NCBI RefSeq assembly: GCF_000203915.1
Contig: NC_008391.1
Span: forward strand, 992,001 to 1,056,000
DNA: 64,000 nt
Reading direction: 5' to 3'
Source: Burkholderia ambifaria AMMD
Lineage (GTDB): Bacteria; Pseudomonadota; Gammaproteobacteria; Burkholderiales; Burkholderiaceae
This document shows, piece after piece, positions 1 to 64,000 of the stretch. Numbering within the stretch: the first letter of the stretch is position 1; each line of letters starts with the position of its first letter. The position numbers and the translations under genes are program-made. The notes beneath the pieces were generated by a model. That model ran no database searches. It was given only the letters and a program-made list of their open reading frames with translations, and was not told where the DNA came from.

Positions 1-238
1 CGCGCCAGTGGCCGGCGCCGTCCCCATGCAGTTCGAGCGTGCCGCCGCCCATCACCCTGAGCACCGCATATCTGACCCGCCACTGCGGATCGCACTCGAT
101 CCGGTACGCAAGCCCGTACGCGCGGCCGTACCGCTGGCCGACCACGGCGCTTTCGACGACGATGCCGGTTTCAGCACGATCGAACGTCAGGTGTTCGATT
201 CCGTCGCCCTCGAGCGACGCCCAGCGGATTTCTCGCAT
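1..238 (-). CDS. Putative glycolipid-binding domain protein (N-terminal part only)
   Basis: The gene starts at 238 and runs off the left edge, so only about 79 N-terminal residues are visible. The start ATG has a strong GGAGG site a few bases upstream. The readable protein opens MREIRWASLEGDGIEH and continues with alternating beta-strand-like segments and a conserved-looking CDPQWRVRYA stretch. This matches the general pattern of the putative glycolipid-binding family (PF06475), whose biochemical role is poorly known. It is divergent from the urea transporter gene, with about 180 bp between them. The family call is from pattern recognition and should be checked by a profile search. Confidence 0.6.
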   Translation of the reverse strand, partial: MREIRWASLEGDGIEHLTFDRAETGIVVESAVVGQRYGRAYGLAYRIECDPQWRVRYAVLRVMGGGTLELHGDGAGHWR

Positions 239-420
239 CGTTCCTCCGAAAACGCTAACGAGAGCGCAAATTTACTACCAGAGCCCGCAAATGTCGCGAA
301 AACGTTAACGCCCCGCCCCAATTCGGGGCACCTGCCTCAAATCCCGAGTATCCAGAATTCCCTATTCCGGTGCACGGGAGAGTGTCCTATGCTCGCGGCT
401 CGTCCTGCTCCACCGCCGCC

Positions 421-1311
421 ATGCCTACCGCCCGCCCTGCCTCGCCGTCGATCGACCTGCGCATCCTGCTGCGCAGCATCGGACAGATCGTGCTGCAGGC
501 GAACGCGTTCACCGGCGCGATGCTGGTCGCCGCACTCGCGCTGACCGACCTGCGGCTCGCGTGCGCGGCGCTGGTCGGCGCGGCCGCCGCGAACGTGACC
601 GCAGTGCTGACCGGCGCGGAACGCCGCACCGTCGAACAGGGTCTGCACGGCTTCAACGGCGCGCTCGCCGCGCTGGTGGCCGTCGTCTTTGCGCCCGCCC
701 CGCTGGCGCTCGTGCTTACACCGCTCGCCGCGATCGGCGCCGCGCTCGTGCAGCGCGCAATGCGCACCCCGCTCGCGAAATGGCACCAATGCCCATATTC
801 GAGTCCGTGCCTTGCCGCCACCGCGCTATGGTTGCCGTTTGTCGCGATGCAGCATGCGAGCGGTGTCGCGACAGATCCGGCGCCGACGCTTTCCTCGGTC
901 GCCGCCGCGCTGCTGTCGGGCGTCGCGCAAACCGCTTTCGCACAACGCCCGTGGGCCGGTATGCTGATCGTTGCCGGCATCGCGGTCGCATCGCGCCGCG
1001 CGGCCGCGTTCGCACTCGGCGGCGCGATCGTGTCGACCGTGCTGCTGGTCGCACTCAGCGCAGGCGATACCGCATTTACCGACGGCCTGCTCGGCTTCAA
1101 CGGCGCGCTCGCCGCGCTTGCGCTGATGTCGCGCGGCACGCGCGCGGCGCTCGCGGCGGCCGCACTGGCCGCGCTGATCCAGTGGCTCGCGATGCGCGCG
1201 GACGTCCCGGCGCTCACGGCGCCGTTCGCTCTGGCGTCGTGGATCACGGTAGCCGTCGTGCGCCGCTTTACCCTCGGAGAACCCGATGTCGTCATTCGCA
1301 CACCGTCCTGA
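421..1311 (+). CDS. Urea transporter (UT family)
   Basis: A 296-residue, very hydrophobic protein from ATG 421; an in-frame ATG at 370 would add an unlikely polar leader. The two halves share the motif GFNGALAAL (about residues 72-80 and 227-235), the internal repeat typical of UT channels, which pass urea down its gradient across the inner membrane. No urease genes are visible in this window. The stop overlaps the start of the class II aldolase gene by 26 bp, so the two are probably translated together. The family is clear; whether the substrate is urea or another small amide is not shown by the sequence. Confidence 0.85.
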   Translation: MPTARPASPSIDLRILLRSIGQIVLQANAFTGAMLVAALALTDLRLACAALVGAAAANVTAVLTGAERRTVEQGLHGFNGALAALVAVVFAPAPLALVLTPLAAIGAALVQRAMRTPLAKWHQCPYSSPCLAATALWLPFVAMQHASGVATDPAPTLSSVAAALLSGVAQTAFAQRPWAGMLIVAGIAVASRRAAAFALGGAIVSTVLLVALSAGDTAFTDGLLGFNGALAALALMSRGTRAALAAAALAALIQWLAMRADVPALTAPFALASWITVAVVRRFTLGEPDVVIRTPS

Positions 1312-2062
1312 CGCCGTGAAGCCCGGCGGCCCGGTCTCGGACGCCGAGCGCCGGCTGCGCGTCGATCTCGCCGCCGCGTATCGCCTCGTCGCGCTGAACG
1401 GCTGGGACGACCTGATCTACACGCACCTCTCCGCGACGGTGCCGGGCGAGCCCGGTCATTTCCTGATCAATCCGTTCGGTCTCACGTTCGACGAAGTCCG
1501 TGCATCGAATCTCGTGAAGATCGACCTGGCCGGCAACCGGATCGGCGACAGCGAGCATGCGGTCAACGTGACGGGCTTCGCACTGCATGCGGCCGTCCAT
1601 GCCGCGCGGCCGGACGCCGTGTGCGTGATGCATCTGCACAATACGGCCGGCATCGCCGTGTCGATCCAGCGCGACGGGCTGCTGCCCGCATCGCAGCACG
1701 CGCTGCGGTTTCACGGCGACCTCGCGTATCACGACTACGAGGCGCTCGCCTTCTCTCCGGCCGAAGGCGCGCGGCTGACCGCCAGTCTCGGCGCGAAATC
1801 CGCGATGCTGCTGCGCAACCACGGCACGCTGACGGTCGGCCGGACCGTCGCCGAAGCGTATGTGCTGATGGATACGCTGATCAAGGCGTGCGACATCCAG
1901 GTGCGCGCGCAGGCAGGCGGCGGGCCGCTCGTGCTGCCCGAGCCGGCCGTCGTCGCCCGCACCGCCGAGCAATTGCGCGATGGCGGCGCGATCGAGGGCG
2001 AACTGGAATGGCCGGCGCTGCTGCGCCGCCTCGACCGCATCGATCCGTCGTATCGCGACTGA
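1286..2062 (+). CDS. Class II aldolase/adducin family protein
   Basis: 258 residues with a class II aldolase fold. The zinc-ligand pattern is visible as MHLHNTAG (about residues 113-120) and RNHGTLTVG (about 178-186). Family members cleave or epimerise phosphorylated sugars, or act as decarboxylating or aldol enzymes, and many remain unassigned. Its ATG lies inside the end of the urea transporter gene with a GGAG site 7 bp upstream, which indicates coupling. It is followed by a tautomerase gene and a small unknown gene in the same direction, so this is probably a four-gene catabolic unit. The exact substrate cannot be read from the sequence. Confidence 0.85.
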   Translation: MSSFAHRPDAVKPGGPVSDAERRLRVDLAAAYRLVALNGWDDLIYTHLSATVPGEPGHFLINPFGLTFDEVRASNLVKIDLAGNRIGDSEHAVNVTGFALHAAVHAARPDAVCVMHLHNTAGIAVSIQRDGLLPASQHALRFHGDLAYHDYEALAFSPAEGARLTASLGAKSAMLLRNHGTLTVGRTVAEAYVLMDTLIKACDIQVRAQAGGGPLVLPEPAVVARTAEQLRDGGAIEGELEWPALLRRLDRIDPSYRD

Positions 2063-2122
2063 CGCCGCCGGCGTCCCGACGAACACGAACCGATTCCCCC
2101 CAACCCATCGGAGCATCCAATC

Positions 2123-2311
2123 ATGCCGACTTTCAATATCCAGTTGTTCGAAGGCCGCACGGTCGAGCAGAAACGCGCATTCGTCGAAGCGATCACGCGT
2201 GCCACGTGCGAGACGCTCGGCTGCGACCCGGGCTCGGTCGACATCATCCTCGCCGACGTGAAGAAGGAGAACTGGGCGACGGCCGGGAAGCTGTGGAGCG
2301 ACGAGCTCTGA
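2123..2311 (+). CDS. 4-oxalocrotonate tautomerase family protein
   Basis: 62 residues, the classic length of a 4-OT subunit. The chain begins MPTFNIQLFEGRT, so removal of Met exposes the catalytic Pro1 used by this superfamily to interconvert enol and keto forms. These proteins usually assemble as hexamers in the cytoplasm. It lies 60 bp after the aldolase gene in the same direction, which suggests a role in handling an enol/keto intermediate of the same pathway. I did not recognise a subfamily, so a tautomerase, dehalogenase or decarboxylase specificity is open. Confidence 0.85.
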   Translation: MPTFNIQLFEGRTVEQKRAFVEAITRATCETLGCDPGSVDIILADVKKENWATAGKLWSDEL

Positions 2312-2416
2312 TACCGGCCCGTTCGGCGTCGCCGGAACCTCCCGCGCGATACGCGCTCGAACCGCGGTGACACCCGACCGAACGCGCCGCACGACGCGGC
2401 GCTCGAAGGAGACCGC

Positions 2417-2638
2417 ATGATCGACGACAAACGTATCGCCACCGCACTGAACGACATGATCCTGTCGATGGGCGGGCAACTGGATCAATCGCTGCGGCAG
2501 GTCCAGGAGACCTGTCCACCTCATGAATTCATCGCCTATCGCGAATTCGTGTCGCAAGTATTGACCACGATGCTGCTCGACTTCATGAACCCGCTCTACG
2601 CGCGGCACCCCGACCTGAAGCCGCCGGACCTCGCCTGA
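2417..2638 (+). CDS. Conserved hypothetical protein, 73 residues
   Basis: A 73-residue soluble, helix-rich protein (starts MIDDKRIATALNDMILSMG) with no signal peptide or membrane segment. An AAGGAGACC ribosome-binding site precedes the ATG. No family is recognised. It is 105 bp downstream of the tautomerase gene in the same orientation, so it may be the last gene of the urea transporter/aldolase cluster. A MNPLYARHPDLKP segment near the C terminus resembles many small Burkholderia hypothetical proteins. Confidence 0.65.
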   Translation: MIDDKRIATALNDMILSMGGQLDQSLRQVQETCPPHEFIAYREFVSQVLTTMLLDFMNPLYARHPDLKPPDLA

Positions 2639-2789
2639 CCCTCCCGCGCAGCGCCGCCCACGCGCGCTGCGTGCGCCCCTTCCTTCCCTGCGCCCCGTTG
2701 TGCGCCCGCACATCGCTCCGTCACGCAATCGGCGCATAATGCCGAACACACAACGCAGCAGCCAATGGCCAGCCGATCAGGAGACCGCC

Positions 2790-5700
2790 ATGGAAGCGAA
2801 GAACGAGGAAGTCGTCGCACACCTGCTCTCGGATGTCGTCGAATTCGCGCGCGGGCGCCTGCCCGAAGCCACGTTCCGGATCGTCGAACCGTTCCTGCGT
2901 CATTACTACGACTTCGTCGACGCCGACGATCTGCAGGATCGCAGCATCGCCGACCTGTACGGCGCCGCGATGGCGCACTGGCAGACCGCCCAGAAATTCG
3001 TGCCCGGCAGCGAGCGGCTGCGCGTGTACAACCCGATCGTCGAGCAGCACGGCTGGCACTCGGACCACACGGTGATCGAGATCGTCAACGACGACATGCC
3101 GTTCCTCGTCGACTCGGTGACGATGGCGGTGAACCGCCTCGGGCTCGCGCTGCACTCCGCGCTGCACCCGGTGTTCCGCATCTGGCGCGGCGGCAACGGC
3201 GGGATCGAGCGCGTCGACGCCGGCGGCGCGACGGCCCCCGACGGCCAGTCGCAGCTCGCGTCGTTCATCCATTTCGAAGTCGACCGCTGCGGCGACGCCG
3301 CGCTGCTCGACACGCTGCGCGACGACATCGCGCGCGTGCTCGGCGACGTGCGCGCGTCGGTCGAGGACTGGCCGAAGATCGTCGACATCGCGCGCGCGAC
3401 GATCAAGGACATGAAAGCCCGCGAATCCACTGCGGAAGACATCGAGGCGCGCGCGTTCCTCGAATGGATGGCGGCCGACCACTTCACGTTCCTCGGCCAG
3501 CGCGACTACTCGCTGGTATCGGACGGGTCGGGCTTCGGGCTGCGCGGCGTCGAGGGCTCCGGCTTCGGCCTGCTGCGCGAATCGCTGCGGCCGTCGGGCG
3601 CGCCGGACGTGACGCCGCTGCCGCCGGCGGCCGCCGAGATCATCACCGGCCCCTGGCCGATCTTCCTGACCAAGGCGAACTCGCGCGCGACCGTGCACCG
3701 GCCCGGCTACCTCGACTACGTCGGCGTGAAACTGGTCGGCGCCGACGGCAAGGTGACCGGCGAGCGCCGCTTCATCGGGCTCTACACGTCGACCGCGTAC
3801 ATGGTGTCGAGCGCCGAGATCCCGATCGTGCGGCGCAAGTGCGCGAACATCGTGCGGCGCGCGGGCTTCCTGCCGAAGGGGCATCTCGGCAAGTCGCTGG
3901 TGACGGTGCTCGAAACCTATCCGCGCGACGAACTGTTCCAGGCCGACGAAGACCAGCTCTACGACATCGCGCTCGGCATCCTGCGCCTGCAGGAGCACCA
4001 GCGCACGCGCCTGTTTGTGCGGCGCGACCGCTTCGACCGCTTCGTGTCGTGCCTCGCGTTCGTGCCGCGCGACAAGTACAACACCGACCTGCGCCGCCGC
4101 ATCGCGAAGCTGCTCGTCGACGCATACAACGGCGTGAACGTCGAATTCACGCCGCTGCTGTCGGAATCGGCGATCGCGCGGATTCATTTCGTCGTCCATG
4201 CGGAACCGGGCACGATGCCCGACGTCGACACGCGCGAGCTCGAAGCGCGGCTCGTGCAGGTCGCGCGCCGCTGGCAGGACGATCTCGCGGACGCGCTGCT
4301 CGACGCGTTCGGCGAAGAGCAAGGCAACCGGCTGCTGCAGCGCTATGCGGAATCGTTTCCGGCCGGCTATCGCGACGACTATCCGGCGCGCACGGCCGTG
4401 CGCGACATCGAGCTGATCGAGCGCGTGAAGGAGTCGGGCCAGCTCGCGATGAACCTGTACCGCCCGATCGAGGCCGGCCCGCGCGCGTTCCGCTTCAAGG
4501 TGTATCGCGCGGGCGACCCGATCGCGCTGTCGCGCAGCCTGCCGATGCTGGAGCATTTGGGCGTGCGCGTCGACGAGGAGCGGCCGTACCGGATCCAGAC
4601 GCAGGATGCCGCGCCCGCATGGGTACACGACTTCGGCCTTGAACTCGCCGACGATACCGAATTCGACATCGAGCGCGTGAAGGGCCTGTTCGAGGATGCG
4701 TTCGACCGGATCTGGAGCGGCCGGATCGAGAACGACGACTTCAACCGCCTGGTGTTGCGCGCCCACCTGAGCGCCCGTGAGGTCACGATCCTGCGGGCGT
4801 ATGCGAAATATCTGCGGCAGGTCGGCTCGACGTTCAGCGACGCATATATCGAGCGCGCGCTGACCGGCAACCCGGTGATCGCACGGCAGCTCGTCGAGCT
4901 GTTCCTGCTGCGCTTCGACCCGGCCATCGGCGGCACGCGCGACGTGCAGGCCGAACACCTGCTGAAGGCCATCGAGACGGCGCTCGACCAGGTGCCGAAC
5001 CTCGATGAAGACCGGATCCTGCGCCAGTTCCTCGGCGTGATCAACGCGACCGAGCGCACCAACTATTTCCTGCTCGACGCGAACGGCGAAGCGAAGCCGT
5101 ACCTGTCGTTCAAGTTCAATCCGGCGAAGGTGCCCGGCCTGCCCGAGCCGAAGCCGATGTTCGAGATCTGGGTGTATTCGCCGCGCGTCGAGGGCGTGCA
5201 CCTGCGCGGCGGGCGCGTCGCGCGCGGCGGGCTGCGCTGGTCCGACCGCCGCGAGGATTTCCGCACCGAGGTGCTCGGGCTGATGAAGGCGCAGATGGTG
5301 AAGAACGTCGTGATCGTGCCGGTCGGCTCGAAAGGCGGCTTCGTCGTGAAGAACCCGCCGCCGCCGAGCGATCGCGAAGCGTGGATGCGCGAAGGCATCG
5401 CGTGCTATCAAACGTTCCTGCGCGGCCTGCTCGACCTGACCGACAATCTCGCCGGCAACACGATCGTGCCGCCGCCCGACGTGGTGCGGCACGATCCCGA
5501 CGATCCGTATCTCGTCGTCGCGGCCGACAAGGGCACGGCCACCTTCTCCGATTACGCGAACGCGATCTCGCACGAATACGGCTTCTGGCTCGACGATGCG
5601 TTCGCGTCCGGCGGCTCGGTCGGCTACGACCACAAGAAGATGGCGATCACCGCGCGCGGCGCATGGGAATCGGTGAAGCGGCACTTCCGCGAGATGGGCG

Positions 5701-7631
5701 TCGATACGCAGACGACCGATTTCACCGTGGTCGGCGTCGGCGACATGTCGGGCGACGTGTTCGGCAACGGGATGCTGCTGTCGCCGCATATCCGGCTCGT
5801 CGCCGCTTTCGATCACCGGCACGTGTTCCTCGATCCGAACCCCGACCCGGCGACGAGCTTCGCGGAGCGCGAGCGGATGTTCGCGCTCGAACGCTCGAGC
5901 TGGGCCGACTACGACACCTCCGTGATCTCGCAGGGCGGCGGCGTGTACGCGCGCACCGCGAAGACGATCCCGCTGTCGCCGGCCGTGCAGGCCGCGCTCG
6001 GCATCGACGCGCAGGCGCTGCCGCCGACCGAGCTGATCCGCGCGATCCTGCAGGCGCCGGTCGACCTGCTGTACAACGGCGGCATCGGCACCTACGTGAA
6101 GGCCGCGCACGAAAGCCACCAGCAGGTCGGCGATCGGGCGAACGACGCGGTGCGCGTGAACGGCGCGGACCTGCGCTGCAAGGTCGTCGGCGAAGGCGGC
6201 AACCTCGGCTGCACGCAGTTCGGCCGCATCGAGTTCGCGCAGCGCGGCGGGCGCATCAACACCGACGCGATCGACAACTCGGCGGGCGTCGATTGTTCGG
6301 ATCACGAAGTCAACATCAAGATCCTGCTCGGCCTCGTCGTCAGCGACGGCGAGATGACCGAGAAGCAGCGCAACGCCCTGCTCGCGGAAATGACCGACGA
6401 AGTCGGGCTGCTGGTGCTGCGCGACAACTACTACCAGACGCAGGCGCTGTCGATCGCGGGCCGCTACAGCGTCGAGCTGCTCGACGCCGAGGCGCGCCTG
6501 ATGCGCTGGCTCGAACGCGCGGGCCGCCTGAACCGCGTGATCGAGTTCCTGCCGACCGACGATGAGATCGCCGAACGGCAAACCGCGAAACAGGGCCTGA
6601 CGTCGCCGGAGCGCGCGGTGCTGCTCGCGTACAGCAAGATGTGGCTGTACGACGCGCTGCTCGACTCCGACGTCCCGGAGGATCCGCTCGTCGCCGCGAT
6701 GCTCGTCGACTATTTCCCGACGCCGCTGCAACAGCGCTTCAACGAACCGATGCAGCGCCACCCGCTGCGTCGCGAGATTCTCGCGACGCACCTGACCAAT
6801 GCGCTCGTCAACCGCGTCGGCTGTGCGTTCGTGCACCGGCTGATGGAGGAAACCGACGCGAAGCCGGGCGACATCGTGCGCGCGTGCATCATGGCGCGCG
6901 ACGTGTTCGATCTCGATGCGGTGTGGCGCGACATCGATGCGCTCGACAACCGCGTCGCCGACGACGTGCAGGCGCGCATGTTCGTCGACGTCGCACGGCT
7001 GCTGGAGCGCGCGGCGCTGTGGTTCCTGCGGCAGCTGCAATCGGGCGCGGTCGCCAACGGCGGCGTCGCCGGCTTGATCGCGCGCTGCCGCGACGCGGTG
7101 CAGCGCCTCGCGCCGCAATTGCCGTCGCTGCTGCCGACGAGCGATCTCGAAGCGTTGTCCGAGCGGCAGCGCGTACTGGTGGACGCCGGCGTCGACAGCG
7201 CGCTCGCCGGGCGCGTCGCGAACGGCGACATCTCCGCCGCGCTGCTCGACATCGCCGAAGTGGCCGCGACTTGCGATCGCAGCCTCGAGCTGGTCGCGGG
7301 CGTGTACTTCTCGCTCGGCACGCTGCTGAACTACCGGTGGATCGGCGAACGCGCGGCCACGCTGCCGGCGCCGACGCACTGGGACATGCTGGCGCGCGCG
7401 GCCGCGCTCGCGGAAATCGCGCGGCTCAAGCGCACGCTTGCCACCAGCGCGCTGGCGGAATCGGCCGACTCGACGGCGCCGGAGACGATCGTCCACGCGT
7501 GGCGCGAACGCCGCGAAGCCGCGCTGGAGCGCTACGAGCATCTGCTCGCCGACTTGCGCGCGTCGGGTGGCGCGAGCCTCGCGGTGCTGCTCGTGATCGT
7601 GCGCGAGATGGCCGTGCTGGAACGCGCGTGA
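2790..7631 (+). CDS. gdhB: NAD-specific glutamate dehydrogenase, large (180-kDa) type
   Basis: A 1613-residue protein that oxidises glutamate to 2-oxoglutarate and ammonia with NAD. The large size and layout match the GDH-180 class: a long N-terminal regulatory (ACT-like) half, a catalytic core at about residues 800-1200, and a C-terminal helical region. Core motifs visible are VARGGLRWSDRREDFRTEV, the lysine-containing PVGSKGGFVVK, GDMSGDVFGNGML and the dinucleotide-region GEGGNLGCTQFGR. Start 2790 is preferred to the upstream ATG at 2700 because AGGAGACC precedes it and the MEAKNEEVVAHLL start fits the family. It stands alone in its orientation. The gene symbol follows usual usage for this class. 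Confidence 0.93.
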   Translation: MEAKNEEVVAHLLSDVVEFARGRLPEATFRIVEPFLRHYYDFVDADDLQDRSIADLYGAAMAHWQTAQKFVPGSERLRVYNPIVEQHGWHSDHTVIEIVNDDMPFLVDSVTMAVNRLGLALHSALHPVFRIWRGGNGGIERVDAGGATAPDGQSQLASFIHFEVDRCGDAALLDTLRDDIARVLGDVRASVEDWPKIVDIARATIKDMKARESTAEDIEARAFLEWMAADHFTFLGQRDYSLVSDGSGFGLRGVEGSGFGLLRESLRPSGAPDVTPLPPAAAEIITGPWPIFLTKANSRATVHRPGYLDYVGVKLVGADGKVTGERRFIGLYTSTAYMVSSAEIPIVRRKCANIVRRAGFLPKGHLGKSLVTVLETYPRDELFQADEDQLYDIALGILRLQEHQRTRLFVRRDRFDRFVSCLAFVPRDKYNTDLRRRIAKLLVDAYNGVNVEFTPLLSESAIARIHFVVHAEPGTMPDVDTRELEARLVQVARRWQDDLADALLDAFGEEQGNRLLQRYAESFPAGYRDDYPARTAVRDIELIERVKESGQLAMNLYRPIEAGPRAFRFKVYRAGDPIALSRSLPMLEHLGVRVDEERPYRIQTQDAAPAWVHDFGLELADDTEFDIERVKGLFEDAFDRIWSGRIENDDFNRLVLRAHLSAREVTILRAYAKYLRQVGSTFSDAYIERALTGNPVIARQLVELFLLRFDPAIGGTRDVQAEHLLKAIETALDQVPNLDEDRILRQFLGVINATERTNYFLLDANGEAKPYLSFKFNPAKVPGLPEPKPMFEIWVYSPRVEGVHLRGGRVARGGLRWSDRREDFRTEVLGLMKAQMVKNVVIVPVGSKGGFVVKNPPPPSDREAWMREGIACYQTFLRGLLDLTDNLAGNTIVPPPDVVRHDPDDPYLVVAADKGTATFSDYANAISHEYGFWLDDAFASGGSVGYDHKKMAITARGAWESVKRHFREMGVDTQTTDFTVVGVGDMSGDVFGNGMLLSPHIRLVAAFDHRHVFLDPNPDPATSFAERERMFALERSSWADYDTSVISQGGGVYARTAKTIPLSPAVQAALGIDAQALPPTELIRAILQAPVDLLYNGGIGTYVKAAHESHQQVGDRANDAVRVNGADLRCKVVGEGGNLGCTQFGRIEFAQRGGRINTDAIDNSAGVDCSDHEVNIKILLGLVVSDGEMTEKQRNALLAEMTDEVGLLVLRDNYYQTQALSIAGRYSVELLDAEARLMRWLERAGRLNRVIEFLPTDDEIAERQTAKQGLTSPERAVLLAYSKMWLYDALLDSDVPEDPLVAAMLVDYFPTPLQQRFNEPMQRHPLRREILATHLTNALVNRVGCAFVHRLMEETDAKPGDIVRACIMARDVFDLDAVWRDIDALDNRVADDVQARMFVDVARLLERAALWFLRQLQSGAVANGGVAGLIARCRDAVQRLAPQLPSLLPTSDLEALSERQRVLVDAGVDSALAGRVANGDISAALLDIAEVAATCDRSLELVAGVYFSLGTLLNYRWIGERAATLPAPTHWDMLARAAALAEIARLKRTLATSALAESADSTAPETIVHAWRERREAALERYEHLLADLRASGGASLAVLLVIVREMAVLERA

Positions 7632-7646
7632 CGGCTGAGCGCGGCG

Positions 7647-8528
7647 TTACACCGTCGCGACCAGCAGCTCTTCCGCGTTGTTCGGCGGACGCAGGCCGTC
7701 GGGTCGATCGGCGAAGTAGCGGCGCGTGAGCTCCGCGGCCGACACATGCTCGGCGCGCGCGAAGCCGGCCTGCGTCGCGAGCGCGCGGATCTCCGCCGGC
7801 ATGAAAAAGCTGATGAACGGCGTGCCGCTCGCGGCCGCACCCTTCGCCGCCATTTCGAGCCCGGGGCGCACGTCCGGATCCGCATGCTCGAGCGGCAGCA
7901 GGAAGGTCATCGCGAACGTCGAACCCGGCGCGAGCGACGCGACTTCGCGTAGCGCCGCCGCGTTCGCGTCGCGCGTCAGGTACATGCTGACGCCGGTGGA
8001 CACCACGACCGCCGGTTTGCCCGCATCGAAGCCCGCGCCAATCAGCGCGTCGCGCCACGACTGCTTCGCCTCGAAATCGACCGGCACGAACCGCAGCCAG
8101 TCCGGCACGCCGAAACCGAGCTCGGTCAGGCGGCGCCGCTTCCACGCCTGCGGCGCGGGCGGATCGACTTCGAAGACGGTCAGGCGCGACGCCATCTCCG
8201 GCCGGCGCTGCACGAAGCTGTCGAGTCCCGCGCCGAGAATCACGTACTGGCTCACACCCTGCGCGGCCTGCGCGACGACGAGATCCTCGATGAAGCGCGC
8301 CCGCGCGACGATCGATGCGCGAAACGGCCGCGTGAACTGGGGATCCATGTCGCCGCGCTGCTGCCAGCCGGGCGCCGGTGCAAGCAGGCGCAGGCCGACG
8401 TCATCGGCGAGCACGTGCGGCGGCGCATCGAGCTCGACGTGCAGCGCGCGCCACAGCGCGACGCGGGCGGCGGTGCTGTCGGGGGCGTCCTGATGGTCCT
8501 GCGGCTGGGCCTGATGGAGGTCGGTCAT
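7647..8528 (-). CDS. Class I SAM-dependent methyltransferase (leucine carboxyl methyltransferase-like)
   Basis: 293 residues. The SAM-binding motif YVILGAGLDSF (about residue 95) and the DPPAPQAWKRRRL region match the bacterial subgroup of the leucine carboxyl methyltransferase family (PF04072, TIGR00027-type), whose natural substrates are mostly unknown. It is the last of three closely packed minus-strand genes: a ribbon-helix-helix protein, then a VOC protein, then this enzyme with a 10-bp gap. It is convergent with the glutamate dehydrogenase gene, with only 15 bp between the stops. The role is inferred to be small-molecule methylation. Confidence 0.85.
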   Translation of the reverse strand: MTDLHQAQPQDHQDAPDSTAARVALWRALHVELDAPPHVLADDVGLRLLAPAPGWQQRGDMDPQFTRPFRASIVARARFIEDLVVAQAAQGVSQYVILGAGLDSFVQRRPEMASRLTVFEVDPPAPQAWKRRRLTELGFGVPDWLRFVPVDFEAKQSWRDALIGAGFDAGKPAVVVSTGVSMYLTRDANAAALREVASLAPGSTFAMTFLLPLEHADPDVRPGLEMAAKGAAASGTPFISFFMPAEIRALATQAGFARAEHVSAAELTRRYFADRPDGLRPPNNAEELLVATV

Positions 8529-8538
8529 CGCCGCGGCC

Positions 8539-8889
8539 TCATGCAGCCGATATGCCCGGCGCCTGCAGGCGCCACACGCGACCGTCGGGATCTCGCACGG
8601 TCATGTCCCGCGTGCCCCAGTGCGTATCCTCGAACGGCGTGACCACGTCGACGATCGGCTGCGGCCTGACCGACTGTTCGTCCGGCACCGTCAGCACGAC
8701 CTGCATGTCCGGCTTCTCGCTCGTCGGCACTTCGGCGATGAACAGATACGGGCCGTCGCCGCGCCTCAACTGGCCCGACGCGTGATCGGTTTCGAATTCC
8801 AGCGTGAAGCCCAGCGCCTGGAAGAACTTCGCCGACTTGCCCCAGTTGTGCGTCGTCAGGTACACGGCTTCGATTCGCCCGGATGACAT
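8539..8889 (-). CDS. VOC family protein (glyoxalase/bleomycin-resistance fold)
   Basis: 116 residues forming a single vicinal-oxygen-chelate module. Visible features are the opening strand RIEAVYLTTHNWGKSAKFFQ, the central FIAEVP strand and the terminal TVRDPDGRVWRLQAP. Such domains bind metals for isomerase or dioxygenase chemistry, or bind drugs and fosfomycin-like compounds. Here the usual metal histidine near the start is not obvious, so binding or sequestration is also possible. The start is one base after the stop of the upstream ribbon-helix-helix gene, and the methyltransferase follows after 10 bp. The three are very probably co-expressed. Confidence 0.8.
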   Translation of the reverse strand: MSSGRIEAVYLTTHNWGKSAKFFQALGFTLEFETDHASGQLRRGDGPYLFIAEVPTSEKPDMQVVLTVPDEQSVRPQPIVDVVTPFEDTHWGTRDMTVRDPDGRVWRLQAPGISAA

Positions 8890-8890
8890 G

Positions 8891-9067
8891 TCACTCCTCC
8901 TTGTTGGACGGCCCGACTCCCGGTGGCGGAGCGGCCAGATACGCGCGCAATGCGTCGGCCACCAGCGCGGACAACGACTGCTCCGTTTCGATGGCGCGAT
9001 GCTTGACCTGCCGGATCAGGCTCAGCGGCAGGTACACGTTGAACTGCTTCACTTCTTCGTCGCTCAT
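8891..9067 (-). CDS. Ribbon-helix-helix (CopG/Arc-type) DNA-binding protein
   Basis: 58 residues from the ATG at 9067; a longer reading from 9169 has no support. The chain has the ribbon-helix-helix layout: a beta strand [15 protein letters not shown], then two helices ([23 protein letters not shown]). Such dimers act as repressors or antitoxins. No toxin gene is adjacent; the next genes are a VOC protein and a methyltransferase in the same operon. Autoregulation at the repeat- and palindrome-rich DNA just upstream (9071-9098) is my inference. Confidence 0.75.
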
Positions 9068-9070
9068 GAG

Positions 9071-9098
9071 TACTAGTATGCTAGCAAAATAGCAAAAG
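9071..9098 (-). promoter_or_regulatory. Candidate operator/promoter of the ribbon-helix-helix operon
   Basis: Directly before the start codon lie two short perfect palindromes, TACTAGTA (9071-9078) and GCTAGC (9080-9085), followed by the direct repeat AGCAAAAT/AGCAAAAG. The stretch is AT-rich in a GC-rich genome. Clustered short repeats are typical of ribbon-helix-helix operators. This is a prediction from sequence pattern only. Confidence 0.4.
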
Positions 9099-9173
9099 TC
9101 AAACACGGAACGGAATCGGCGGCGTGGCGTGTGGCGGACGCCGACGCCGGCCATGCCGCCGCTCGCCACGCGC

Positions 9174-10007
9174 TCACGTCATGTTGGCCCGCGCCGCCAC
9201 CCGCGCGAACAGCGCGTCGAGATCGAAGCCGGTCGTATCGATGCCGATGGTGTCGCGCAGGCATGCGCCCCACGCCGCCGCGTCGTCGAACGTGACGGTG
9301 CGCCCCGCGCCCGCCGCGTCGCGCAGCGTCAGCACGGTGTTGAACAGCGCCGCGCGGCCGTCCGGCAGCACGCGGCATGCGATCAGGTCGTTCACGAAGA
9401 TCGATTCGGGATACGTCGACGTGAACCAGTTCGCGGCCTCGTAATCGATCCACTCGGCCCGCTTCAGCGAGAAGCGATAGGTCGTCTGCCAGCCGTCGGG
9501 AATCTCGAACTGCATGTCGAACTCGCCGTCGACCGGCGCGCCGACCACACGAAACGCGCCGTGCGGCGTCAGTTGCCGCTCGTCGGGCACGAAGCGCAGC
9601 GGCGCGGTGAGTGTCGCGCTGCCGAAGCCGATGTCCGCGAGCCACGTCGCGCCGTCGAGATCGATGCGCAGCAGCATGTGCGTCTGCGCGGTGACGACGT
9701 CGGGCGGCCGCATCCAGCGCACGCGCGCGATCAACGGCGTCACGCGGAAACCGATGTGGGTGAGCGCGGTATAGAACAGCTTGTTGAGTTCGAAGCAGTA
9801 GCCGCCGCGGCGGTGCGCGACCACCTTGTCGACGATCGCCGGCACGTCGAGCGCGACACGCGCGCCGGTCAGCGGATTGAGGTTTTCGAACGGGATCGCC
9901 TGCGGGTGCAGCAGATGCAGCCGGCGCAGCACGTCGAGCGTCGGCTCGGCCGGGCCGTCGTAGCCGATGCGGGCGAAATAGCGCGGGAGGTCGAACGAGT
10001 CAGTCAT
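9174..10007 (-). CDS. nat: Arylamine N-acetyltransferase
   Basis: 277 residues from ATG 10007; the longer reading from 10061 adds an arginine-rich leader without support. The enzyme transfers acetyl from acetyl-CoA to arylamines, hydrazines and arylhydroxylamines in the cytoplasm. The catalytic cysteine is in [10 protein letters not shown] (about residue 70), the catalytic histidine follows in [10 protein letters not shown], and the aspartate in WLADIGFG. Length and motif order match bacterial NATs. It stands alone, transcribed away from the next minus-strand gene. Start choice relies on homology because no strong ribosome-binding site is seen. Confidence 0.92.
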
Positions 10008-10133
10008 GAACCGGCACCGGGAACGGGGAACACGCACGATAGCATCGAGCGCAATCCCCATGTTGCGCGGGGCCTTCCCGGCGTTGCGTGCGCGGCGCGG
10101 CTACCAGCACCGTGGCGCGCGGCGCCGGCAACG

Positions 10134-10826
10134 TTACGGCAGCAGCTTCAGCGCGGACGACGCGACCGCCGGCACCGAGATGCCCTGGCTCGTCGCGAAC
10201 TGCACGGCCTGGCTGAGCGTCGACGCGAGCGACTGCAACTGGCTCGGCGCGCTTTGCGCGATATACGACGCTGCCTGCATGTTCTGCGGATTCAGGCCCG
10301 CCTGCAGCAGCGATGCGGCGCTGGTCGAACCGAGACTGCCGAGCCCCGACTGCAGCTGCGAGTACTGCGTGAGGCCCTGGCCGAGCGATGCGAGGCCGTT
10401 GCTGAACGCCTGTTTGTCCACCGGGCCGTGCGTCGCACCGCCGCTCGCGAACGCCTGGCCAAGCGCCTGCGACACCGACTGCTGCGCGCCGCCCATTTGC
10501 GACAGCGCGGCCGGCGTCAATGCGTTGCCGCCGCCGAGCAGCCCGGCGGCCTGCTGCGCCTGCCCGGCCGCGCCGGTGAGCCCCATCGCCGACGCCAGCG
10601 ACGACTGGCCGGCCAGCACCTGCTGGTTCGCGCCGACATACGCCTGCAGCAACTGCGCGACGCCGCCCTGCGACGGTGCGGCCTGCTGCTGCCCGCCGCC
10701 GAGCAGCGACGATCCGATCGATTGCAGGTCGAGTTGTGCATGCGCGCTGCCGTTGACGCCCAGCAGGATGCCGAATGCGATGCCCGCCGATGCGAGGTGC
10801 TTGCCCGTCGCGCGAATCTGCTTCAT
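10134..10826 (-). CDS. Secreted hypothetical protein, Gln/Ala/Gly-rich
   Basis: 230 residues from ATG 10826, which has a GAGGG site; the reading from 11003 is only an open extension. A clear signal peptide ends ...GVNGSAHA/QLDLQ, so the product is exported. The mature part is low in charge and rich in Gln, Ala, Gly, Ser and Leu, with recurring SQ-AL-GLG-QGL patterns that suggest helical repeats. No cysteine is seen in the mature part. I do not recognise a function; the composition is reminiscent of DUF937-like or surface-associated proteins. Confidence 0.75.
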   Translation of the reverse strand: MKQIRATGKHLASAGIAFGILLGVNGSAHAQLDLQSIGSSLLGGGQQQAAPSQGGVAQLLQAYVGANQQVLAGQSSLASAMGLTGAAGQAQQAAGLLGGGNALTPAALSQMGGAQQSVSQALGQAFASGGATHGPVDKQAFSNGLASLGQGLTQYSQLQSGLGSLGSTSAASLLQAGLNPQNMQAASYIAQSAPSQLQSLASTLSQAVQFATSQGISVPAVASSALKLLP

Positions 10827-11072
10827 CTGTTTCCCTCGTGCCCGAATTATTGATGCGGATATTGTCGAAGCGCGTCGCGCGCCGCCGCAACGACTGAAAC
10901 ACATCGAAACGAAATCGCGCGCCGCGGCCGCTTGCAATTCCGCCGCCGTCCGGGCTCGCCGCGCGCATTCGTCCGCATTTGCCGCGCGATCTCGGCGGCG
11001 CATCGGGATTCGTTCCTTGCCTGCATCAATATTGCTGGTCGCGGGCGCCCGGGATCGAGGCCGCCGCGTGCG

Positions 11073-12557
11073 TCAGGCAGCCATCCAGGCCGGCAGCCGC
11101 CGGCCGACCCAGTCGGCCGCCTGCTCGTAGCCGCGCGCGAGCTGCAGCACCGCGAGATCCGCGCGCGGCCGGCCGATCAGCTGCATCCCCATCGGCAGCC
11201 CCGCGTCGTTGAAGCCGACCGGCACGCTGATCACCGGGCAGCCGGCCAGCGTCCACGGCACGACCGTTTCCATCCAGCGGTGGTAGGTATCCATCGCGCG
11301 GCCCGCGATTTCCTTCGGCCAGCGCTGTTCGACGTCGAACGGGAACACCTGCGCGGTCGGCGCCGCGATGAAGTCGTAGCGATCGAAGAAGCTCAGCACG
11401 GCCTGATGCCACGCGGTGCGCTCGATGCTCGCGTCGAACACGTCGGCAGCCTGCATCGCGAGCAGCCCTTCGACCTCGTAGATCGCCTCGGGCTTGAGCA
11501 GCGCACGCCGTGCCGGGTCGCGATAGTGCGCGAGCAGCCCGCCGCCGGACAGCAGATGCCGATGCGTGAGCCAGAGGCGCCAGATCCGCTCGGGCGCGAA
11601 CGCCGGCAGCGCCGCATCGACGTCGCAGCCGATCTCGCGCAGCGTCGCGAGCCCCTTTTCGCACTGCGCGAGCACGCCCGGCTCGGTCGCGAGATAACCG
11701 TTCCAGTCGCCGACCCATGCGATGCGCTCGCCGCGCAGGTCCTTGTCGAGCGCCTTCGTGAACACCGCGGGATCTTCCGCGAGCGACAGCGGATCGTTCG
11801 GGTCGTAGCCGGCCTGGATCGACAGCAGGTGCGCGACGTCGCCGACCGTGCGGCCCATCGGCCCTTCGATGCCGAGCTGCTGCATGAACACGTCGACGGC
11901 CGGCCAGCGCGGCACGCGGCCCTGCGACGGACGCAAGCCGTAGATGTTGCAGAACGCGGCCGGATTGCGCAGCGAGCCGCCGAAGTCGCTGCCGTCCGCG
12001 ACCGGCAGCATGCGCGCGGCGAGCGCCGCCGCCGTGCCGCCGCTGCTGCCGCCCGCGCTCTTCGTCAGGTCGTACGGATTGCGCGTCGCGCCGTGGACTT
12101 CGTTGAACGTGTGCGAGCCGAGACCGAACTCCGGCGTGTTGGTCTTGCCGATGAAGATCGCGCCCGCCGCGCGCATCCGCCCGACGCCGACCGAGTCGGC
12201 CTGCGGCACGTTATCGCGGAAGATCGGCGAGCCGTAGGTCGTCCGCAACCCTTTCGTCATCGCGATATCCTTCGGCGCCTGCGGCATCCCGTGCAGCCAG
12301 CCGTGATATTCGCCGCGGGCGAGCGCCGCATCCTTTTCCGCGGCTTCGGCGAGCAGCGTCGCGCGATCGCGCAGCGAGACCAGCGCGTTCACCGCGCCGT
12401 TCACGCGCTCGATGTGATCGAGATACGCACGCATCGTCTCGACGCAGGAGACCGCCTTGCTGCGGATCGCCGATGCGAGCTCGCCGGCCGACAGGCGCAC
12501 GATCGGGTCGACGGTGATGGAAGCGGGGGCGAGAAACTGCGGGGCGCCGTGCGGCAT
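11073..12557 (-). CDS. Amidase (amidase-signature family)
   Basis: 494 residues. The Ser-cisSer-Lys triad is readable: lysine in MPQAPKDIAMTKG (about residue 92), the cis-serine in the glycine-serine run SAGGSSGGTAAA, and the nucleophile serine in GSDFGGSLRNPAAFCNIYGL. Family members hydrolyse carbon-nitrogen bonds of aliphatic or aromatic amides or carbamates; the substrate here is unknown. It is divergent from the universal stress protein gene across a 397-bp gap that contains a perfect 16-bp palindrome, a candidate operator. The end of the gene is followed by about 240 bp with no further gene. Confidence 0.9.
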   Translation of the reverse strand: MPHGAPQFLAPASITVDPIVRLSAGELASAIRSKAVSCVETMRAYLDHIERVNGAVNALVSLRDRATLLAEAAEKDAALARGEYHGWLHGMPQAPKDIAMTKGLRTTYGSPIFRDNVPQADSVGVGRMRAAGAIFIGKTNTPEFGLGSHTFNEVHGATRNPYDLTKSAGGSSGGTAAALAARMLPVADGSDFGGSLRNPAAFCNIYGLRPSQGRVPRWPAVDVFMQQLGIEGPMGRTVGDVAHLLSIQAGYDPNDPLSLAEDPAVFTKALDKDLRGERIAWVGDWNGYLATEPGVLAQCEKGLATLREIGCDVDAALPAFAPERIWRLWLTHRHLLSGGGLLAHYRDPARRALLKPEAIYEVEGLLAMQAADVFDASIERTAWHQAVLSFFDRYDFIAAPTAQVFPFDVEQRWPKEIAGRAMDTYHRWMETVVPWTLAGCPVISVPVGFNDAGLPMGMQLIGRPRADLAVLQLARGYEQAADWVGRRLPAWMAA

Positions 12558-12795
12558 GCGAGGTCTCCTGGAACTGGAAGGGAATGGCGAGCCGCGTGGT
12601 GGGCCGCACTCCGTCCCGAGCGGCCGGCAACGGGCCTGGAATGGGCTGGAGGGGCCGCGCCGCGACCGATGCCCTACTCTACGCGACGCCCGCTGGCCGA
12701 CCTTCGATATTTTCCCGCGCGATTCATTGAGGATCCGACTAAATCGGCGTGCCGCATGGCGGCAGGACGGGGTTTGCCGACCGGCCGATGAAAAC

Positions 12796-12811
12796 GTTTA
12801 TGCGCATAAAC
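12796..12811. promoter_or_regulatory. Perfect 16-bp palindrome, candidate operator
   Basis: GTTTATGCGCATAAAC reads identically on both strands. It lies in the AT-rich middle of the 397-bp gap between the divergent amidase and universal stress protein genes (12558-12954), the only intergenic signal I see there. No regulator gene is adjacent, so the cognate protein is unknown. Confidence 0.45.
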
Positions 12812-12954
12812 TTAAATTTCTTATATTTCTAATAGGCGCAACACAACGCGACGGCTGGCGTTGACGGCATTTTTACGTGGCCGCCCGATTTCTTTAGATC
12901 GAGCGATCCGGCGGCGCGCTACGCTGGAAACATCTCGACTTCGGAGCATCGTCC

Positions 12955-13389
12955 ATGCTCAAGCTGCTGGTTCCTGTCGGTCATTCGCCCCGTTCGCTTC
13001 AGGCGGTCCGCCATGCGACCTTCCTGTATCACGAACGCTGCGCATCGGAGATCGTGCTGATCAACGTACAGCCGCCGCTCGAAGCGACGCGGCTCGAGGC
13101 GTTTCACCCGCTGTCGCGGCTGCGCTCGATCGAGGACAAGTTCGCGTGCGAGGATCTGGCGATGGCCGAGCGGGTGCTGCGGGAAGCCGGAGTCCGGTAC
13201 AGCGTCGTGAAGAAGGTCGGGCCGGTGGCCGACACGATCGCGGCCGTCGCGGCCGAGATGGGCTGCGACGAAATCGTCGTCGTCGCGCCGCGGCTCGATC
13301 CGGTTCATACGATGCTGTCGATGTTCCGCCGCAGCGTGATGAGCCGGCTCGTGCGGATTTCGAATGTGCCGGTGACGGCGGTGCGATAA
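12955..13389 (+). CDS. Universal stress protein (UspA family)
   Basis: 144 residues in a single Usp domain starting MLKLLVPVGHSPRSLQAVRHA. The usual ATP-binding signature G-2x-G-9x-G-S/T is replaced near the C terminus by VVAPRLDPVHTMLSMFRRSVMSRLVRISNVPVTAV. The glycines of the ATP-binding type are therefore not evident, and this may be a non-nucleotide-binding UspA-type member. Such proteins help cells survive starvation, respiratory or oxidative stress. The gene is monocistronic and is followed by a GC-rich hairpin. Confidence 0.85.
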   Translation: MLKLLVPVGHSPRSLQAVRHATFLYHERCASEIVLINVQPPLEATRLEAFHPLSRLRSIEDKFACEDLAMAERVLREAGVRYSVVKKVGPVADTIAAVAAEMGCDEIVVVAPRLDPVHTMLSMFRRSVMSRLVRISNVPVTAVR

Positions 13390-13477
13390 GCGGCTGATCG
13401 CCGCGGCGTCGCCGTCGTGTTGGGCGGCACCGCGTCGTCGGGCTCGATGCTCGCACCGGCGGGACGAGGCCGCCATG

Positions 13478-13500
13478 GACCCGCTCAGGCGGGTCGTTTC
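13478..13500 (+). terminator. Probable terminator of the universal stress protein gene
   Basis: A perfect 7-bp stem GACCCGC/GCGGGTC with the loop TCAG is followed by GTTTC. It sits 88 bp after the stop. The short T run makes it a weak intrinsic terminator. Confidence 0.5.
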
Positions 13501-13606
13501 ATTCGCGTCGATTCAAGGACGCGCATAGCACGGCGCAAAAGCCGTCGTGCGCCATGTACCGATACTGCGACGCACACGCGTGCGTTGTCGCGCAGCATCG
13601 ACCGGC

Positions 13607-13717
13607 TTACTTGATCGCCTTGCGCCAGAACACGAGATAGGCCGCCGCGGAAGACGCGCCCAGCAGAATGACCCACAACGGCGCCATGCTGATCAGGACC
13701 GAAGAGACGTTAAGCAT
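13607..13717 (-). CDS. 36-residue single-pass membrane peptide
   Basis: A small gene below usual ORF cut-offs. ATG 13717 is preceded by GTGAGGAATCCAA, a good ribosome-binding site at normal spacing. The product begins MLNVSSVLISMAPLWVILLG, continues hydrophobic through ASSAAAYLVFW, and ends in the basic tail RKAIK. This is a typical single transmembrane helix with a positive cytoplasmic end. Small peptides of this type often bind and tune larger membrane complexes. I know of no family match. Neighbours do not suggest a partner: universal stress protein gene to the left, and a 345-bp gap to the right in which I see nothing convincing. Confidence 0.6.
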   Translation of the reverse strand: MLNVSSVLISMAPLWVILLGASSAAAYLVFWRKAIK

Positions 13718-14062
13718 TTGGATTCCTCACTATTTCGATAGCGATGTTCAACACGTACCTGCTGCATTCGGAACCGCCGCGCCCATCGCTTTGCCGCGCA
13801 TCGCGTTCCGTCAGAACATGCATTCATGCTATCGCTGCGACCGGTCGCGCGACCGTCTCGCCCTGCCCGCATCCTGACATTCGTCAAACTTGGATCGATT
13901 GCACGCCGATCCAGCCGCGTGCTACTCCTTTCCCCGCCACGATGGGCAAAAAGGGACGTCATTACGTCGGCCCACGGGCATTTCAGCAGACGATTACCCG
14001 GGGAAGCCCCAATGCTTCGCCCAACGTGTCCGCGTTACGCTTGAGCGACGAGGAGACGAATC

Positions 14063-14311
14063 ATGAGACGAGTGGTACACATCGCTTTTTTCGCGCTGCT
14101 GGCCTACCTGATCGGCGATCGGGCGCTGCTGCATGCGCAAGGCCGCGACGCCAGTCCGACCGCGTGCTCGCAAGGCGCCGAGCAGGTGAAATACGACGCG
14201 CTCAGCCGCGGCTTCGGCAACGCGGCAGCCAGCAGCCAGAGCGAGGCATTCATGTCCGGCTGCCTCGTGACCGGACGTGGCAATCAGGATGCCGCGATGG
14301 CCGCGCGTTGA
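14063..14311 (+). CDS. Small secreted hypothetical protein
   Basis: 82 residues with an N-terminal signal or anchor segment (MRRVVHIAFFALLAYLIGDR) followed by a short polar domain with two cysteines (TACSQG and SGCLVTG) that could form a disulfide in the periplasm. An AGGAGACGAATC site precedes the ATG. No family is recognised. It is followed by the tandem repeat region. Confidence 0.6.
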   Translation: MRRVVHIAFFALLAYLIGDRALLHAQGRDASPTACSQGAEQVKYDALSRGFGNAAASSQSEAFMSGCLVTGRGNQDAAMAAR

Positions 14312-14390
14312 GGTCGAACGGGCGCTGCCGTGTCGGCTGCGCCCGCGTCGCGTGGCCGGGAGTGGTCGCGCCGGGCGCTTTCCGTCCTTT

Positions 14391-14778
14391 GTGCTCCGCG
14401 CGACCGCGCCCCCCCGACCTGCCGATAGCCGGCAATACGCCGTCAATCCCGCGCTCGACGAATCGATGAACGGCCTGCGCACCGCTTCACGCAAGCAAGT
14501 CCATGCCAGAGCGGCCACAGCACTTAGTGCTCCGCGGGACCGGCCCTGACCTGCCGTAAGGTCGCAATACGCCGTCAACCCCGCGCGCGACGAATCGATG
14601 AGCGGCCTGCGCGCCATTCCACGCAAGTCCATGCCATTGCGGCTGCGGCACTTAGTGCTCCGCGGGACCGGCCCTGATCTGCCGTTAGCCCGCAATACAC
14701 CGTCAATCCCGCGCGCGACGAATCGATGAGCGACCTGCGCGCCATTCCACGCAAGTCCATGCCATTGCGGCCGCGGCA
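14391..14778. repeat. Three imperfect tandem repeats of about 124-136 bp
   Basis: Units begin at 14391, 14527 and 14654, each with GTGCTCCGCG, and share a conserved core (AATACGCCGTCAA, CGACGAATCGATGA, GGCCTGCGC and CACGCAAG..TCCATGCCA). Units 2 and 3 are nearly identical; unit 1 is more diverged and longer. Open frames across them on both strands are by-products of the repetition. The repeat fills most of the 690-bp gap between the small secreted protein and the Nramp gene. Confidence 0.85.
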
Positions 14779-15001
14779 AAAACCTCCGGGCAACGCGCGT
14801 CGACGGCCGATTTGGCGCGGCTGATTCACCCGCGCGCCGTCCGCCCAGCCTCCCCTATACACGCCTCCCGCGCGCCTCCCCGCGCACCGCCCGCAGCGGC
14901 TTTCCGCTGGGCGCGACTCCGCAAGCGAAGCCCATCGCCCCGCCAATCCCGCCCGGGCACGCCGCTTGCGACTCCGTTGGCCTTCCTAACGGGCCGCCAA
15001 C

Positions 15002-16291
15002 ATGAACGACAACGAGTCCATCGATTCCGCACAACAACCGCGCTCTCGCGCGACCACGTGGCTCCGTCGCCTCGGGCCGGGGCTCGTCACCGGCGCCGCC
15101 GACGACGATCCTTCCGGCATCGGTACCTATTCGCAAGCGGGTGCGCAGTTCGGCTTCGAACTGCTGTGGTCGCTGCTGCTGACCTATCCGCTGATGACTG
15201 CCATCCAGCTGATCAGCGCGCGCATCGGCCGCGTGACCGGCAAGGGCCTCGCGTCGAACATGCGCACGCACTATCCGCCGTGGCTGCTCTATTCGACCGT
15301 CGCGCTGCTGACCATTGCGAACGTGATCAACATCGCGGCCGACCTGTCGGCGATGGGCGCGGCGGTCAAGTTGCTGCTGCACGGCCCGCAAGAGCTCTAT
15401 GTCGTCTGCCTGGGCGGCGTGTCGGTCGTGCTGCAGATCTTCGTGCCGTACGACCGCTACGCCCGCCTGCTCAAATGGACCGCGCTGACCCTGCTCGCCT
15501 ATGTCGCGGTCGCGCTGATCGTGCCCGTCCCGTGGCACGAGGTCGGCCGTGCGATCGTGCTGCCGCAGATCCAGTTGAACGCCGCGTACCTGACGACGGT
15601 CATCGCCGTGCTCGGCACCACGATCAGCCCTTATCTGTTTTTCTGGCAGGCGTCGCAGGAAGTCGAGGAATTGCGCGCGGCGCCGAACCAGCGACCGCTG
15701 CGAATCATGCCTCACCAGGCGCCCGCGCAGTTGCGCCGGATCAGCGTCGATACCTGGGTCGGCATGGGCGTGTCGAACATCATCGCGTTCTTCATCACGC
15801 TGACGGCCGCGGCGACGCTCCACATGCATCACATCGACGTGAAGACGTCGGCCGATGCCGCACGGGCACTCGAGCCCGTCGCCGGGCACTTCGCATACGT
15901 GCTGTTCGCGCTCGGGATCATCGGCACCGGCCTGCTGGCGCTGCCGGTTCTCGCGGGATCCGCCGCGTATGCGGCCGCGGGCACCTTCCGCTGGCGCAAC
16001 AGCCTCGCGTTGCGGCTGGGTGTCGCGCCCGAGTTCTACGGCGTGATCGCATTGGCGACCATCGGCGGCGTCGCGATCACGTTCATGCATTTCGACCCGA
16101 TCCGGGCGCTTTACTGGAGTGCGGTCATCAACGGCGTGACGGCGGTGCCGATCATGTTCGTGATGATGCTGATGGCTGGCAGCAGACGGATCATGGGCGA
16201 ATTCGCCGTCAGGGGCGTGCTGGCATGGGGCGGCTGGCTCGCGACGTCCGCGATGGTGATCGCGGCGATGGGCGTGCTCGTGCCGGATTGA
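15002..16291 (+). CDS. Nramp-family divalent metal transporter, atypical motif clade
   Basis: 429 residues with about 11 membrane segments. The family fold is recognisable (GPGLVTGAADDDPSGIGTYSQ in TM1), but both metal-site signatures deviate. Canonical DPGN is DPSG here, and the MPHN segment of TM6 reads TTISPYLFFWQ, so the methionine that favours transition metals is absent. Related non-canonical clades have been linked to other ions such as Mg. The substrate is therefore open and Mn/Fe import should not be assumed. Start 15002 follows the last repeat unit after about 220 bp. A DUF2252 gene follows 109 bp downstream. Confidence 0.85.
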   Translation: MNDNESIDSAQQPRSRATTWLRRLGPGLVTGAADDDPSGIGTYSQAGAQFGFELLWSLLLTYPLMTAIQLISARIGRVTGKGLASNMRTHYPPWLLYSTVALLTIANVINIAADLSAMGAAVKLLLHGPQELYVVCLGGVSVVLQIFVPYDRYARLLKWTALTLLAYVAVALIVPVPWHEVGRAIVLPQIQLNAAYLTTVIAVLGTTISPYLFFWQASQEVEELRAAPNQRPLRIMPHQAPAQLRRISVDTWVGMGVSNIIAFFITLTAAATLHMHHIDVKTSADAARALEPVAGHFAYVLFALGIIGTGLLALPVLAGSAAYAAAGTFRWRNSLALRLGVAPEFYGVIALATIGGVAITFMHFDPIRALYWSAVINGVTAVPIMFVMMLMAGSRRIMGEFAVRGVLAWGGWLATSAMVIAAMGVLVPD

Positions 16292-16400
16292 GCGGCCCCG
16301 CCGCGCCGCCCTGTCGGCGCTTCGCCTCGCCGGAATCAACCGGCATCGCGCGGTGCACACGCACCGGGAACGCATGCCGCGGATGGAAGGAGGACGCATC

Positions 16401-17636
16401 GTGGCCAAGAAAACCACCGGATCGGCCAAGCTGCCGGCCTGCGACCAGCGCGCGCCCATTCTCGCCAATTTGCGCAGCCGCAAGATGGCGCGCTCGATCC
16501 ACACCTATACGCGCGGCAGCGCCGAGCACTTTTACGCATGGCTGGCGGACCATCGATCCGGCACCGTGCCCGACGGTCCCGCGATATGGATCGGCGGCGA
16601 TTGCCATCTCGGCAATCTGGGGCCCGTCGCGTCGAAGACGGGTGAAGTCGCCGTGCAGATTCGCGATCTCGACCAGAGCGTGATCGGCAATCCGGTCCAC
16701 GATGTGCTGCGTCTGGGGTTCTCGCTCGCCACCGCGGCGCGCAGCTCCGATCTGCCCGGCATCATCACGTGGCGGATGATCGAGGCGCTCGCCGACGGAT
16801 ACGAGCAGGCGTTCGACAGCCGGCGCCGCGACGAACTCAGCCACATGCAACGCCCTCACGAGGTGCAGATCGCGATGAAGGCGGCGCTGCATCGCTCGTG
16901 GCGCAAACTCGACCGGCAGACGATCATGAACACCGCGCCGCACATCCCGTTGGGCAAACGCTTCTGGCCGCTGTCGGAACGGGAGCGCAGCGCCATCCTC
17001 ACGCTGTTCGAAACCGCGCCGGTTTCGACGATCGGCGCAGCGCTCAGCCGCACGGCACATTGCGACGCCGGCATGAAGGTCCTCGACGCCGCGTTCTGGG
17101 TGAAGGGCTGCAGCTCGCTGGGCCGACGCCGTTACGCGGTGATGCTCGATATCGACGACGCCTGTTCCGACGGACATCCGCCCTACCTGATCGACATCAA
17201 GGAAGCCAGGGCCGCCAAGGCGCCCAAATACCCCGGCGTGCGCATGCCGGGCGATGCCGCACAACGCGTGCTCGAAGGCGCGCGGCACGTGTCGCCGATG
17301 CTGGGCAGCCGGATGTGCGCGGCGCGCCTCGACGGGCGCGCCGTCGTGATGCGCGAATTGATGCCGCAGGATCTGAAACTGGAAGCGGAACGGCTGTCGG
17401 AGGCCGACGCGGTGAAAGTCGCCCGCTACCTCGCGCTGGTCATCGGCCGCGCGCATGCCGCGCAGATGGACGACGCAACGCAGCGCGCGTGGCGCGCCGA
17501 GTTGCGTCGCCAGCGTCCGAAGACCCTCGACGCGCCTTCATGGCTGTGGAAAAGCATCATCGAACTGATGGCCGCGCATGAGCAAGCGTATCTCGAACAT
17601 TGCCGGCGCCATGTGCTCGGCAAGGCGGTCCGCTGA
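16401..17636 (+). CDS. DUF2252 family protein
   Basis: 411 residues from GTG 16401, chosen because GGAAGGAGGACGCATC precedes it directly; an ATG at 16353 would put this site inside the gene. Family motifs visible are IWIGGDCHLGNLGPVA, IRDLDQSVIGNPVHDVLRLG and a late IGRAHAAQMDD. The GDCHLGN and DLDQ elements resemble the catalytic loops of phosphotransferase/kinase-like proteins, so a kinase-like fold is plausible (inference). No experimental function is known to me. It may be co-transcribed with the Nramp gene. Confidence 0.85.
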   Translation: MAKKTTGSAKLPACDQRAPILANLRSRKMARSIHTYTRGSAEHFYAWLADHRSGTVPDGPAIWIGGDCHLGNLGPVASKTGEVAVQIRDLDQSVIGNPVHDVLRLGFSLATAARSSDLPGIITWRMIEALADGYEQAFDSRRRDELSHMQRPHEVQIAMKAALHRSWRKLDRQTIMNTAPHIPLGKRFWPLSERERSAILTLFETAPVSTIGAALSRTAHCDAGMKVLDAAFWVKGCSSLGRRRYAVMLDIDDACSDGHPPYLIDIKEARAAKAPKYPGVRMPGDAAQRVLEGARHVSPMLGSRMCAARLDGRAVVMRELMPQDLKLEAERLSEADAVKVARYLALVIGRAHAAQMDDATQRAWRAELRRQRPKTLDAPSWLWKSIIELMAAHEQAYLEHCRRHVLGKAVR

Positions 17637-17675
17637 ATCGGCGCAGCGGTCATGCGCTGCGAAGGTTTTGCGCGA

Positions 17676-18077
17676 TCAGCCGATGTCCGGGCGAATCACC
17701 AGCTCGTTGAAACCGGTGCCCGCGTCGGGTTCACGCGAGAAACGATGCGCGGGCAACAGCACGAGCAGTATCTCGGCGGTCGTACGCACCACGCAGCCGC
17801 TTGCGACGTGCCCGCCCGATACGCGGCCTTGCGCGTCGGAAACCGACATGTGCAGGTGCGCGCCGTCCGGCGAGACCGAACCGGCCAGCGTCAGGATTTC
17901 GAGGTCGCCGCGCAGTTCGGTCGGTGAGTCGACGCCGGCATAGCGCAACTGCGCGACGTTCAGGCTGCCGATGCCCTGGATCACGAATGCCGCGTGTGCG
18001 CGAAGCCCGCGCGACGCGTGCTCGATGGCGGCGCGCAGATCGTCGCCGGGGGAAAGACGCAGAGGATGGGCTTGCAT
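17676..18077 (-). CDS. PPC/DUF296 domain protein
   Basis: 133 residues forming a single PPC domain (the domain linked to AT-hooks in plants, stand-alone in bacteria). Visible pattern: LRLSPGDDLRAAIEHA, FVIQGIGSLNVAQLRYAG, LEILTLAGSVSPDGAHLHMSVSD and GGHVASGCVVRTTAEILL. The GxHxH-like HLHMSVSD and GGHV elements could hold a metal, and the bacterial proteins are usually trimers of unknown role. It is downstream of hcr in the same direction after 115 bp and might be the end of that operon. Confidence 0.85.
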   Translation of the reverse strand: MQAHPLRLSPGDDLRAAIEHASRGLRAHAAFVIQGIGSLNVAQLRYAGVDSPTELRGDLEILTLAGSVSPDGAHLHMSVSDAQGRVSGGHVASGCVVRTTAEILLVLLPAHRFSREPDAGTGFNELVIRPDIG

Positions 18078-18192
18078 GGTCGATCACCTGCTGATGGGCC
18101 TGGATGTCGACAAAGCGTACGTTCGACCAGGCAATCCGGCAACCCTGCGCCTGCCGGATGGAACCTCGTCGCAGCAACATCCGGCGCTCACG

Positions 18193-19215
18193 TTACACGG
18201 TGAACCGTTCGCTCGCGAACTGCGCGTCCGGCACGCCGGCGGCGATCGCGACTTCCCGCGCAGCTTCGACGAGCGGCGGCGGCCCACAGACGTAGACGTC
18301 CGGCAGCACCGGCGCGTGCGCCAGCGCCGCGCGCAACGCGTCGACCGGCGTACCGCGCAGCCCGGTCCATTCCACGCCGGGCCGCCATACGCACACATCG
18401 ACCCGCAACTGCGGCAACTCGGCCCGCAAGCGTTCCAGTTCGTCGAGCATGAACAGTTCGCTTTCCTCATTGACGCCGAAGAACAGCCGCGCGTCGCCCA
18501 TCTCCTGATACTCGGCCATGCGCCGCAGCATCGACAGAATCGGCGCGAGGCCCGTGCCGCCCGCGACGAACCAGCGCGGCCGCAGGCTGTCGGCGAACAG
18601 GCCGAACCCGCCCATCGGCACACGCACGGTCAGCCGATCGCCGGGCCGCGCGCGTTCGCGCAGATAGGTCGAGAACCAGCCGCCCGCCCGCAGCCGGATC
18701 AGGAACTCCAGCCGGCCATCCCAGTTACTCGTGTTCGCGAGCGAATAGGGCCGGCGCAGGCCGCTGCCCGGCACTTCCAGCTCCGCGAACTGGCCGGCTT
18801 CGAACTCCGCCGCCACGCCGAACGCGTCGTCGGGCTCGATCTGCAGTTCGACGCGCATCGTGTCGCGCGCGATCGCGTCGAGCGCGGCGATCCGCGCCGT
18901 GCGCACGGGCACCGGCTGCAGCAGCACCTTGGCGCGGTCGTACGGCGCCGCAACCCGCAGATCGCCGAGCGGCGTCGTCCGGCACAGCAATACCGCGCCA
19001 GGCTGGTCGGCCGGCAACGCGTCGGCGCTGTGCGCCTGCATCTCGTACGGGCCGTCGACGACGGTCGCCTGGCATGCGCCGCAGCTCCCGCGCCGGCATT
19101 GCGACGGCAGCGTGATGTCGGCTTGCGCCGCCGCCGCGAGCAGATCCTGGCCGGGCTCGCAGTCGAAGCCGAACGGCGCGCCGTCACGCGTCGTGATCTC
19201 GATCCGGTAGCTCAT
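18193..19215 (-). CDS. hcr: NADH oxidoreductase for the hybrid-cluster protein
   Basis: 340 residues. The N-terminal plant-type 2Fe-2S domain carries CRRGSCGACQ and a later C in AVLLCRTTPLGD. Then comes an FAD domain (RPYSLANTS, about residue 165) and an NAD domain (FVAGGTGLAPILSML, YVCGPPPLVEAA). It passes electrons from NADH to Hcp. In E. coli Hcr the ferredoxin domain is C-terminal; here it is N-terminal, as in other betaproteobacterial reductases. The position 13 bp after hcp supports the assignment. Alternative: a general phenol-hydroxylase-type reductase. Confidence 0.82.
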   Translation of the reverse strand: MSYRIEITTRDGAPFGFDCEPGQDLLAAAAQADITLPSQCRRGSCGACQATVVDGPYEMQAHSADALPADQPGAVLLCRTTPLGDLRVAAPYDRAKVLLQPVPVRTARIAALDAIARDTMRVELQIEPDDAFGVAAEFEAGQFAELEVPGSGLRRPYSLANTSNWDGRLEFLIRLRAGGWFSTYLRERARPGDRLTVRVPMGGFGLFADSLRPRWFVAGGTGLAPILSMLRRMAEYQEMGDARLFFGVNEESELFMLDELERLRAELPQLRVDVCVWRPGVEWTGLRGTPVDALRAALAHAPVLPDVYVCGPPPLVEAAREVAIAAGVPDAQFASERFTV

Positions 19216-19228
19216 CGAACGATCCTGC

Positions 19229-20896
19229 TCATGCCGCCCGGCGCGCGAGCGCCGCGGCGAGGTCCGCGCCGGCGTCGCCGATCGGCTGGATTCCGAACTG
19301 ATCGACCAGCACCGCGAGCACGCCCGGCGTGACGAACGCGGGCAGCGTCGGCCCGAGCCGGATGTTGCGGATGCCGAGCGCGAGCAGCGTCAGCAGCACG
19401 GCCGCTGCCTTCTGTTCGAACCACGAGATGACGAGCGACAGCGGCAGGTCGTTCACGCCGCATTCGAACGCATCGGCGAGCGCGGTCGCGATCCGGATCG
19501 CCGAATAGCTGTCATTGCACTGCCCGATGTCGAGCAGGCGCGGGATGCCGCCGATATCGCCGAACGCGTGCCGGTTGAACCGGTACTTGTTGCAGCCGAG
19601 CGTCATCACGACCGTATCGTCGGGCGCCTGTTCCGCGAACTCGGTGTAGTAATTACGCCCCGGCGCCGCGCCGTCGCAGCCGCCGATCAGGAAGAAGTGG
19701 CGGATCTGCCCGGCCTTCACCGCGTCGATCACCTTGTCGGCGACGCCCAGCACCGCATGCCGGCCGAACCCGACGGTGATGGTCTGCTCCGGCGCCGTGG
19801 CCTGGAAGCCCGGCAGCGCCTGGGCGGCACGGATCAGCGTCGGGAAATCGTGATGTTCGAGATGGCGCACGCCCGGCCAGCCGACCGGCCCCGTCGTGAA
19901 GATGCGCTGCCGGTATTGCGGCAGCGGCTCGATGATGCAGTTGGACGTCATCAGGATCGGCCCGGGGAAACGCGCGAAGTCGCTCTGCTGGTCCTGCCAT
20001 GCGCCGCCGTAGTTGCCGGCCAGATGCGGGAAAGCCTTCAGCGACGGATACGCGTGAGCCGGCAGCATTTCGCCATGCGTGTAGACCTGGATGCCGGTGC
20101 CCGCCGTCTGTTCGAGCAGCGCGTGCAGATCGCCCAGATCGTGGCCCGACACGAGGATCGCCTTGCCCGCCACCGGCGACACGCGCACGGCGCTCGGCTG
20201 TTGCACGCCGAAGCGGCCGGTGTTCGCGTTGTCGAGCAGTTCCATCACCGTCAGGTTCAGCCGGCCGAGATCGAGCGCATGCGCGAGCAGTGCGTCGACG
20301 TCGGCGGGATTGCCCGCGAGGAATGCGAGCGCCGCGTCGACGCCTTCGTAGATGTCGTCGCGCTCGTAGCCGAGCACCTGCGCATGATGCGCATACGCGC
20401 ACACGCCCTTCAGGCCGTACAGCACCAGCGCGCGCAGCCCGACGATATCCGCGCCCACCGTGTCGAGGCCCGCGTCGATGCCGACGCTCGCCGCCTGCTT
20501 CAGCAAGCCCGCCAGATCGTCCGCCGGCTGCCACTCGGCCGGCCCGTGCAGCACCGGCACCGCCGTGCCGGCGGCGCGTGCGTGCGCTTCGCAGGCGGCC
20601 TTCACGCGATCGCGCGTCTGCGCGGCTTCACGCAGCAGCGCGACGAAGCGCGCCGCATGGAAGTTCACGTTGGTCAGCGTGGTGAACATCGCGTACAGCA
20701 CGAAGCGCTCGGCTTCGCGATCGGGCACGCCCATCGTGCGCGCGATCGCGCCGTACTGCGCAATGCCCTTCACCGCATGAACCAGCAGGTCCTGCAGGTC
20801 GGCCGTCGTCGAATCCTTGCCGCAATTGCCTTTCGCCGATGCACAGCCGGGCCGCGCGCCGGTCCGGTCGGTCTGTTCGCATTGATAGCAAAACAC
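19229..20896 (-). CDS. hcp: Hybrid-cluster protein (hydroxylamine reductase / NO reductase activity)
   Basis: 555 residues. The N-terminal cluster motif CYQCEQT...[10 protein letters not shown], and downstream hybrid-cluster ligand regions such as [15 protein letters not shown] and TLGCNKYRF, are all present, as is [10 protein letters not shown]. Hcp protects against nitrosative stress by reducing NO or hydroxylamine in the cytoplasm under low oxygen. It is transcribed with hcr. Upstream DNA has an NsrR-type inverted repeat and an FNR-like box, fitting induction by NO under anaerobiosis. Confidence 0.94.
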
Positions 20897-20986
20897 GGTG
20901 TTCTCCTTTGTCGATCATGGGGGCGCGGGTCGGTGCGAAGGGCGCCCGGACGCGTGTTCCGGGCCGCCGGGCCGCTCGCCCGCTTC

Positions 20987-21009
20987 AAGATGCTTCTCTG
21001 ATGCATCTT
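20987..21009 (-). promoter_or_regulatory. NsrR-type operator upstream of hcp
   Basis: A perfect inverted repeat AAGATGC-N9-GCATCTT, 23 bp in total, matches the 11-1-11 layout of NsrR sites (AAGATGYATTT arms). NsrR is an NO-sensing Fe-S repressor that controls hcp in enterobacteria. It lies 91 bp before the hcp start. No nsrR gene is in the window. Confidence 0.65.
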
Positions 21010-21041
21010 TTTCATGATGTTTCGGCACGCGCTTCGCGACC

Positions 21042-21055
21042 GTGATGCAGATCAA
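21042..21055 (-). promoter_or_regulatory. FNR/ANR-like box upstream of hcp
   Basis: On the minus strand TTGATCTGCATCAC matches TTGAT-N4-ATCAA at 9 of 10 positions. It is 33 bp upstream of the NsrR-like site, so anaerobic activation plus NO derepression is plausible for hcp-hcr. DNR/NnrR-type regulators recognise the same box. Confidence 0.5.
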
Positions 21056-21089
21056 CAAACGGGATGCCGGCCGGTGAGGCAACTTGTCG

Positions 21090-21326
21090 CTAGGATTGCC
21101 CGCCGGCTTCAGGCGACGGTGCGGACGGTGCGCTTGCGTCGTCGGCATCCGCGCATGCGATGCCCCAGTCGCCGTATCGATACCAGTCGTCGCCGAGCAG
21201 TTCGCTCGGGTGCTGGGTCCGGCTGGAGCCGTTGCCGCAACGCATCGACTGCGTCGGGCAATAGTTGTCGCATCCCCAGCAGATCCGCTCCGGATGCACG
21301 GGATGCAGCGGAAATTTCTTGGCCAT
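21090..21326 (-). CDS. DUF3079 family cysteine-rich protein
   Basis: 78 residues beginning MAKKFPLHPVHPERICWGCDNYC. It has a CWGC..YC...C cluster (four cysteines in about 15 residues) and the family pattern RTQHPSELLGDDWY. This is the DUF3079 signature. The cysteine spacing suggests a zinc site or small Fe-S site, which is inference. It is upstream of hcp in the same direction, but the two predicted regulatory sites separate them. Longer frames starting further right are unsupported. Confidence 0.75.
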   Translation of the reverse strand: MAKKFPLHPVHPERICWGCDNYCPTQSMRCGNGSSRTQHPSELLGDDWYRYGDWGIACADADDASAPSAPSPEAGGQS

Positions 21327-21440
21327 GATGCGTCGTCTTCCCGGTATCGGTTCGTTCGCTACCGTTCGACTCTAGTGCACGGGAAAGCGACGCCGATGCG
21401 GCATTCGTTCGCACCGCCGCCGGTGTCACTCCGAAAACGA

Positions 21441-21470
21441 AAAAGCCCGGACATACATCGTCCGGGCCTT
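21441..21470 (-). terminator. Intrinsic terminator of the long catabolic operon
   Basis: On the minus strand a perfect GC stem (GCCCGGAC/GTCCGGGC with a 7-base loop) is followed by TTTTTCGTTTT. It lies about 40 bp after the stop of the MFS gene, the last gene of the 14-gene run. Confidence 0.85.
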
Positions 21471-21507
21471 CCGTATCAGCGATTGCCGCCGTATCAGCCA
21501 GCCGCGC

Positions 21508-22908
21508 TTATGCCTCCAGCGCCTCCAGCACCTTGCCCTTCGTCTCGATCCCGACGAAGTGGACGGTCAGCGCCGCGATCAGCGGCACGACGCCGATCAG
21601 GTAGAACGCCGGCGCGAGATTGCCGCCGATGATCGCGTGCGGCACGATCATCGGCGCGGCAAACGACGCGATCTTCAGCCATGCGCTGCCGAGCCCGCAG
21701 CCGGACGCGCGGATGCTCGTCGGATACTGCTCCGGCGTATAGACGTACGCGGTGATGAAGCCCGATGCCATCAGCCCCAGCGACAGCGAGCAGAAGATCG
21801 CGACGACATACACCGACGACGCGTGATACACGCCCGCCAGCGCCAGCGACAGCGCGCACAGCACGAACGACCAGACGATCACCGGCTTGCGGCCGAGCTT
21901 GTCGACGAGCAGCGCCGACGCGAGCGAACCGAGCACGCCCATCACCGAGCCGATCACCGCGAGATTCAGCGCGAGCTGCAGCGGCGCATGATAGAAGTTC
22001 TTGTAGATCGTCGGCAGCCACGTCGACAACCCGTACTGGATGAACCCGCAGGTCGCCCACAGCGTCGCCACCGCGAGCGTGCGCTTGCGATACGCGGCGC
22101 TGAACAGGTCGCTCATCCGGCGCTTCGGGTGCTGGCGCACCATCTCGTCGAACGCGGCCGCCTGCGTCGCCGGCGGCAGCTCGCCGCGCACCGATGCCTC
22201 GAACACGCCCACCGCACGCCCGGCTTCCGCGAGCCGCCCGCGCGACGCGAGCCAGCGCGGCGATTCGGGCACGAGGCGCGTGAGCACCAGCGCGAGGATC
22301 AGCGGCAGCCCCCCGACGAAGTACATGATTTCCCAGCCGAACCGCGGCACGAGCCACGCGCCGAGCGCCATCGACACCAGCAAGCCGATCGGGAACACGA
22401 TCTCGTACAGCAGCACGAAGCGGCCGCGGCCGTGCGCACGCGTGATCTCGTTGATGTAGGTCGCGGCAACCGGCAGCTCGCCGCCCAGCCCGAGCCCCTG
22501 CAGGATCCGCAGCAGCACGAAGATCTCGAACGTCGGCGCGAAGCCGCACGCGATGCTGGTGATGCCGATCACGGCGGAACTCCACGCGATCGCCTTCACG
22601 CGGCCATGCTTCTCCGCGAGCGCGGGAAACAGGAACGCGCCGATCAGCTGGCCGATCGCGCCGGACGCGATCAGCATGCCGATCTGCGTCGGCGACAGCC
22701 CCCACTTGTGAATCAGCAGCGGCAGCGTCGCCGCGATCGTGATCACGTCGAAGCCGTCGAAGAACGTCGCGGTGCCGATCAGCACGCGCGCTCGGATCTG
22801 CATCGCGTTGGCCGGAAGCCGCTCGAGCCGCGCGATGATCGCGCCGGGCGTGGAGGCGGCAGCTTCCATCGTGGCCCTGCCGGCCACGACGTTGTCGAAA
22901 GTGCTCAT
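21508..22908 (-). CDS. MFS transporter, aromatic acid:H+ symporter type
   Basis: 466 residues with 12 predicted membrane segments. The TM1 motif FFDGFDVITIAATLP carries the paired aspartates typical of the AAHS family (PcaK/BenK/MhpT type), and PALAEKHGRVKAI is the cytoplasmic 2-3 loop. Start 22908 is chosen over 22944 because CAGGAGACTCC precedes it. It is the last gene of the long operon and probably imports the aromatic or related acid that the operon degrades. A terminator follows directly. Confidence 0.88.
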   Translation of the reverse strand: MSTFDNVVAGRATMEAAASTPGAIIARLERLPANAMQIRARVLIGTATFFDGFDVITIAATLPLLIHKWGLSPTQIGMLIASGAIGQLIGAFLFPALAEKHGRVKAIAWSSAVIGITSIACGFAPTFEIFVLLRILQGLGLGGELPVAATYINEITRAHGRGRFVLLYEIVFPIGLLVSMALGAWLVPRFGWEIMYFVGGLPLILALVLTRLVPESPRWLASRGRLAEAGRAVGVFEASVRGELPPATQAAAFDEMVRQHPKRRMSDLFSAAYRKRTLAVATLWATCGFIQYGLSTWLPTIYKNFYHAPLQLALNLAVIGSVMGVLGSLASALLVDKLGRKPVIVWSFVLCALSLALAGVYHASSVYVVAIFCSLSLGLMASGFITAYVYTPEQYPTSIRASGCGLGSAWLKIASFAAPMIVPHAIIGGNLAPAFYLIGVVPLIAALTVHFVGIETKGKVLEALEA

Positions 22909-22936
22909 GCGGGGAGTCTCCTGGATCGTTCGCCGG

Positions 22937-24181
22937 TCAGGCAAGCGCTTTGGTCGTGTCCGCCAGGGCTTCCGTATCCACTGCCCGGCCCTGGTTCATC
23001 CACTTGCGTGCGAGCTTCAGCTCGCGTGCGTTGTTGATGGCGATGACACCTCTCACATGCCCATCGCCCAAGAAAAACAGCGTCGCGCGACGCGCGGCGA
23101 GATCGCCGCGCACGACGAGCTGCGCATCGGCCGGCAGATCACCGAGGATCTGCAGGTTCACGTCGTACTGATCGGACCAGAACCACGGAATTTCCGCATA
23201 CGGCGCACGCACGCCGAGCACGGCCTTCGCGGCCGCGATCGCCTGGTTCTGCGCGTTCGCCCACGATTCGAGCCGCACGCGCCGCTTCAGCCAGCCGTTG
23301 TGATGGTTCGCAACGTCGCCGCACGCGAAGATCGCCGGGTCGCTGGTCGCGCCGAATTCGTCGACGACGATGCCGTCGTCGAGCGCGAGCCCCGCGTCGC
23401 TCGCGAGCGACGCGTTCAGCGCGAGGCCGATGCCGGCCACCGCGAAATCGGCGTCGATCGTCGTGCCGTCGGCCAGCGTCGCGCGTACCTTCGATGCGTC
23501 GTCCGGCTGCGCGTCGAGCGACGCGAGCGCCGCGCCGAGGCGCACGTCGACACCGTTCGAACGATGCAGGTCGAGCAGGAAGTCCGACACAATCTGCGGC
23601 ACCGAGCGCCCGCACAGACGCGGCGCGCCTTCGACGACGACGGCCTCGACACCGAGCTTGCGCGCGGTTGCCGCGACCTCGAGGCCGATCCAGCCGCCGC
23701 CGATCACGAGCACGCGCCGGCTCGCGCGCAGCTTCTCGCCGAGCGCGGCCGCTTCGTCAAGCGTGCGCAGGTAGTGCAGGTTCGACGTGTTGACGAGCGC
23801 ATCGGGCAAGCGGCGCGACGTGCCGCCGGTCGCGATCACGAGGCGGTCGTATTCGATCTCGCGGCCGCTTTCGGTTTTCACCACGCGGCGCGCACGGTCG
23901 ATCGACGCCGCGCGTTCCGGCTGCCATGCCTCGACGTTCAGCGTGTCGAATTCGTCCGGACGCACGACGCGCACGGCCTCAATGTCGGCGTCGCCGGCCA
24001 GCACGGCCTTCGACAGCGGCGGACGCTCGTACGGCAGGTGCGGCTCGTCGGCGATCATCACGAGGCGGCCCGCGAACCCTTCCGCGCGCAGCGTCTTCAG
24101 CACCCAGCCGGCGGCCTGGCCGCCGCCGATCACGACGACCGTGCCGGGCGCGGGCTGCTCCTGTGTGTTCGCTTCGGTCAT
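22937..24181 (-). CDS. FAD-dependent ferredoxin reductase of the Rieske system
   Basis: 414 residues from ATG 24181, which overlaps the stop of the preceding gene (ATGA). The FAD motif VVVIGGGQAAGWVLKTLR, PYERPPLSK, the NAD motif VLVIGGGWIGLEVAATARKLG, and FACGDVANH near the C-terminal third place it with BphA4/ThcD-type ferredoxin reductases. It should pass electrons from NAD(P)H to the Rieske ferredoxin encoded at the other end of the operon, giving a three-component oxygenase. This pairing is inferred from context. Confidence 0.88.
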   Translation of the reverse strand: MTEANTQEQPAPGTVVVIGGGQAAGWVLKTLRAEGFAGRLVMIADEPHLPYERPPLSKAVLAGDADIEAVRVVRPDEFDTLNVEAWQPERAASIDRARRVVKTESGREIEYDRLVIATGGTSRRLPDALVNTSNLHYLRTLDEAAALGEKLRASRRVLVIGGGWIGLEVAATARKLGVEAVVVEGAPRLCGRSVPQIVSDFLLDLHRSNGVDVRLGAALASLDAQPDDASKVRATLADGTTIDADFAVAGIGLALNASLASDAGLALDDGIVVDEFGATSDPAIFACGDVANHHNGWLKRRVRLESWANAQNQAIAAAKAVLGVRAPYAEIPWFWSDQYDVNLQILGDLPADAQLVVRGDLAARRATLFFLGDGHVRGVIAINNARELKLARKWMNQGRAVDTEALADTTKALA

Positions 24182-25140
24182 GATTTGCGCTCCGTCATGA
24201 ACTTGCCTTCCGGCGCCTTCGCGTTCTTCTGCCGGCGCGTGTTGCCGTCGAGGCCGCCGTCGACGGCCCATTCGGCGAACACGGTCGGGCCCGGTTCGAA
24301 TTCGCGCGGCTGCCATTGCGGTGTCAGCACGTCTTCATCCGCGTAGTACTCGATCAGCGCGCCGGCCGGATTCTGGAAGTACCAGAAGTACGCGGACGAC
24401 ACCGGGTGACGCCCCGGGCCGAGCTGCGTTTCCCAGCCGCAGCGGTCGATGTGCATGCCGCCGCCGAACACTTCGTGGATGTCGCGCACGGTGAACGCGA
24501 CGTGGTTCAGGCCGCGCTTGCCATTCGGCAGCGCGAGCAGGAACAGGTCGTGGTGACCGCCGTGCGGCGCGCAGCGCATGAACGCGCCGCGGCCCGGATA
24601 GCGGTCCGACGTCTCGAAGCCGAGCAGCTCGTGATAGAACGTTTCCTGCGCGTCGAGGCAGTTCGTGAAGAACACGACGTGCCCGACCTCGACCGGCTCG
24701 GCGCGCGCATAGATCGGGCTCGGCTGGTCGACGCGCGCCGTCTGGCCCCACACGTTCGACGGCGAGCCGGTGATGTCGAGCGCGCGCTTGCGCGTCACCT
24801 CGATGCGGATCGCCATCCCGTTCGGATCGATGCAGCCCACCGCATCGTCCTGTGCGTAATAGCCGGGCTGGCCGGCCAGCTTCGTGCGCAGCGCGTCGAG
24901 TTCCTGCCGCGTCGCGACGCCCCACGTGACTTCACGCAGCGTCGGCCCCGCTTCGAACGCGGGCGGCAGCGACGGATCGTCGGCCTTCACGACCAGCACG
25001 GTGCAGCCGTTCATCGTCTCGAAACGTGCGCGCGTGTCGTCGTGCGCGACTTCCTTCAGCCCCCAGTCGGCGAAAAAGCGCCGGCACGTCGCGAGGTCGT
25101 CGACACCGTACGTAATCTGCTCGATACCCAAGATGCTCAT
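24178..25140 (-). CDS. Two-domain extradiol-type (VOC) dioxygenase
   Basis: 320 residues with two VOC modules, the layout of type I extradiol ring-cleavage enzymes. Candidate Fe ligands of the 2-His-1-carboxylate site are H in VEVGHVVFFTN (about 165), H in RGLNHVAFTV (about 225) and E in GALIEYYADED (about 276). It would cleave a catechol-like ring next to the hydroxyls. Its sequence is not close to the catechol 2,3-dioxygenases I can recall, so the substrate is open. It lies between the reductase and aldehyde dehydrogenase genes. Confidence 0.83.
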   Translation of the reverse strand: MSILGIEQITYGVDDLATCRRFFADWGLKEVAHDDTRARFETMNGCTVLVVKADDPSLPPAFEAGPTLREVTWGVATRQELDALRTKLAGQPGYYAQDDAVGCIDPNGMAIRIEVTRKRALDITGSPSNVWGQTARVDQPSPIYARAEPVEVGHVVFFTNCLDAQETFYHELLGFETSDRYPGRGAFMRCAPHGGHHDLFLLALPNGKRGLNHVAFTVRDIHEVFGGGMHIDRCGWETQLGPGRHPVSSAYFWYFQNPAGALIEYYADEDVLTPQWQPREFEPGPTVFAEWAVDGGLDGNTRRQKNAKAPEGKFMTERKS

Positions 25141-25158
25141 TGCGTCATTCCCCTTCGC

Positions 25159-26649
25159 TCAGTTCGCCCACGGCAGCGGCGCGTCGTTCAAGCCCCAGTA
25201 GAGGCTCTTCTGCTGCATGTACTCGCGGATCCCGAGACGTCCCTTCTCGCGGCCCATCCCGCTCTCCTTCCATCCCGAGAACGGCGTGGAGATCGAGAAC
25301 AGCTTGTACGTGTTGATCCACACGGTGCCCGTCTCGAGCGCGCGCGCGATGCGCCACGCGCGCTTGTAGTCGCGCGTCCAGATGCCGGCGGCGAGGCCGA
25401 ACACGCTGTCGTTCGCCTGCGCGATCAGCGATGCTTCGTCGTCGAACGGCATCGCGACGAGCACCGGCCCGAAAATTTCTTCCTGGCAGATGCGTGCGCT
25501 GTTCGGCAAGCCTTCGAGAATCGTCGGCTGATAGAAGAAGCCGCGCTCGCGCCCGTCGCCGGACGGCCGCTCGCCGCCGCACAGCAGGCGCCCGCCTTCT
25601 TCCAGCCCGAGCGCGACGTAGCGCTCCACCGATTCGCGATGCTTCGCGCTGATCAGCGGGCCCATCTGCGTGTCGGGCCGCGTCGGGTCGCCCACGCGCA
25701 GCTTGCGTGCGCCGGCCACCAGCCGCTGCATGAATTCGTCGTACACCGCGCGCTGCACGAACAGCCGCGAACCCGCGATGCAGGCCTCGCCCGACGAGCT
25801 GAAGATGCCGTACAGCACGCCGTTGACCGCGTGATCGAGATCCGCGTCGTCGCACACGATCGTCGGCGACTTGCCGCCGAGTTCCAGCGACACGGGCATC
25901 AGCTTTTCCGCCGCGATGCGCGCGATGCCGCGGCCCACTTCGGTGCCGCCGGTAAATGACACCTTCTTCACGAGCGGATGACGCACCAGCACGTCGCCGA
26001 TCACCGAGCCCTTGCCCGGCAGCACGCTCAGCACGCCCTTCGGCACGCCGGCTTCCTCGCAGATGCGGGCCAGCGCGAGCGACACGAGCGGCGTGACCTC
26101 GGCCGGCTTGAGCACCACCGCGTTGCCGCCGGCGAGCGCCGGGGCCAGCTTCTGCGCGTCGGACGCGATCGGCGAGTTCCACGGCGTGATCGCCGCGATC
26201 ACGCCGATCGGCTCGTGCACGCTCATCGTCAGATAGTCGCCGCGTGACGGCGTCAGTTCCTCGTCGAGCGTCTCGAGGCATGCCGCGAAATAGCGGAACG
26301 TGTTGGCCGCGCTCGCGACCAGCACGCGCGTCTCGCCGATCGGCTTGCCGTTGTCGCGGCGCTGCAGGTTCGCGAGCGCCTCGTGACGCTGCATGATCAG
26401 CTCGGCGATCCGGTACAGCACCAGCGCGCGTTGATGCGGCTTGAGTCCCGCCCAGTCGGCGCGACGCCAGGCGGCGTCGGCGGCCACGACGGCGTCGGCC
26501 GCATCGTCCGCGTTCGCCGTCGATACTTCCAGGTTCAGCGACTGGTCGGCCGGATAGATGCTCGTGTAAGGCGCGCCGCGGCCGCGCCGCCACTCGCCGC
26601 CGATCAGGATGTCGCCGTTGGGTACGAGGCTCGTATCGAATGGAGTCAT
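25159..26649 (-). CDS. Aldehyde dehydrogenase family protein
   Basis: 496 residues, the normal length. Catalytic Cys is in SSSGEACIAGSRLF (about 300) and general-base Glu in VSLELGGKSPTIV (about 266). The NAD-site pattern FTGGTEVGRGIA is present. It oxidises an aldehyde to an acid with NAD(P). In this operon it could act on a semialdehyde made by ring cleavage, as in 2-hydroxymuconate semialdehyde dehydrogenases. The start ATG is 98 bp after the stop of the aspartate dehydrogenase-like gene. Confidence 0.92.
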   Translation of the reverse strand: MTPFDTSLVPNGDILIGGEWRRGRGAPYTSIYPADQSLNLEVSTANADDAADAVVAADAAWRRADWAGLKPHQRALVLYRIAELIMQRHEALANLQRRDNGKPIGETRVLVASAANTFRYFAACLETLDEELTPSRGDYLTMSVHEPIGVIAAITPWNSPIASDAQKLAPALAGGNAVVLKPAEVTPLVSLALARICEEAGVPKGVLSVLPGKGSVIGDVLVRHPLVKKVSFTGGTEVGRGIARIAAEKLMPVSLELGGKSPTIVCDDADLDHAVNGVLYGIFSSSGEACIAGSRLFVQRAVYDEFMQRLVAGARKLRVGDPTRPDTQMGPLISAKHRESVERYVALGLEEGGRLLCGGERPSGDGRERGFFYQPTILEGLPNSARICQEEIFGPVLVAMPFDDEASLIAQANDSVFGLAAGIWTRDYKRAWRIARALETGTVWINTYKLFSISTPFSGWKESGMGREKGRLGIREYMQQKSLYWGLNDAPLPWAN

Positions 26650-26747
26650 GTCACAAGTCCCACAAATCTGTCTCTGCGCAGCCGCCCGCGCCGTGGCGCA
26701 GGCGGCCGTTCAATGGCCCGAATGACCGGAATGGCCGCGTCGTCCGC

Positions 26748-29227
<2,480 letters not shown>

Positions 29228-29235
<8 letters not shown>

Positions 29236-30025
29236 GGCGTGCAAAGCCTCCAGAAACGTCGATATGGCTGCCCGTCGTGTAGGACGACAGATGCGTTGCG
29301 AGATAAAAAAGTGCCCAGGCTGCCTCGTCGGGCTTGCCGAAGCGATTCAGCGGAATGTTCTTCTTGCGGGCAAGCGCGCCCGTCCAGTCTTCCCAGCTTT
29401 CGCCGGCCTGCGCCTGCGCTTCGTAGCGGCGGCGCCACTGACCCGACTCGACGATGCCGATCAGGATCGAGTTCACGCGGATGCGCTGCGGCGCCAGTTC
29501 GGTTGCGAGCGACTTCACGAAGCTCAGCACGCCCGCGCGCGCCGACGACGTCGCGACCATGTGCGGCTCCGGCTGCAGCGCGAGCAGCGAGTTCACGCAG
29601 GTGATCGTCGGCGCCTGCGCGTCGCGCAGCAGCGGCAAAAACGCGCGCGTCGGGCGGATGATGCTGAAGTACTTCAGTTCGAGCTCTTCGCGCCATGCGT
29701 CGTCGGTCGTGTCGGCGAAGGTCGACACGCGGCCCTGGCCCGCGTTGTTGACCAGCATGTCGGCGCGGCCGAAGCGCTCGGACACGGCCTGCGCGAACGC
29801 GGCCACGTCGGCTTCGTCGAGCACGTTGCAACGCACGGCGAGCAATTGCGCGCCCGCGTATTTCTCGCCGAGCATCGCTTCGGCGCGCGCGAGGCGTTCG
29901 CCGTCGCGGCCGCAAATCGCGACCGACGCGCCGGCCTGCAGGAACCGTTCGGCAGTCGCGAGGCCGATGCCGGACGAGCCGCCCGTCACCACCGCCACCT
30001 GCCCGGTCAGATCGATCTCAATCAT
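29228..30025 (-). CDS. SDR-family protein lacking the catalytic Tyr-Lys pair
   Basis: 265 residues. The Rossmann start TGGSSGIGLATAERF and NNAGQGRVS are normal. Where SDRs carry YxxxK, this protein reads HMVATSSARAGVLSFVKSL, so the expected Tyr and Lys appear as Thr and Arg. It may have another catalytic mechanism, another reaction, or a structural role. It is translationally packed between IclR (4-bp overlap at 30022-30025) and the ThDP gene. Family assignment is secure; activity is not. Confidence 0.85.
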
Positions 30026-30879
30026 CGGAGTCCTAAAGCTTTGAGAAACGTGTGCTCGTCATCCGAGCGGTAATTGAGCCGCCGCGACAGTTCCGCCGCC
30101 GCGCGCTGCACCTTGTCGAACAGGCCGTCGGCGATCAGCGCCTCGTCGATCTCCGGCCGCGGCACCGTCACCGTGATGCACGCGACGATCTTCTGCGTGT
30201 CGTTGCGCACCGGCGCCGTGACCACCGAGATGCCGCGCTCGAACGACGAATTGCTGACGCCGTAGCCGCGCAGCGCATCCTCGCGGATCATTTCGTACAG
30301 CGCATCGACCGTTTCCGGCGTCGCGCTCGTCATCCGGCTCAGCGTGCCTTCCGGATACAGCGCACGCAGCTCCTTCAGCGACAGGTCGCCCATCAGCACG
30401 TGGCCGTGCGTCGTCGCATGCGCGGGCAGCCGCGTGCCGACGTTCACGCGAATCGCGCTGAACACCGGCGACTGGCACTGCGCCTTCGCGACGAACACCA
30501 CGTCGCGGCCGTCGCGAATCACGATGTGCGTCGTGAAGCCGGTCGCGTCGCGCAGGCTCTCGATCACCGGCAGGCCGAGATCGGTCAACTCCAGCGAGCT
30601 CAGGTATTCGAAGCCGAGCCGCAGCACGGCGATGCCCAGCTTGTAGTTGCGATCCTTGTCCGCCCGCTCGAGAAAGCCGAGCGATTCGAGCGTCTGCAGC
30701 AGACGGAACACCGTCGTGCGCGGAATGCCGAGGCGCTTGGACAGCTCCGGCGCACCGAGCACCGGCTCGCGCGGCGAGAATTCGGCGAGGATCCGCAGCC
30801 CGCGTTCGAGGCCCGGCACCACGTAGCCGGCGTCGGCCTTGGTGCTGTCGGATTCTGGTTGTTGCAGCGGTTCGCTCAT
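30022..30879 (-). CDS. IclR-family regulator inside the catabolic operon
   Basis: 285 residues from ATG 30879, which overlaps the hydrolase stop; a reading to 31584 runs through the hydrolase gene and is false. Winged HTH: GLERGLRILAEFS, then PELSKRLGIPRTTVFRLLQTLESLGFLER. The C-terminal effector domain has RLPAHATTHGHVLMGDL and GYGVSNSSFERGISVVTAPV. IclR proteins bind pathway compounds and usually repress or activate ring-degradation genes. It is strongly similar to the second IclR protein at 36524-37468, so the two are paralogs. Likely operators are the two TGTTCC-N6-GGAACA sites. Confidence 0.92.
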   Translation of the reverse strand: MSEPLQQPESDSTKADAGYVVPGLERGLRILAEFSPREPVLGAPELSKRLGIPRTTVFRLLQTLESLGFLERADKDRNYKLGIAVLRLGFEYLSSLELTDLGLPVIESLRDATGFTTHIVIRDGRDVVFVAKAQCQSPVFSAIRVNVGTRLPAHATTHGHVLMGDLSLKELRALYPEGTLSRMTSATPETVDALYEMIREDALRGYGVSNSSFERGISVVTAPVRNDTQKIVACITVTVPRPEIDEALIADGLFDKVQRAAAELSRRLNYRSDDEHTFLKALGLR

Positions 30880-31787
30880 GCCATGCCTCGCTGCGTGTCG
30901 CACTGACGACAGAACGTGTCGATAAGCGACGAATAGACGGCCGGCGCTTCCACGTAGCCGGCATGACCGGCCTGCGGAATCACCTGCAATTCGACCTGCG
31001 CGGCCGCGGCGATCCGCTCGCACGCGGCGGGCGGCGTGATCGCGTCGTTCGCGCCGACGGCCACGGCCGTGCGGCCGCGGAAGCCGGCGAGATCGGTCGC
31101 GAGATCGGCGTTCGCGAGCAGATGCGTGGCCTGCGCATAGCCGGCCGGCACGATGCGCGCCATGTTCCAGCGCACCCACGCACGCGCATCCTCGCTCGCG
31201 AAACCCGACAGCATGTTGCCACTGCGCTGCTCGGCGAGCCCGGCCGGACCGAGTTCGTCGAGCATCGCGAGGCGCGCGTCGCGGCGCGTGTCGCGCGTTT
31301 CGGCGGGCGCACGGCCGTAGCCGCCCGCGGGCGAGATCAGCAGCAGGCCGGCGATCCGCGCGGGCATCAGGCGGCACAGGCCGCCCGCGATGATCGCGCC
31401 GAGCGAATGCCCGACCAGCACGCAGCGTTCGATGCCGAGTGCCTCGAGCCACGCATTCAGCGACGCCGCGTAATCGGCGGCGGTCGGCGACGCGTCGTGC
31501 ACGGGGGTCGACACGCCGTAGCCGGGCGCATCCCACGCAAGCACGCGTCGCGACGCGCCGAGCGTGTCGAGCTGGCACACCCACGATGCGGCGCCCGAGC
31601 CGATCCCGTGCAGCAGCACGACGGGCAGCGCGTGGCCCGCATGCTGCGCGCCGGCCTCGCCTGCGCCAGCCTCACGGTAGCCGATCGTGCCCGCCGCGCC
31701 GGCCGCGCAGCGCTGTTCGGGAAACTGCCCGAGCAGCGCGGCGAATGCCGCGGTGCGGTCGCGTTCACGTTTGTCGATGACACTCAT
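30876..31787 (-). CDS. Alpha/beta hydrolase
   Basis: 303 residues. The oxyanion motif VVLLHGIGSGAASW, nucleophile elbow LVGHSLGAIIAGG (Ser about 128) and C-terminal His in IPQAGHAGYVEAP are visible. It resembles the carbon-carbon hydrolases of meta-cleavage pathways as well as esterases and lactonases. In this operon it may hydrolyse a ring-fission product or an ester. It overlaps the IclR start and follows the cupin gene by 19 bp. Confidence 0.88.
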   Translation of the reverse strand: MSVIDKRERDRTAAFAALLGQFPEQRCAAGAAGTIGYREAGAGEAGAQHAGHALPVVLLHGIGSGAASWVCQLDTLGASRRVLAWDAPGYGVSTPVHDASPTAADYAASLNAWLEALGIERCVLVGHSLGAIIAGGLCRLMPARIAGLLLISPAGGYGRAPAETRDTRRDARLAMLDELGPAGLAEQRSGNMLSGFASEDARAWVRWNMARIVPAGYAQATHLLANADLATDLAGFRGRTAVAVGANDAITPPAACERIAAAAQVELQVIPQAGHAGYVEAPAVYSSLIDTFCRQCDTQRGMA

Positions 31788-31806
31788 TGCTTGGCTCCGC
31801 CCCGTC

Positions 31807-32334
31807 TCAGCGCTTGATCTTCGCGAGCGGCGAATCCGGCGGATAGGTCGGCGTGATCGGCTTCGCAGAACCGAGCATCACGCACATCAGCGCGTCTTCC
31901 TCGCCGATGTTGATTTCCGTGCGATACACGCCCGGCGGCACCGAGATCAGGTCGCGCTCGCCGAGGATCGCTTCCCAGGTCTCGCCGTCGCGCTCGCAGA
32001 TCACCTTCATCTTGCCGCGCAGCACGAAGAAGATTTCCTCGACGTCGGTGTGGATGTGGCTCGGGCCGATGTTGCCGGCCGGGATGACCATCGTCGAAAA
32101 CGTGAAGTTACCGGCCGGCACCGTGTTGACGTCCTTCGCGACGCCCGTGCCGCCCGTGCCGACGTAGCGCATCTGCGCACGGCGGTACTTCGGGTCGTAG
32201 TCGGCCTGGAACTTCAGCGCGTCCCAGTCGTAGCGCCGCGTCGCGTAGCGCGCGACGCGCCCTTCCATCCAGTCGCCGAAGCTTGCGTCATCCGGCTGGT
32301 CCCACGACTTGCGTTCGAGATCTGCATCCGCCAT
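31807..32334 (-). CDS. Cupin-domain protein
   Basis: 175 residues from ATG 32334 (AAGGAGAGGACG upstream). Cupin motif 1 is SHIHTDVEEIFFVLRG with both His and the Glu. Motif 2, SVPPGVYRTEIN, has Arg where the third His is usual, so a metal would have fewer ligands than in typical cupin dioxygenases. The N-terminal 70 residues are a distinct extension. It could be a dioxygenase, isomerase or binding protein of the pathway. Confidence 0.82.
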   Translation of the reverse strand: MADADLERKSWDQPDDASFGDWMEGRVARYATRRYDWDALKFQADYDPKYRRAQMRYVGTGGTGVAKDVNTVPAGNFTFSTMVIPAGNIGPSHIHTDVEEIFFVLRGKMKVICERDGETWEAILGERDLISVPPGVYRTEINIGEEDALMCVMLGSAKPITPTYPPDSPLAKIKR

Positions 32335-32373
32335 CGTCCTCTCCTTCATTCAGAGTGAAAACTTCAATTCAAA

Positions 32374-33144
32374 TCAATTCATCACGAAGCCGCCGTTCAC
32401 CGGCAGCAGCTGACCCGTCACGAAGCGCGCGCCGTCCGACAGCAGGAACAGCACGGGGCCCGTCACGTCGTCGGGCACCTGCGCGCGCGTGAGCGCGCGG
32501 CCCTGCATGTAGAACGCATGCCGTTCGGCCGGCACGTAGGCGGTCGCCTCGACTTCGGTGAGCCCCGGCGCGATCGCATTCACCGTCACGCCGTGCGCGC
32601 CGAACTCGCGTGCCAGCGCATGCGTCATCGCGATCACGGCGCCCTTGCTGGCGACGTACGCGAGCAGCTTCGGCGCGCCCCACAGCGCGGTGTCCGACGC
32701 GAGGTTCACGATCGCGCCGCGGCCCGAGTGCGCGAGGTGCGGCAGCGCTGCATTGCTGACGAGCCACACGCCGCGTACGTTCACGTTCATCACGGCATCC
32801 CAGGTCGGCACGTCGAGTTCCGTCGACAGCCTGCCGCCCGAGTTCGTGATCGCCGCGTTGTTGATCAGCGCGTCGATGCCGCCGAGCGCCGCCGCACTCT
32901 GCGCGACGAATGCGTCGACGCTCGCCGGATCGGCCAGGTCGAGCGCGAAGAAATGCGCGGTGTGGCCGGCTTGCGTGAGTTCCGCAGCCAGCGCGCGGCC
33001 CTCTTCGGCGAGCACGTCGCCGAACGCGACCTGCGCGCCCGCCGCAACCAGCGCCTTCACGAACGCCGCGCCGAGACCGCGGGCGCCGCCCGTGACGAGT
33101 ACGCGACGCCCCGGCAGCGACACGACCGGAGCGAACTCAGCCAT
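32374..33144 (-). CDS. SDR-family oxidoreductase (canonical)
   Basis: 256 residues from ATG 33144, overlapping the stop of the Rieske oxygenase gene by 8 bp. TGGARGLGAAFVKAL, NNAAITNSGG, Ser in VNLASDTALWG and the full YVASK motif are present, so an active NAD(P)-dependent alcohol or diol dehydrogenase is expected. Directly following the oxygenase gene, it could oxidise a cis-dihydrodiol or another alcohol made by it (inference). Confidence 0.88.
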   Translation of the reverse strand: MAEFAPVVSLPGRRVLVTGGARGLGAAFVKALVAAGAQVAFGDVLAEEGRALAAELTQAGHTAHFFALDLADPASVDAFVAQSAAALGGIDALINNAAITNSGGRLSTELDVPTWDAVMNVNVRGVWLVSNAALPHLAHSGRGAIVNLASDTALWGAPKLLAYVASKGAVIAMTHALAREFGAHGVTVNAIAPGLTEVEATAYVPAERHAFYMQGRALTRAQVPDDVTGPVLFLLSDGARFVTGQLLPVNGGFVMN

Positions 33145-34207
33145 TCGCGGGCTCCGCCGCGGCGTGCGCCGCACGGTGCGCGTCGAGCGCGGACAGGTGT
33201 TCCTGCGCGCGCTGGCGCAGCATCCGGCGCACGCGCGTGATGCCGACGTCGTGCTGGTACAGGTATTCGTGATCGCGTGCATGCGGCGCGAGGCTTTCGA
33301 GGACGTAGCGGTCCTGCTCGAGCACGTCCCAGTGCAGGCCCTCGAGGCGGTTGCGGTACATGAAGCGCCACACGTCGCGCTGCCAGCCGCTGACCTTGCG
33401 GGTGCGCCAGAAGTAGACCTGGCAGTTGTCGCCGTCGACCGGCGTCGCGAAACCGATGATCCCGAAGTTGCCGCCCGGGCCGAACTTCTGCTTGTACGGA
33501 ATCGCGAGACGCATCCACAGGCAGCCGGTTTCGCCGAGCTCGACCCAGTCGAAGTTCACGTCGCGCTGGCCGACCTTCTCGAACATCAGGCCCGTTTCCG
33601 TCTTGCGCACGCGCATGTCGGCCTGCTTGTCGCCTTCGGCCATCGAGTGCGACGTCGCGTGCAGGTACGCGCCGTGCATCGGGTCCATCACGTTGTCGAT
33701 CGCGTACTGGTAATTGCACTTCCAGTTCGACACGCACAGGAAGTGGCCGTACTCGGCGTCGACCAGTTCTTCCGGCAGGTTCAGCGGCGCCGGCTCGCCG
33801 TGCGCTTCGTCGCCGAACCACAGGAAGATCGCGCCGGCCTTCTCCTCGACCGGATACGACTTCACGCACTTCATCCCTTCGAGCGGACAGTTCGACACCG
33901 CCGGCACGCGGTTCACCGTGCCGCCGCCGTCGATTTCGACGCCGTGATACCAGCAGGCGATGTTGCCGCCGAGGTTCCAGCCGAGCGACAGGCGCGCGCC
34001 GCGGTGCGGGCAGCGATCCTCCAGCGCGTGGACCTTCCCCTCGTGATCGCGCCACAGCACGATCTGCTCGGACAGGCGCGTGAGGCCGACAGGCGCATTC
34101 GACACCTGCCAGCTCGGGGCGACGGGATACCAGTAGTTCTTGATGCCGCGGTCGAGGTAGGCGCGGACCGGGTCGTGTTGGACTTCGTGTTGTGCGGGGG
34201 ACGTCAT
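33137..34207 (-). CDS. Rieske non-heme iron oxygenase, catalytic subunit
   Basis: 356 residues. The 2Fe-2S ligands are in CPHRGARLSLG and CWYHGVEI (about residues 65-90). The iron site region DNVMDPMHGAYLHATSHS supplies the two histidines and the bridging Asp. No beta-subunit gene is present and the chain is short, as in alpha-only oxygenases such as O- or N-demethylases and carbazole or dicamba oxygenases. With the ferredoxin and reductase of this operon it makes a complete three-component enzyme. The substrate is unknown to me. Confidence 0.92.
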   Translation of the reverse strand: MTSPAQHEVQHDPVRAYLDRGIKNYWYPVAPSWQVSNAPVGLTRLSEQIVLWRDHEGKVHALEDRCPHRGARLSLGWNLGGNIACWYHGVEIDGGGTVNRVPAVSNCPLEGMKCVKSYPVEEKAGAIFLWFGDEAHGEPAPLNLPEELVDAEYGHFLCVSNWKCNYQYAIDNVMDPMHGAYLHATSHSMAEGDKQADMRVRKTETGLMFEKVGQRDVNFDWVELGETGCLWMRLAIPYKQKFGPGGNFGIIGFATPVDGDNCQVYFWRTRKVSGWQRDVWRFMYRNRLEGLHWDVLEQDRYVLESLAPHARDHEYLYQHDVGITRVRRMLRQRAQEHLSALDAHRAAHAAAEPANG

Positions 34208-34261
34208 CAGTGTGCTCCGGATGCGGTTGTCGTCGGGTCGGCGGTCACGCGGCTCGCGCGC

Positions 34262-34573
34262 TCATTCCGCCAGCGCGGCCATTTCGGCGCGGAAGCGCTC
34301 GGGTGTCCATGCCGTGCCGTCCGGCGCACGGAAGCCGATGCGGTTCAGGCCCGCGACGACATCGTCCAGCTCGGTCGCACCGCTCTCGAACACGCGTTCG
34401 AGCGCATCGCCGAGATCGTTCTCGTACTGGGTCGGCGCGGCCTTGCGGTTCTGCCAGACCTGGTTCTCGACCTGGCCGGGAATCTCGATCTGCCCCTTGC
34501 CGGCGACGTTGTTCGGCTGCGGCGCCACCCACGGCTTCAGGAAGGGATTGAAGTTGACGGTCGCTTCTTTCAT
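34262..34573 (-). CDS. Small protein with recombinase-like helix-turn-helix segment
   Basis: 103 residues. The C-terminal third, DVVAGLNRIGFRAPDGTAWTPERFRAEM, looks like the recombinase-type HTH domain that follows serine recombinases (LN..G...DG..WT...). The N-terminal part (MKEATVNFNPFLKPWVAPQP) has no catalytic domain. It lies between the Rieske ferredoxin and oxygenase genes with tight spacing, so it is part of the operon. Whether it binds DNA or helps the oxygenase is unknown. Confidence 0.65.
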   Translation of the reverse strand: MKEATVNFNPFLKPWVAPQPNNVAGKGQIEIPGQVENQVWQNRKAAPTQYENDLGDALERVFESGATELDDVVAGLNRIGFRAPDGTAWTPERFRAEMAALAE

Positions 34574-34574
34574 G

Positions 34575-34892
34575 TCATTCCACCTTGATCTGGATTTCCT
34601 CGCCGGCCAGGCGCACCGCGTACTGCTTCAGCGCGCGCCCGCCCGGGCCCTTCAGGCATTCGCCCGTCTTGATGTCGAACACGGCCTCGTGCAGCGGGCA
34701 TTCGACCGTGCCCTCGTCGACGAAGCCCTGCGTCAGCAGCGCGTACGCATGCGGGCACACGTTCTCGAGCGCATACACCTCGTCGCCGACGCGGTAGATC
34801 CCGATTTCGACGCCGTCGGTCCGCTTGAACTCGATCGGCGCGTCTTCCGACAGCGCGCCGGCGTGTCCGGCGCAAATCCATTGTTCAGACAT
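34575..34892 (-). CDS. Rieske-type ferredoxin
   Basis: 105 residues from ATG 34892 (GGAAGG site). Cluster ligands are in CPHAYALLTQG and CPLHEAVFD. It begins MSEQWICAGHAGALSEDAP, typical of BphA3-like ferredoxins, and should carry electrons from the reductase (22937-24181) to the Rieske oxygenase. It is the first gene of the 14-gene run, downstream of the promoter near 34971 and the operator 34936-34953. Confidence 0.9.
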   Translation of the reverse strand: MSEQWICAGHAGALSEDAPIEFKRTDGVEIGIYRVGDEVYALENVCPHAYALLTQGFVDEGTVECPLHEAVFDIKTGECLKGPGGRALKQYAVRLAGEEIQIKVE

Positions 34893-34935
34893 CTCAAACC
34901 CTTCCTTCTGATCGACTCTCGGTTCGCTCCGGAAT

Positions 34936-34953
34936 TGTTCCATATCCGGAACA
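34936..34953. promoter_or_regulatory. Operator palindrome 1 (catabolic operon side)
   Basis: TGTTCC-ATATCC-GGAACA, a perfect 6-bp inverted repeat with a 6-bp spacer. It lies just downstream of the predicted minus-strand -10 box (34971-34976) and before the ferredoxin gene. The same arms and spacing recur at 35222-35239 near the porin. Probable binding site for one or both IclR paralogs. Confidence 0.7.
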
Positions 34954-34970
34954 GCAGTTTATGGATGGTG

Positions 34971-34998
34971 ATTATAGAAGCGACTTTCCACGAGCAAA
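34971..34998 (-). promoter_or_regulatory. Predicted promoter of the catabolic operon
   Basis: On the minus strand a perfect TATAAT (34971-34976) is preceded by TTTGCT (34993-34998) with a 16-bp spacer. Transcription would start near 34964, so operator 1 would cover about +11 to +28, a position that suits repression. Confidence 0.5.
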
Positions 34999-35172
34999 AC
35001 AAAAAGCTGCATGTCCTAGGGAAAACACTGACCGTTGAGTCGACGCTCTCCGCCGCAACGCCCGTCCAATGTAATTTTTTGTTTGCCGGCGGGCATTTAA
35101 GTCTGTTTTTCTGGATTCTTGAACCCGTGTTGCGGATCGCCGTCATCGCCATCCGGCCCGATAAATTTATTT

Positions 35173-35200
35173 TTGATACGGCGCACGACGCCTCTATACT
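35173..35200 (+). promoter_or_regulatory. Predicted promoter of the divergent porin gene
   Basis: TTGATA (35173-35178), 16-bp spacer, TATACT (35195-35200). The predicted start is near 35207, which puts operator 2 at about +16 to +33, the same geometry as on the other side. Confidence 0.55.
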
Positions 35201-35221
35201 CCATTCCATCAGAGGCACGTT

Positions 35222-35239
35222 GTTCCTTATATGGAACAC
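35222..35239. promoter_or_regulatory. Operator palindrome 2 (porin side)
   Basis: TGTTCC-TTATAT-GGAACA, identical arms and spacing to operator 1. It lies downstream of the porin promoter and about 100 bp before the porin start codon. The pair links porin and operon into one regulon. Confidence 0.7.
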
Positions 35240-35342
35240 AAAAGAATGCCCGCCCCGGTGGCGGAACGCGCGACGGCCGGCCGTCCCCGCGCCCGCCACC
35301 ACGGCATGTTTTTCCGTCAGGTTTGGAGAGTCAGGAGATCAA

Positions 35343-36422
35343 ATGGTCAAGCAAGCGGTAGCAGCAGCAGTGATCGGAATGAGCGCCGTGTCCGGCGCGT
35401 GGGCGCAGAGCAGCGTGGTGCTGTACGGCAGCATGGATGCCGGCGTCGCGTACGTGAACAACGTCGGCGGCCATGCGAAGTGGGCAATGATCCAGGGCAA
35501 CACGCAGCCCGACCGGTGGGGCCTGAAAGGCAAGGAAGACCTCGGCGGCGGCCTGTCGGCGATCTTCCAGCTGGAAAACGGCTTCTATACGAACAACGGC
35601 CAGTTCGCGACCGCGAACACGATCTGGAACCGCGCGGCGTTCGTCGGGCTCAGCTCGGAGCGCTACGGCACGCTGACGCTCGGCCGCCAGACGCCGCTGA
35701 CGTTCGACTATCTCGATCCGCTCAGCACCGCGTATCTCGCGATGAGCTGGTATGCGTTCCACCCCGGCAACATCGACGGGCTCGCCGCGACCGGCAACGT
35801 GCCGTACAACAACGCGGTCAAGTACCGTTCGCCGAGCTTCGGCGGCTTCTCGGCCGCGGCGACGATGGCGCTCGGCAACACGACGAACTTCTCGACCGGC
35901 AAGTCGGTCGGCGTCGCGCTGAACTATGCGAACGGGCCGTTCAAGGCGTCGGCCGTCTACTCGAACGAGCACGACCGCGCGATCCTGATCAGCCAGACGG
36001 GGATCACGTCGTTCCAGGGGCAAAATACCGCGAACGGCTATCTGGCGAACAAGGTCGAGAACATCGGCGCGGGCGCGTCGTACCAGATCGGCGACTTCCT
36101 CGTGCACGGCCTCTACACGCGCGTGAAGATGCAGTCGAACGGGTTTTCCGACACGTTCCAGAGCTACGACGCGGGCGTGAACTATCGCAGCAGCGCGTTC
36201 AACACGATCGCGGGCGGCGCGGCGACCACGACGCTGGCCGGCCGCCGCTGGACTCAGGTCGAGCTCGGCGACATCTATTCGCTGTCCAAGCGCACGCAGC
36301 TCTATGCGAACGTGCTGTTCGAGCACGGCTCGGGCGGCGCGAAGGCCTCGTTCTTCACGGCCGGCACGTCGAGCACCGCGAACCAGGTGATCGTGCTGAC
36401 CGGCATCCACCATTCGTTCTGA
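35343..36422 (+). CDS. Outer-membrane porin (Burkholderia general porin type)
   Basis: 359 residues from ATG 35343 (CAGGAGATCAA). Signal peptide MVKQAVAAAVIGMSAVSGAWA, then QSSVVLYGSMDAGVAYVNN, the typical porin beta-barrel start, and a C-terminal aromatic residue (HHSF) as needed for BAM insertion. The gene is divergent from the Rieske operon with a shared operator motif, so this porin probably admits the operon substrate through the outer membrane. A strong terminator follows. Confidence 0.93.
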   Translation: MVKQAVAAAVIGMSAVSGAWAQSSVVLYGSMDAGVAYVNNVGGHAKWAMIQGNTQPDRWGLKGKEDLGGGLSAIFQLENGFYTNNGQFATANTIWNRAAFVGLSSERYGTLTLGRQTPLTFDYLDPLSTAYLAMSWYAFHPGNIDGLAATGNVPYNNAVKYRSPSFGGFSAAATMALGNTTNFSTGKSVGVALNYANGPFKASAVYSNEHDRAILISQTGITSFQGQNTANGYLANKVENIGAGASYQIGDFLVHGLYTRVKMQSNGFSDTFQSYDAGVNYRSSAFNTIAGGAATTTLAGRRWTQVELGDIYSLSKRTQLYANVLFEHGSGGAKASFFTAGTSSTANQVIVLTGIHHSF

Positions 36423-36460
36423 GCGGCGACGGGCGCACGCGCCCGATGGCCAAAACGAAA

Positions 36461-36487
36461 AGAGCAGCCCTTGGGCTGCTCTTTTTT
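36461..36487 (+). terminator. Intrinsic terminator after the porin gene
   Basis: AGAGCAGCCC/GGGCTGCTCT stem with a two-base loop followed by TTTTTT, 38 bp after the porin stop. It may also serve the convergent IclR gene, since an A run precedes the stem on the other side. Confidence 0.9.
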
Positions 36488-36523
36488 GCTGGTAAAGCCG
36501 CGCGACGCGGCCTGCTCGACGGG

Positions 36524-37468
36524 TCAGAACATCGCGACCCGATGGCGCGCGTGCGCGAACGTCGGGTCGCTTTCGAGCGGCCGGTAGTTCAGGCGCTGCG
36601 ACAGGTCGACCGCCGCGCCGCATACCGCTTCGACGAGCCGCTCCTTCTCGCCGGCCTCGCCGATTTCCGAGCGCGGCACCGTCGCCGTGATGGCCGAGAC
36701 GATCGCGCCCGAATGGTCGCGCACGGGCGCGGTCACCGCCGAGATGCCGCTCTCGAACGCGGCTTCGCTCACCGCATAACCGAGCCGCGCGTAATGACGC
36801 ACGCGCTCATACAGCTCGTCGACGGTGCCCGGCGTGCGCTCGGTGAACTGCTCGAGCCGCTTTTCCGGATACAGCTGACGCAGCGCGTCGCGCGTGAGGT
36901 CGCCCATCAGCACGTGGCCGTGCACGGTCGCGTGCGCGGGCAGCCGCGTGCCGACGTGCACCTTCACCGAACCGAACATCGACGTGTTGCTCTGTGCCTT
37001 CGCGACGAACACGACATCGCGCTGGTCGCGGATCAGCAGGTGCGTCGACAGGCCCGTCGCGTCGCGCAGCCGTTCGAGCACGGGCGCGCCGAGGTCGGTC
37101 AGTTCCAGCGAATTCAGGTATTCGAAGCCGAGCCGCATCACGCCGACACCGAGCCGGAAATAGCGGTCGCCGTTCACGCGCTCGAGAAAGCCGAGCGCTT
37201 CGAGCGTCTGCAGCAGACGGAAGGTGGTCGTGCGCGGGATACCGATGCGTTTCGACAACTCGGGCGCGCCGAGCACCGGCTCGCGCGCGGAGAATTCGGC
37301 GAGGATCCGCAGTCCGCGTTCGAGGCCCGGAACCAGATATGACGACGCGCCGCCGGACGATTCGTCGTCGCCCGCGGCCGGCTTCGACGCGTCGTGGTCG
37401 GCGTCGTCGCTCGCTGTCGCGCGCGGCGCGCTTGCCGGCTTCGCCGGCGATTTCGGTGCACCGCTCAT
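36524..37468 (-). CDS. Second IclR-family regulator, paralog of the operon-internal one
   Basis: 314 residues from ATG 37468; the frame is open to 37525 without a good start. A polar low-complexity N-terminal extension of about 45 residues precedes the winged HTH (GLERGLRILAEFS, PELSKRIGIPRTTTFRLLQ). The effector domain shares many stretches with the IclR at 30022-30879 (REPVLGAPELSKR, RLPAHAT.HGHVLMGDL). It is convergent with the porin. It is a likely co-regulator of porin and operon. The 357-bp gap upstream to 37825 shows nothing further. Confidence 0.9.
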   Translation of the reverse strand: MSGAPKSPAKPASAPRATASDDADHDASKPAAGDDESSGGASSYLVPGLERGLRILAEFSAREPVLGAPELSKRIGIPRTTTFRLLQTLEALGFLERVNGDRYFRLGVGVMRLGFEYLNSLELTDLGAPVLERLRDATGLSTHLLIRDQRDVVFVAKAQSNTSMFGSVKVHVGTRLPAHATVHGHVLMGDLTRDALRQLYPEKRLEQFTERTPGTVDELYERVRHYARLGYAVSEAAFESGISAVTAPVRDHSGAIVSAITATVPRSEIGEAGEKERLVEAVCGAAVDLSQRLNYRPLESDPTFAHARHRVAMF

Positions 37469-37825
37469 CGTTGGATTGACCCTGTGCACATGGACGGAAT
37501 GGAAGCGTTCACGAATGACCCGCAATGCTTGATTATGGATTTTCGACCGAGTCGGATCAACACGATCCGGCGCAGGCGGGCGATGGCCCGGCGCGCACGA
37601 TCGGACAGCCGACTGTCATATAGGCTGATGCGATCGAAAGGATAACAGTGATAGACAGGACTGCCCATCGGAACGTCGCCGGGTGCGGCGGGCGAACGCG
37701 AGCGCACCGCACGCGATGTCGCATACGGATCGATTCGGGCAAGTCGGAAAGGAGGGAAAAGGAACAAGAAGACGCGTGAAAACGGACGACCACGCCGATC
37801 CGCGAACGGGATCGGCGCGACGGCG

Positions 37826-38032
37826 TCAGGCCGTCACGGTGTCGGCATACTCGGCGCGCGCGCGCTGACCGGCGGCATAGGCGTCGGCTTCGCCGCGAAA
37901 GCCGTCCGTGCTGAATGCGACGACTTTCACGCCAACGCCGGACGCCCGCTTTACCGTCAGCGCCCATTGCCATCCGCCGTCTTGTTCAAAGACGTGCAGC
38001 GAGGATTCGAGGGATGAGTCCAGTACGGTCAC
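37826..38032 (-). CDS. Conserved small hypothetical protein (68 residues, GTG start)
   Basis: Starts with GTG at 38032 behind GCAGGAGCATAACCC. The 68-residue product (MTVLDSSLESSLHVFEQDG...) has a WQWALTVKR strand pair and an alanine-rich helix AYAAGQRARAEYA. It looks like a compact two-strand plus helix domain. Small proteins of this kind are frequent in Burkholderia, but I cannot name a family. The 328-bp gap upstream to 38360 shows no gene I can support. Confidence 0.55.
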   Translation of the reverse strand: MTVLDSSLESSLHVFEQDGGWQWALTVKRASGVGVKVVAFSTDGFRGEADAYAAGQRARAEYADTVTA

Positions 38033-38360
38033 GGGTTATGCTCCTGCCTTACGCGTCCCATTGGCTACGCGTCGGGCATGTCGAAAAAATGCGCCGGTTC
38101 GCGGCGCGTTTCAGCTATTCGACAGTCTAGTCAAGGAATGTTGCGACGCACCATCAGGGCTTACACTCGCCTATCGGAACCAAGCGGTCGATCGAATCCG
38201 CCTGAAACCCTTATGGCACGGGCCTCTCCGGGATATTTTCGCCACCCGATACCCCACTCGTGCGGCAACGTGCCGCATGGACGCCTGAGGGATCGTATCG
38301 GTCGAAAAACGGGTCACCATCGAACGCCACCGCGCGGCCGCGCGCCCGCATAACCGGCGA

Positions 38361-38966
38361 CTAACGAGTCGCCGCCGCCGACACCACCCGCCGGAACGTC
38401 AGATTGATGCGCTCGCCCTGCACGGCCGGCGCCTTCGGCACGCGATGCTGCCATTCGGCCTGCGTGCGGCCGCGCATCACGAGCAGGCTGCCGTGCGTCA
38501 GCCGGTATGCATGCACGACGCCGGTCGCGCGATGACGAAGATCGAACACGCGCATCGCACCGAGGCTGACCGACGCGATCACCGGAGCGTCGCCCAGCTC
38601 CGGCTCGTTGTCCGCATGCCAGCCGAGGCTGTCCTGTCCGTTGCGGTAACGATTGAGCAGCACGCTGTTGAAAGTCTCGCCGCACGTGAGCTCGACTGCA
38701 CGCTTCAGATCGAGCACGGCCGCCGTCCACGGCGCGGGCACGTTGCGGATTCCCGAATACACGTAGACGGCGTCCGGTTCGCCCTGCCACGCGGTGAGCC
38801 GCGGCAGCGGAATGCGGCCGCGCGGCGTGCGGATCGTGTCCTGTTGCCATGCGACTTCATCGATCAGCGCGGCCAGCACGCGATCGGCGTCGGACGGTGC
38901 GAGCCAGTCCGGGTACCAGTCCACGTCGGGCGCGGGCGCATCGGCGAAAAGATCGGGCGTCGACAT
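38361..38966 (-). CDS. AlkB-type 2-oxoglutarate/Fe(II) dioxygenase
   Basis: 201 residues from ATG 38966; another in-frame ATG lies at 39014. Fe ligands H and D are in LGWHADNEPEL (about residue 123), the distal H in WQHRVPKAP, and the 2-oxoglutarate arginine in RINLTFRR. The NRYRNGQDSLGWH pattern is typical of AlkB homologs of the ALKBH2/3 group, which remove alkyl groups from DNA or RNA bases. The frame continues upstream through a 7-bp repeat, which I do not regard as coding. Confidence 0.88.
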   Translation of the reverse strand: MSTPDLFADAPAPDVDWYPDWLAPSDADRVLAALIDEVAWQQDTIRTPRGRIPLPRLTAWQGEPDAVYVYSGIRNVPAPWTAAVLDLKRAVELTCGETFNSVLLNRYRNGQDSLGWHADNEPELGDAPVIASVSLGAMRVFDLRHRATGVVHAYRLTHGSLLVMRGRTQAEWQHRVPKAPAVQGERINLTFRRVVSAAATR

Positions 38967-39077
38967 GTCGGACTCAGGCGGAAAGTGGACGGTGCGGATG
39001 GACCATGTCTGCATGGTAGACAACGGCGACACGCGCCGCCATGCGCTGTCATTCCGTCGCGTGCCGCGGACGCCCAC

Positions 39078-39126
39078 GCGAACGGCGAACGGCGAACGGC
39101 GAACGGCGAACGGCGAACGGCGAAGC
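39078..39126. repeat. Heptanucleotide repeat (GCGAACG), seven copies
   Basis: Six perfect copies of GCGAACG and a seventh altered copy (GCGAAGC) in tandem, 111-160 bp upstream of the AlkB start codon. A 7-bp unit shifts reading frame and spacing when copy number changes. Confidence 0.95.
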
Positions 39127-39187
39127 ATTTGCAGCGTGTCACACCATCATCGCGGCGCGCGTCGATTTCGACGCTATCGCGCGCCCA

Positions 39188-40339
39188 TCACCCAGTCGCG
39201 CGCGTCAACCGGATCAGCGTGATTTCGGACGGCACGCCGAAGCGGTTCGGCGGCCCCCAGTAGCCGGTGCCGCGGCTCGTATAGAGCCACATCGCGCCGA
39301 ACCGGTTGAGCCCGCCAATCACAGGCTGCTGCAGACGCACGAACGGCGGCCACGGCAGGAACTGGCCGCCGTGCGTATGGCCGGACAGCTGCACGGTGAA
39401 GCCGGCGCGGCTCGCCGCTTCCGCGCTGCGCGGCTGGTGCGCGAGCAGGATCTTCGTCGCGACGTCGCGTGGCGCGCCCGCCAGCGCCTGCTCGGGGTCG
39501 CTGCGATGCGCGGGATCGAACCCGCCCGCCGTGAAATCGGTAACGCCCGCGAGCACCGCGCGCGCACCGTCGTGCTCGATCAGCACGTGCTCGTTGAGCA
39601 GCACCGTCAAGCCGATTCGCCGGAATTCGTCGATCCACGCGTGCGCGCCGGCGTAGTATTCGTGGTTGCCCGTCACGAGGAAGCTGCCGTGCCGCGACTG
39701 CATGCGGCCGAGCGGCGCCGTGTGTTCGCGCAGCCGCTTGACCGAGCCGTCGACCACGTCGCCCGTGACGACGACGAGATCCGCCTCGAGCGCATTGACC
39801 GCCCGCACGATCCGCTCGATATACGGCCGCTTGATCGTCGGCCCGACGTGAATGTCCGACAGTTGCACGATCGTCAGCCCGTCGAGCGCGGCCGGCAGCC
39901 CGTCGACCGGAATCGACACGCGCTTGACCGCCGCCGTGCGGCGCGCGCCGACGAATCCGATCGCAGTGACCAGCACCGCGGCCACCAGCACGCCGAGCGC
40001 CGTGTCGGCGCTCGCGCCGCTCCACGCGCCGTCATGCCCGAGATGCCGCCACGCGACGACGCCGAGCAGCACCAGCTCGCGCAGGAACGTCAGCACCAGC
40101 AGCGACGAGAAGAAGCCCATCGCGAGCGCGCCGGCCCAGCCGACGAGCGTCGCGGCCCAGCCTTCGTCGAAGCGGCGCGAGAACATGCCGACCGGGATCA
40201 GCACGACGAAGCTCGCGAGGACCAGCGCCGCGATCGTGCGCGCGAGCGGCGACGCGAATGCGCCGGGAATGATCCGCAGCCCGACATACAAATGGAACAG
40301 CACGCCGATTGCGATGAACCGGACAAAGAAACTTCGCAT
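39188..40339 (-). CDS. Membrane-anchored metallophosphoesterase
   Basis: 383 residues. About four membrane segments fill the first 140 residues, followed by a calcineurin-like phosphoesterase domain with the full motif set: LSDIHVGP, VTGDVVDG, GNHEYY, LLAHQP and SGHTHGGQ. These bind two metal ions. Relatives include YaeI-type phosphodiesterases acting on lipids or nucleotides. The gene stands alone. The 461-bp gap to the right (40340-40800) contains no gene I can support. Confidence 0.9.
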   Translation of the reverse strand: MRSFFVRFIAIGVLFHLYVGLRIIPGAFASPLARTIAALVLASFVVLIPVGMFSRRFDEGWAATLVGWAGALAMGFFSSLLVLTFLRELVLLGVVAWRHLGHDGAWSGASADTALGVLVAAVLVTAIGFVGARRTAAVKRVSIPVDGLPAALDGLTIVQLSDIHVGPTIKRPYIERIVRAVNALEADLVVVTGDVVDGSVKRLREHTAPLGRMQSRHGSFLVTGNHEYYAGAHAWIDEFRRIGLTVLLNEHVLIEHDGARAVLAGVTDFTAGGFDPAHRSDPEQALAGAPRDVATKILLAHQPRSAEAASRAGFTVQLSGHTHGGQFLPWPPFVRLQQPVIGGLNRFGAMWLYTSRGTGYWGPPNRFGVPSEITLIRLTRATG

Positions 40340-40800
40340 GGAACACTCATCCTCGTTGCGCTACCACCGTCGCGCGGCGCGTCGGCCGGAATCGTGACGT
40401 CAAGTCTCGTCATGCCCCGCGCCACGCACCGCGTCCTTCGCACGATGGTACACAGATACCGGCCGGCTCGACCGGACACCGATTCGCAACCGCTCGCGCA
40501 GCAATCCGGCAATCGCCGCTTCGATTCCCACCCATCGGCGAACAAACGTCGGCAGCGGGCTTCCGTCTGACGATGCTTTACAGTCCGTCGGCACCCATAC
40601 GAAAGCATGCGCTGGCAGAATCGCGGACCGCGCCACGACCGTACCCGAACGCCCGCCAGGCGCCCCGGCGCACGCCGCATCGCTGGCGGTCCGCATCGCG
40701 CTGATTTATGATCGGCTCCGTATCGCGGAATCGTCGTCGCGGCAACGAACCGCATTGCGCCGTGCCCGGCATCAACCCCAACGTCGAGCTCGTCCACACC

Positions 40801-41094
40801 ATGAGAAAAACAACGCCGCGCGTACCCCTGCGCGCCGCCGCCGTCCTGGTGCCAGCCCTGCCGCTCGCGGGCTGCACGTCGCGCGGCGCACCGTCGTACG
40901 TCCTGTTCGGCGCGTATTTCCCGCTCTGGCTCGTCAGCGCGATCGTCGGCATCGTCGGCGCGATCGTCGCGCACCGCGTGTTCGTCGCGACCGGCTGGGC
41001 CGCCACGGTGCCCTACCAGCTCGCCGTCTGCACCGCGATCGGGCTCGTGGTCGCCGTGATCGTATGGCTCACCGGCACGGGGCCGTTTGCATGA
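40801..41094 (+). CDS. ytcA: YtcA-family lipoprotein
   Basis: 97 residues from ATG 40801. An N-terminal lipobox LAGC follows a basic hydrophobic leader (MRKTTPRVPLRAAAVLVPALP), then two membrane helices. The pattern PSYVLFGAYFPLWLVSA is typical of the YtcA family. In E. coli ytcA lies just before mdtNOP, exactly the order seen here. It overlaps the next gene by ATGA. Its role in the efflux system is unknown. Confidence 0.82.
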   Translation: MRKTTPRVPLRAAAVLVPALPLAGCTSRGAPSYVLFGAYFPLWLVSAIVGIVGAIVAHRVFVATGWAATVPYQLAVCTAIGLVVAVIVWLTGTGPFA

Positions 41095-42140
41095 AGGCCG
41101 CCGGCATCACCCGCCCGTCCACGAAAGGCCGCGTGATCGCGCTGGCGATCGTCGCGCTCGGCATCGCCGCGCTCGCGTACGCGTACCACCGCACATCGGC
41201 CTACCCGTCCACCGACGACGCGTCGATCGACGCGGACCTCGTCCACGTCGCGTCGCCCGTCGGCGGCCGCATCGTGCGGCTCGCCGTGCACGAGAACCAG
41301 CGTGTCGCGAAAGGCGACCTGCTGTATGAAATCGATCCGGTGCCGTACCGGCTGACGGTCGCGCAGGCGCAGGCCGATGTCGAGCTCGCGCGCGCATCGC
41401 TCGACACGCGCCGCCGGTCGCTGATCGGCGAGCATTCGAACGCGGCGGTCGCCGTCGAGCAGGTCAAGCGCGCGACGCAGAATTACGATCTCGCGACGCG
41501 CGACGTGAACCGCCTCGCGCCGCTCGCCGCACAGGGCTACGTGAGCGCGCAGCAGTTCGACCAGGCGAAGGTGCGGCAGCGCGATGCGGCCGTGTCGCTC
41601 GCGCAGGCCAAGGAACAGCAGCGATCGTCCGCGCAGACGATCGGCGACGATGCCGACGCGATCGCGACGCTCCATGCGCGCGAAGCCGCACTCGCCCGCG
41701 CGCAGCACGCGCTCGACGATACGGTCGTGCGCGCGCCGCACGACGGGCTCGTGACGGGGCTGACCGTGCTCGCCGGCGAAACCCTCGCGCCGAACCAGTC
41801 GATCTTCACGCTGATCGACGCAAGCGAATGGTTCGCGGTCGGCAATTTCCGCGAGACGTCGCTGAATCGTATCGCGGTCGGCGATTGCGCGACCGTCTAT
41901 TCGATGATCGACCGCAGCCGCGCGCTGACGGGCAAGGTCATCGGCATCGGCGCCGGCATCGCGGACAGCGATCGCATCAACCTGCCGCGCGCGCTGCCGA
42001 TCGTGCAGCGGTCGGTGAACTGGGTGCATGTCGCGCAGCGCTTCCCCGTGCGCGTGAAGCTCGACGAACCCGACGGCAAGCTCGTGCGTGTCGGCGCGAG
42101 CGCGATCGTCGAGGTCCGGCATGGCTCAGCCTGCCGCTGA
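41091..42140 (+). CDS. mdtN: Efflux periplasmic adaptor (MdtN/HlyD type)
   Basis: 349 residues from ATG 41091. One N-terminal membrane anchor (VIALAIVALGIAALAYAY), a biotinyl-lipoyl motif YPSTDDASIDADLVHVASPVGGRI split around a long coiled-coil hairpin (about residues 90-200), then VRAPHDGLVTGL. It links the inner-membrane component to the outer-membrane channel. It overlaps the next gene by 20 bp. Confidence 0.88.
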   Translation: MKAAGITRPSTKGRVIALAIVALGIAALAYAYHRTSAYPSTDDASIDADLVHVASPVGGRIVRLAVHENQRVAKGDLLYEIDPVPYRLTVAQAQADVELARASLDTRRRSLIGEHSNAAVAVEQVKRATQNYDLATRDVNRLAPLAAQGYVSAQQFDQAKVRQRDAAVSLAQAKEQQRSSAQTIGDDADAIATLHAREAALARAQHALDDTVVRAPHDGLVTGLTVLAGETLAPNQSIFTLIDASEWFAVGNFRETSLNRIAVGDCATVYSMIDRSRALTGKVIGIGAGIADSDRINLPRALPIVQRSVNWVHVAQRFPVRVKLDEPDGKLVRVGASAIVEVRHGSACR

Positions 42141-44160
42141 CGTCCGCGCGCCGGGCCCGCGCGAAGTCCTGCGACTGCTCGCGCCGTTTCCGGGGCGCAC
42201 GTCGATCGCCGTGCGGGTCGCACTGATCTGCGCGCTGACCGTGCTCGTGACGAGCGCGTACGGTACGCCCGAAGCCGCGCTGTCCGCCTACGTCGTGTTC
42301 TTCATGATCCGCGCCGACCGCGTGACGAGCATCGTGCTCGCGGCGGCGCTCCTGCTGATCGTCACGATCGTGATCGGGCTCGTGCTCGGCATCGCGATCT
42401 TCAGCATCGACTATTCGATCCTGCGGGTCGCGTGCATGGCCGTGCTGTCGGTCGGGCTGCTGTACCTGACGTCGGCCAGCAAGCTGCGCCCCGTGGGCGC
42501 GATCCTCGCGATGATCGTCGGCTTCGGGCTCGACCAGCTCGGCCTCGCACCGTTCGGCGAAGCCGCGACCCGCGCGCTGCTCTATATCTGGCTGACGATC
42601 GCGATTCCGGTCGGCGTCGCGATCGTCGTCAACCTGCTGATCGCGCCGTCGCCGCGCCGGCTCGCGCTCGCGCAGATCGCCAAGCGCCTGCGGCTCGCCG
42701 CGCGGCGGCTGCGCGGCGAAGACGACGACGACGACGCGCGCGCAGCATTCGACGCCAGCCTGCGCGAAGGCGACAAGCAGTTGCTGACATGGCTCAAGCT
42801 GTCGAAACTCGAAGGCTCGTCGAGCGCCGCCGACGTTGCGGCACTGCGCCAGGCGATTGCGTCGAGCACGGCGCTGATGGTCGGCGTCGCGCTGGCCGAT
42901 CGCGAACCCGACGCACGGCTGCCCGACGCGTTCGCCGCACCGATCGCGGCCACGCTCGACGAGATGGCGGCCATTCTCGAGCGCGGCGGCTATCCGGTCG
43001 ACGTGACGCTCGCACTGCCGCCGGTCGATCCACTGCCGCCGCTCGCGCGCGTCGCCGCGACCGATCTCCATGCGGCGATCACGCGCTTCGCGGAACCGGG
43101 CGCGACGGCCGATCCGACTGCAGCCGCGCCGACACCGCGCGGCGGCTTCTTCCTGCCGGATGCGCGCAGCAATCCCGATCACATCCGCTATGCGCTGAAG
43201 ACGACCGCCGCGGCCATCTTCTGCTATCTGCTGTATTCGCAGCTCGACTGGTCGGGCATCCATACGTGCGTCGTCACCTGCTACATCGTGTCGCTCGGCT
43301 CGACCGCCGAGACGGTCGAGAAGCTCACGCTGCGGATCGTCGGCTGCATCGTCGGTGCGCTGCTCGGCACCGCGGCGCTCGTGTTCGTCGTTCCGGCGCT
43401 CTCGTCGGTCGGTGAGTTGATGGCGCTGGTGTTCGCCGGCGCGTGGCTGTCCGCGTGGGTCGCGTTCGGCTCGCCGCGCATCGGGTACGCGGGCTTCCAG
43501 ATCGCATTCGCGTTTTTCCTGTGCGTGATCCAGGGCGCCGGCCCCGGCTTCGACCTGACGATCGCGCGCGATCGCACGATCGGCATCCTGCTCGGCAACG
43601 TCGTCGTGTATCTCGTATTCACGCGCATCTGGCCCGTCAGCATCGGCAAGCAGATCGACGTCGCGCTCGCCGCGCTGCTCGAGCAGTGGCGCCGCGTCGT
43701 GCAGATCGCGCAGCCGGCCGAACGCCGCACGCTCGCCGCCGAAGCCTTCGCGCGCCACGGCGCGATCGCGCAGGAGCTCGGCCTCGTCCACTACGAACCG
43801 TCGTGGGTACGCCCCGCCGCCACGTGGCTCGCCACCCGGCGCCGCGCACTCGCGGAACTCGGCGCGCTCGAAGGCCCGCTGTTCCTGCTCGCCGAGCGCG
43901 CGCCGGGCGACGCGGCGATCGGCGCACGGCTCGCGCGCGTGGTCGCGCTGCGTGACGGCGACCCGGCTGCCGACACCGCTGCGCCGGCGCCGCCGTCGAC
44001 AGCAAGCGCGGCGACCATGCCGGCCCCGCCCCCGGCCGCCACGCCCGCCGACCCTGCACGCGACGCGCTGCTGAACCTGATCGACACGCGGCTCGCGCAC
44101 ATCGCCGACGCCGCGCGTCAAGCCACCCCGAAGGAGCCTGCCCCTCATGCGCGTCCCTGA
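42121..44160 (+). CDS. mdtO: FUSC-family inner-membrane efflux component (MdtO type)
   Basis: 679 residues from ATG 42121. Two blocks of membrane helices (about residues 30-180 and 350-500), each followed by a soluble region, are the FUSC/aromatic acid exporter layout (PF04632). Together with the adaptor and the channel it would form a tripartite pump; E. coli MdtNOP exports sulfa drugs and puromycin. The C-terminal 40 residues are Ala/Pro-rich linker-like. It overlaps the channel gene by 14 bp. Confidence 0.88.
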   Translation: MAQPAADVRAPGPREVLRLLAPFPGRTSIAVRVALICALTVLVTSAYGTPEAALSAYVVFFMIRADRVTSIVLAAALLLIVTIVIGLVLGIAIFSIDYSILRVACMAVLSVGLLYLTSASKLRPVGAILAMIVGFGLDQLGLAPFGEAATRALLYIWLTIAIPVGVAIVVNLLIAPSPRRLALAQIAKRLRLAARRLRGEDDDDDARAAFDASLREGDKQLLTWLKLSKLEGSSSAADVAALRQAIASSTALMVGVALADREPDARLPDAFAAPIAATLDEMAAILERGGYPVDVTLALPPVDPLPPLARVAATDLHAAITRFAEPGATADPTAAAPTPRGGFFLPDARSNPDHIRYALKTTAAAIFCYLLYSQLDWSGIHTCVVTCYIVSLGSTAETVEKLTLRIVGCIVGALLGTAALVFVVPALSSVGELMALVFAGAWLSAWVAFGSPRIGYAGFQIAFAFFLCVIQGAGPGFDLTIARDRTIGILLGNVVVYLVFTRIWPVSIGKQIDVALAALLEQWRRVVQIAQPAERRTLAAEAFARHGAIAQELGLVHYEPSWVRPAATWLATRRRALAELGALEGPLFLLAERAPGDAAIGARLARVVALRDGDPAADTAAPAPPSTASAATMPAPPPAATPADPARDALLNLIDTRLAHIADAARQATPKEPAPHARP

Positions 44161-45706
44161 ACCGCCGGCCGCGTCGATCGCCGCCGCCGCGCTCGCGACT
44201 GCCGTCGCGCTGGCCGGTTGCGCAACGTCGTCGATCGATCTGGCGCCGGACGCACCCGATCGCCCGTGGCAGCCGCAAACGTCGGCCGCGGGCGACATCG
44301 TGCCGGCCCCGCCGCTCGCGTCCGCGCAACGCGCACCGCACGACTACACGCTGCCGGCCTCGCCCGCGCTCGCATCGGTGTCGCCGCCCGCCGCGCTCGA
44401 TACCGCGCATCCGTATACGCTGCCCGAGCTGATCGATCTCGCCGAATCGACGAACCCGCTGACCCGCATCGCGTGGAACGACGCGCGCAACGCGGCGCTC
44501 GCGGTCGGCATCGCGAAGGCCGCGTACCTGCCGAATTTGTCCGCGACCGCGATGGGCGCGTACCAGACGAGCCACGGCTCGACATCCACGATCCTCGGCG
44601 ACGCGTCGAGCAACACGACCGCGCACGGCACGATCTCGGCGCTGTCGCTGCAATGGCTGCTGTTCGATTTCGGCGGCCGTACGGCGCGCGTCGAGGCGGC
44701 CGAGCAGGCGTCGGTCGCGTCGAACGTCGCGTTCACGGCCGTGCATCAGCAGGTGATCCACGACGTGACGGTCGCGTACTACCGCTACGAAGCCGCCCGC
44801 TCGCGCGCGGCCAGCGCGCAGCAAGGCCTGACGAACGCCGATGCGATCCTCGCGGCGTCCCGCGCACGGCTCAAGCAAGGCGTCGGCACCGTCGTCGAAC
44901 TCGCGCAGTCGACGCAGAACCGCGCACAGGCGAATCTCGCGCTGGTGCAGGCGAACGGCGCGCAAAGCGACAGCTATCTCACACTGGTTTCCGCGCTCGG
45001 CATCTCGCCGCTGTCGAAGCCGTCGATCGCCGCGCTGCCGAAGCGGCCGCTGCCGCCCGCGCTCGCTTCGTCGGTCGACGCGATCGTGTCGGATGCGATC
45101 GCGCGCCGTCCCGACCTGCAGGGCGCGTATGCGCTGGAGCAGGCCAACCGCGCGAAGATCAAGGCCGCGGAAGCCGCGTTCATGCCGAAGGTCTTCCTGT
45201 CCGCGTCGACGTCCTATGCCAGCGGCGGCACGGCCATCACCGCGCTGCCCGCGATCGGCGACCAGGCGCCGACCGTCAACCTGAACGGCAGCCGCTACGG
45301 CGGCGGCGTGTTCCTCGGCGTGACGATCCCGCTGTACGACGGCGGCCTGCGCTCGGCGGTGCTGATGCAGGCGCGCAACGATGCGCAGAGCGCGTCCGCG
45401 CGCCTCACGCGGACCAAGGAGGAAGCCGTCCGCCAGGTCGTCGCCGCGCAGAATGCGGTGCAGACGAGCCTCGCATCGCACGATGCGGCAAAGGCGCTCG
45501 TCGACGCCGCGCAGACGAGCTACGACGCGGCGCTGACCGCGTACCGGAACGGCGTGGGCTCGGTCACCGATGCGACGATCGCGCAAAGCCAGCTGCTCGC
45601 GGCCCGCAACGCGGAGGTCGACAGCTACGCCGGCGCGCTGTCGGCCGCCGCCGCGCTCGCGCTCGCGACGGGGACGATCGGGTCGTCGCAGGCACCGTCG
45701 CAGTAA
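44147..45706 (+). CDS. mdtP: Outer-membrane efflux lipoprotein (NodT/MdtP type)
   Basis: 519 residues. A lipobox LAGC at about residue 25 marks it as a lipoprotein. Two repeated outer-membrane efflux halves follow, each with long helices (e.g. AARSRAASAQQGLTNADAIL) and the strand sections of the TolC barrel. It completes the ytcA-mdtNOP-type operon. The 353-bp gap after it holds the leader of the MgtC-family gene. Confidence 0.9.
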   Translation: MRVPEPPAASIAAAALATAVALAGCATSSIDLAPDAPDRPWQPQTSAAGDIVPAPPLASAQRAPHDYTLPASPALASVSPPAALDTAHPYTLPELIDLAESTNPLTRIAWNDARNAALAVGIAKAAYLPNLSATAMGAYQTSHGSTSTILGDASSNTTAHGTISALSLQWLLFDFGGRTARVEAAEQASVASNVAFTAVHQQVIHDVTVAYYRYEAARSRAASAQQGLTNADAILAASRARLKQGVGTVVELAQSTQNRAQANLALVQANGAQSDSYLTLVSALGISPLSKPSIAALPKRPLPPALASSVDAIVSDAIARRPDLQGAYALEQANRAKIKAAEAAFMPKVFLSASTSYASGGTAITALPAIGDQAPTVNLNGSRYGGGVFLGVTIPLYDGGLRSAVLMQARNDAQSASARLTRTKEEAVRQVVAAQNAVQTSLASHDAAKALVDAAQTSYDAALTAYRNGVGSVTDATIAQSQLLAARNAEVDSYAGALSAAAALALATGTIGSSQAPSQ

Positions 45707-45774
45707 CCGTCGCGGTAGCGTGCAGTCACCGTCGCAGTGAGGCGCCGGCCGTGCGCGGCCGGCCGCCCAGCCGG

Positions 45775-45804
45775 TTGACGGGTGCGCGGGCGGCCGACTA
45801 GAAT
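45775..45804 (+). promoter_or_regulatory. Predicted promoter of the MgtC-family gene
   Basis: TTGACG (45775-45780), 18-bp spacer, TAGAAT (45799-45804). The start would be near 45811, leaving a leader of about 250 nt. That leader contains a small open frame beginning GTG behind CAGGAACCATC (45833-45877, 14 codons plus stop). Confidence 0.4.
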
Positions 45805-46059
45805 GCCGCCCATTCTTTCTTCAGGAACCATCGTGGACAGTTGCAGCACTCCGTTGCGTGCGCCGCTTGCCGCCTGAACGCCTGTCCGACGCAGTTCTCC
45901 TGCCGCGGCTCGCGTTCCGCGAGCCCGCACGCCTCCCGTTTCACACTGAATGACGCATTCGCGCGGTACAGTGCCGCGCGATGACGGCCATCGTGCCGCG
46001 TTCGGCATCGCGCCGACGCGACGCGGGCCGGCATGCGCTCATTGCACGGCAGGACACTC

Positions 46060-46767
46060 ATGACTCTCGATTTCGCACTCCGTCTTTTCGTCGCGTTCGC
46101 CTGCGGCGTCGCGATCGGCCTCGAACGCCAGATGCGGCAACGCACGGCGGGCCTGCGCACGATCACGCTCGTCGCGAGCGGCGCGTGCCTGTTCGTCACG
46201 CTCGGCGTGCTGACCGGCAACGGCGTGGCCGGCGTCACGCAGATCGCTGCCTACGTCGTGTCGGGCGTCGGCTTTCTCGGCGGCGGCGTGATCATGCGCG
46301 ACAAGGGTTCGATCCAGGGCATCAACACGGCCGCGACGCTGTGGTGCTCGGCCGCCGTCGGCGTGCTGGCCGGCTCCGGCCACTTCGTGCCGGCGCTGGC
46401 CGGCACGGGCGTCGTGCTGCTCACCAACACGGTGCTGCGCGGCGTCAGCCAGGCGATCAACGCGACCCCCGTGTCGAATGCCGATCTCGTGCGCGAATAC
46501 CAGATCACCGTGATCTGCCTCACCGCGGACGAAGTGCACATCCGCACGCTGCTGTCGAATTCGATGTATGCGAAACCGCTGTCGTTCCAGAGCCTGACCA
46601 GCGAGGACGTGCCCGAGCAGCCGGACCGGCTGAAGGTGACCGCGACGCTGAAGCTGCATCCGAAGGATCAGCAGAAGCTCGAGCAGATCGCGAGCCGGAT
46701 GAGCATGGAGAAGAGCATTTCCAGCGTGAGCTGGACCGCGAAGGAAGCGGAACCGCTGATGGAGTGA
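46060..46767 (+). CDS. MgtC/SapB family membrane protein
   Basis: 235 residues from ATG 46060 (CAGGA upstream). N-terminal membrane region with the family hallmark FACGVAIGLERQMRQRTAGLRT, then GGGVIMRDKGSIQGINTAATLWCSAAVG. The C-terminal 85 residues form an ACT-like soluble domain. MgtC-type proteins help growth at low Mg and inside macrophages by restraining ATP synthase. Family membership alone does not prove that role here. Confidence 0.88.
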   Translation: MTLDFALRLFVAFACGVAIGLERQMRQRTAGLRTITLVASGACLFVTLGVLTGNGVAGVTQIAAYVVSGVGFLGGGVIMRDKGSIQGINTAATLWCSAAVGVLAGSGHFVPALAGTGVVLLTNTVLRGVSQAINATPVSNADLVREYQITVICLTADEVHIRTLLSNSMYAKPLSFQSLTSEDVPEQPDRLKVTATLKLHPKDQQKLEQIASRMSMEKSISSVSWTAKEAEPLME

Positions 46768-46790
46768 GCGGCAGCAGCCGTTCATGCGAT

Positions 46791-46817
46791 CCGGCGGCAG
46801 GACTGCCCTGCCGCCGG
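46791..46817. terminator. GC-rich hairpin between the convergent MgtC-family gene and cepR
   Basis: A perfect 10-bp stem CCGGCGGCAG/CTGCCGCCGG with a 7-base loop in the 57-bp convergent gap. There is no T run, so it is a terminator-like element rather than a classic one. Confidence 0.4.
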
Positions 46818-46824
46818 TGCCGCG

Positions 46825-47544
46825 TCAGGGCGTGTCGATGAGTCCCGCCCCGATCGCCTTGACGACCGCCTGGACCTTGTTCGTCGCGCCGAGCTTCTCG
46901 AGGATGTTGTTCACGTGGAAATTGACCGTGCGCTCCGAGATGCTGAGGATCTGGCCGATCTCGCACGCGGTCTTGCCTTCGGCCGTCCAGCGCAGCACCT
47001 CGCGCTCGCGTGCGGTCAGCGTGACGCTCGACTCCGGCGACAGCTTCGGCAGCATGAAGCGGCTCATCAGCGAATGCGACAGGTTCGCGAGCCAGTTTGT
47101 CTGCAGCGTCAGCATGTTGATCTCGGCTGGCGTGAGCCGGTCCGCATGACGGGCGATGCTCAGCAGCCCGAACGCGCCGCGCGCCGCCCAGCTCGACTGC
47201 GCAACGCCCACCGACAGCCCGTAGTCGCGCGCGTCCTGCCACAACGGGCACGGGTCGATCCGGTCGACGTCCGGCCACACGATCATGTTGGTGCTCATCG
47301 CGCCGTCGCGAACCGTCGAATCGATCTCGATGTAGTTCTGCGCCTGGTAGCGCGCCATCCAGCCGTCCGGATAGGTATTGAAGATCGCGACGGCCGGCTT
47401 CGATACGGGCAGCGGCACGCGAATGCCGTAACAGCAATATTCGAAGCCGAGGCGTTTAGAATAGGCAGCGATCCGCTGGAAGAGCTGCTGCTCGTCTTCC
47501 GCGGCACTGAATTGTTGGTAGGCATCCTGCCAGCGTAATTCCAT
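46825..47544 (-). CDS. cepR: LuxR-type quorum-sensing regulator CepR
   Basis: 239 residues. The N-terminal autoinducer domain includes YPDGWMARYQAQNYIEIDSTV with the conserved Trp/Tyr/Asp of AHL pockets. The C-terminal HTH is LTAREREVLRWTAEGKTACEIGQILSISERTVNFHVNNILEKLGA. The sequence is nearly that of CepR of the B. cepacia complex, which binds C8-homoserine lactone and activates cepI. It is divergent from the RsaM-type gene. Confidence 0.95.
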   Translation of the reverse strand: MELRWQDAYQQFSAAEDEQQLFQRIAAYSKRLGFEYCCYGIRVPLPVSKPAVAIFNTYPDGWMARYQAQNYIEIDSTVRDGAMSTNMIVWPDVDRIDPCPLWQDARDYGLSVGVAQSSWAARGAFGLLSIARHADRLTPAEINMLTLQTNWLANLSHSLMSRFMLPKLSPESSVTLTAREREVLRWTAEGKTACEIGQILSISERTVNFHVNNILEKLGATNKVQAVVKAIGAGLIDTP

Positions 47545-47617
47545 TATTTCTCCGACAACGTCACGCTGTCATACCTGTCAGGTGCCAGCGCCGGTTCGGG
47601 GCTGATACATTCCGCGC

Positions 47618-48061
47618 ATGACTTCACCTTTGTTGCACCCGGTCCGCGGCCCGTCTCCGGACGGCTACGTACGGCTGTCCGAAAACGCACTGGCCGCGCT
47701 CGCGCTCGACCATGTCGCCAGCGACCTCGATGCATCGCTGCTCGCGGAACTGCGCGACAGCGCCATCGACGCGCGCCTGGCCGGCTATACCGAATGGCAC
47801 CGCCCGGCCAGTGCCGGCGTCGCATACCTGACGGTCGGCTGGGACTGGTATCTCGAACGTGCAACCGGCACGTTCGTGATCGCGGGCGGCGACGTCCGCA
47901 GCAACATCATGGCCGTGGACGCCAACGGCGCCGACCTCGGCATGTTCCGCACCGCCGCCGCGCTCGCCGCACGGCTGGCAGGCATTGACTGGCCCGCCGC
48001 CGTCGCATCGGCGCTGCTCGGCCGCAATGACACCTATCATGCCGGTCCCACGCTCCAGTGA
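47618..48061 (+). CDS. RsaM-type quorum-sensing modulator (DUF4902 family)
   Basis: 147 residues between cepR and cepI, the position where B. cepacia complex strains carry an RsaM-like gene. Tell-tale segments are GYVRLSENALAALALDH, YTEWHRP, VGWDWYLERATGTFVIAGGDVRSNIM and DLGMFRTAAALAARL. RsaM-type proteins lower or balance AHL production by an unresolved mechanism. No DNA-binding motif is seen. It is transcribed in the direction of cepI. Confidence 0.85.
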   Translation: MTSPLLHPVRGPSPDGYVRLSENALAALALDHVASDLDASLLAELRDSAIDARLAGYTEWHRPASAGVAYLTVGWDWYLERATGTFVIAGGDVRSNIMAVDANGADLGMFRTAAALAARLAGIDWPAAVASALLGRNDTYHAGPTLQ

Positions 48062-48190
48062 CAATCTGCCACGCTTTCCTCTGACATTTCCTCAAGACTG
48101 GCGCTCTTTATAAGCAAAAGCCGCCCGTATTTCAATCCCGCCGATCAAGAAACCGTTACCACCGGTCAAATCGCGCCGGCGCACGTCTAC

Positions 48191-48210
48191 CTGTAAGAGT
48201 TACCAGTTAC
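48191..48210 (+). promoter_or_regulatory. cep (lux-type) box upstream of cepI
   Basis: CTGTAAGAGTTACCAGTTAC corresponds to the known CepR site of cepI. The outer dyad CTGTAA...TTACAG is imperfect on the right here, where TTACCG is read. It lies 58 bp before the cepI start. Confidence 0.85.
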
Positions 48211-48267
48211 CGCCTCCTCGGGACGCGCGCTGTAATGCGTGCATACAAAGATCAATCCGAGGACACC

Positions 48268-48876
48268 ATGCGAACCTTCGTTCACGAGGAAGGGCGGTTG
48301 CCGCACGAACTTGCAGCGGATTTAGGGCGCTATCGGCGCCGTGTATTCGTCGAACAGCTCGGTTGGGCGCTTCCGTCGGCGAACGAGAGTTTCGAGCGCG
48401 ATCAGTTCGATCGCGACGATACCGTCTACGTGTTCGCGAGAAACGCCGGCGGCGACGTGTGCGGATGTGCGCGCCTGTTGCCGACCACCCGCCCGTATCT
48501 GCTGAAGTCGCTGTTCGCCGACCTGGTCGCCGAAGACGTCCCGCTGCCGCAATCGGCTGCCGTCTGGGAGCTGTCGCGGTTCGCGGCGACCGGCGACGAA
48601 GGCGGTCCGGGCAATGCCGAGTGGGCCGTCCGCCCGATGCTCGCCGCGGTCGTCGAATGCGCGGCGCAGTTGGGCGCGCGGCAGCTGATCGGCGTGACGT
48701 TCGCGAGCATGGAGCGGCTGTTCCGCCGGATCGGCGTGCACGCGCACCGGGCAGGGCCGCCGAAGCAGGTGGACGGTCGTCTGGTTGTCGCGTGCTGGAT
48801 CGACATCGATCCGCAAACGTTTGCTGCACTTGGAATCGAGCCGGGACGGGCCGCCCGGCAAGCCATCGCCGCCTGA
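48268..48876 (+). CDS. cepI: AHL synthase CepI
   Basis: 202 residues from ATG 48268, the known CepI length. The LuxI-family invariant positions are present: R..F...W in RRRVFVEQLGW, D..D in FERDQFDRDD, R in CARLLPT, E..R in WELSRF. It makes N-octanoyl-homoserine lactone from octanoyl-ACP and SAM. It is controlled by CepR through the box at 48191-48210. The next gene lies 50 bp downstream. Confidence 0.95.
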   Translation: MRTFVHEEGRLPHELAADLGRYRRRVFVEQLGWALPSANESFERDQFDRDDTVYVFARNAGGDVCGCARLLPTTRPYLLKSLFADLVAEDVPLPQSAAVWELSRFAATGDEGGPGNAEWAVRPMLAAVVECAAQLGARQLIGVTFASMERLFRRIGVHAHRAGPPKQVDGRLVVACWIDIDPQTFAALGIEPGRAARQAIAA

Positions 48877-48926
48877 GCCGGAACGCGCGTAGTCCGGCCG
48901 CGGCATCGTAACGAAGGAGAACCACC

Positions 48927-49688
48927 TTGGACCAGTCTCAGGTCTTTCGCGCGATGATGCCCGGCTTGACGGGTGCCGGCGGCGCCCGCATCGCAGTCGC
49001 CTACCCGTCGTTTCCGCGGCCGCTGCCGCTCGTGCGGCTCGATCGCCGCGGCCTCGTGTTCCGGGCGGCCGGCGCTGCGCCACTCGTCTGCGGGCTGCCG
49101 CGCGCGGCAACGCTGCTGGTCGCCGACGAGCCGCTTTGCTCGCTGCGCCTCGTGATTCGCGACATCGCCGCTGTCGGCGACGGTCGGCACGACCTCACGA
49201 TGCAGCCGTCGGGTGCCGCCGGCGACGAACTGCTGTGGCACGCGCTACGCGAGCGCGAACCGTACCGCCAGATCGGGCAGCCGCTCGCGCCCGTCGACGC
49301 GGCGATCGCACCGATCGGCGAGCCGCAGGCTGCGGGCGACACCGCGCAGCGTCCGTCGCGCAGCGCGGCGTTCCGTCTGCGCAGCCACAGCGATGCGCTG
49401 TTCTTCGCCGACTGGCTCGAATATCACTTCGACGAGCTGCGCGCGCTGTCGCAGCGGCACGGGCCGCAACTGCAGCTCAACCAGTTGCAGCGGCAGGTCG
49501 CCGACGACGAAGTAGGCGTGCGCTTCCTCTACGACATCGACGGACACGCGACGCGGCATGCGCTGACCGACTGCGCGCGCGAGGCCTGCGCGTGGATCGA
49601 GATGGAAATGCGCGACAAGTACGCGATGCCGGTTGCGCAGGAGCGGTTTGGCGCATTCGCCGCGCACGCGCGGGCTGGCAACATGTGA
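48927..49688 (+). CDS. Conserved protein downstream of cepI (function unknown)
   Basis: 253 residues from TTG 48927, which has AAGGAGAACCACC immediately upstream; no ATG start fits. The sequence has no membrane segment or signal peptide. It shows a variable middle (residues about 115-130) and a conserved-looking C-terminal part with RLRSHSDALFFADWLEYHFDE and DIDGHATRHALTD. A gene of this kind follows cepI in B. cepacia complex genomes. Close spacing suggests co-transcription with cepI. No function can be read. Confidence 0.75.
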   Translation: MDQSQVFRAMMPGLTGAGGARIAVAYPSFPRPLPLVRLDRRGLVFRAAGAAPLVCGLPRAATLLVADEPLCSLRLVIRDIAAVGDGRHDLTMQPSGAAGDELLWHALREREPYRQIGQPLAPVDAAIAPIGEPQAAGDTAQRPSRSAAFRLRSHSDALFFADWLEYHFDELRALSQRHGPQLQLNQLQRQVADDEVGVRFLYDIDGHATRHALTDCAREACAWIEMEMRDKYAMPVAQERFGAFAAHARAGNM

Positions 49689-49851
49689 GAGTGACGGGGG
49701 CCCGCGGATACGCGTCGATCGGTGGGTTGAACGGCAAATGTGCCGGGCAGGACATGGCGGAATGCCGTATCGCGGGAAGAGCCGCGATACGCAGTGCTCT
49801 GCTCTTGCCGGGAAAACAGTTCGCGCTGCGTTGCACAATTACAACTAGGGC

Positions 49852-49880
49852 TTGCCATCCCTCGGGTTTTCCCTTAAAGT
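49852..49880 (+). promoter_or_regulatory. Predicted promoter of the small RNA
   Basis: TTGCCA (49852-49857), 17-bp spacer, TAAAGT (49875-49880). The start would be near 49887, directly in front of the anti-Shine-Dalgarno stretch. Confidence 0.45.
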
Positions 49881-49886
49881 TGCATC

Positions 49887-49943
49887 TGTCTCCTCCATGT
49901 CTCCAAACATGGATTCAGCCCGCTCCTAGGAGCGGGCTTTTTC
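49887..49943 (+). ncRNA. Probable small RNA with anti-Shine-Dalgarno sequence (betaproteobacterial toxic sRNA type)
   Basis: A transcript of about 57 nt is predicted. It would begin with TCTGTCTCCTCCATGTCTCC, whose CTCC/CCTCC core pairs with GGAGG ribosome-binding sites, then a short hairpin (CATGT/ACATG), then a perfect terminator (49917-49943). This order resembles the Burkholderia family of toxic small RNAs in Rfam (betaproteobacteria toxic small RNA), which are thought to block translation. Recognition is from memory and needs a covariance-model search. Confidence 0.55.
49917..49943 (+). terminator. Strong intrinsic terminator ending the small RNA
   Basis: AGCCCGCTCCT/AGGAGCGGGCT, an 11-bp perfect stem read as a self-complementary block, followed by TTTTTCTT. 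Confidence 0.9.
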
Positions 49944-50052
49944 TTGCCTGCGTGGTTTAGCGGGGACATATCAAAATTCCGTGCTTGCGGCACATTCACC
50001 GTGGGCCCTGCGGCTTATTATCGGCGAACCGTTACGCACCGCCGACGTCGTC

Positions 50053-50435
50053 ATGCACGCCCATCTGCGCATCGCCCGCCCTGTCGCCGATCTCGCCCGA
50101 ACCGAGCGCATGTACCGCGACGCGTTCGAATTGTCGGTACGCGCTTCGCCGATCACGACGGCTTCTCCGGCGCCATGCTCGGACGCGAAGGGCTCGACTA
50201 CCGCTTCGAGTTCACGCACTGCCCGGCGCATCCGGTCGCACCCTCGCCCACGCCCGAAGACCTGATCGTCTTCTATCTGCCCGACCACGGTGCCGGGGAA
50301 GCCGCATGCGCACGCGCAGCCGCGCACGGCTTCATGCGCGTGGCGTCGTTCAATCCGTATTGGGATGCCTGCGGACAGACATTCGAGGACCCCGATGGCT
50401 ACCGGATCGTCCTGCAGAACGCGGAATGGCGTTGA
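50053..50435 (+). pseudogene. VOC-family gene broken by a frameshift
   Basis: The first frame from ATG 50053 gives MHAHLRIARPVADLARTERMYRDAFELSV, a VOC-domain start. The second frame takes over near 50135-50145 and gives RFADHDGFSGAMLGREGLDY through to FEDPDGYRIVLQNAEW, a normal VOC end. Neither frame alone codes for a full domain. A one-base loss (or two-base gain) near the junction restores one reading. It is a recent pseudogene or a base-call error. Confidence 0.75.
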
Positions 50436-50456
50436 CGGGCAGGCACGCCCGAACCG

Positions 50457-50719
50457 TTACGCGCTGAGATCGGCGGCGGGGCGAACAGTCATCGCGTGCG
50501 CGACAAACAACATGGGCCGTCGCAACGGATGCCCTTGCGGCAACGCAGGATGTGCGTCGGATTGTGCTTCGAAGCGTGCGATGGTTGCCCGTGCATCGGC
50601 CGGCAACCGACATCGGCCACGCGCGAGCCATGCGGTCACGGCGGGATCTGCACGCATCGCCCCAGCGCGCCTGCATCGTCCGGGCGCCGGCGACGCAACG
50701 TCAAACGTTCGGTTTCGAT
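50457..50719 (-). pseudogene. Degraded GNAT acetyltransferase remnant
   Basis: On the minus strand, frame one reads IETERLTLRRRRPDDAGAL (a typical GNAT N terminus) from 50719 and ends soon after. The adjacent frame continues RADPAVTAWLARGR...ARATIARFEAQ, as in the next GNAT segment, then is lost. No ATG opens the first frame. The acetyl-CoA-binding motif is missing. Together with the broken VOC gene it explains most of the gap 50436-50982. Confidence 0.5.
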
Positions 50720-50982
50720 CTGCGATGGCGCGGTCAACCGAGATCGGGATGTAGAGGGAGCACGGGATGCGTCAGGCCGCGCCCGCGATTGCGATAGCGC
50801 AGTAACGAGCCCGAACGCAAAGCGAAGGAGTGACGCAATCGCGATCGTCGCGTGAACCGGCAACAAGCGTCGACGGCCGCCAGCACCGACGACGAGAATT
50901 GAATGCAGCGGGACGCATCGCCCCGCCCTGCGCTCGCCCAATGCGCGCGGCGCCCGTTCGGGCACCCGCGCGTCGAACGCGC

Positions 50983-51633
50983 TTACTCGTTCTCTTCGAA
51001 GTAATGCCCGAACTTCGCCTGCTTGGTCCGGATATAACGCTCGTTTTCCTCGCGCATCGGCACCGCGAGCGCCACGCGTTCGCAGACGGGAATGCCGTGC
51101 TTCACGAGCGTGTCGAACTTCTTCGGGTTGTTGCTCATCAGGCGCACCGACGTCACGCCGAGGATCCGCAGGATCGCGGCGGCCGAATCATATTCGCGGG
51201 CGTCGTCGGGCAGGCCGAGGTCGAGATTGGCCTCGACGGTATCGCGCCCCTGCTCCTGCAGCGCATATGCGCGGATCTTGTTGCTCAGGCCGATGCCCCG
51301 CCCTTCGTGGCCGCGCAGATACAGCAGCACGCCGCGGTCTTCCGCCGCGATGTAGCGCAGCGCGAGATCGAGCTGCTCGCCGCAATCGCAGCGGTAGGAG
51401 CCGAACACGTCGCCAGTCAGGCACTCGGAATGCAGCCGCGCCAGCACGGACTGCTCGCCGGTAACGTCACCCATCACGAGCGCGAGATGTTCGGCATCGC
51501 TGCCCGATACGCGGAAAGCGTACGACGTGAACGTACCGTAGCGCGTGGGCAGCGACGCGGTGGCGACGAGCGTCACGCACTCGTCGGCCTGGCCATTGCC
51601 CGGCGTGGGCGATTGGGGACGCGAAGACATCAT
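50983..51633 (-). CDS. ribA: GTP cyclohydrolase II
   Basis: 216 residues. The zinc cysteines are in [18 protein letters not shown], the catalytic region is [21 protein letters not shown], and the substrate part is [11 protein letters not shown]. It makes the first intermediate of riboflavin synthesis from GTP. It is a stand-alone RibA without a RibB domain. The first two codons are both ATG. No FMN-riboswitch pattern is seen upstream, and no other rib genes are nearby. Confidence 0.95.
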
Positions 51634-51810
51634 GAATTGAGTCGAAACGATCAGGAATGTAGGAGTTGTGTGGATAGTGCGTGACCGGAGTTTACCGCTA
51701 ATCTGGAAACGTCACGCGACTGCCTCGGTCGGCCCGGCTATACTGGGCCCATCGGGTGCCGCGCATCACGCCCTGCCTTCCCTGCATCGTCCCGCACACG
51801 GAGAAAGCAA

Positions 51811-52272
51811 ATGAGCACGACTGTCGCGCAAATTCTCAAGGCCAAGCCGGATTCCGGCCGCACGATCTACACCGTCACGAAAACCGATTTCGTCTACGAC
51901 GCCATCAAGCTGATGGCCGAAAAGGGAATCGGCGCACTGCTGGTCGTTGAAGGTGACGACATCGCCGGCATCGTTACCGAGCGCGACTACGCGCGCAAGG
52001 TCGTGCTGCAGGACCGTTCGTCGAAAGCCACCCGCGTCGAGGAAATCATGACGGCCAAGGTGCGCTACGTCGAACCGTCGCAATCCACCGACGAGTGCAT
52101 GGCGCTGATGACCGAACACCGGATGCGCCACCTGCCCGTTCTGGACGGCGGCAAGCTGATCGGCCTGATCTCGATCGGCGACCTGGTGAAGAGCGTGATT
52201 GCCGACCAGCAATTCACGATCAGCCAGCTGGAACACTATATCCACGGCACCCCGTCGGTCACGTCCGTCTGA
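51811..52272 (+). CDS. CBS-domain pair protein
   Basis: 153 residues made of two CBS motifs (about 20-75 and 85-140): TVTKTDFVYDAIKLMAEKGIG, VVEGDDIAGIVTERDYARK, then VRYVEPSQSTDECMALMTEH and GKLIGLISIGDLVK. Such pairs bind adenosine nucleotides. No partner domain is present. It is preceded by GGAGAAAGCAA and stands alone. Confidence 0.9.
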   Translation: MSTTVAQILKAKPDSGRTIYTVTKTDFVYDAIKLMAEKGIGALLVVEGDDIAGIVTERDYARKVVLQDRSSKATRVEEIMTAKVRYVEPSQSTDECMALMTEHRMRHLPVLDGGKLIGLISIGDLVKSVIADQQFTISQLEHYIHGTPSVTSV

Positions 52273-52284
52273 TCCACTCCAGCG

Positions 52285-52314
52285 AAAAAGGCCCAAACGC
52301 GCGAGCGTCTGGGC
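52285..52314 (-). terminator. Intrinsic terminator (minus strand)
   Basis: GCCCAGACGC/GCGTTTGGGC stem with a four-base loop (one mismatch pair), followed on the minus strand by CTTTTT. It lies in the convergent gap between the CBS and DUF4148 genes. Confidence 0.6.
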
Positions 52315-52424
52315 GGGAAAGCCGCCGGAGTGCGGCGACGGAGGTTCTGTTCTGCTGACGCGGACGCGCGCTAGCGGCGCGCATCCCGTCGGTCATATGC
52401 TGTGCTCGGGCAGACCCGGGATAT

Positions 52425-52754
52425 TCAGTTGCCGAAGTAGACGGAGTTCACGGGATTCGGGGCTTCACGCGTGACGCGGCGGCCCGACTGACCTGCGCTC
52501 ATCGCCACCGCACCGTAGCCGCTCGTATCGGCTTGGGCGAGCATCGGCTGGCTCGGCTGAATCCGTTGTTCCGCGGCCTGGATGTCCTGCGGATATTGCG
52601 AATCGCTCGCGACCGGCTTGTAGCCGTTCTGTTCGAGTTGCACGAGATCGGCCCGGACCTGCTCACGGGTCAACCCCTGCTCGGACTGTGCGAACGATGC
52701 GATCGGGGCGGCAAGGACGGATGCAGCGATCGCTGCGTAGATGATCGACTTCAT
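52425..52754 (-). CDS. DUF4148 family secreted protein
   Basis: 109 residues from ATG 52754, which has TCGGAGGTCCATC. Signal peptide MKSIIYAAIAASVLAAPIASFA, then the DUF4148 hallmark LTREQVRADLVQLEQNGYKP. The rest is polar and disordered-looking (QPSQPMLAQADTSGYG). Such proteins are abundant in Burkholderia and their role is unknown. The upstream gap to 53267 is over 500 bp and contains the leader of rnk. Confidence 0.88.
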   Translation of the reverse strand: MKSIIYAAIAASVLAAPIASFAQSEQGLTREQVRADLVQLEQNGYKPVASDSQYPQDIQAAEQRIQPSQPMLAQADTSGYGAVAMSAGQSGRRVTREAPNPVNSVYFGN

Positions 52755-53186
52755 GATGGACCTCCGAAATATGTTCTCTTTTGGCGTCGCTCCCGGCAGG
52801 ACTGTCTGAAGCGATGGAAACAAGTGTAGTGCTCGCGATACCAAGGGGAAACCCTTGGTTTGAACATACAGCGTTGCGTTTTTGGAAAAAATCCATCGAT
52901 GTCGCGTCACTGCATCGCCATCACTTAAAGCATTTCCACAACAATGCCTGACGGAAGGCCGACAGCCTAATCGCCGATCCGGAAGGTTGTGTTGTAGAAT
53001 CGTAAGGCTTTATTCATCCGTCGGTACCCTATCCACCATGCACGCGCCCACGCCTCTTTCGGTTTTGCCGTCCGGCCCCGCCGGCGTGTGCATGCGCGCC
53101 GGTCAGCCGGCGCCCACCTGCGTTCGACGCACGGCCCAGGCACCGCTCGCCCCTGCCCGGCGCCTGATCTGACGGCACGGTCTCCT

Positions 53187-53214
53187 CCCGGAGCCAGGTC
53201 AGACAGGCTCCGGG
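53187..53214 (+). other. Perfect 9-bp hairpin in the leader of rnk
   Basis: CCCGGAGCC/GGCTCCGGG with a 10-base loop, 53 bp before the rnk start codon. It has no T run. It could be a leader structure or leftover terminator. Confidence 0.45.
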
Positions 53215-53267
53215 CGATCCTCATAGGCATGCCACGCCTGCCCCCGCCGATCATTTGGAGAACTGCC

Positions 53268-53666
53268 ATGAAACAACGCCTTTACCAGCTGAGCGAAGTC
53301 GACGTCGCTCGCCTCGAGAAACACGCTGAACACAACCCGCGCTTCCAGGCGATGCTCGACACGCTGCTCGAGCGCGCCGACATCGTCCAGCCCGACGCCA
53401 TCAAGGCGAACGTCGTCACAATGAACTCGCAGATCACGCTGCTCGACGAAGCGTCCCAGGAACAGGCCACCTGGACGATTGTTTATCCGGATGCCGCCAA
53501 TCTCGAGCTCGGGCGCCTGAACGTGTTTTCGCCGGTCGGCATGGCGCTGCTGGGTACGCAACGCGGTCAACTGGTGAAGGTGCTGCAGCCGAGCGGCGCC
53601 GAAAAGCTGATGAAGGTTGCAGCGATCGTGTTCCAGCCGGAAGCCAACGGCGAATACACGCGCTGA
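53268..53666 (+). CDS. rnk: Nucleoside diphosphate kinase regulator / GreA-like RNA polymerase-binding protein
   Basis: 132 residues from ATG 53268 (TTGGAGAAC). The N-terminal helix region is short, unlike GreA, and the C-terminal GreA/GreB FKBP-like domain is seen in VTMNSQITLLDEA, WTIVYPDAAN and LNVFSPVGMALLGTQRGQ. This is the Rnk pattern. Rnk binds RNA polymerase and competes with Gre factors. It ends before a strong terminator. Confidence 0.88.
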   Translation: MKQRLYQLSEVDVARLEKHAEHNPRFQAMLDTLLERADIVQPDAIKANVVTMNSQITLLDEASQEQATWTIVYPDAANLELGRLNVFSPVGMALLGTQRGQLVKVLQPSGAEKLMKVAAIVFQPEANGEYTR

Positions 53667-53711
53667 CGCCGCTGCGGGCCGGCAGCGTACCTCGGCCATC
53701 TCAAACAAAAA

Positions 53712-53737
53712 GCGAGGCCCTGAGCCTCGTTTTTTTG
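53712..53737 (+). terminator. Intrinsic terminator of rnk
   Basis: CGAGGC/GCCTCG stem with a short CCTGA-type loop, followed by a run of seven T. Confidence 0.9.
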
Positions 53738-53791
53738 CGTCCGGACGAGACGCACCGTCGTCGCGACCTTTATCGCCGTATTCGACAGGCG

Positions 53792-53818
53792 AAAAAAAGG
53801 CGCCCGAAGGCGCCTTTT
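53792..53818 (-). terminator. Intrinsic terminator of the porin gene 53854-54972
   Basis: On the minus strand AAGGCGCC/GGCGCCTT with a TCGG-type loop, followed by TTTTTTT. It lies 35 bp after the stop. Confidence 0.9.
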
Positions 53819-53853
53819 CGATACTGTGAAGCGGGTTACCCCGCTTGTCACGC

Positions 53854-54972
53854 TTAGAAGCGGTGACGCAGACCAACCGTTGCTGCGGTTTGGTTGATCG
53901 ACGAGCTCGGCAGGTTGTTGCTGAAGCTGTCGCCGTTGTAGATCGATGCGCCAATGCCGTTCTTCGCTGCACGCTGGTACACAGCTTGTGCGTAGACGTC
54001 CGTGCGCTTCGACAGCGAGTAGTCAGCTTGCAGGCCGAACTGGTTCCAGTGCGTGCTGCCGTTGTTGATCTTCGCGTTCGTGTACGTGTAAGCAGCACCC
54101 AGGCCGAGAGCCGGCGTCAGGTTGTACTTTGCGTTGACTTCGTAGTTGTCGGTGCGCAGCGTGCCCAGACCAACTGCGTTGTTGTCGAGACGTGCTTGCG
54201 TCCATGCAGCGCCGACTTGTGCCGGGCCGAATGCGTAACCAGCAGCAGCACCGTACGTGCGGACGCGGCCTTGGCTAGCAACGCCACCGATTGCCGACGA
54301 CGTCGCGCCGTTTGCGTTCGTACCGTCACCCAGGTTCGCTTGCGAGTATGCACCCGCCAGCTTCAGGCCTTGGAACTGGTATGCAACGCCTGCGCTGTAC
54401 GCACGGTTGTTACCGAAGTTCGTGTTGTTCGAGAACGAGTACGTGCCGCCGAATTGCAGGCCAGCGTAGTTCGCGCTCGTGAACTTGATGGTGTTGTTCG
54501 CTGCGACGTCACCGGTCGTGCTCAGACGGTCGAGGTTCAGCGGGTGCGCGAAGTACGTGCCGCCCCACGAGCCCGTTGCCGTCAGCGGCGCCAGGTAGTC
54601 TTGCGTTGCGTCATACTGCTTACCCAGCGTGACCGTGCCGTACTGGCTCGACAGACCGACAAATGCTTGACGGTTGAACATGCCGCCGTTGTTGCCCAGC
54701 TTGCCGTTACCGATGCCGAAGCCGCTTTCCAACGTGAAGATTGCCTTCAGGCCGCCACCCAGGTCTTCCGAGCCACGCAGGCCGAAACGGCTCTGGTCAA
54801 TGCCCGAACCCATCGCCCAACGCGACTTGCCAGCTTGGCCGAGTGCCGGCTGGACGTTGCTCGTGTAGGTGATGCCTGCGTCCAGCACGCCGTACAGCGT
54901 GACGCTGCTTTGCGCGTGAGCGACGGTAGCGAACGATGCTGCAGCTGCTGCAACGATCAGAGTCTTGTTCAT
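53854..54972 (-). CDS. Major outer-membrane porin
   Basis: 372 residues. Signal peptide MNKTLIVAAAAASFATVAHA, mature start QSSVTLYGVLDAGITYTSN, C-terminal aromatic end LRHRF. The gene uses a narrow set of codons (AAC, GGC, GCA/GCT mix) unlike its neighbours, a sign of high expression. It matches the general OpcP-type porins of Burkholderia. An AGGGAGCTCC site precedes the ATG. A long AT-rich upstream region (54973-55582, 610 bp) holds its promoter and, at 55101-55115, the inverted repeat TAGGG-N5-CCCTA. Confidence 0.93.
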   Translation of the reverse strand: MNKTLIVAAAAASFATVAHAQSSVTLYGVLDAGITYTSNVQPALGQAGKSRWAMGSGIDQSRFGLRGSEDLGGGLKAIFTLESGFGIGNGKLGNNGGMFNRQAFVGLSSQYGTVTLGKQYDATQDYLAPLTATGSWGGTYFAHPLNLDRLSTTGDVAANNTIKFTSANYAGLQFGGTYSFSNNTNFGNNRAYSAGVAYQFQGLKLAGAYSQANLGDGTNANGATSSAIGGVASQGRVRTYGAAAGYAFGPAQVGAAWTQARLDNNAVGLGTLRTDNYEVNAKYNLTPALGLGAAYTYTNAKINNGSTHWNQFGLQADYSLSKRTDVYAQAVYQRAAKNGIGASIYNGDSFSNNLPSSSINQTAATVGLRHRF

Positions 54973-55582
54973 TCGTGGAGCTCCCTTCTAAAAAGAGGCA
55001 GGTCTCGCGACCTTGTTCATAAACGGTCTGCAACCGCCCGGGAGCGCCATCGGTCCTGCTGGCGGCGCCCGGATAGTTGCCCGTTTGGGAACCGTGAGTT
55101 TAGGGGTGTACCCTAGGGGCGCGATCTGCAAATAAAGAAATAAGCTTTTCCAGAACTAGAAATAATGAAAGTGGGGACGAGTTATAAGTATTTGTTTTGA
55201 CGTCTTTTTTTGACTTCTTGACGACGGTTTTTTGGCCCCTTCTATCCCACCATTCCTTCGTGTCAGCGTCTTGACGGTTGCATAGAAACAACAAGCGGAA
55301 TCCGCAAATCGCCTGAAATCGGTAACTTTTACGTAAATAAATCTCAAATACCGGGCCGCGCCGCCTAAAAACCAAGCGTCCAAACGGTAAACACCCCTCC
55401 GCGCGGCCATTGCTGGTGCCTGCGCCGTCGGCACCGGGCTGCAACGGGAGGTCCGCCCGCTCCATCGGGCGACCGACGGGCCCTCGTGACATGCAGTAAC
55501 AGCCTTAACGGCCTGCGTAACCCGGCCACGAGACCGGGAGGCTAATGTACGGCAGACCCGATTACATATAAGAGGACCCGCG

Positions 55583-55957
55583 ATGAATCGACGCTCGCTG
55601 TTGCGCGCCATCGGACTGACCGCCGCCGTCGCAGCCACCGGCGGCTGGCTGCGTACCGCCTCGGCCCAGCCCGCACCGCCGGGATACCGGCCGCCCGGAC
55701 CGAACCACGGCCCTGGCAGGCCGCCTTATCCCGATCGTCCGCGCTTCGCGCCGCCGACACCGCGGCACGATCGCCGTCCGCCACCGCCCCGGCCGCACGG
55801 CTATGTCTGGACCGACGGCTACTGGCGCTGGCAGCGCGGCCACTATATATGGGTGTCCGGCCGCTGGGTCGCGCGGCGCCCGGGGCGTCGGTGGGTGCCC
55901 GGCTACTGGCGGCGCCAGGGGCCGGTGTGGATCTACGTCGACGGCACGTGGCGGTAG
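55583..55957 (+). CDS. YXWGXW-repeat-type secreted protein
   Basis: 124 residues. The start MNRRSLLRAIGLTAAVAATGGW has a twin-arginine-like RRSLL signal, so Tat export is possible. A proline-rich stretch follows. The C-terminal half has repeated HGYVWTDGYWRW, GHYIWVSGRW and VPGYWRRQG units typical of YXWGXW proteins. Function is unknown; they are thought to sit at the cell envelope. AGAGGACCC precedes the ATG. Confidence 0.82.
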   Translation: MNRRSLLRAIGLTAAVAATGGWLRTASAQPAPPGYRPPGPNHGPGRPPYPDRPRFAPPTPRHDRRPPPPRPHGYVWTDGYWRWQRGHYIWVSGRWVARRPGRRWVPGYWRRQGPVWIYVDGTWR

Positions 55958-56140
55958 GAGGTTGCCCGCGCCGACCTTTCGGTCGGGGCAGCGCCGTACG
56001 GCGGACGGCCCGGCGGCGGTCGACGATAGAAAGACGGCGCGCCTCCGTGCGAGGCAGCTAATCGGCGCCCGAATCGGCCCCGGACCGCAGCCAATCTCAG
56101 CTGCCCCGCTCACGGCGGATCGCTCGCCTCAAGCCGCGAT

Positions 56141-56239
56141 CGTCCCGTGCTGTTCCTCGCATCCGACGAATCCGCGTACTGCACGGGCTCGGAATTCATC
56201 GTCGACGGCGGGATGCTCGCGGGCAGCACGTTTCACTGA
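56141..56239 (+). pseudogene. C-terminal relic of an SDR gene
   Basis: The frame reads RPVLFLASDESAYCTGSEF then IVDGGMLAGSTFH and stops. This is the standard C-terminal end of short-chain dehydrogenases (LASDES...TG...VDGG). Nothing of the Rossmann core is found upstream in the 180 bp to the YXWGXW gene. It is the trace of a lost gene in the gap 55958-56270. Confidence 0.75.
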
Positions 56240-56270
56240 TCCGCACCGCAGCCGACATGCGACGCGGTGC

Positions 56271-56480
56271 TCAGTGCCCATTCGGCTGGATCACCGGGGC
56301 GCCGACACCGCGCGCCACTTGCTTGCCACGGCGCACGACGAAGCCGCCGCGCGGGCCGTACACGGCTTCCGCTTCCGAATACACCATCAGGATCACGAAA
56401 TACACCAGCCCGACGAACGCCGGCAGCAGTACGCCGGCCGCGCCCAAAGGCGACGTCCTGCGTAGGGATAAGGGAAGCAT
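56271..56480 (-). CDS. Small membrane protein, likely SoxR target
   Basis: 69 residues. One membrane helix (AAGVLLPAFVGLVYFVILMVY), then a soluble tail EAEAVYGPRGGFVVRRGKQ. GCGAGGCATC precedes the ATG. It is divergent from soxR with the SoxR palindrome in its promoter, so it is probably induced by redox-cycling compounds. No family name is known to me. Confidence 0.65.
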   Translation of the reverse strand: MLPLSLRRTSPLGAAGVLLPAFVGLVYFVILMVYSEAEAVYGPRGGFVVRRGKQVARGVGAPVIQPNGH

Positions 56481-56510
56481 GATGCCTCGCGACGGGTTAA
56501 ACTGCCGCGC

Positions 56511-56541
56511 GGCATAAAAGTTGAAGTTAACTTCAAGTCAA
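56511..56541 (-). promoter_or_regulatory. SoxR-type promoter of the small membrane protein
   Basis: The perfect palindrome TTGAAGTTAACTTCAA (56521-56536) resembles the SoxR box (CCTCAAGTTAACTTGAGG). On the minus strand it lies between TTGACT (56536-56541) and TATGCC (56511-56516) with a 19-bp spacer, the overlong spacer typical of SoxR-activated promoters. Confidence 0.65.
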
Positions 56542-56558
56542 GCTTTCCCGGAGGGCGC

Positions 56559-57035
56559 ATGGGCATCGACGAAACTCCGCAATGGCCGCTGATGTCGATC
56601 CGCGAAGTGGCCGCGCGCAGCGGCGTGCCGGCGTCGACGCTGCGCTTCTACGAGACGCGCGGGCTGATCAAGTCGCACCGCAACGGCTCGAGCCATCGCC
56701 ACTATTCGCGTGCGGTGCTGCGGCTGATCGCATTCATCGTGTTCGCGCAGAAGATCGGCTATTCACTCGACGAGATCGCCGAGCAGCTCGTGAGCCTGCC
56801 GGAAGACACCGCGCCGACCAACAAGGACTGGCAGCGGCTGTCACGCGGCTGGAAGCAGCGCGTCGCGAACCGGATCGAGGAACTGCAGCGGCTCTACATC
56901 AACCTCGACGAATGCATCGGCTGCGGCTGCCTGTCGCTGAAGCGCTGCAAGTTGACCAATCCCGAGGATCGCGCGGGGCGCAACGGCCCCGGCGCGCGGC
57001 GCTGGCTCGGCGATACGCCGCCCGATCTCGACTGA
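56559..57035 (+). CDS. soxR: Redox-sensing MerR-family regulator SoxR
   Basis: 158 residues. MerR HTH: MSIREVAARSGVPASTLRFYETRGLI. The 2Fe-2S motif is present as CIGCGCLSLKRC (about residue 120). SoxR senses redox-active compounds and superoxide by cluster oxidation and activates one or a few genes. No soxS gene is present, as usual outside enterobacteria. The divergent small gene is the obvious target. Confidence 0.93.
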   Translation: MGIDETPQWPLMSIREVAARSGVPASTLRFYETRGLIKSHRNGSSHRHYSRAVLRLIAFIVFAQKIGYSLDEIAEQLVSLPEDTAPTNKDWQRLSRGWKQRVANRIEELQRLYINLDECIGCGCLSLKRCKLTNPEDRAGRNGPGARRWLGDTPPDLD

Positions 57036-57080
57036 CGCACGCGGCCGGCGCGATGCGCGGCGCCGCGCCGCCTTTGCGCG

Positions 57081-57842
57081 TCACCCGACGCGCCAGCCGC
57101 CGTTCACCGCGATCGTCGCGCCGGTGACGAACGACGCGCGCGGCCCGGCGAGCCACGCGACCGCGTCCGCGATGTCTTCCGGATGGCCGGCGCGGCCGAC
57201 CGGCGTCTGCTCGCGGATCGTCGTCGCGATAGCCGGTGCGACGCCGGCATCGCCGAACAAGCGCGTATCGGCGATATAGCCGGGCGCGACCGTATTGACC
57301 GTGACGCCGCGCGGCCCGAGCTCGCGCGCCAGCGCTGCGGTGAACCCTTCGACCCCCGCCTTCGCCGCCGCATACGCGAGGCCGCCCGGTAGCAGGCTGC
57401 CGGCGCGCGCCGCGATCGACCCGATGTTCACGATCCGCGCCGCGCGCTCGGCCAGGTGCGGCAGCACGGCCAGCGTCGTGATGAACGTGCTTTTGAGATT
57501 CGCGGCGAGGACGGCATCCCATACGGTTTCGGCGTCGCCCGCTTCGGTGTCCGCGCCCACCCGCCCCGTCTGCCCCGCGTTGTTGACCAGCGCGTCGATG
57601 CGCGGCCACCGCGCGACGATCGCCGCGACCGCCGACGCCGCGTCGCGCCGCACGCTCAAGTCGGCCGCCTGCCCGATCGCCGCGTTGCCGAGTCGGGCGA
57701 CGGCCGCTTCCAGCCGCCCCGCGTCGCGCCCGACGATCGCGACGCGATACCCGTCCTCCACCAGCCGGCGCGCGATCGCGAAGCCGATTCCGCTCGACCC
57801 GCCCGTGACGATCGCGGTACGTTGCCGTTCGCTGCCTGTCAT
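57081..57842 (-). CDS. SDR-family oxidoreductase
   Basis: 253 residues from ATG 57842 (GGAGGGCAGGTC); a much longer open frame to 58832 is antisense to the LysR gene. TGGSSGIGFAIARRL, NNAGQTGRV, Ser in NIGSIAARAG and YAAAK are all canonical, as is the VTGATIAVNGGW end. It is a NAD(P)-dependent alcohol/ketone oxidoreductase of unknown substrate, divergent from a LysR regulator that probably controls it. Confidence 0.9.
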   Translation of the reverse strand: MTGSERQRTAIVTGGSSGIGFAIARRLVEDGYRVAIVGRDAGRLEAAVARLGNAAIGQAADLSVRRDAASAVAAIVARWPRIDALVNNAGQTGRVGADTEAGDAETVWDAVLAANLKSTFITTLAVLPHLAERAARIVNIGSIAARAGSLLPGGLAYAAAKAGVEGFTAALARELGPRGVTVNTVAPGYIADTRLFGDAGVAPAIATTIREQTPVGRAGHPEDIADAVAWLAGPRASFVTGATIAVNGGWRVG

Positions 57843-57936
57843 GACCTGCCCTCCTTGCCTCGGTGTTGACGATTGATGACATTGGCAGTCTGGACAATGC
57901 ACGGCGATAGGTAAAATACGAATTAGATGACCGTCT

Positions 57937-57953
57937 GATACGCGAAAGGTATC
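57937..57953. promoter_or_regulatory. Candidate LysR-type site in the SDR/LysR gap
   Basis: GATAC-N7-GTATC, an inverted repeat with the T-N11-A core, 4 bp before the LysR start codon. Position suits autoregulation. Confidence 0.4.
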
Positions 57954-57956
57954 GTA

Positions 57957-58868
57957 ATGATCGATTTGCGCCAGTTCCGGCAATTCATTGCCGTCGCCGA
58001 AACGCTCAGCTTCCGGCGCGCCGCCGAGCGCCTGCACATGGCGCAGCCGCCGCTCAGCGCGGCCATCCGCAAGCTCGAGGAAGAGCTGGGCGTCGCACTG
58101 TTCGAACGCGACAACCGCGGCGCGACGCTCACGCCGGCCGGCGATGCCTTCCTGCTCGAAGCGCGCCGCGCGCTCGAGCAGGCCGAGCGCGCGGTGGCCG
58201 TGGCGCGACGCGCCGGCGCCGGCCTGGGCGGCACGCTGCGGCTGCGGTTCGTCGACAGCACGGTCAACGCACTGCTGCCGCTGATCCTCCGCGCGTTCCA
58301 GGAACGGCATCCGGACGTCGATTTCCAGCTGGAAGAAGGCACGACCGCCGAGCAGGTGCTCGCGCTGCGGCAGGACCGCACGGATGTCGGCCTCGTCGTG
58401 CTGCCGGTGGCCGATGCCGGCGACGTGTACGTCGAGCCGCTGCTGCGCGACCGGATGGTCGCCGCACTGCCCGACGGCCACCGGCTCGCGCGCCGCCGCC
58501 GCATCACGCTGGCCGAGCTGGCGGGCGAACCGTGGGTGCTGTTTGCCGCGCATCACGGGCCCGGCATGCATGCGCGGATCGTGACGGCGTGCGCGCAGGC
58601 CGGCTTCGCGCCGCGGGTGGTCCAGCAGCCGCGTCAGATGCAGACGACCGCCGGACTCGTCGCGGGCGGCATCGGTGTCGCGCTGATGCCGCGCCTGTTC
58701 GTGCCGATGCAGCCGCAAGGCATTACGTTCTGCGAACTGACGGGCGCGGGCAGCCCGCTCGCGTACGAACTGGCGATCGCGTACCGGACGCCGTCGCCGC
58801 TCGTCGACGCGCTGCGCGACACCGCGCGGCACGCGGTTGGCACGCTGGGGCTGGTGGCTGCGACGTGA
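57957..58868 (+). CDS. LysR-family transcriptional regulator
   Basis: 303 residues. HTH MIDLRQFRQFIAVAETLSFRRAAERLHMAQPPLSAAIRKLEEELG followed by the effector-binding domain (GTLRLRFVDSTVNALLPLIL). It resembles the BenM/CatM branch. It is divergent from the SDR gene and likely regulates it. The ATG overlaps a candidate self-operator. Confidence 0.92.
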   Translation: MIDLRQFRQFIAVAETLSFRRAAERLHMAQPPLSAAIRKLEEELGVALFERDNRGATLTPAGDAFLLEARRALEQAERAVAVARRAGAGLGGTLRLRFVDSTVNALLPLILRAFQERHPDVDFQLEEGTTAEQVLALRQDRTDVGLVVLPVADAGDVYVEPLLRDRMVAALPDGHRLARRRRITLAELAGEPWVLFAAHHGPGMHARIVTACAQAGFAPRVVQQPRQMQTTAGLVAGGIGVALMPRLFVPMQPQGITFCELTGAGSPLAYELAIAYRTPSPLVDALRDTARHAVGTLGLVAAT

Positions 58869-58892
58869 TCGCGCGCGTCGCGCGCACGGCGC

Positions 58893-59546
58893 TCAGTCGA
58901 GCAGGAAGTTGAGCGCGACGTCGAGCACGGCCTGCCGGAACGCATCCTGCCGCGTGGGCAACGACGTGAACTCGAGAATCAGGTGGCTATACGACACCGT
59001 CGTGCCGACCGCGCTCGCGATCATGAAGAACAGCACATCCGGATCGACCGGGCGGATCGCGCCGGCGTCGACAGCTTCCGCCATCAGCGGAAACATCGCG
59101 TCGTGATACGGCCGCACGAGCCGCTCCCGCAGCCGATCGAGCCGCGCGCCCTCCTCGGTCGCTGCCGTCGAGAAGAACATGCCGATGTCCGGCTCGTCGA
59201 ATTCGTGATCGACGCACAGCTCGATCGCGCGCCGCATGCGCTCGCGATGCGGCAATGACGACGTGCGCAGCGCACGCAACGCATCGAACATCGGCTGGGC
59301 CAGCTCGGCGATCTGCTCGACGACCGCCAGCCACAGCGTTTCCTTCGTGCCGAAATGATGGGCGATCAGCGCCGCGTCGATGCCCAGCTCGCGCGCGACC
59401 TCACGCACGCTCGTCGCATCGTAGCCGCGCTTCGCGAACGTGCGGCGCGCGGCTCGCAATATCACGTCCGGACCGACGGACGCGTCCGCCAGTGGCCGCC
59501 CGCGCGTACGCCGCTTCGATGGCGCGCACTCAGTGACTTCAGCCAC
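58893..59546 (-). CDS. TetR-family regulator
   Basis: 217 residues from GTG 59546, chosen because GCAGGAAAAC precedes it; the frame is open to 59639 but that GTG has no ribosome-binding site. HTH: AARRTFAKRGYDATSVREVARELGIDAALIAHHFGTKETLW. The C-terminal ligand domain has DHEFDEPDIGMFFSTAATEEG. It is divergent from the type II NADH dehydrogenase gene with an inverted repeat between. Confidence 0.9.
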   Translation of the reverse strand: MAEVTECAPSKRRTRGRPLADASVGPDVILRAARRTFAKRGYDATSVREVARELGIDAALIAHHFGTKETLWLAVVEQIAELAQPMFDALRALRTSSLPHRERMRRAIELCVDHEFDEPDIGMFFSTAATEEGARLDRLRERLVRPYHDAMFPLMAEAVDAGAIRPVDPDVLFFMIASAVGTTVSYSHLILEFTSLPTRQDAFRQAVLDVALNFLLD

Positions 59547-59672
59547 GTTTTCCTGCTCCTGTTGATTGATTCGAATGCCCGTGTTCGTGCCCCGATTTCG
59601 CGTCGCCGGAGCCGGCCCGCCGCCCCGCTCCGTTGACACGCGAAGCCGGGAAGCGCTAGGATCATACCTTAT

Positions 59673-59686
59673 TCATCACATGATGA
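59673..59686. promoter_or_regulatory. Candidate TetR operator before the NDH-2 gene
   Basis: TCATCA-CA-TGATGA, a perfect inverted repeat with a 2-bp centre, ending 7 bp before the NDH-2 start codon. Binding would block its transcription or translation start. Confidence 0.5.
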
Positions 59687-59693
59687 TTTATCC

Positions 59694-60995
59694 ATGACAA
59701 CCCTTACTCGCCCTGCCCGCATCGTCATCGTCGGCGGCGGAATCGCCGGCTTGCAGCTCGCGACCCGCCTCGGTGAACGCCTCGGCCGTAGCGGGCGCGC
59801 GCAGGTCACCGTCGTCGACCGCAGCCCGACCCACGTGTGGAAGCCAATGCTGCACACGATCGCGGCCGGCACACGCGACGTGCAGCAACAGCAGGTGATC
59901 TTCCTCGCCCACGCGCGCGACCACGGCTACACGTACCAGCCCGGCGAACTGAAGGGGCTCGATCGCGCGCGCCGCCGCGTGCAGCTCGCCGAGATCCGCT
60001 CGCCGGAAGGCGAACTCCTGGTCGACGCGCGCGAGCTCGAATACGACGTGCTGATCCTCGCGCTCGGCAGTCAGGCCAACGATTTCGGCGTGCCGGGCGT
60101 GCGCGAGCACTGCTACTTCATCGACAGCCAGCAGCAGGCCGAGACCTTCAACGAAGCGCTGCGGATGCGCGTGTTCCGCAGCATCGCGCGCGACGAGCCG
60201 TTTCGCGTCGCGATCGTCGGTGCCGGTGCGACGGGCGTGGAGCTGGCAGCGGAGCTGAGCCGGCTGCTGGAAATCGCGCAGGCGTATGGCGATGAGACCG
60301 TGCGCGAGCGGCTGCAGCTGACGCTGCTCGAAAGCGGCCCGCGCATCCTCGCCGCGTTTCCGCCGAGGATTTCCGCGTCCGCGCAGCGCCGGCTCGAACA
60401 GATCGGCATTCACGTGCTGACGTCGACGCGCGTCACGTCGGCCGATGCGAACGGCTTCCACTATGGAGACGGTTCGTTTGCCGAAGCGGATTTGATGGTG
60501 TGGGCGGCCGGCGTGAAGGCGTCCGATTTCATGCAGGCGCTGGGCGGGCTCGATACGAACCGTGCGAACCAGATCATGGTCGGGCCCACGTTGCAGGCCA
60601 CGGCCGACGAACACGTGTTCGCGATCGGCGATTGCGCGAGCCTGCAACCCGATGGCCATGAGCGGCCGCTGCCGCCGACCGCGCAGGTCGCGACCCAGCA
60701 GGCCGAGCATCTCGCGAAACACCTGCCCGCATGGCTCGACGGCAAGCCGTTGCCGCCGTTCGCGTTCCACGATTTCGGCGCGCTCGTGTCGATCAGCGAC
60801 TACGACGCATTCGGCACGCTCGGGCAATTCGGGTTCTTCCGCGGCGGCTTCATCCAGGGGCGTTTCGCCCAGTTCAGCCATCTGATGCTGTACCGGCGGC
60901 ACCAGCAGGCGCTGCACGGATTCTCCAAGGCGACGCTGCTGTGGATCGCCGAACGGATCAACGGCTGCGTGCAGCCGCGCATCCGCCTGTCTTGA
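59694..60995 (+). CDS. Type II NADH dehydrogenase (NDH-2)
   Basis: 433 residues. FAD motif RIVIVGGGIAGLQLATRLGER, NAD motif VAIVGAGATGVELAAELSRL, and the second FAD part FAIGDCASL are all in place. The C-terminal hydrophobic end SHLMLYRRHQQALHGFSKATLLW is the membrane-anchoring part. It passes electrons from NADH to quinone without pumping protons. The TetR gene divergent to it suggests it is induced by a ligand, not constitutive. A DUF3331 gene follows after 31 bp. Confidence 0.9.
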   Translation: MTTLTRPARIVIVGGGIAGLQLATRLGERLGRSGRAQVTVVDRSPTHVWKPMLHTIAAGTRDVQQQQVIFLAHARDHGYTYQPGELKGLDRARRRVQLAEIRSPEGELLVDARELEYDVLILALGSQANDFGVPGVREHCYFIDSQQQAETFNEALRMRVFRSIARDEPFRVAIVGAGATGVELAAELSRLLEIAQAYGDETVRERLQLTLLESGPRILAAFPPRISASAQRRLEQIGIHVLTSTRVTSADANGFHYGDGSFAEADLMVWAAGVKASDFMQALGGLDTNRANQIMVGPTLQATADEHVFAIGDCASLQPDGHERPLPPTAQVATQQAEHLAKHLPAWLDGKPLPPFAFHDFGALVSISDYDAFGTLGQFGFFRGGFIQGRFAQFSHLMLYRRHQQALHGFSKATLLWIAERINGCVQPRIRLS

Positions 60996-61026
60996 CACAT
61001 TGCGTAACGTTTCGAGGAAAGCAGAC

Positions 61027-61416
61027 ATGAGCAACAGTGCAGCCGCCTGGCTCAGGACCGTCGCCGCGATCGGCAGCTTCGACATGCCGTCCGTCTCATG
61101 GGCCGCGCCGCGCCGGCGCAGCGTCACGCGCGACCGCTTGCCGTCGTGGGATGCGACGAGCCAGCCGACCATCAGCGTGCTCGAGCGGCCCACCGCCGAC
61201 ACCGTGATGATTTCGTGGCGCGACGCGTGCACCGGCCACTACGGTTACCAGAAGTGGCGGCTGTTCACGACGCGCAAGCGCGGCGTCTGCGCGCTGTCGG
61301 GGCGGCCGATCGCGCCCGGCGACAGCGTCTATGCGCCGCAACTGCTCGGCTCGGCGCCGGGCAACGCCGCCGCGATGGTGCTGGCGGCGTCCCTCGACGA
61401 GGCGTACGCCGCTTAA
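61027..61416 (+). CDS. DUF3331 family protein
   Basis: 129 residues from ATG 61027 (GAGGAAAGCAG). The family pattern ISWRDACTGHYGYQKWRL, then CALSGRPIAPGDSVYAP is visible; the CALSG and D/P elements look like a metal or peptide site. Function unknown. It follows the NDH-2 gene closely and ends overlapping the convergent symporter stop by 4 bp. Confidence 0.82.
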   Translation: MSNSAAAWLRTVAAIGSFDMPSVSWAAPRRRSVTRDRLPSWDATSQPTISVLERPTADTVMISWRDACTGHYGYQKWRLFTTRKRGVCALSGRPIAPGDSVYAPQLLGSAPGNAAAMVLAASLDEAYAA

Positions 61417-62741
61417 GCGGACGTCGCCCGACCGGCGCCATAGGCCGGATCGCCGTTCTGCCGTTCCAGTTCCGCGTCGAGATGCGCGGCATGCGCCTTC
61501 GCTTCGGACTCCGACATCAACTCGCCTTCCCACTTCGCGACCACCGCGCTGGCGATCGAATTGCCCACCGCATTGGTGGCCGAGCGCCCCATGTCGAGGA
61601 ACGTGTCGACGCCGAGAATCAGCAGCAGCCCCGCTTCCGGAATGTCGAACTGGTGCAACGTCGCCGCGATCACGACGAGCGATGCGCGCGGCACGCCAGC
61701 CATCCCCTTCGATGTCAGCATCAGCACCAGCAGCATCGTGATCTGCGTGCCGAGCGACAGATGGATGTTGTACGCCTGCGCGATGAACAGAGACGCGAAC
61801 GTGCAGTACATCATCGAACCGTCGAGGTTGAACGAATAGCCCATCGGCATCACGAAGCTCGAGATCTTGCGCCGCACGCCGAATCGGTCGAGCGCGTCGA
61901 GGATCTTCGGGTACGCGGCTTCGGAGCTGGCAGTCGCGAACGACAGCATGAACGCTTCCTTGATCAGCGCCAGCAGCTTGAACACACGACGGCCGAGGAA
62001 CAGCAGGCCGGCGGCCACGAGCGTGCTCCACAGCAGGAACAGGCTCACGTAGAAGTCGCCCATGAACACCGCGAACTTCAGCAGGATCGACAGCCCGTTG
62101 ATCGCGACGGTCGACGCCATCGCGGCCAGCACCGCGAGCGGCGCGAGCTTCATCACGTAGCCGGTGATCTTCAGCATCACGTGCGCCAGTTGGTCGATCG
62201 CGGCGACGAGAATCTTGCCGCGCTCGCCGAGCGCCGACAGCGCGACGCCGAAGAACATCGAGAACACGACGATCTGCAGGATCTCGTTGTTCGCCATCGC
62301 CTCGGCGATCGACTTCGGCACCATGTGACTGACGAAATCCTTCAGCGTGAACTTGGACGTCGCAAGATGCGCGGATGCGCCAACATCCGGCAGCGGCAGG
62401 CCGAGGTTTTCTCCGGGGCGCAGCAGGTTCGCCATCAGCAGCCCGAGCAGCAGCGAAATCAGCGATGCGGTGACGAACCAGCCGAACGCCTTCACGAACA
62501 CACGCCCCACCGACGATGCGTCGCCCATGTGCGCGATGCCGACGACCAGCGTCGAAAACACCAGCGGGCCGATCACCATCTTGATCAGCCGCAGGAACAC
62601 GTCGGACACGAGCGAGATGTAGCCGGCGATTTCCGTCGCGGACTGCTTGTCCGGAAACTGCGTATAGATCATGTAGCCGATGAAGATGCCGGCCGCCATT
62701 GCGAGCAGGATCCAGACTGCCGCGGACATTCGTTTGTTCAT
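61413..62741 (-). CDS. Dicarboxylate/amino acid:cation symporter (DAACS family)
   Basis: 442 residues from ATG 62741. Eight membrane helices and two hairpins. The substrate-site motifs are FATASSEAAYPKILD (hairpin 1), GYSFNLDGSMMY (NxDG of TM7) and GMAGVPRASLVV (hairpin 2). DctA-type proteins read SSSE here and GltP-type read similar; specificity for C4-dicarboxylates or Glu/Asp is open. It is 175 bp upstream of the gamma-glutamyltransferase end, in the same direction, which suggests glutamate uptake as a reasonable guess. Confidence 0.88.
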   Translation of the reverse strand: MNKRMSAAVWILLAMAAGIFIGYMIYTQFPDKQSATEIAGYISLVSDVFLRLIKMVIGPLVFSTLVVGIAHMGDASSVGRVFVKAFGWFVTASLISLLLGLLMANLLRPGENLGLPLPDVGASAHLATSKFTLKDFVSHMVPKSIAEAMANNEILQIVVFSMFFGVALSALGERGKILVAAIDQLAHVMLKITGYVMKLAPLAVLAAMASTVAINGLSILLKFAVFMGDFYVSLFLLWSTLVAAGLLFLGRRVFKLLALIKEAFMLSFATASSEAAYPKILDALDRFGVRRKISSFVMPMGYSFNLDGSMMYCTFASLFIAQAYNIHLSLGTQITMLLVLMLTSKGMAGVPRASLVVIAATLHQFDIPEAGLLLILGVDTFLDMGRSATNAVGNSIASAVVAKWEGELMSESEAKAHAAHLDAELERQNGDPAYGAGRATSA

Positions 62742-62916
62742 AACGGTACTCGACGCACGGTGCAGGAATGGAAGAAAACGCCGCACCGGTGCCGTGCCAC
62801 GGTGCGCGTTGCGGGCCGGTCATGCGCCCTGTCGCTGCTCCGGCGCTCGCGCGATGGCGAACGCCGGTTGCAACCGTTCAACGTGATGCGATCAAACCGG
62901 ATCGGTGAGTACCCGA

Positions 62917-64000
62917 TCAGTAGCCGATCGCCGATCCGGCCGGGCGGCGCGGATCGTTGACGCCATAGATGTAACCGACGCGTACATTGCCGGATACCGA
63001 CGAGTCGTTGCCGGAACTCTGGTGGCTCGTCGCTTCGGTGCCGGGCAGGCCGACCATGATCAGCTCGGCGGCGCCCCACGGCGTCTGCTCGACCATCTTG
63101 TAGCCCATCTTGTGCAGGATCGCGAGCGTGTCGGGCGACAGGCCGCGGGTCTCGTAATAGACCTCGTCCGGCAGCCATTGATGATGGACGCGCGGCGCGC
63201 CGACCGCATCCTGCGGCGTCATCCCGTAGTCGATCACGTTCAGCACGGTCTGCAGCGTGATCGTGATGATGCGCGAGCCGCCCGGCGAACCGACCACCAT
63301 GAACACCTTGCCGTCCTTCTTCACGATCGTCGGCGCCATCGACGACAGCGGACGCTTGCCCGGTGCGATCGAGTTGCGCGTGCCCTGCACGAGGCCGAAC
63401 AGGTTCTGCGCGCCGACCTTCACGGTGAAGTCGTCCATCTCGTCGTTCAGGAAGAAGCCCGTGCCCGGCGCGATCACTACGGCGCCGAAGCGGCCGTTGA
63501 CGGTGTACGTCGTCGACACCGCGTTGCCGTCGTGGTCGACGATCGAATAGTGGGTCGTCTCCGGCTTCTCGTGCACGCCGACGCCCGGCTGCACGTCGAC
63601 CGACGCCGTCGCCGTCTCGCCGCTGATCTGCTTGCGGATCTCGGCCGCATACGCCTTGCTCGTCAGCTTCGCGACGGGATTGTCGATGAAGTTCGGATCG
63701 CCCAGCAGCGTGTTGCGATCCTCGTAGGCATGGCGCATCGCCTCGGTCATGTAGTGGACCACCGACGCCGACTGGTAACCCATTTTGCGCAGGTCATAGC
63801 CTTCGAGGACGTTCAGCGTCTCGCACATCGTCACGCCGCCCGAGCTCGGCGGCGGCGCCGACACGAACTCGTAGCCGCGATACGTACAGGTCAGCGGCGC
63901 GACGTCCTGCGCGCGATACGATGCGAAATCGGCTGCCGTGATCAGGCCGCCGCCGCGCTTCGCGGCCGCTTCGACGATCTTCGGGATCTCGCCGTGATAG
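62917..64000 (-). CDS. ggt: Gamma-glutamyltransferase (C-terminal part, runs off the right edge)
   Basis: About 361 residues visible; the N terminus is beyond 64000. The autoprocessing Thr is in HEKPETTHYSIVDHDGNAVS, the start of the small subunit. The substrate pocket pieces GTGFFLNDEMDDF, APGKRPLSSMAPTIV and VVGSPGGSRIITI are all present. The enzyme is periplasmic and cleaves gamma-glutamyl amides such as glutathione, releasing glutamate. Its nearest neighbour is a symporter that may take up the product. Confidence 0.93.
   Translation of the reverse strand, partial: YHGEIPKIVEAAAKRGGGLITAADFASYRAQDVAPLTCTYRGYEFVSAPPPSSGGVTMCETLNVLEGYDLRKMGYQSASVVHYMTEAMRHAYEDRNTLLGDPNFIDNPVAKLTSKAYAAEIRKQISGETATASVDVQPGVGVHEKPETTHYSIVDHDGNAVSTTYTVNGRFGAVVIAPGTGFFLNDEMDDFTVKVGAQNLFGLVQGTRNSIAPGKRPLSSMAPTIVKKDGKVFMVVGSPGGSRIITITLQTVLNVIDYGMTPQDAVGAPRVHHQWLPDEVYYETRGLSPDTLAILHKMGYKMVEQTPWGAAELIMVGLPGTEATSHQSSGNDSSVSGNVRVGYIYGVNDPRRPAGSAIGY

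Follow-up and report, generated by a model that had tools for sequence, protein, structure and literature searches.

Two copies of the palindrome TGTTCC-N6-GGAACA, here called O1 and O2, lie between an oxygenase operon and a divergent porin gene of Burkholderia ambifaria AMMD, and in related bacteria the larger inferred changes in the distance between them are all close to whole turns of the DNA helix. We regard the two sites as paired operators; the reading we favor, and hold to be fairly probable, is that the IclR proteins encoded in the same cluster bind both sites and bridge them into a loop, which would shut operon and porin together. Repression loops are textbook knowledge that comes from a few Escherichia coli systems. 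If the proposal is true, the loop-forming repressors would gain the IclR family, a large group in charge of much of the breakdown of aromatics in bacteria, and an outer-membrane porin would be tied to a still unnamed oxygenase pathway.

The gene cluster and its two palindromes

The window, i.e., the whole 64,000-nucleotide stretch of DNA that was analyzed, contains the following features, of which the operators and promoter elements are predicted.

22937 to 24181, minus strand: FAD ferredoxin reductase
24178 to 25140, minus strand: extradiol-type (VOC) dioxygenase
25159 to 26649, minus strand: aldehyde dehydrogenase
26748 to 27575, minus strand: aspartate-dehydrogenase family protein
27568 to 29235, minus strand: thiamine-pyrophosphate enzyme
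29228 to 30025, minus strand: SDR oxidoreductase (PRK07062 type)
30022 to 30879, minus strand: IclR-A, regulator within the operon
30876 to 31787, minus strand: alpha/beta hydrolase
31807 to 32349, minus strand: cupin protein
32374 to 33144, minus strand: SDR oxidoreductase
33137 to 34207, minus strand: Rieske oxygenase alpha subunit
34262 to 34573, minus strand: HTH_62 small acidic protein, 103 aa
34575 to 34892, minus strand: Rieske [2Fe-2S] ferredoxin, first gene of the operon
34936 to 34953, no strand assigned: O1, predicted operon-side operator
34971 to 34976, minus strand: predicted operon -10 box, TATAAT (ATTATA kept at 5/6 bases or better in 127/127 regions)
35019 to 35028, no strand assigned: element E, GGGAAAACAC, at about -55 to -64 of the predicted operon start
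35173 to 35200, plus strand: predicted porin promoter, TTGATA-16-TATACT (promoter scan)
35202 to 35219, plus strand: weaker second IclR-type box of O2, CATTCCATCAGAGGCACG, 19 nt upstream of O2 and nearer the promoter
35221 to 35238, no strand assigned: O2, predicted porin-side operator; right half widely kept, left half mainly in Burkholderia and Caballeronia
35343 to 36422, plus strand: porin (Porin_4)
36524 to 37468, minus strand: IclR-B, regulator convergent to the porin

With regard to the enzymes, matches to solved structures are of a general kind (DdmC, carbazole dioxygenase, homoprotocatechuate dioxygenase, aspartate dehydrogenase); the thiamine-pyrophosphate enzyme has no such match at 1e-60, and the literature searched gave no named pathway for the oxygenase cluster. 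Elsewhere in the window, a hybrid-cluster (prismane) protein adjoins a 2Fe-2S/FAD reductase (18193-20896, minus strand), and HlyD-type, FUSC-type and outer-membrane efflux proteins stand in a row (40755-45706, plus strand).

The ferredoxin, HTH_62, oxygenase, porin, IclR-A and IclR-B genes are all present in 75 of the 80 named related loci, taken from Burkholderia, Paraburkholderia, Caballeronia and Trinickia, and this co-occurrence ties the porin to the operon. The remaining five are four short pieces cut by contig ends and one locus, L095, without the ferredoxin. The gene order of the cluster is also annotated in two Caballeronia plasmids. This synteny, the annotated order and the conserved sites described below support the view that both palindromes belong to one regulatory unit, and likewise the claim of an earlier sequence-only reading of this DNA that the porin is part of the pathway. 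As for L095 (Candidatus Burkholderia humilis), several of its operon genes give split matches, and HTH_62 and porin are close together at 9200-9760, with neither ferredoxin nor operator-like site found between them.

A pattern scan of the window places O1, TGTTCCATATCCGGAACA, at 34936-34953 and O2, TGTTCCTTATATGGAACA, at 35221-35238. The sequence-only reading had described both with the same arms and spacer, as they indeed are, and had located O1 correctly, whereas its O2 (35222-35239) must be moved one base to the left. When up to two mismatches are allowed, 7 matches are found in the window where 1.09 would be expected, a count reached in 0 of 100 shuffles. The same reading had also proposed a wider motif search: in the genome of 7,528,567 bases, the only exact copies are O1 and O2 themselves (a reversed control pattern has 0), and one mismatch gives 22 matches versus 7 for the control pattern. 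Within the genus, 65 genomes contain a sum of 101 exact copies (control, 3), with at least one copy in 53 of them, and none was found in G014, G038, G042, G050, G063 and G064, the genus genomes without the oxygenase, i.e., those listed without a match at E 1e-100.

The half-sites GTTCC and GGAAC of both palindromes fit those published for IclR group 1 (GKTYC and GRAMC). However, their arms are 6 bp apart (GTT-10-AAC) rather than 7-8 as for IclR groups 1 and 2 in the available part of the survey (PMC8222616), so that O1 and O2 represent a spacing variant of the group 1 operator and not strict members of that group.

Both sites lie just downstream of -10-like boxes on opposite strands, TATAAT and TATACT, in agreement with the sequence-only reading. 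The former (34976-34971, minus strand) precedes its operator by 17 nt and was given no -35 partner by the promoter scan; the latter (35195-35200, plus strand) has TTGATA 16 nt upstream and a gap of 20 nt to O2. With transcription starting some 7 nt after each -10 box, the operators would cover about +12 to +29 on the operon side and about +15 to +32 on the porin side. Rfam gave no match within 34400-35700.

Conservation and spacing of the sites

How far are these sites kept among relatives? The footprint set consists of 167 distinct ferredoxin-porin intergenic regions, 127 of which came from 161 loci after removal of identical ones, and 40 of which were added later. O1 keeps at least 10 of its 12 arm bases in all 167. 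O2 was located by a rule that requires a hexamer resembling the right half a short way past the porin -10; the rule failed at one locus alone (L308, with a -10 reading TATATT). Its right half is exactly GGAACA in 149/167 regions, a conservation that is partly by construction because the rule demands a hexamer of this kind. The left half retains at least 5/6 bases in 58/167 regions: it is perfect in most Burkholderia, reads TGATCC in many Caballeronia, and is poor in Paraburkholderia. The mirror pair of two perfect sites is thus a Burkholderia trait, while the two-operator plan is wider. The two-site observation of the earlier reading stands, and what it lacked is the half-degenerate O2 outside Burkholderia, the phasing of the sites, and element E.

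O2 is accompanied by its second box, where TTCC occurs in 164/167 regions. In 127 regions, offset 19 was the best offset, with a mean of 8.1/12 arm matches versus 3.0 over 52 offsets. This value falls within the 18-22 nt that separate IclR tandem sites in 94 IclR groups according to the available part of the survey (Suvorova and Gelfand 2021, PMC8222616), and the GTTYC/GRAAC half-sites are likewise shared with the IclR operators described there. O1 may have a weak further box at offset 20, but its score (5.6/12) is no better than that at offset 48 (5.6), so that it does not stand out.

Element E is kept at 9 or more of its 10 bases in 126/127 regions and lies 82-85 bp from O1 in 126/127. In the genome of the window, AGGGAAAACACYGA has two exact matches, one of them here, and up to one mismatch gives 5 matches versus 2 for controls. 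In a second operon of Caballeronia sp. M1242 (L015), E recurs at a distance of 84 bp from a site like O1 (13049 and 13133).

The distance from O1 to O2 falls into groups, first noticed in the initial 84 regions. Over the 167 regions it is 263 bp (1 region), 271-275 (21), 281-286 (139), 294-295 (5) or 305 (1), with no values between. Locus L071 of Paraburkholderia xenovorans LB400, which has the cluster, shows 285 bp. Parsimony on a tree of four concatenated genes gives 53 changes of this distance, of which 11 are of 4 bp or more: -22, -11, -11, -10, -9, -9, -9, 9, 10, 10 and 11. All 11 differ from a multiple of 10.5 by 1.5 bp or less, compared with 9/35 in the flanking leaders used as controls, i.e., O2 to the porin start and the ferredoxin start to O1 (one-sided Fisher p 1.3e-5; 6e-6 to 3e-5 with other parsimony weights; 7e-5 when a -10/+10 pair of one clade, whose reconstruction may be faulty, is omitted). 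For the first 127 regions, the figures were 10/10 versus 12/30 (two-sided p 8e-4). A broader test, in which all changes were redrawn from the control leaders, gave weaker support, with p 0.014 for the phase concentration at the tips and p 0.06 for the small spread.

A scan for periodicity over the 127 distances fails to peak at 10.5 (R 0.752, compared with 0.787 near 12), since a single distance group accounts for most loci. Between O1 and O2, 13 pairwise comparisons show strong sequence divergence in the middle, and pairwise alignments show that the length changes sit in this middle or adjoining O2, not in one spot, which argues against a single slippage hot spot. A prediction was also made before 60 further loci were added, and 39 new regions were tested against it. 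Ten of the new distances lie outside 281-287; seven of them agreed with the prediction, and three (271 bp) missed it by 0.8 bp. Nine of these ten come from one clade, and the other (295 bp) is a new independent change.

Two more sets of loci weigh against the looping reading. The distances in the rearranged loci of Caballeronia sp. M1242 (218 bp) and of G027 (250 bp) deviate from the main phase by about 3 bp, although they differ from each other by 32 bp, or three turns. The other set comprises 12 Cupriavidus-like loci, one of which has matches at 85-86% to named Cupriavidus plasmids. Here two variant sites, for which the 12 loci gave the consensus TGTTYCATATATRAAACA, are 159-405 bp apart, with no clear phasing among few independent lengths.

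The distance groups suggest that spacing, followed from species to species, may reveal looping without experiment. At the same time, nature has provided a series of about 25, 26, 27, 28 and 29 turns across species that is directly testable.

Candidate binding proteins, proposed looping and other explanations

Another question is which protein would read these sites. Both regulators of the cluster score above the Pfam cut-offs (IclR-A, 55.0 bits for HTH_IclR and 97.9 for IclR_C; IclR-B, 55.2 and 115.4). They are 64% identical overall, and over 52 loci with both genes the identity is 93% in the recognition helix, 83% in the HTH and 64% in the sensor domain. With helices so nearly identical, either protein may read both sites, and from these sequences it is likely that they share operators while responding to different ligands. 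Three observations favor an IclR-type binder: the presence of two IclR genes in the cluster, the box at 19 nt, and the lack of exact copies in the six genomes of the genus with no oxygenase match at E 1e-100. The sequence-only reading had assigned both sides to one IclR paralog; the family is supported, whereas helices at 93% identity single out neither protein.

A change in the recognition helix was considered as a proof of binding and rejected: the Cupriavidus-like loci and L014 combine PRST (not PRTT) with half-sites of the AAAC type, but GAAACA is also present in L120, in O2 of G012 (L030) and in O2 of G027 (L252).

As for the Cupriavidus-like genomes (G089 and 11 others), their 19-kb loci contain one such IclR gene, and a first tree joined IclR-A and IclR-B to the exclusion of it (91.7/90). 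These loci had at first been taken to show that a single IclR suffices, an argument that fell when whole-genome searches found a second paralog in 12/12. On the new tree the two Cupriavidus-like paralogs group together (98.6/96), while the grouping of A plus B is weak (64.4/89). This placement of the Cupriavidus-like pair suggests a separate duplication of the pathway regulator.

In the looping explanation, O1 and O2 would both be occupied by IclR-A and/or IclR-B. The bound proteins would sit downstream of the two -10 boxes, touch across about 27 turns of DNA and thus bridge the two operators. Binding would block RNA polymerase at both divergent promoters, and a compound of the pathway would release the repression. 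We found no report of a DNA loop formed by repressors of the IclR family in the literature searched, which is not all that is in print.

Could each operator act alone? The same IclR protein might bind O1 and O2 separately and block each promoter as a road-block with no contact between the sites, a scheme that we consider unlikely. Its appeal is that each operator stands just downstream of its own -10 and would work by itself, and that one operon copy in Caballeronia sp. NK8, located on plasmid pNK84, retains a site like O1 (11/12) with no adjoining porin or IclR-B. However, it leaves unexplained why the larger changes between O1 and O2 are of whole turns while the changes in the leaders are not.

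A second possibility is that the phase lets the two promoters face each other, or serves a protein bound to E near -60 of the operon promoter, and that the operators ride along. The distance between the -10 boxes is as tightly phased as that between the operators (R 0.838 versus 0.752 in 127 regions), and so is that from E to the porin -10 (R 0.823); the promoters or E could therefore be the phased parts. E is in addition nearly invariant and at an almost fixed distance from O1, also in the second M1242 operon, and the available part of PMC2946308 describes phase-dependent coupling of two regulators, SiaR and CRP, in a divergent transport/catabolism region. What speaks for O2 itself is one lineage (5 loci, one event) in which O2 is 33 rather than 23 bp from the porin -10 and the phase is kept. 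On balance, we give this possibility a low probability. These observations indicate that a left block (O1, operon promoter and E) and a right block (porin promoter and O2) keep facing each other, with the operators as the best, not the sole, candidates for the contact between blocks.

A binding role for HTH_62, or for an unlinked regulator, in place of an IclR protein is very improbable. The domain is named helix-turn-helix and its gene is the second of the operon, but the protein is acidic (10 K/R versus 15 D/E). At two sulfatase/porin loci that share these palindromes, tblastn finds IclR and porin relatives and no HTH_62, although the main cluster of each genome contains one. The genome of the window has no exact sites elsewhere. 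The HTH_62 protein of the window looks more like a partner of the oxygenase than a DNA binder. An HTH_62 gene also precedes the gene of a Rieske oxygenase alpha subunit in a second, diverged oxygenase operon (L015, 11014-11232).

Returning to the loop, a more elaborate form of it can be imagined, although it is speculative and we consider it unlikely. Mixed tetramers of IclR-A and IclR-B would clamp O1 and O2 across the 27 turns, so that one phase-locked loop would read two compounds, and operon and porin would open together only at the right combination; the Cupriavidus-like lineage would have arrived at a second IclR of its own to the same end.

Known systems and related loci

NagC, which we take not to belong to the IclR family, is a useful comparison. 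In Escherichia coli, a change of operator phase derepresses both divergent nag operons through loss of a loop, as reported in the available part of PMC2946308. At least two operators in a divergent region are common to both cases, and the phase dependence of NagC repression is ascribed there to the loop (PMC2946308). O1 and O2 are kept in the helical phase that a loop of the NagC kind requires, although the two promoters are in this phase too. Unlike that for NagC, the phasing evidence here comes from comparison and not from experiment, and the sites have two paralogous regulators linked to them.

Closer to the present proteins, the accessible sections of the IclR survey (PMC8222616) state that members of the family bind DNA as dimer or tetramer and name aromatic breakdown and transport among their frequent targets, as here. 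Section 14 of the survey deals with sites about two, three and four turns apart, compared with about 27 here, and its main text has no word beginning with "loop". PcaU, as cited in the part seen of the same survey (PMC8222616), has a three-box operator made of a palindrome and an external half-site repeat, a layout that O1 would resemble if its weak box at 20 nt is real; unlike the present pair, it is one operator.

Two other systems share part of the logic. In Haemophilus influenzae, the divergent nan and siaPT operons for catabolism and transport are phase-coupled by SiaR and CRP, which are two different regulators at neighboring sites and not one operator used twice, judging from the portion of PMC2946308 available. 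PheR of Sphingobium, a repressor of the IclR family, connects the breakdown of aromatics with uptake at the outer membrane; in the available part of PMC13273656, binding is shown at the catabolic promoter, the effect on uptake comes from transcriptomics, and no divergent operator pair was found.

The same kind of sites also occurs in divergent sulfatase/porin regions of two genomes, G017 and G029. The former has TGTTCCATACATGGAACA and TGTTCCGCACATGGAACA 162 bp apart, with a further box (10/12) 19 nt from the first, and the latter has one exact site and two of 10/12 that are 19 nt apart. The IclR protein linked to these regions is only 27-29% identical to IclR-A or IclR-B, and its gene adjoins a FAD monooxygenase (L208, 8668-11854; L209, 7835-11002).

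Finally, plasmid pNK84 carries copies of the operon (L014, L193 and L194), with two oxygenase matches at 77% on a single contig of genome G354. At the place expected for the porin and IclR-B, L014 has an IS21 element.
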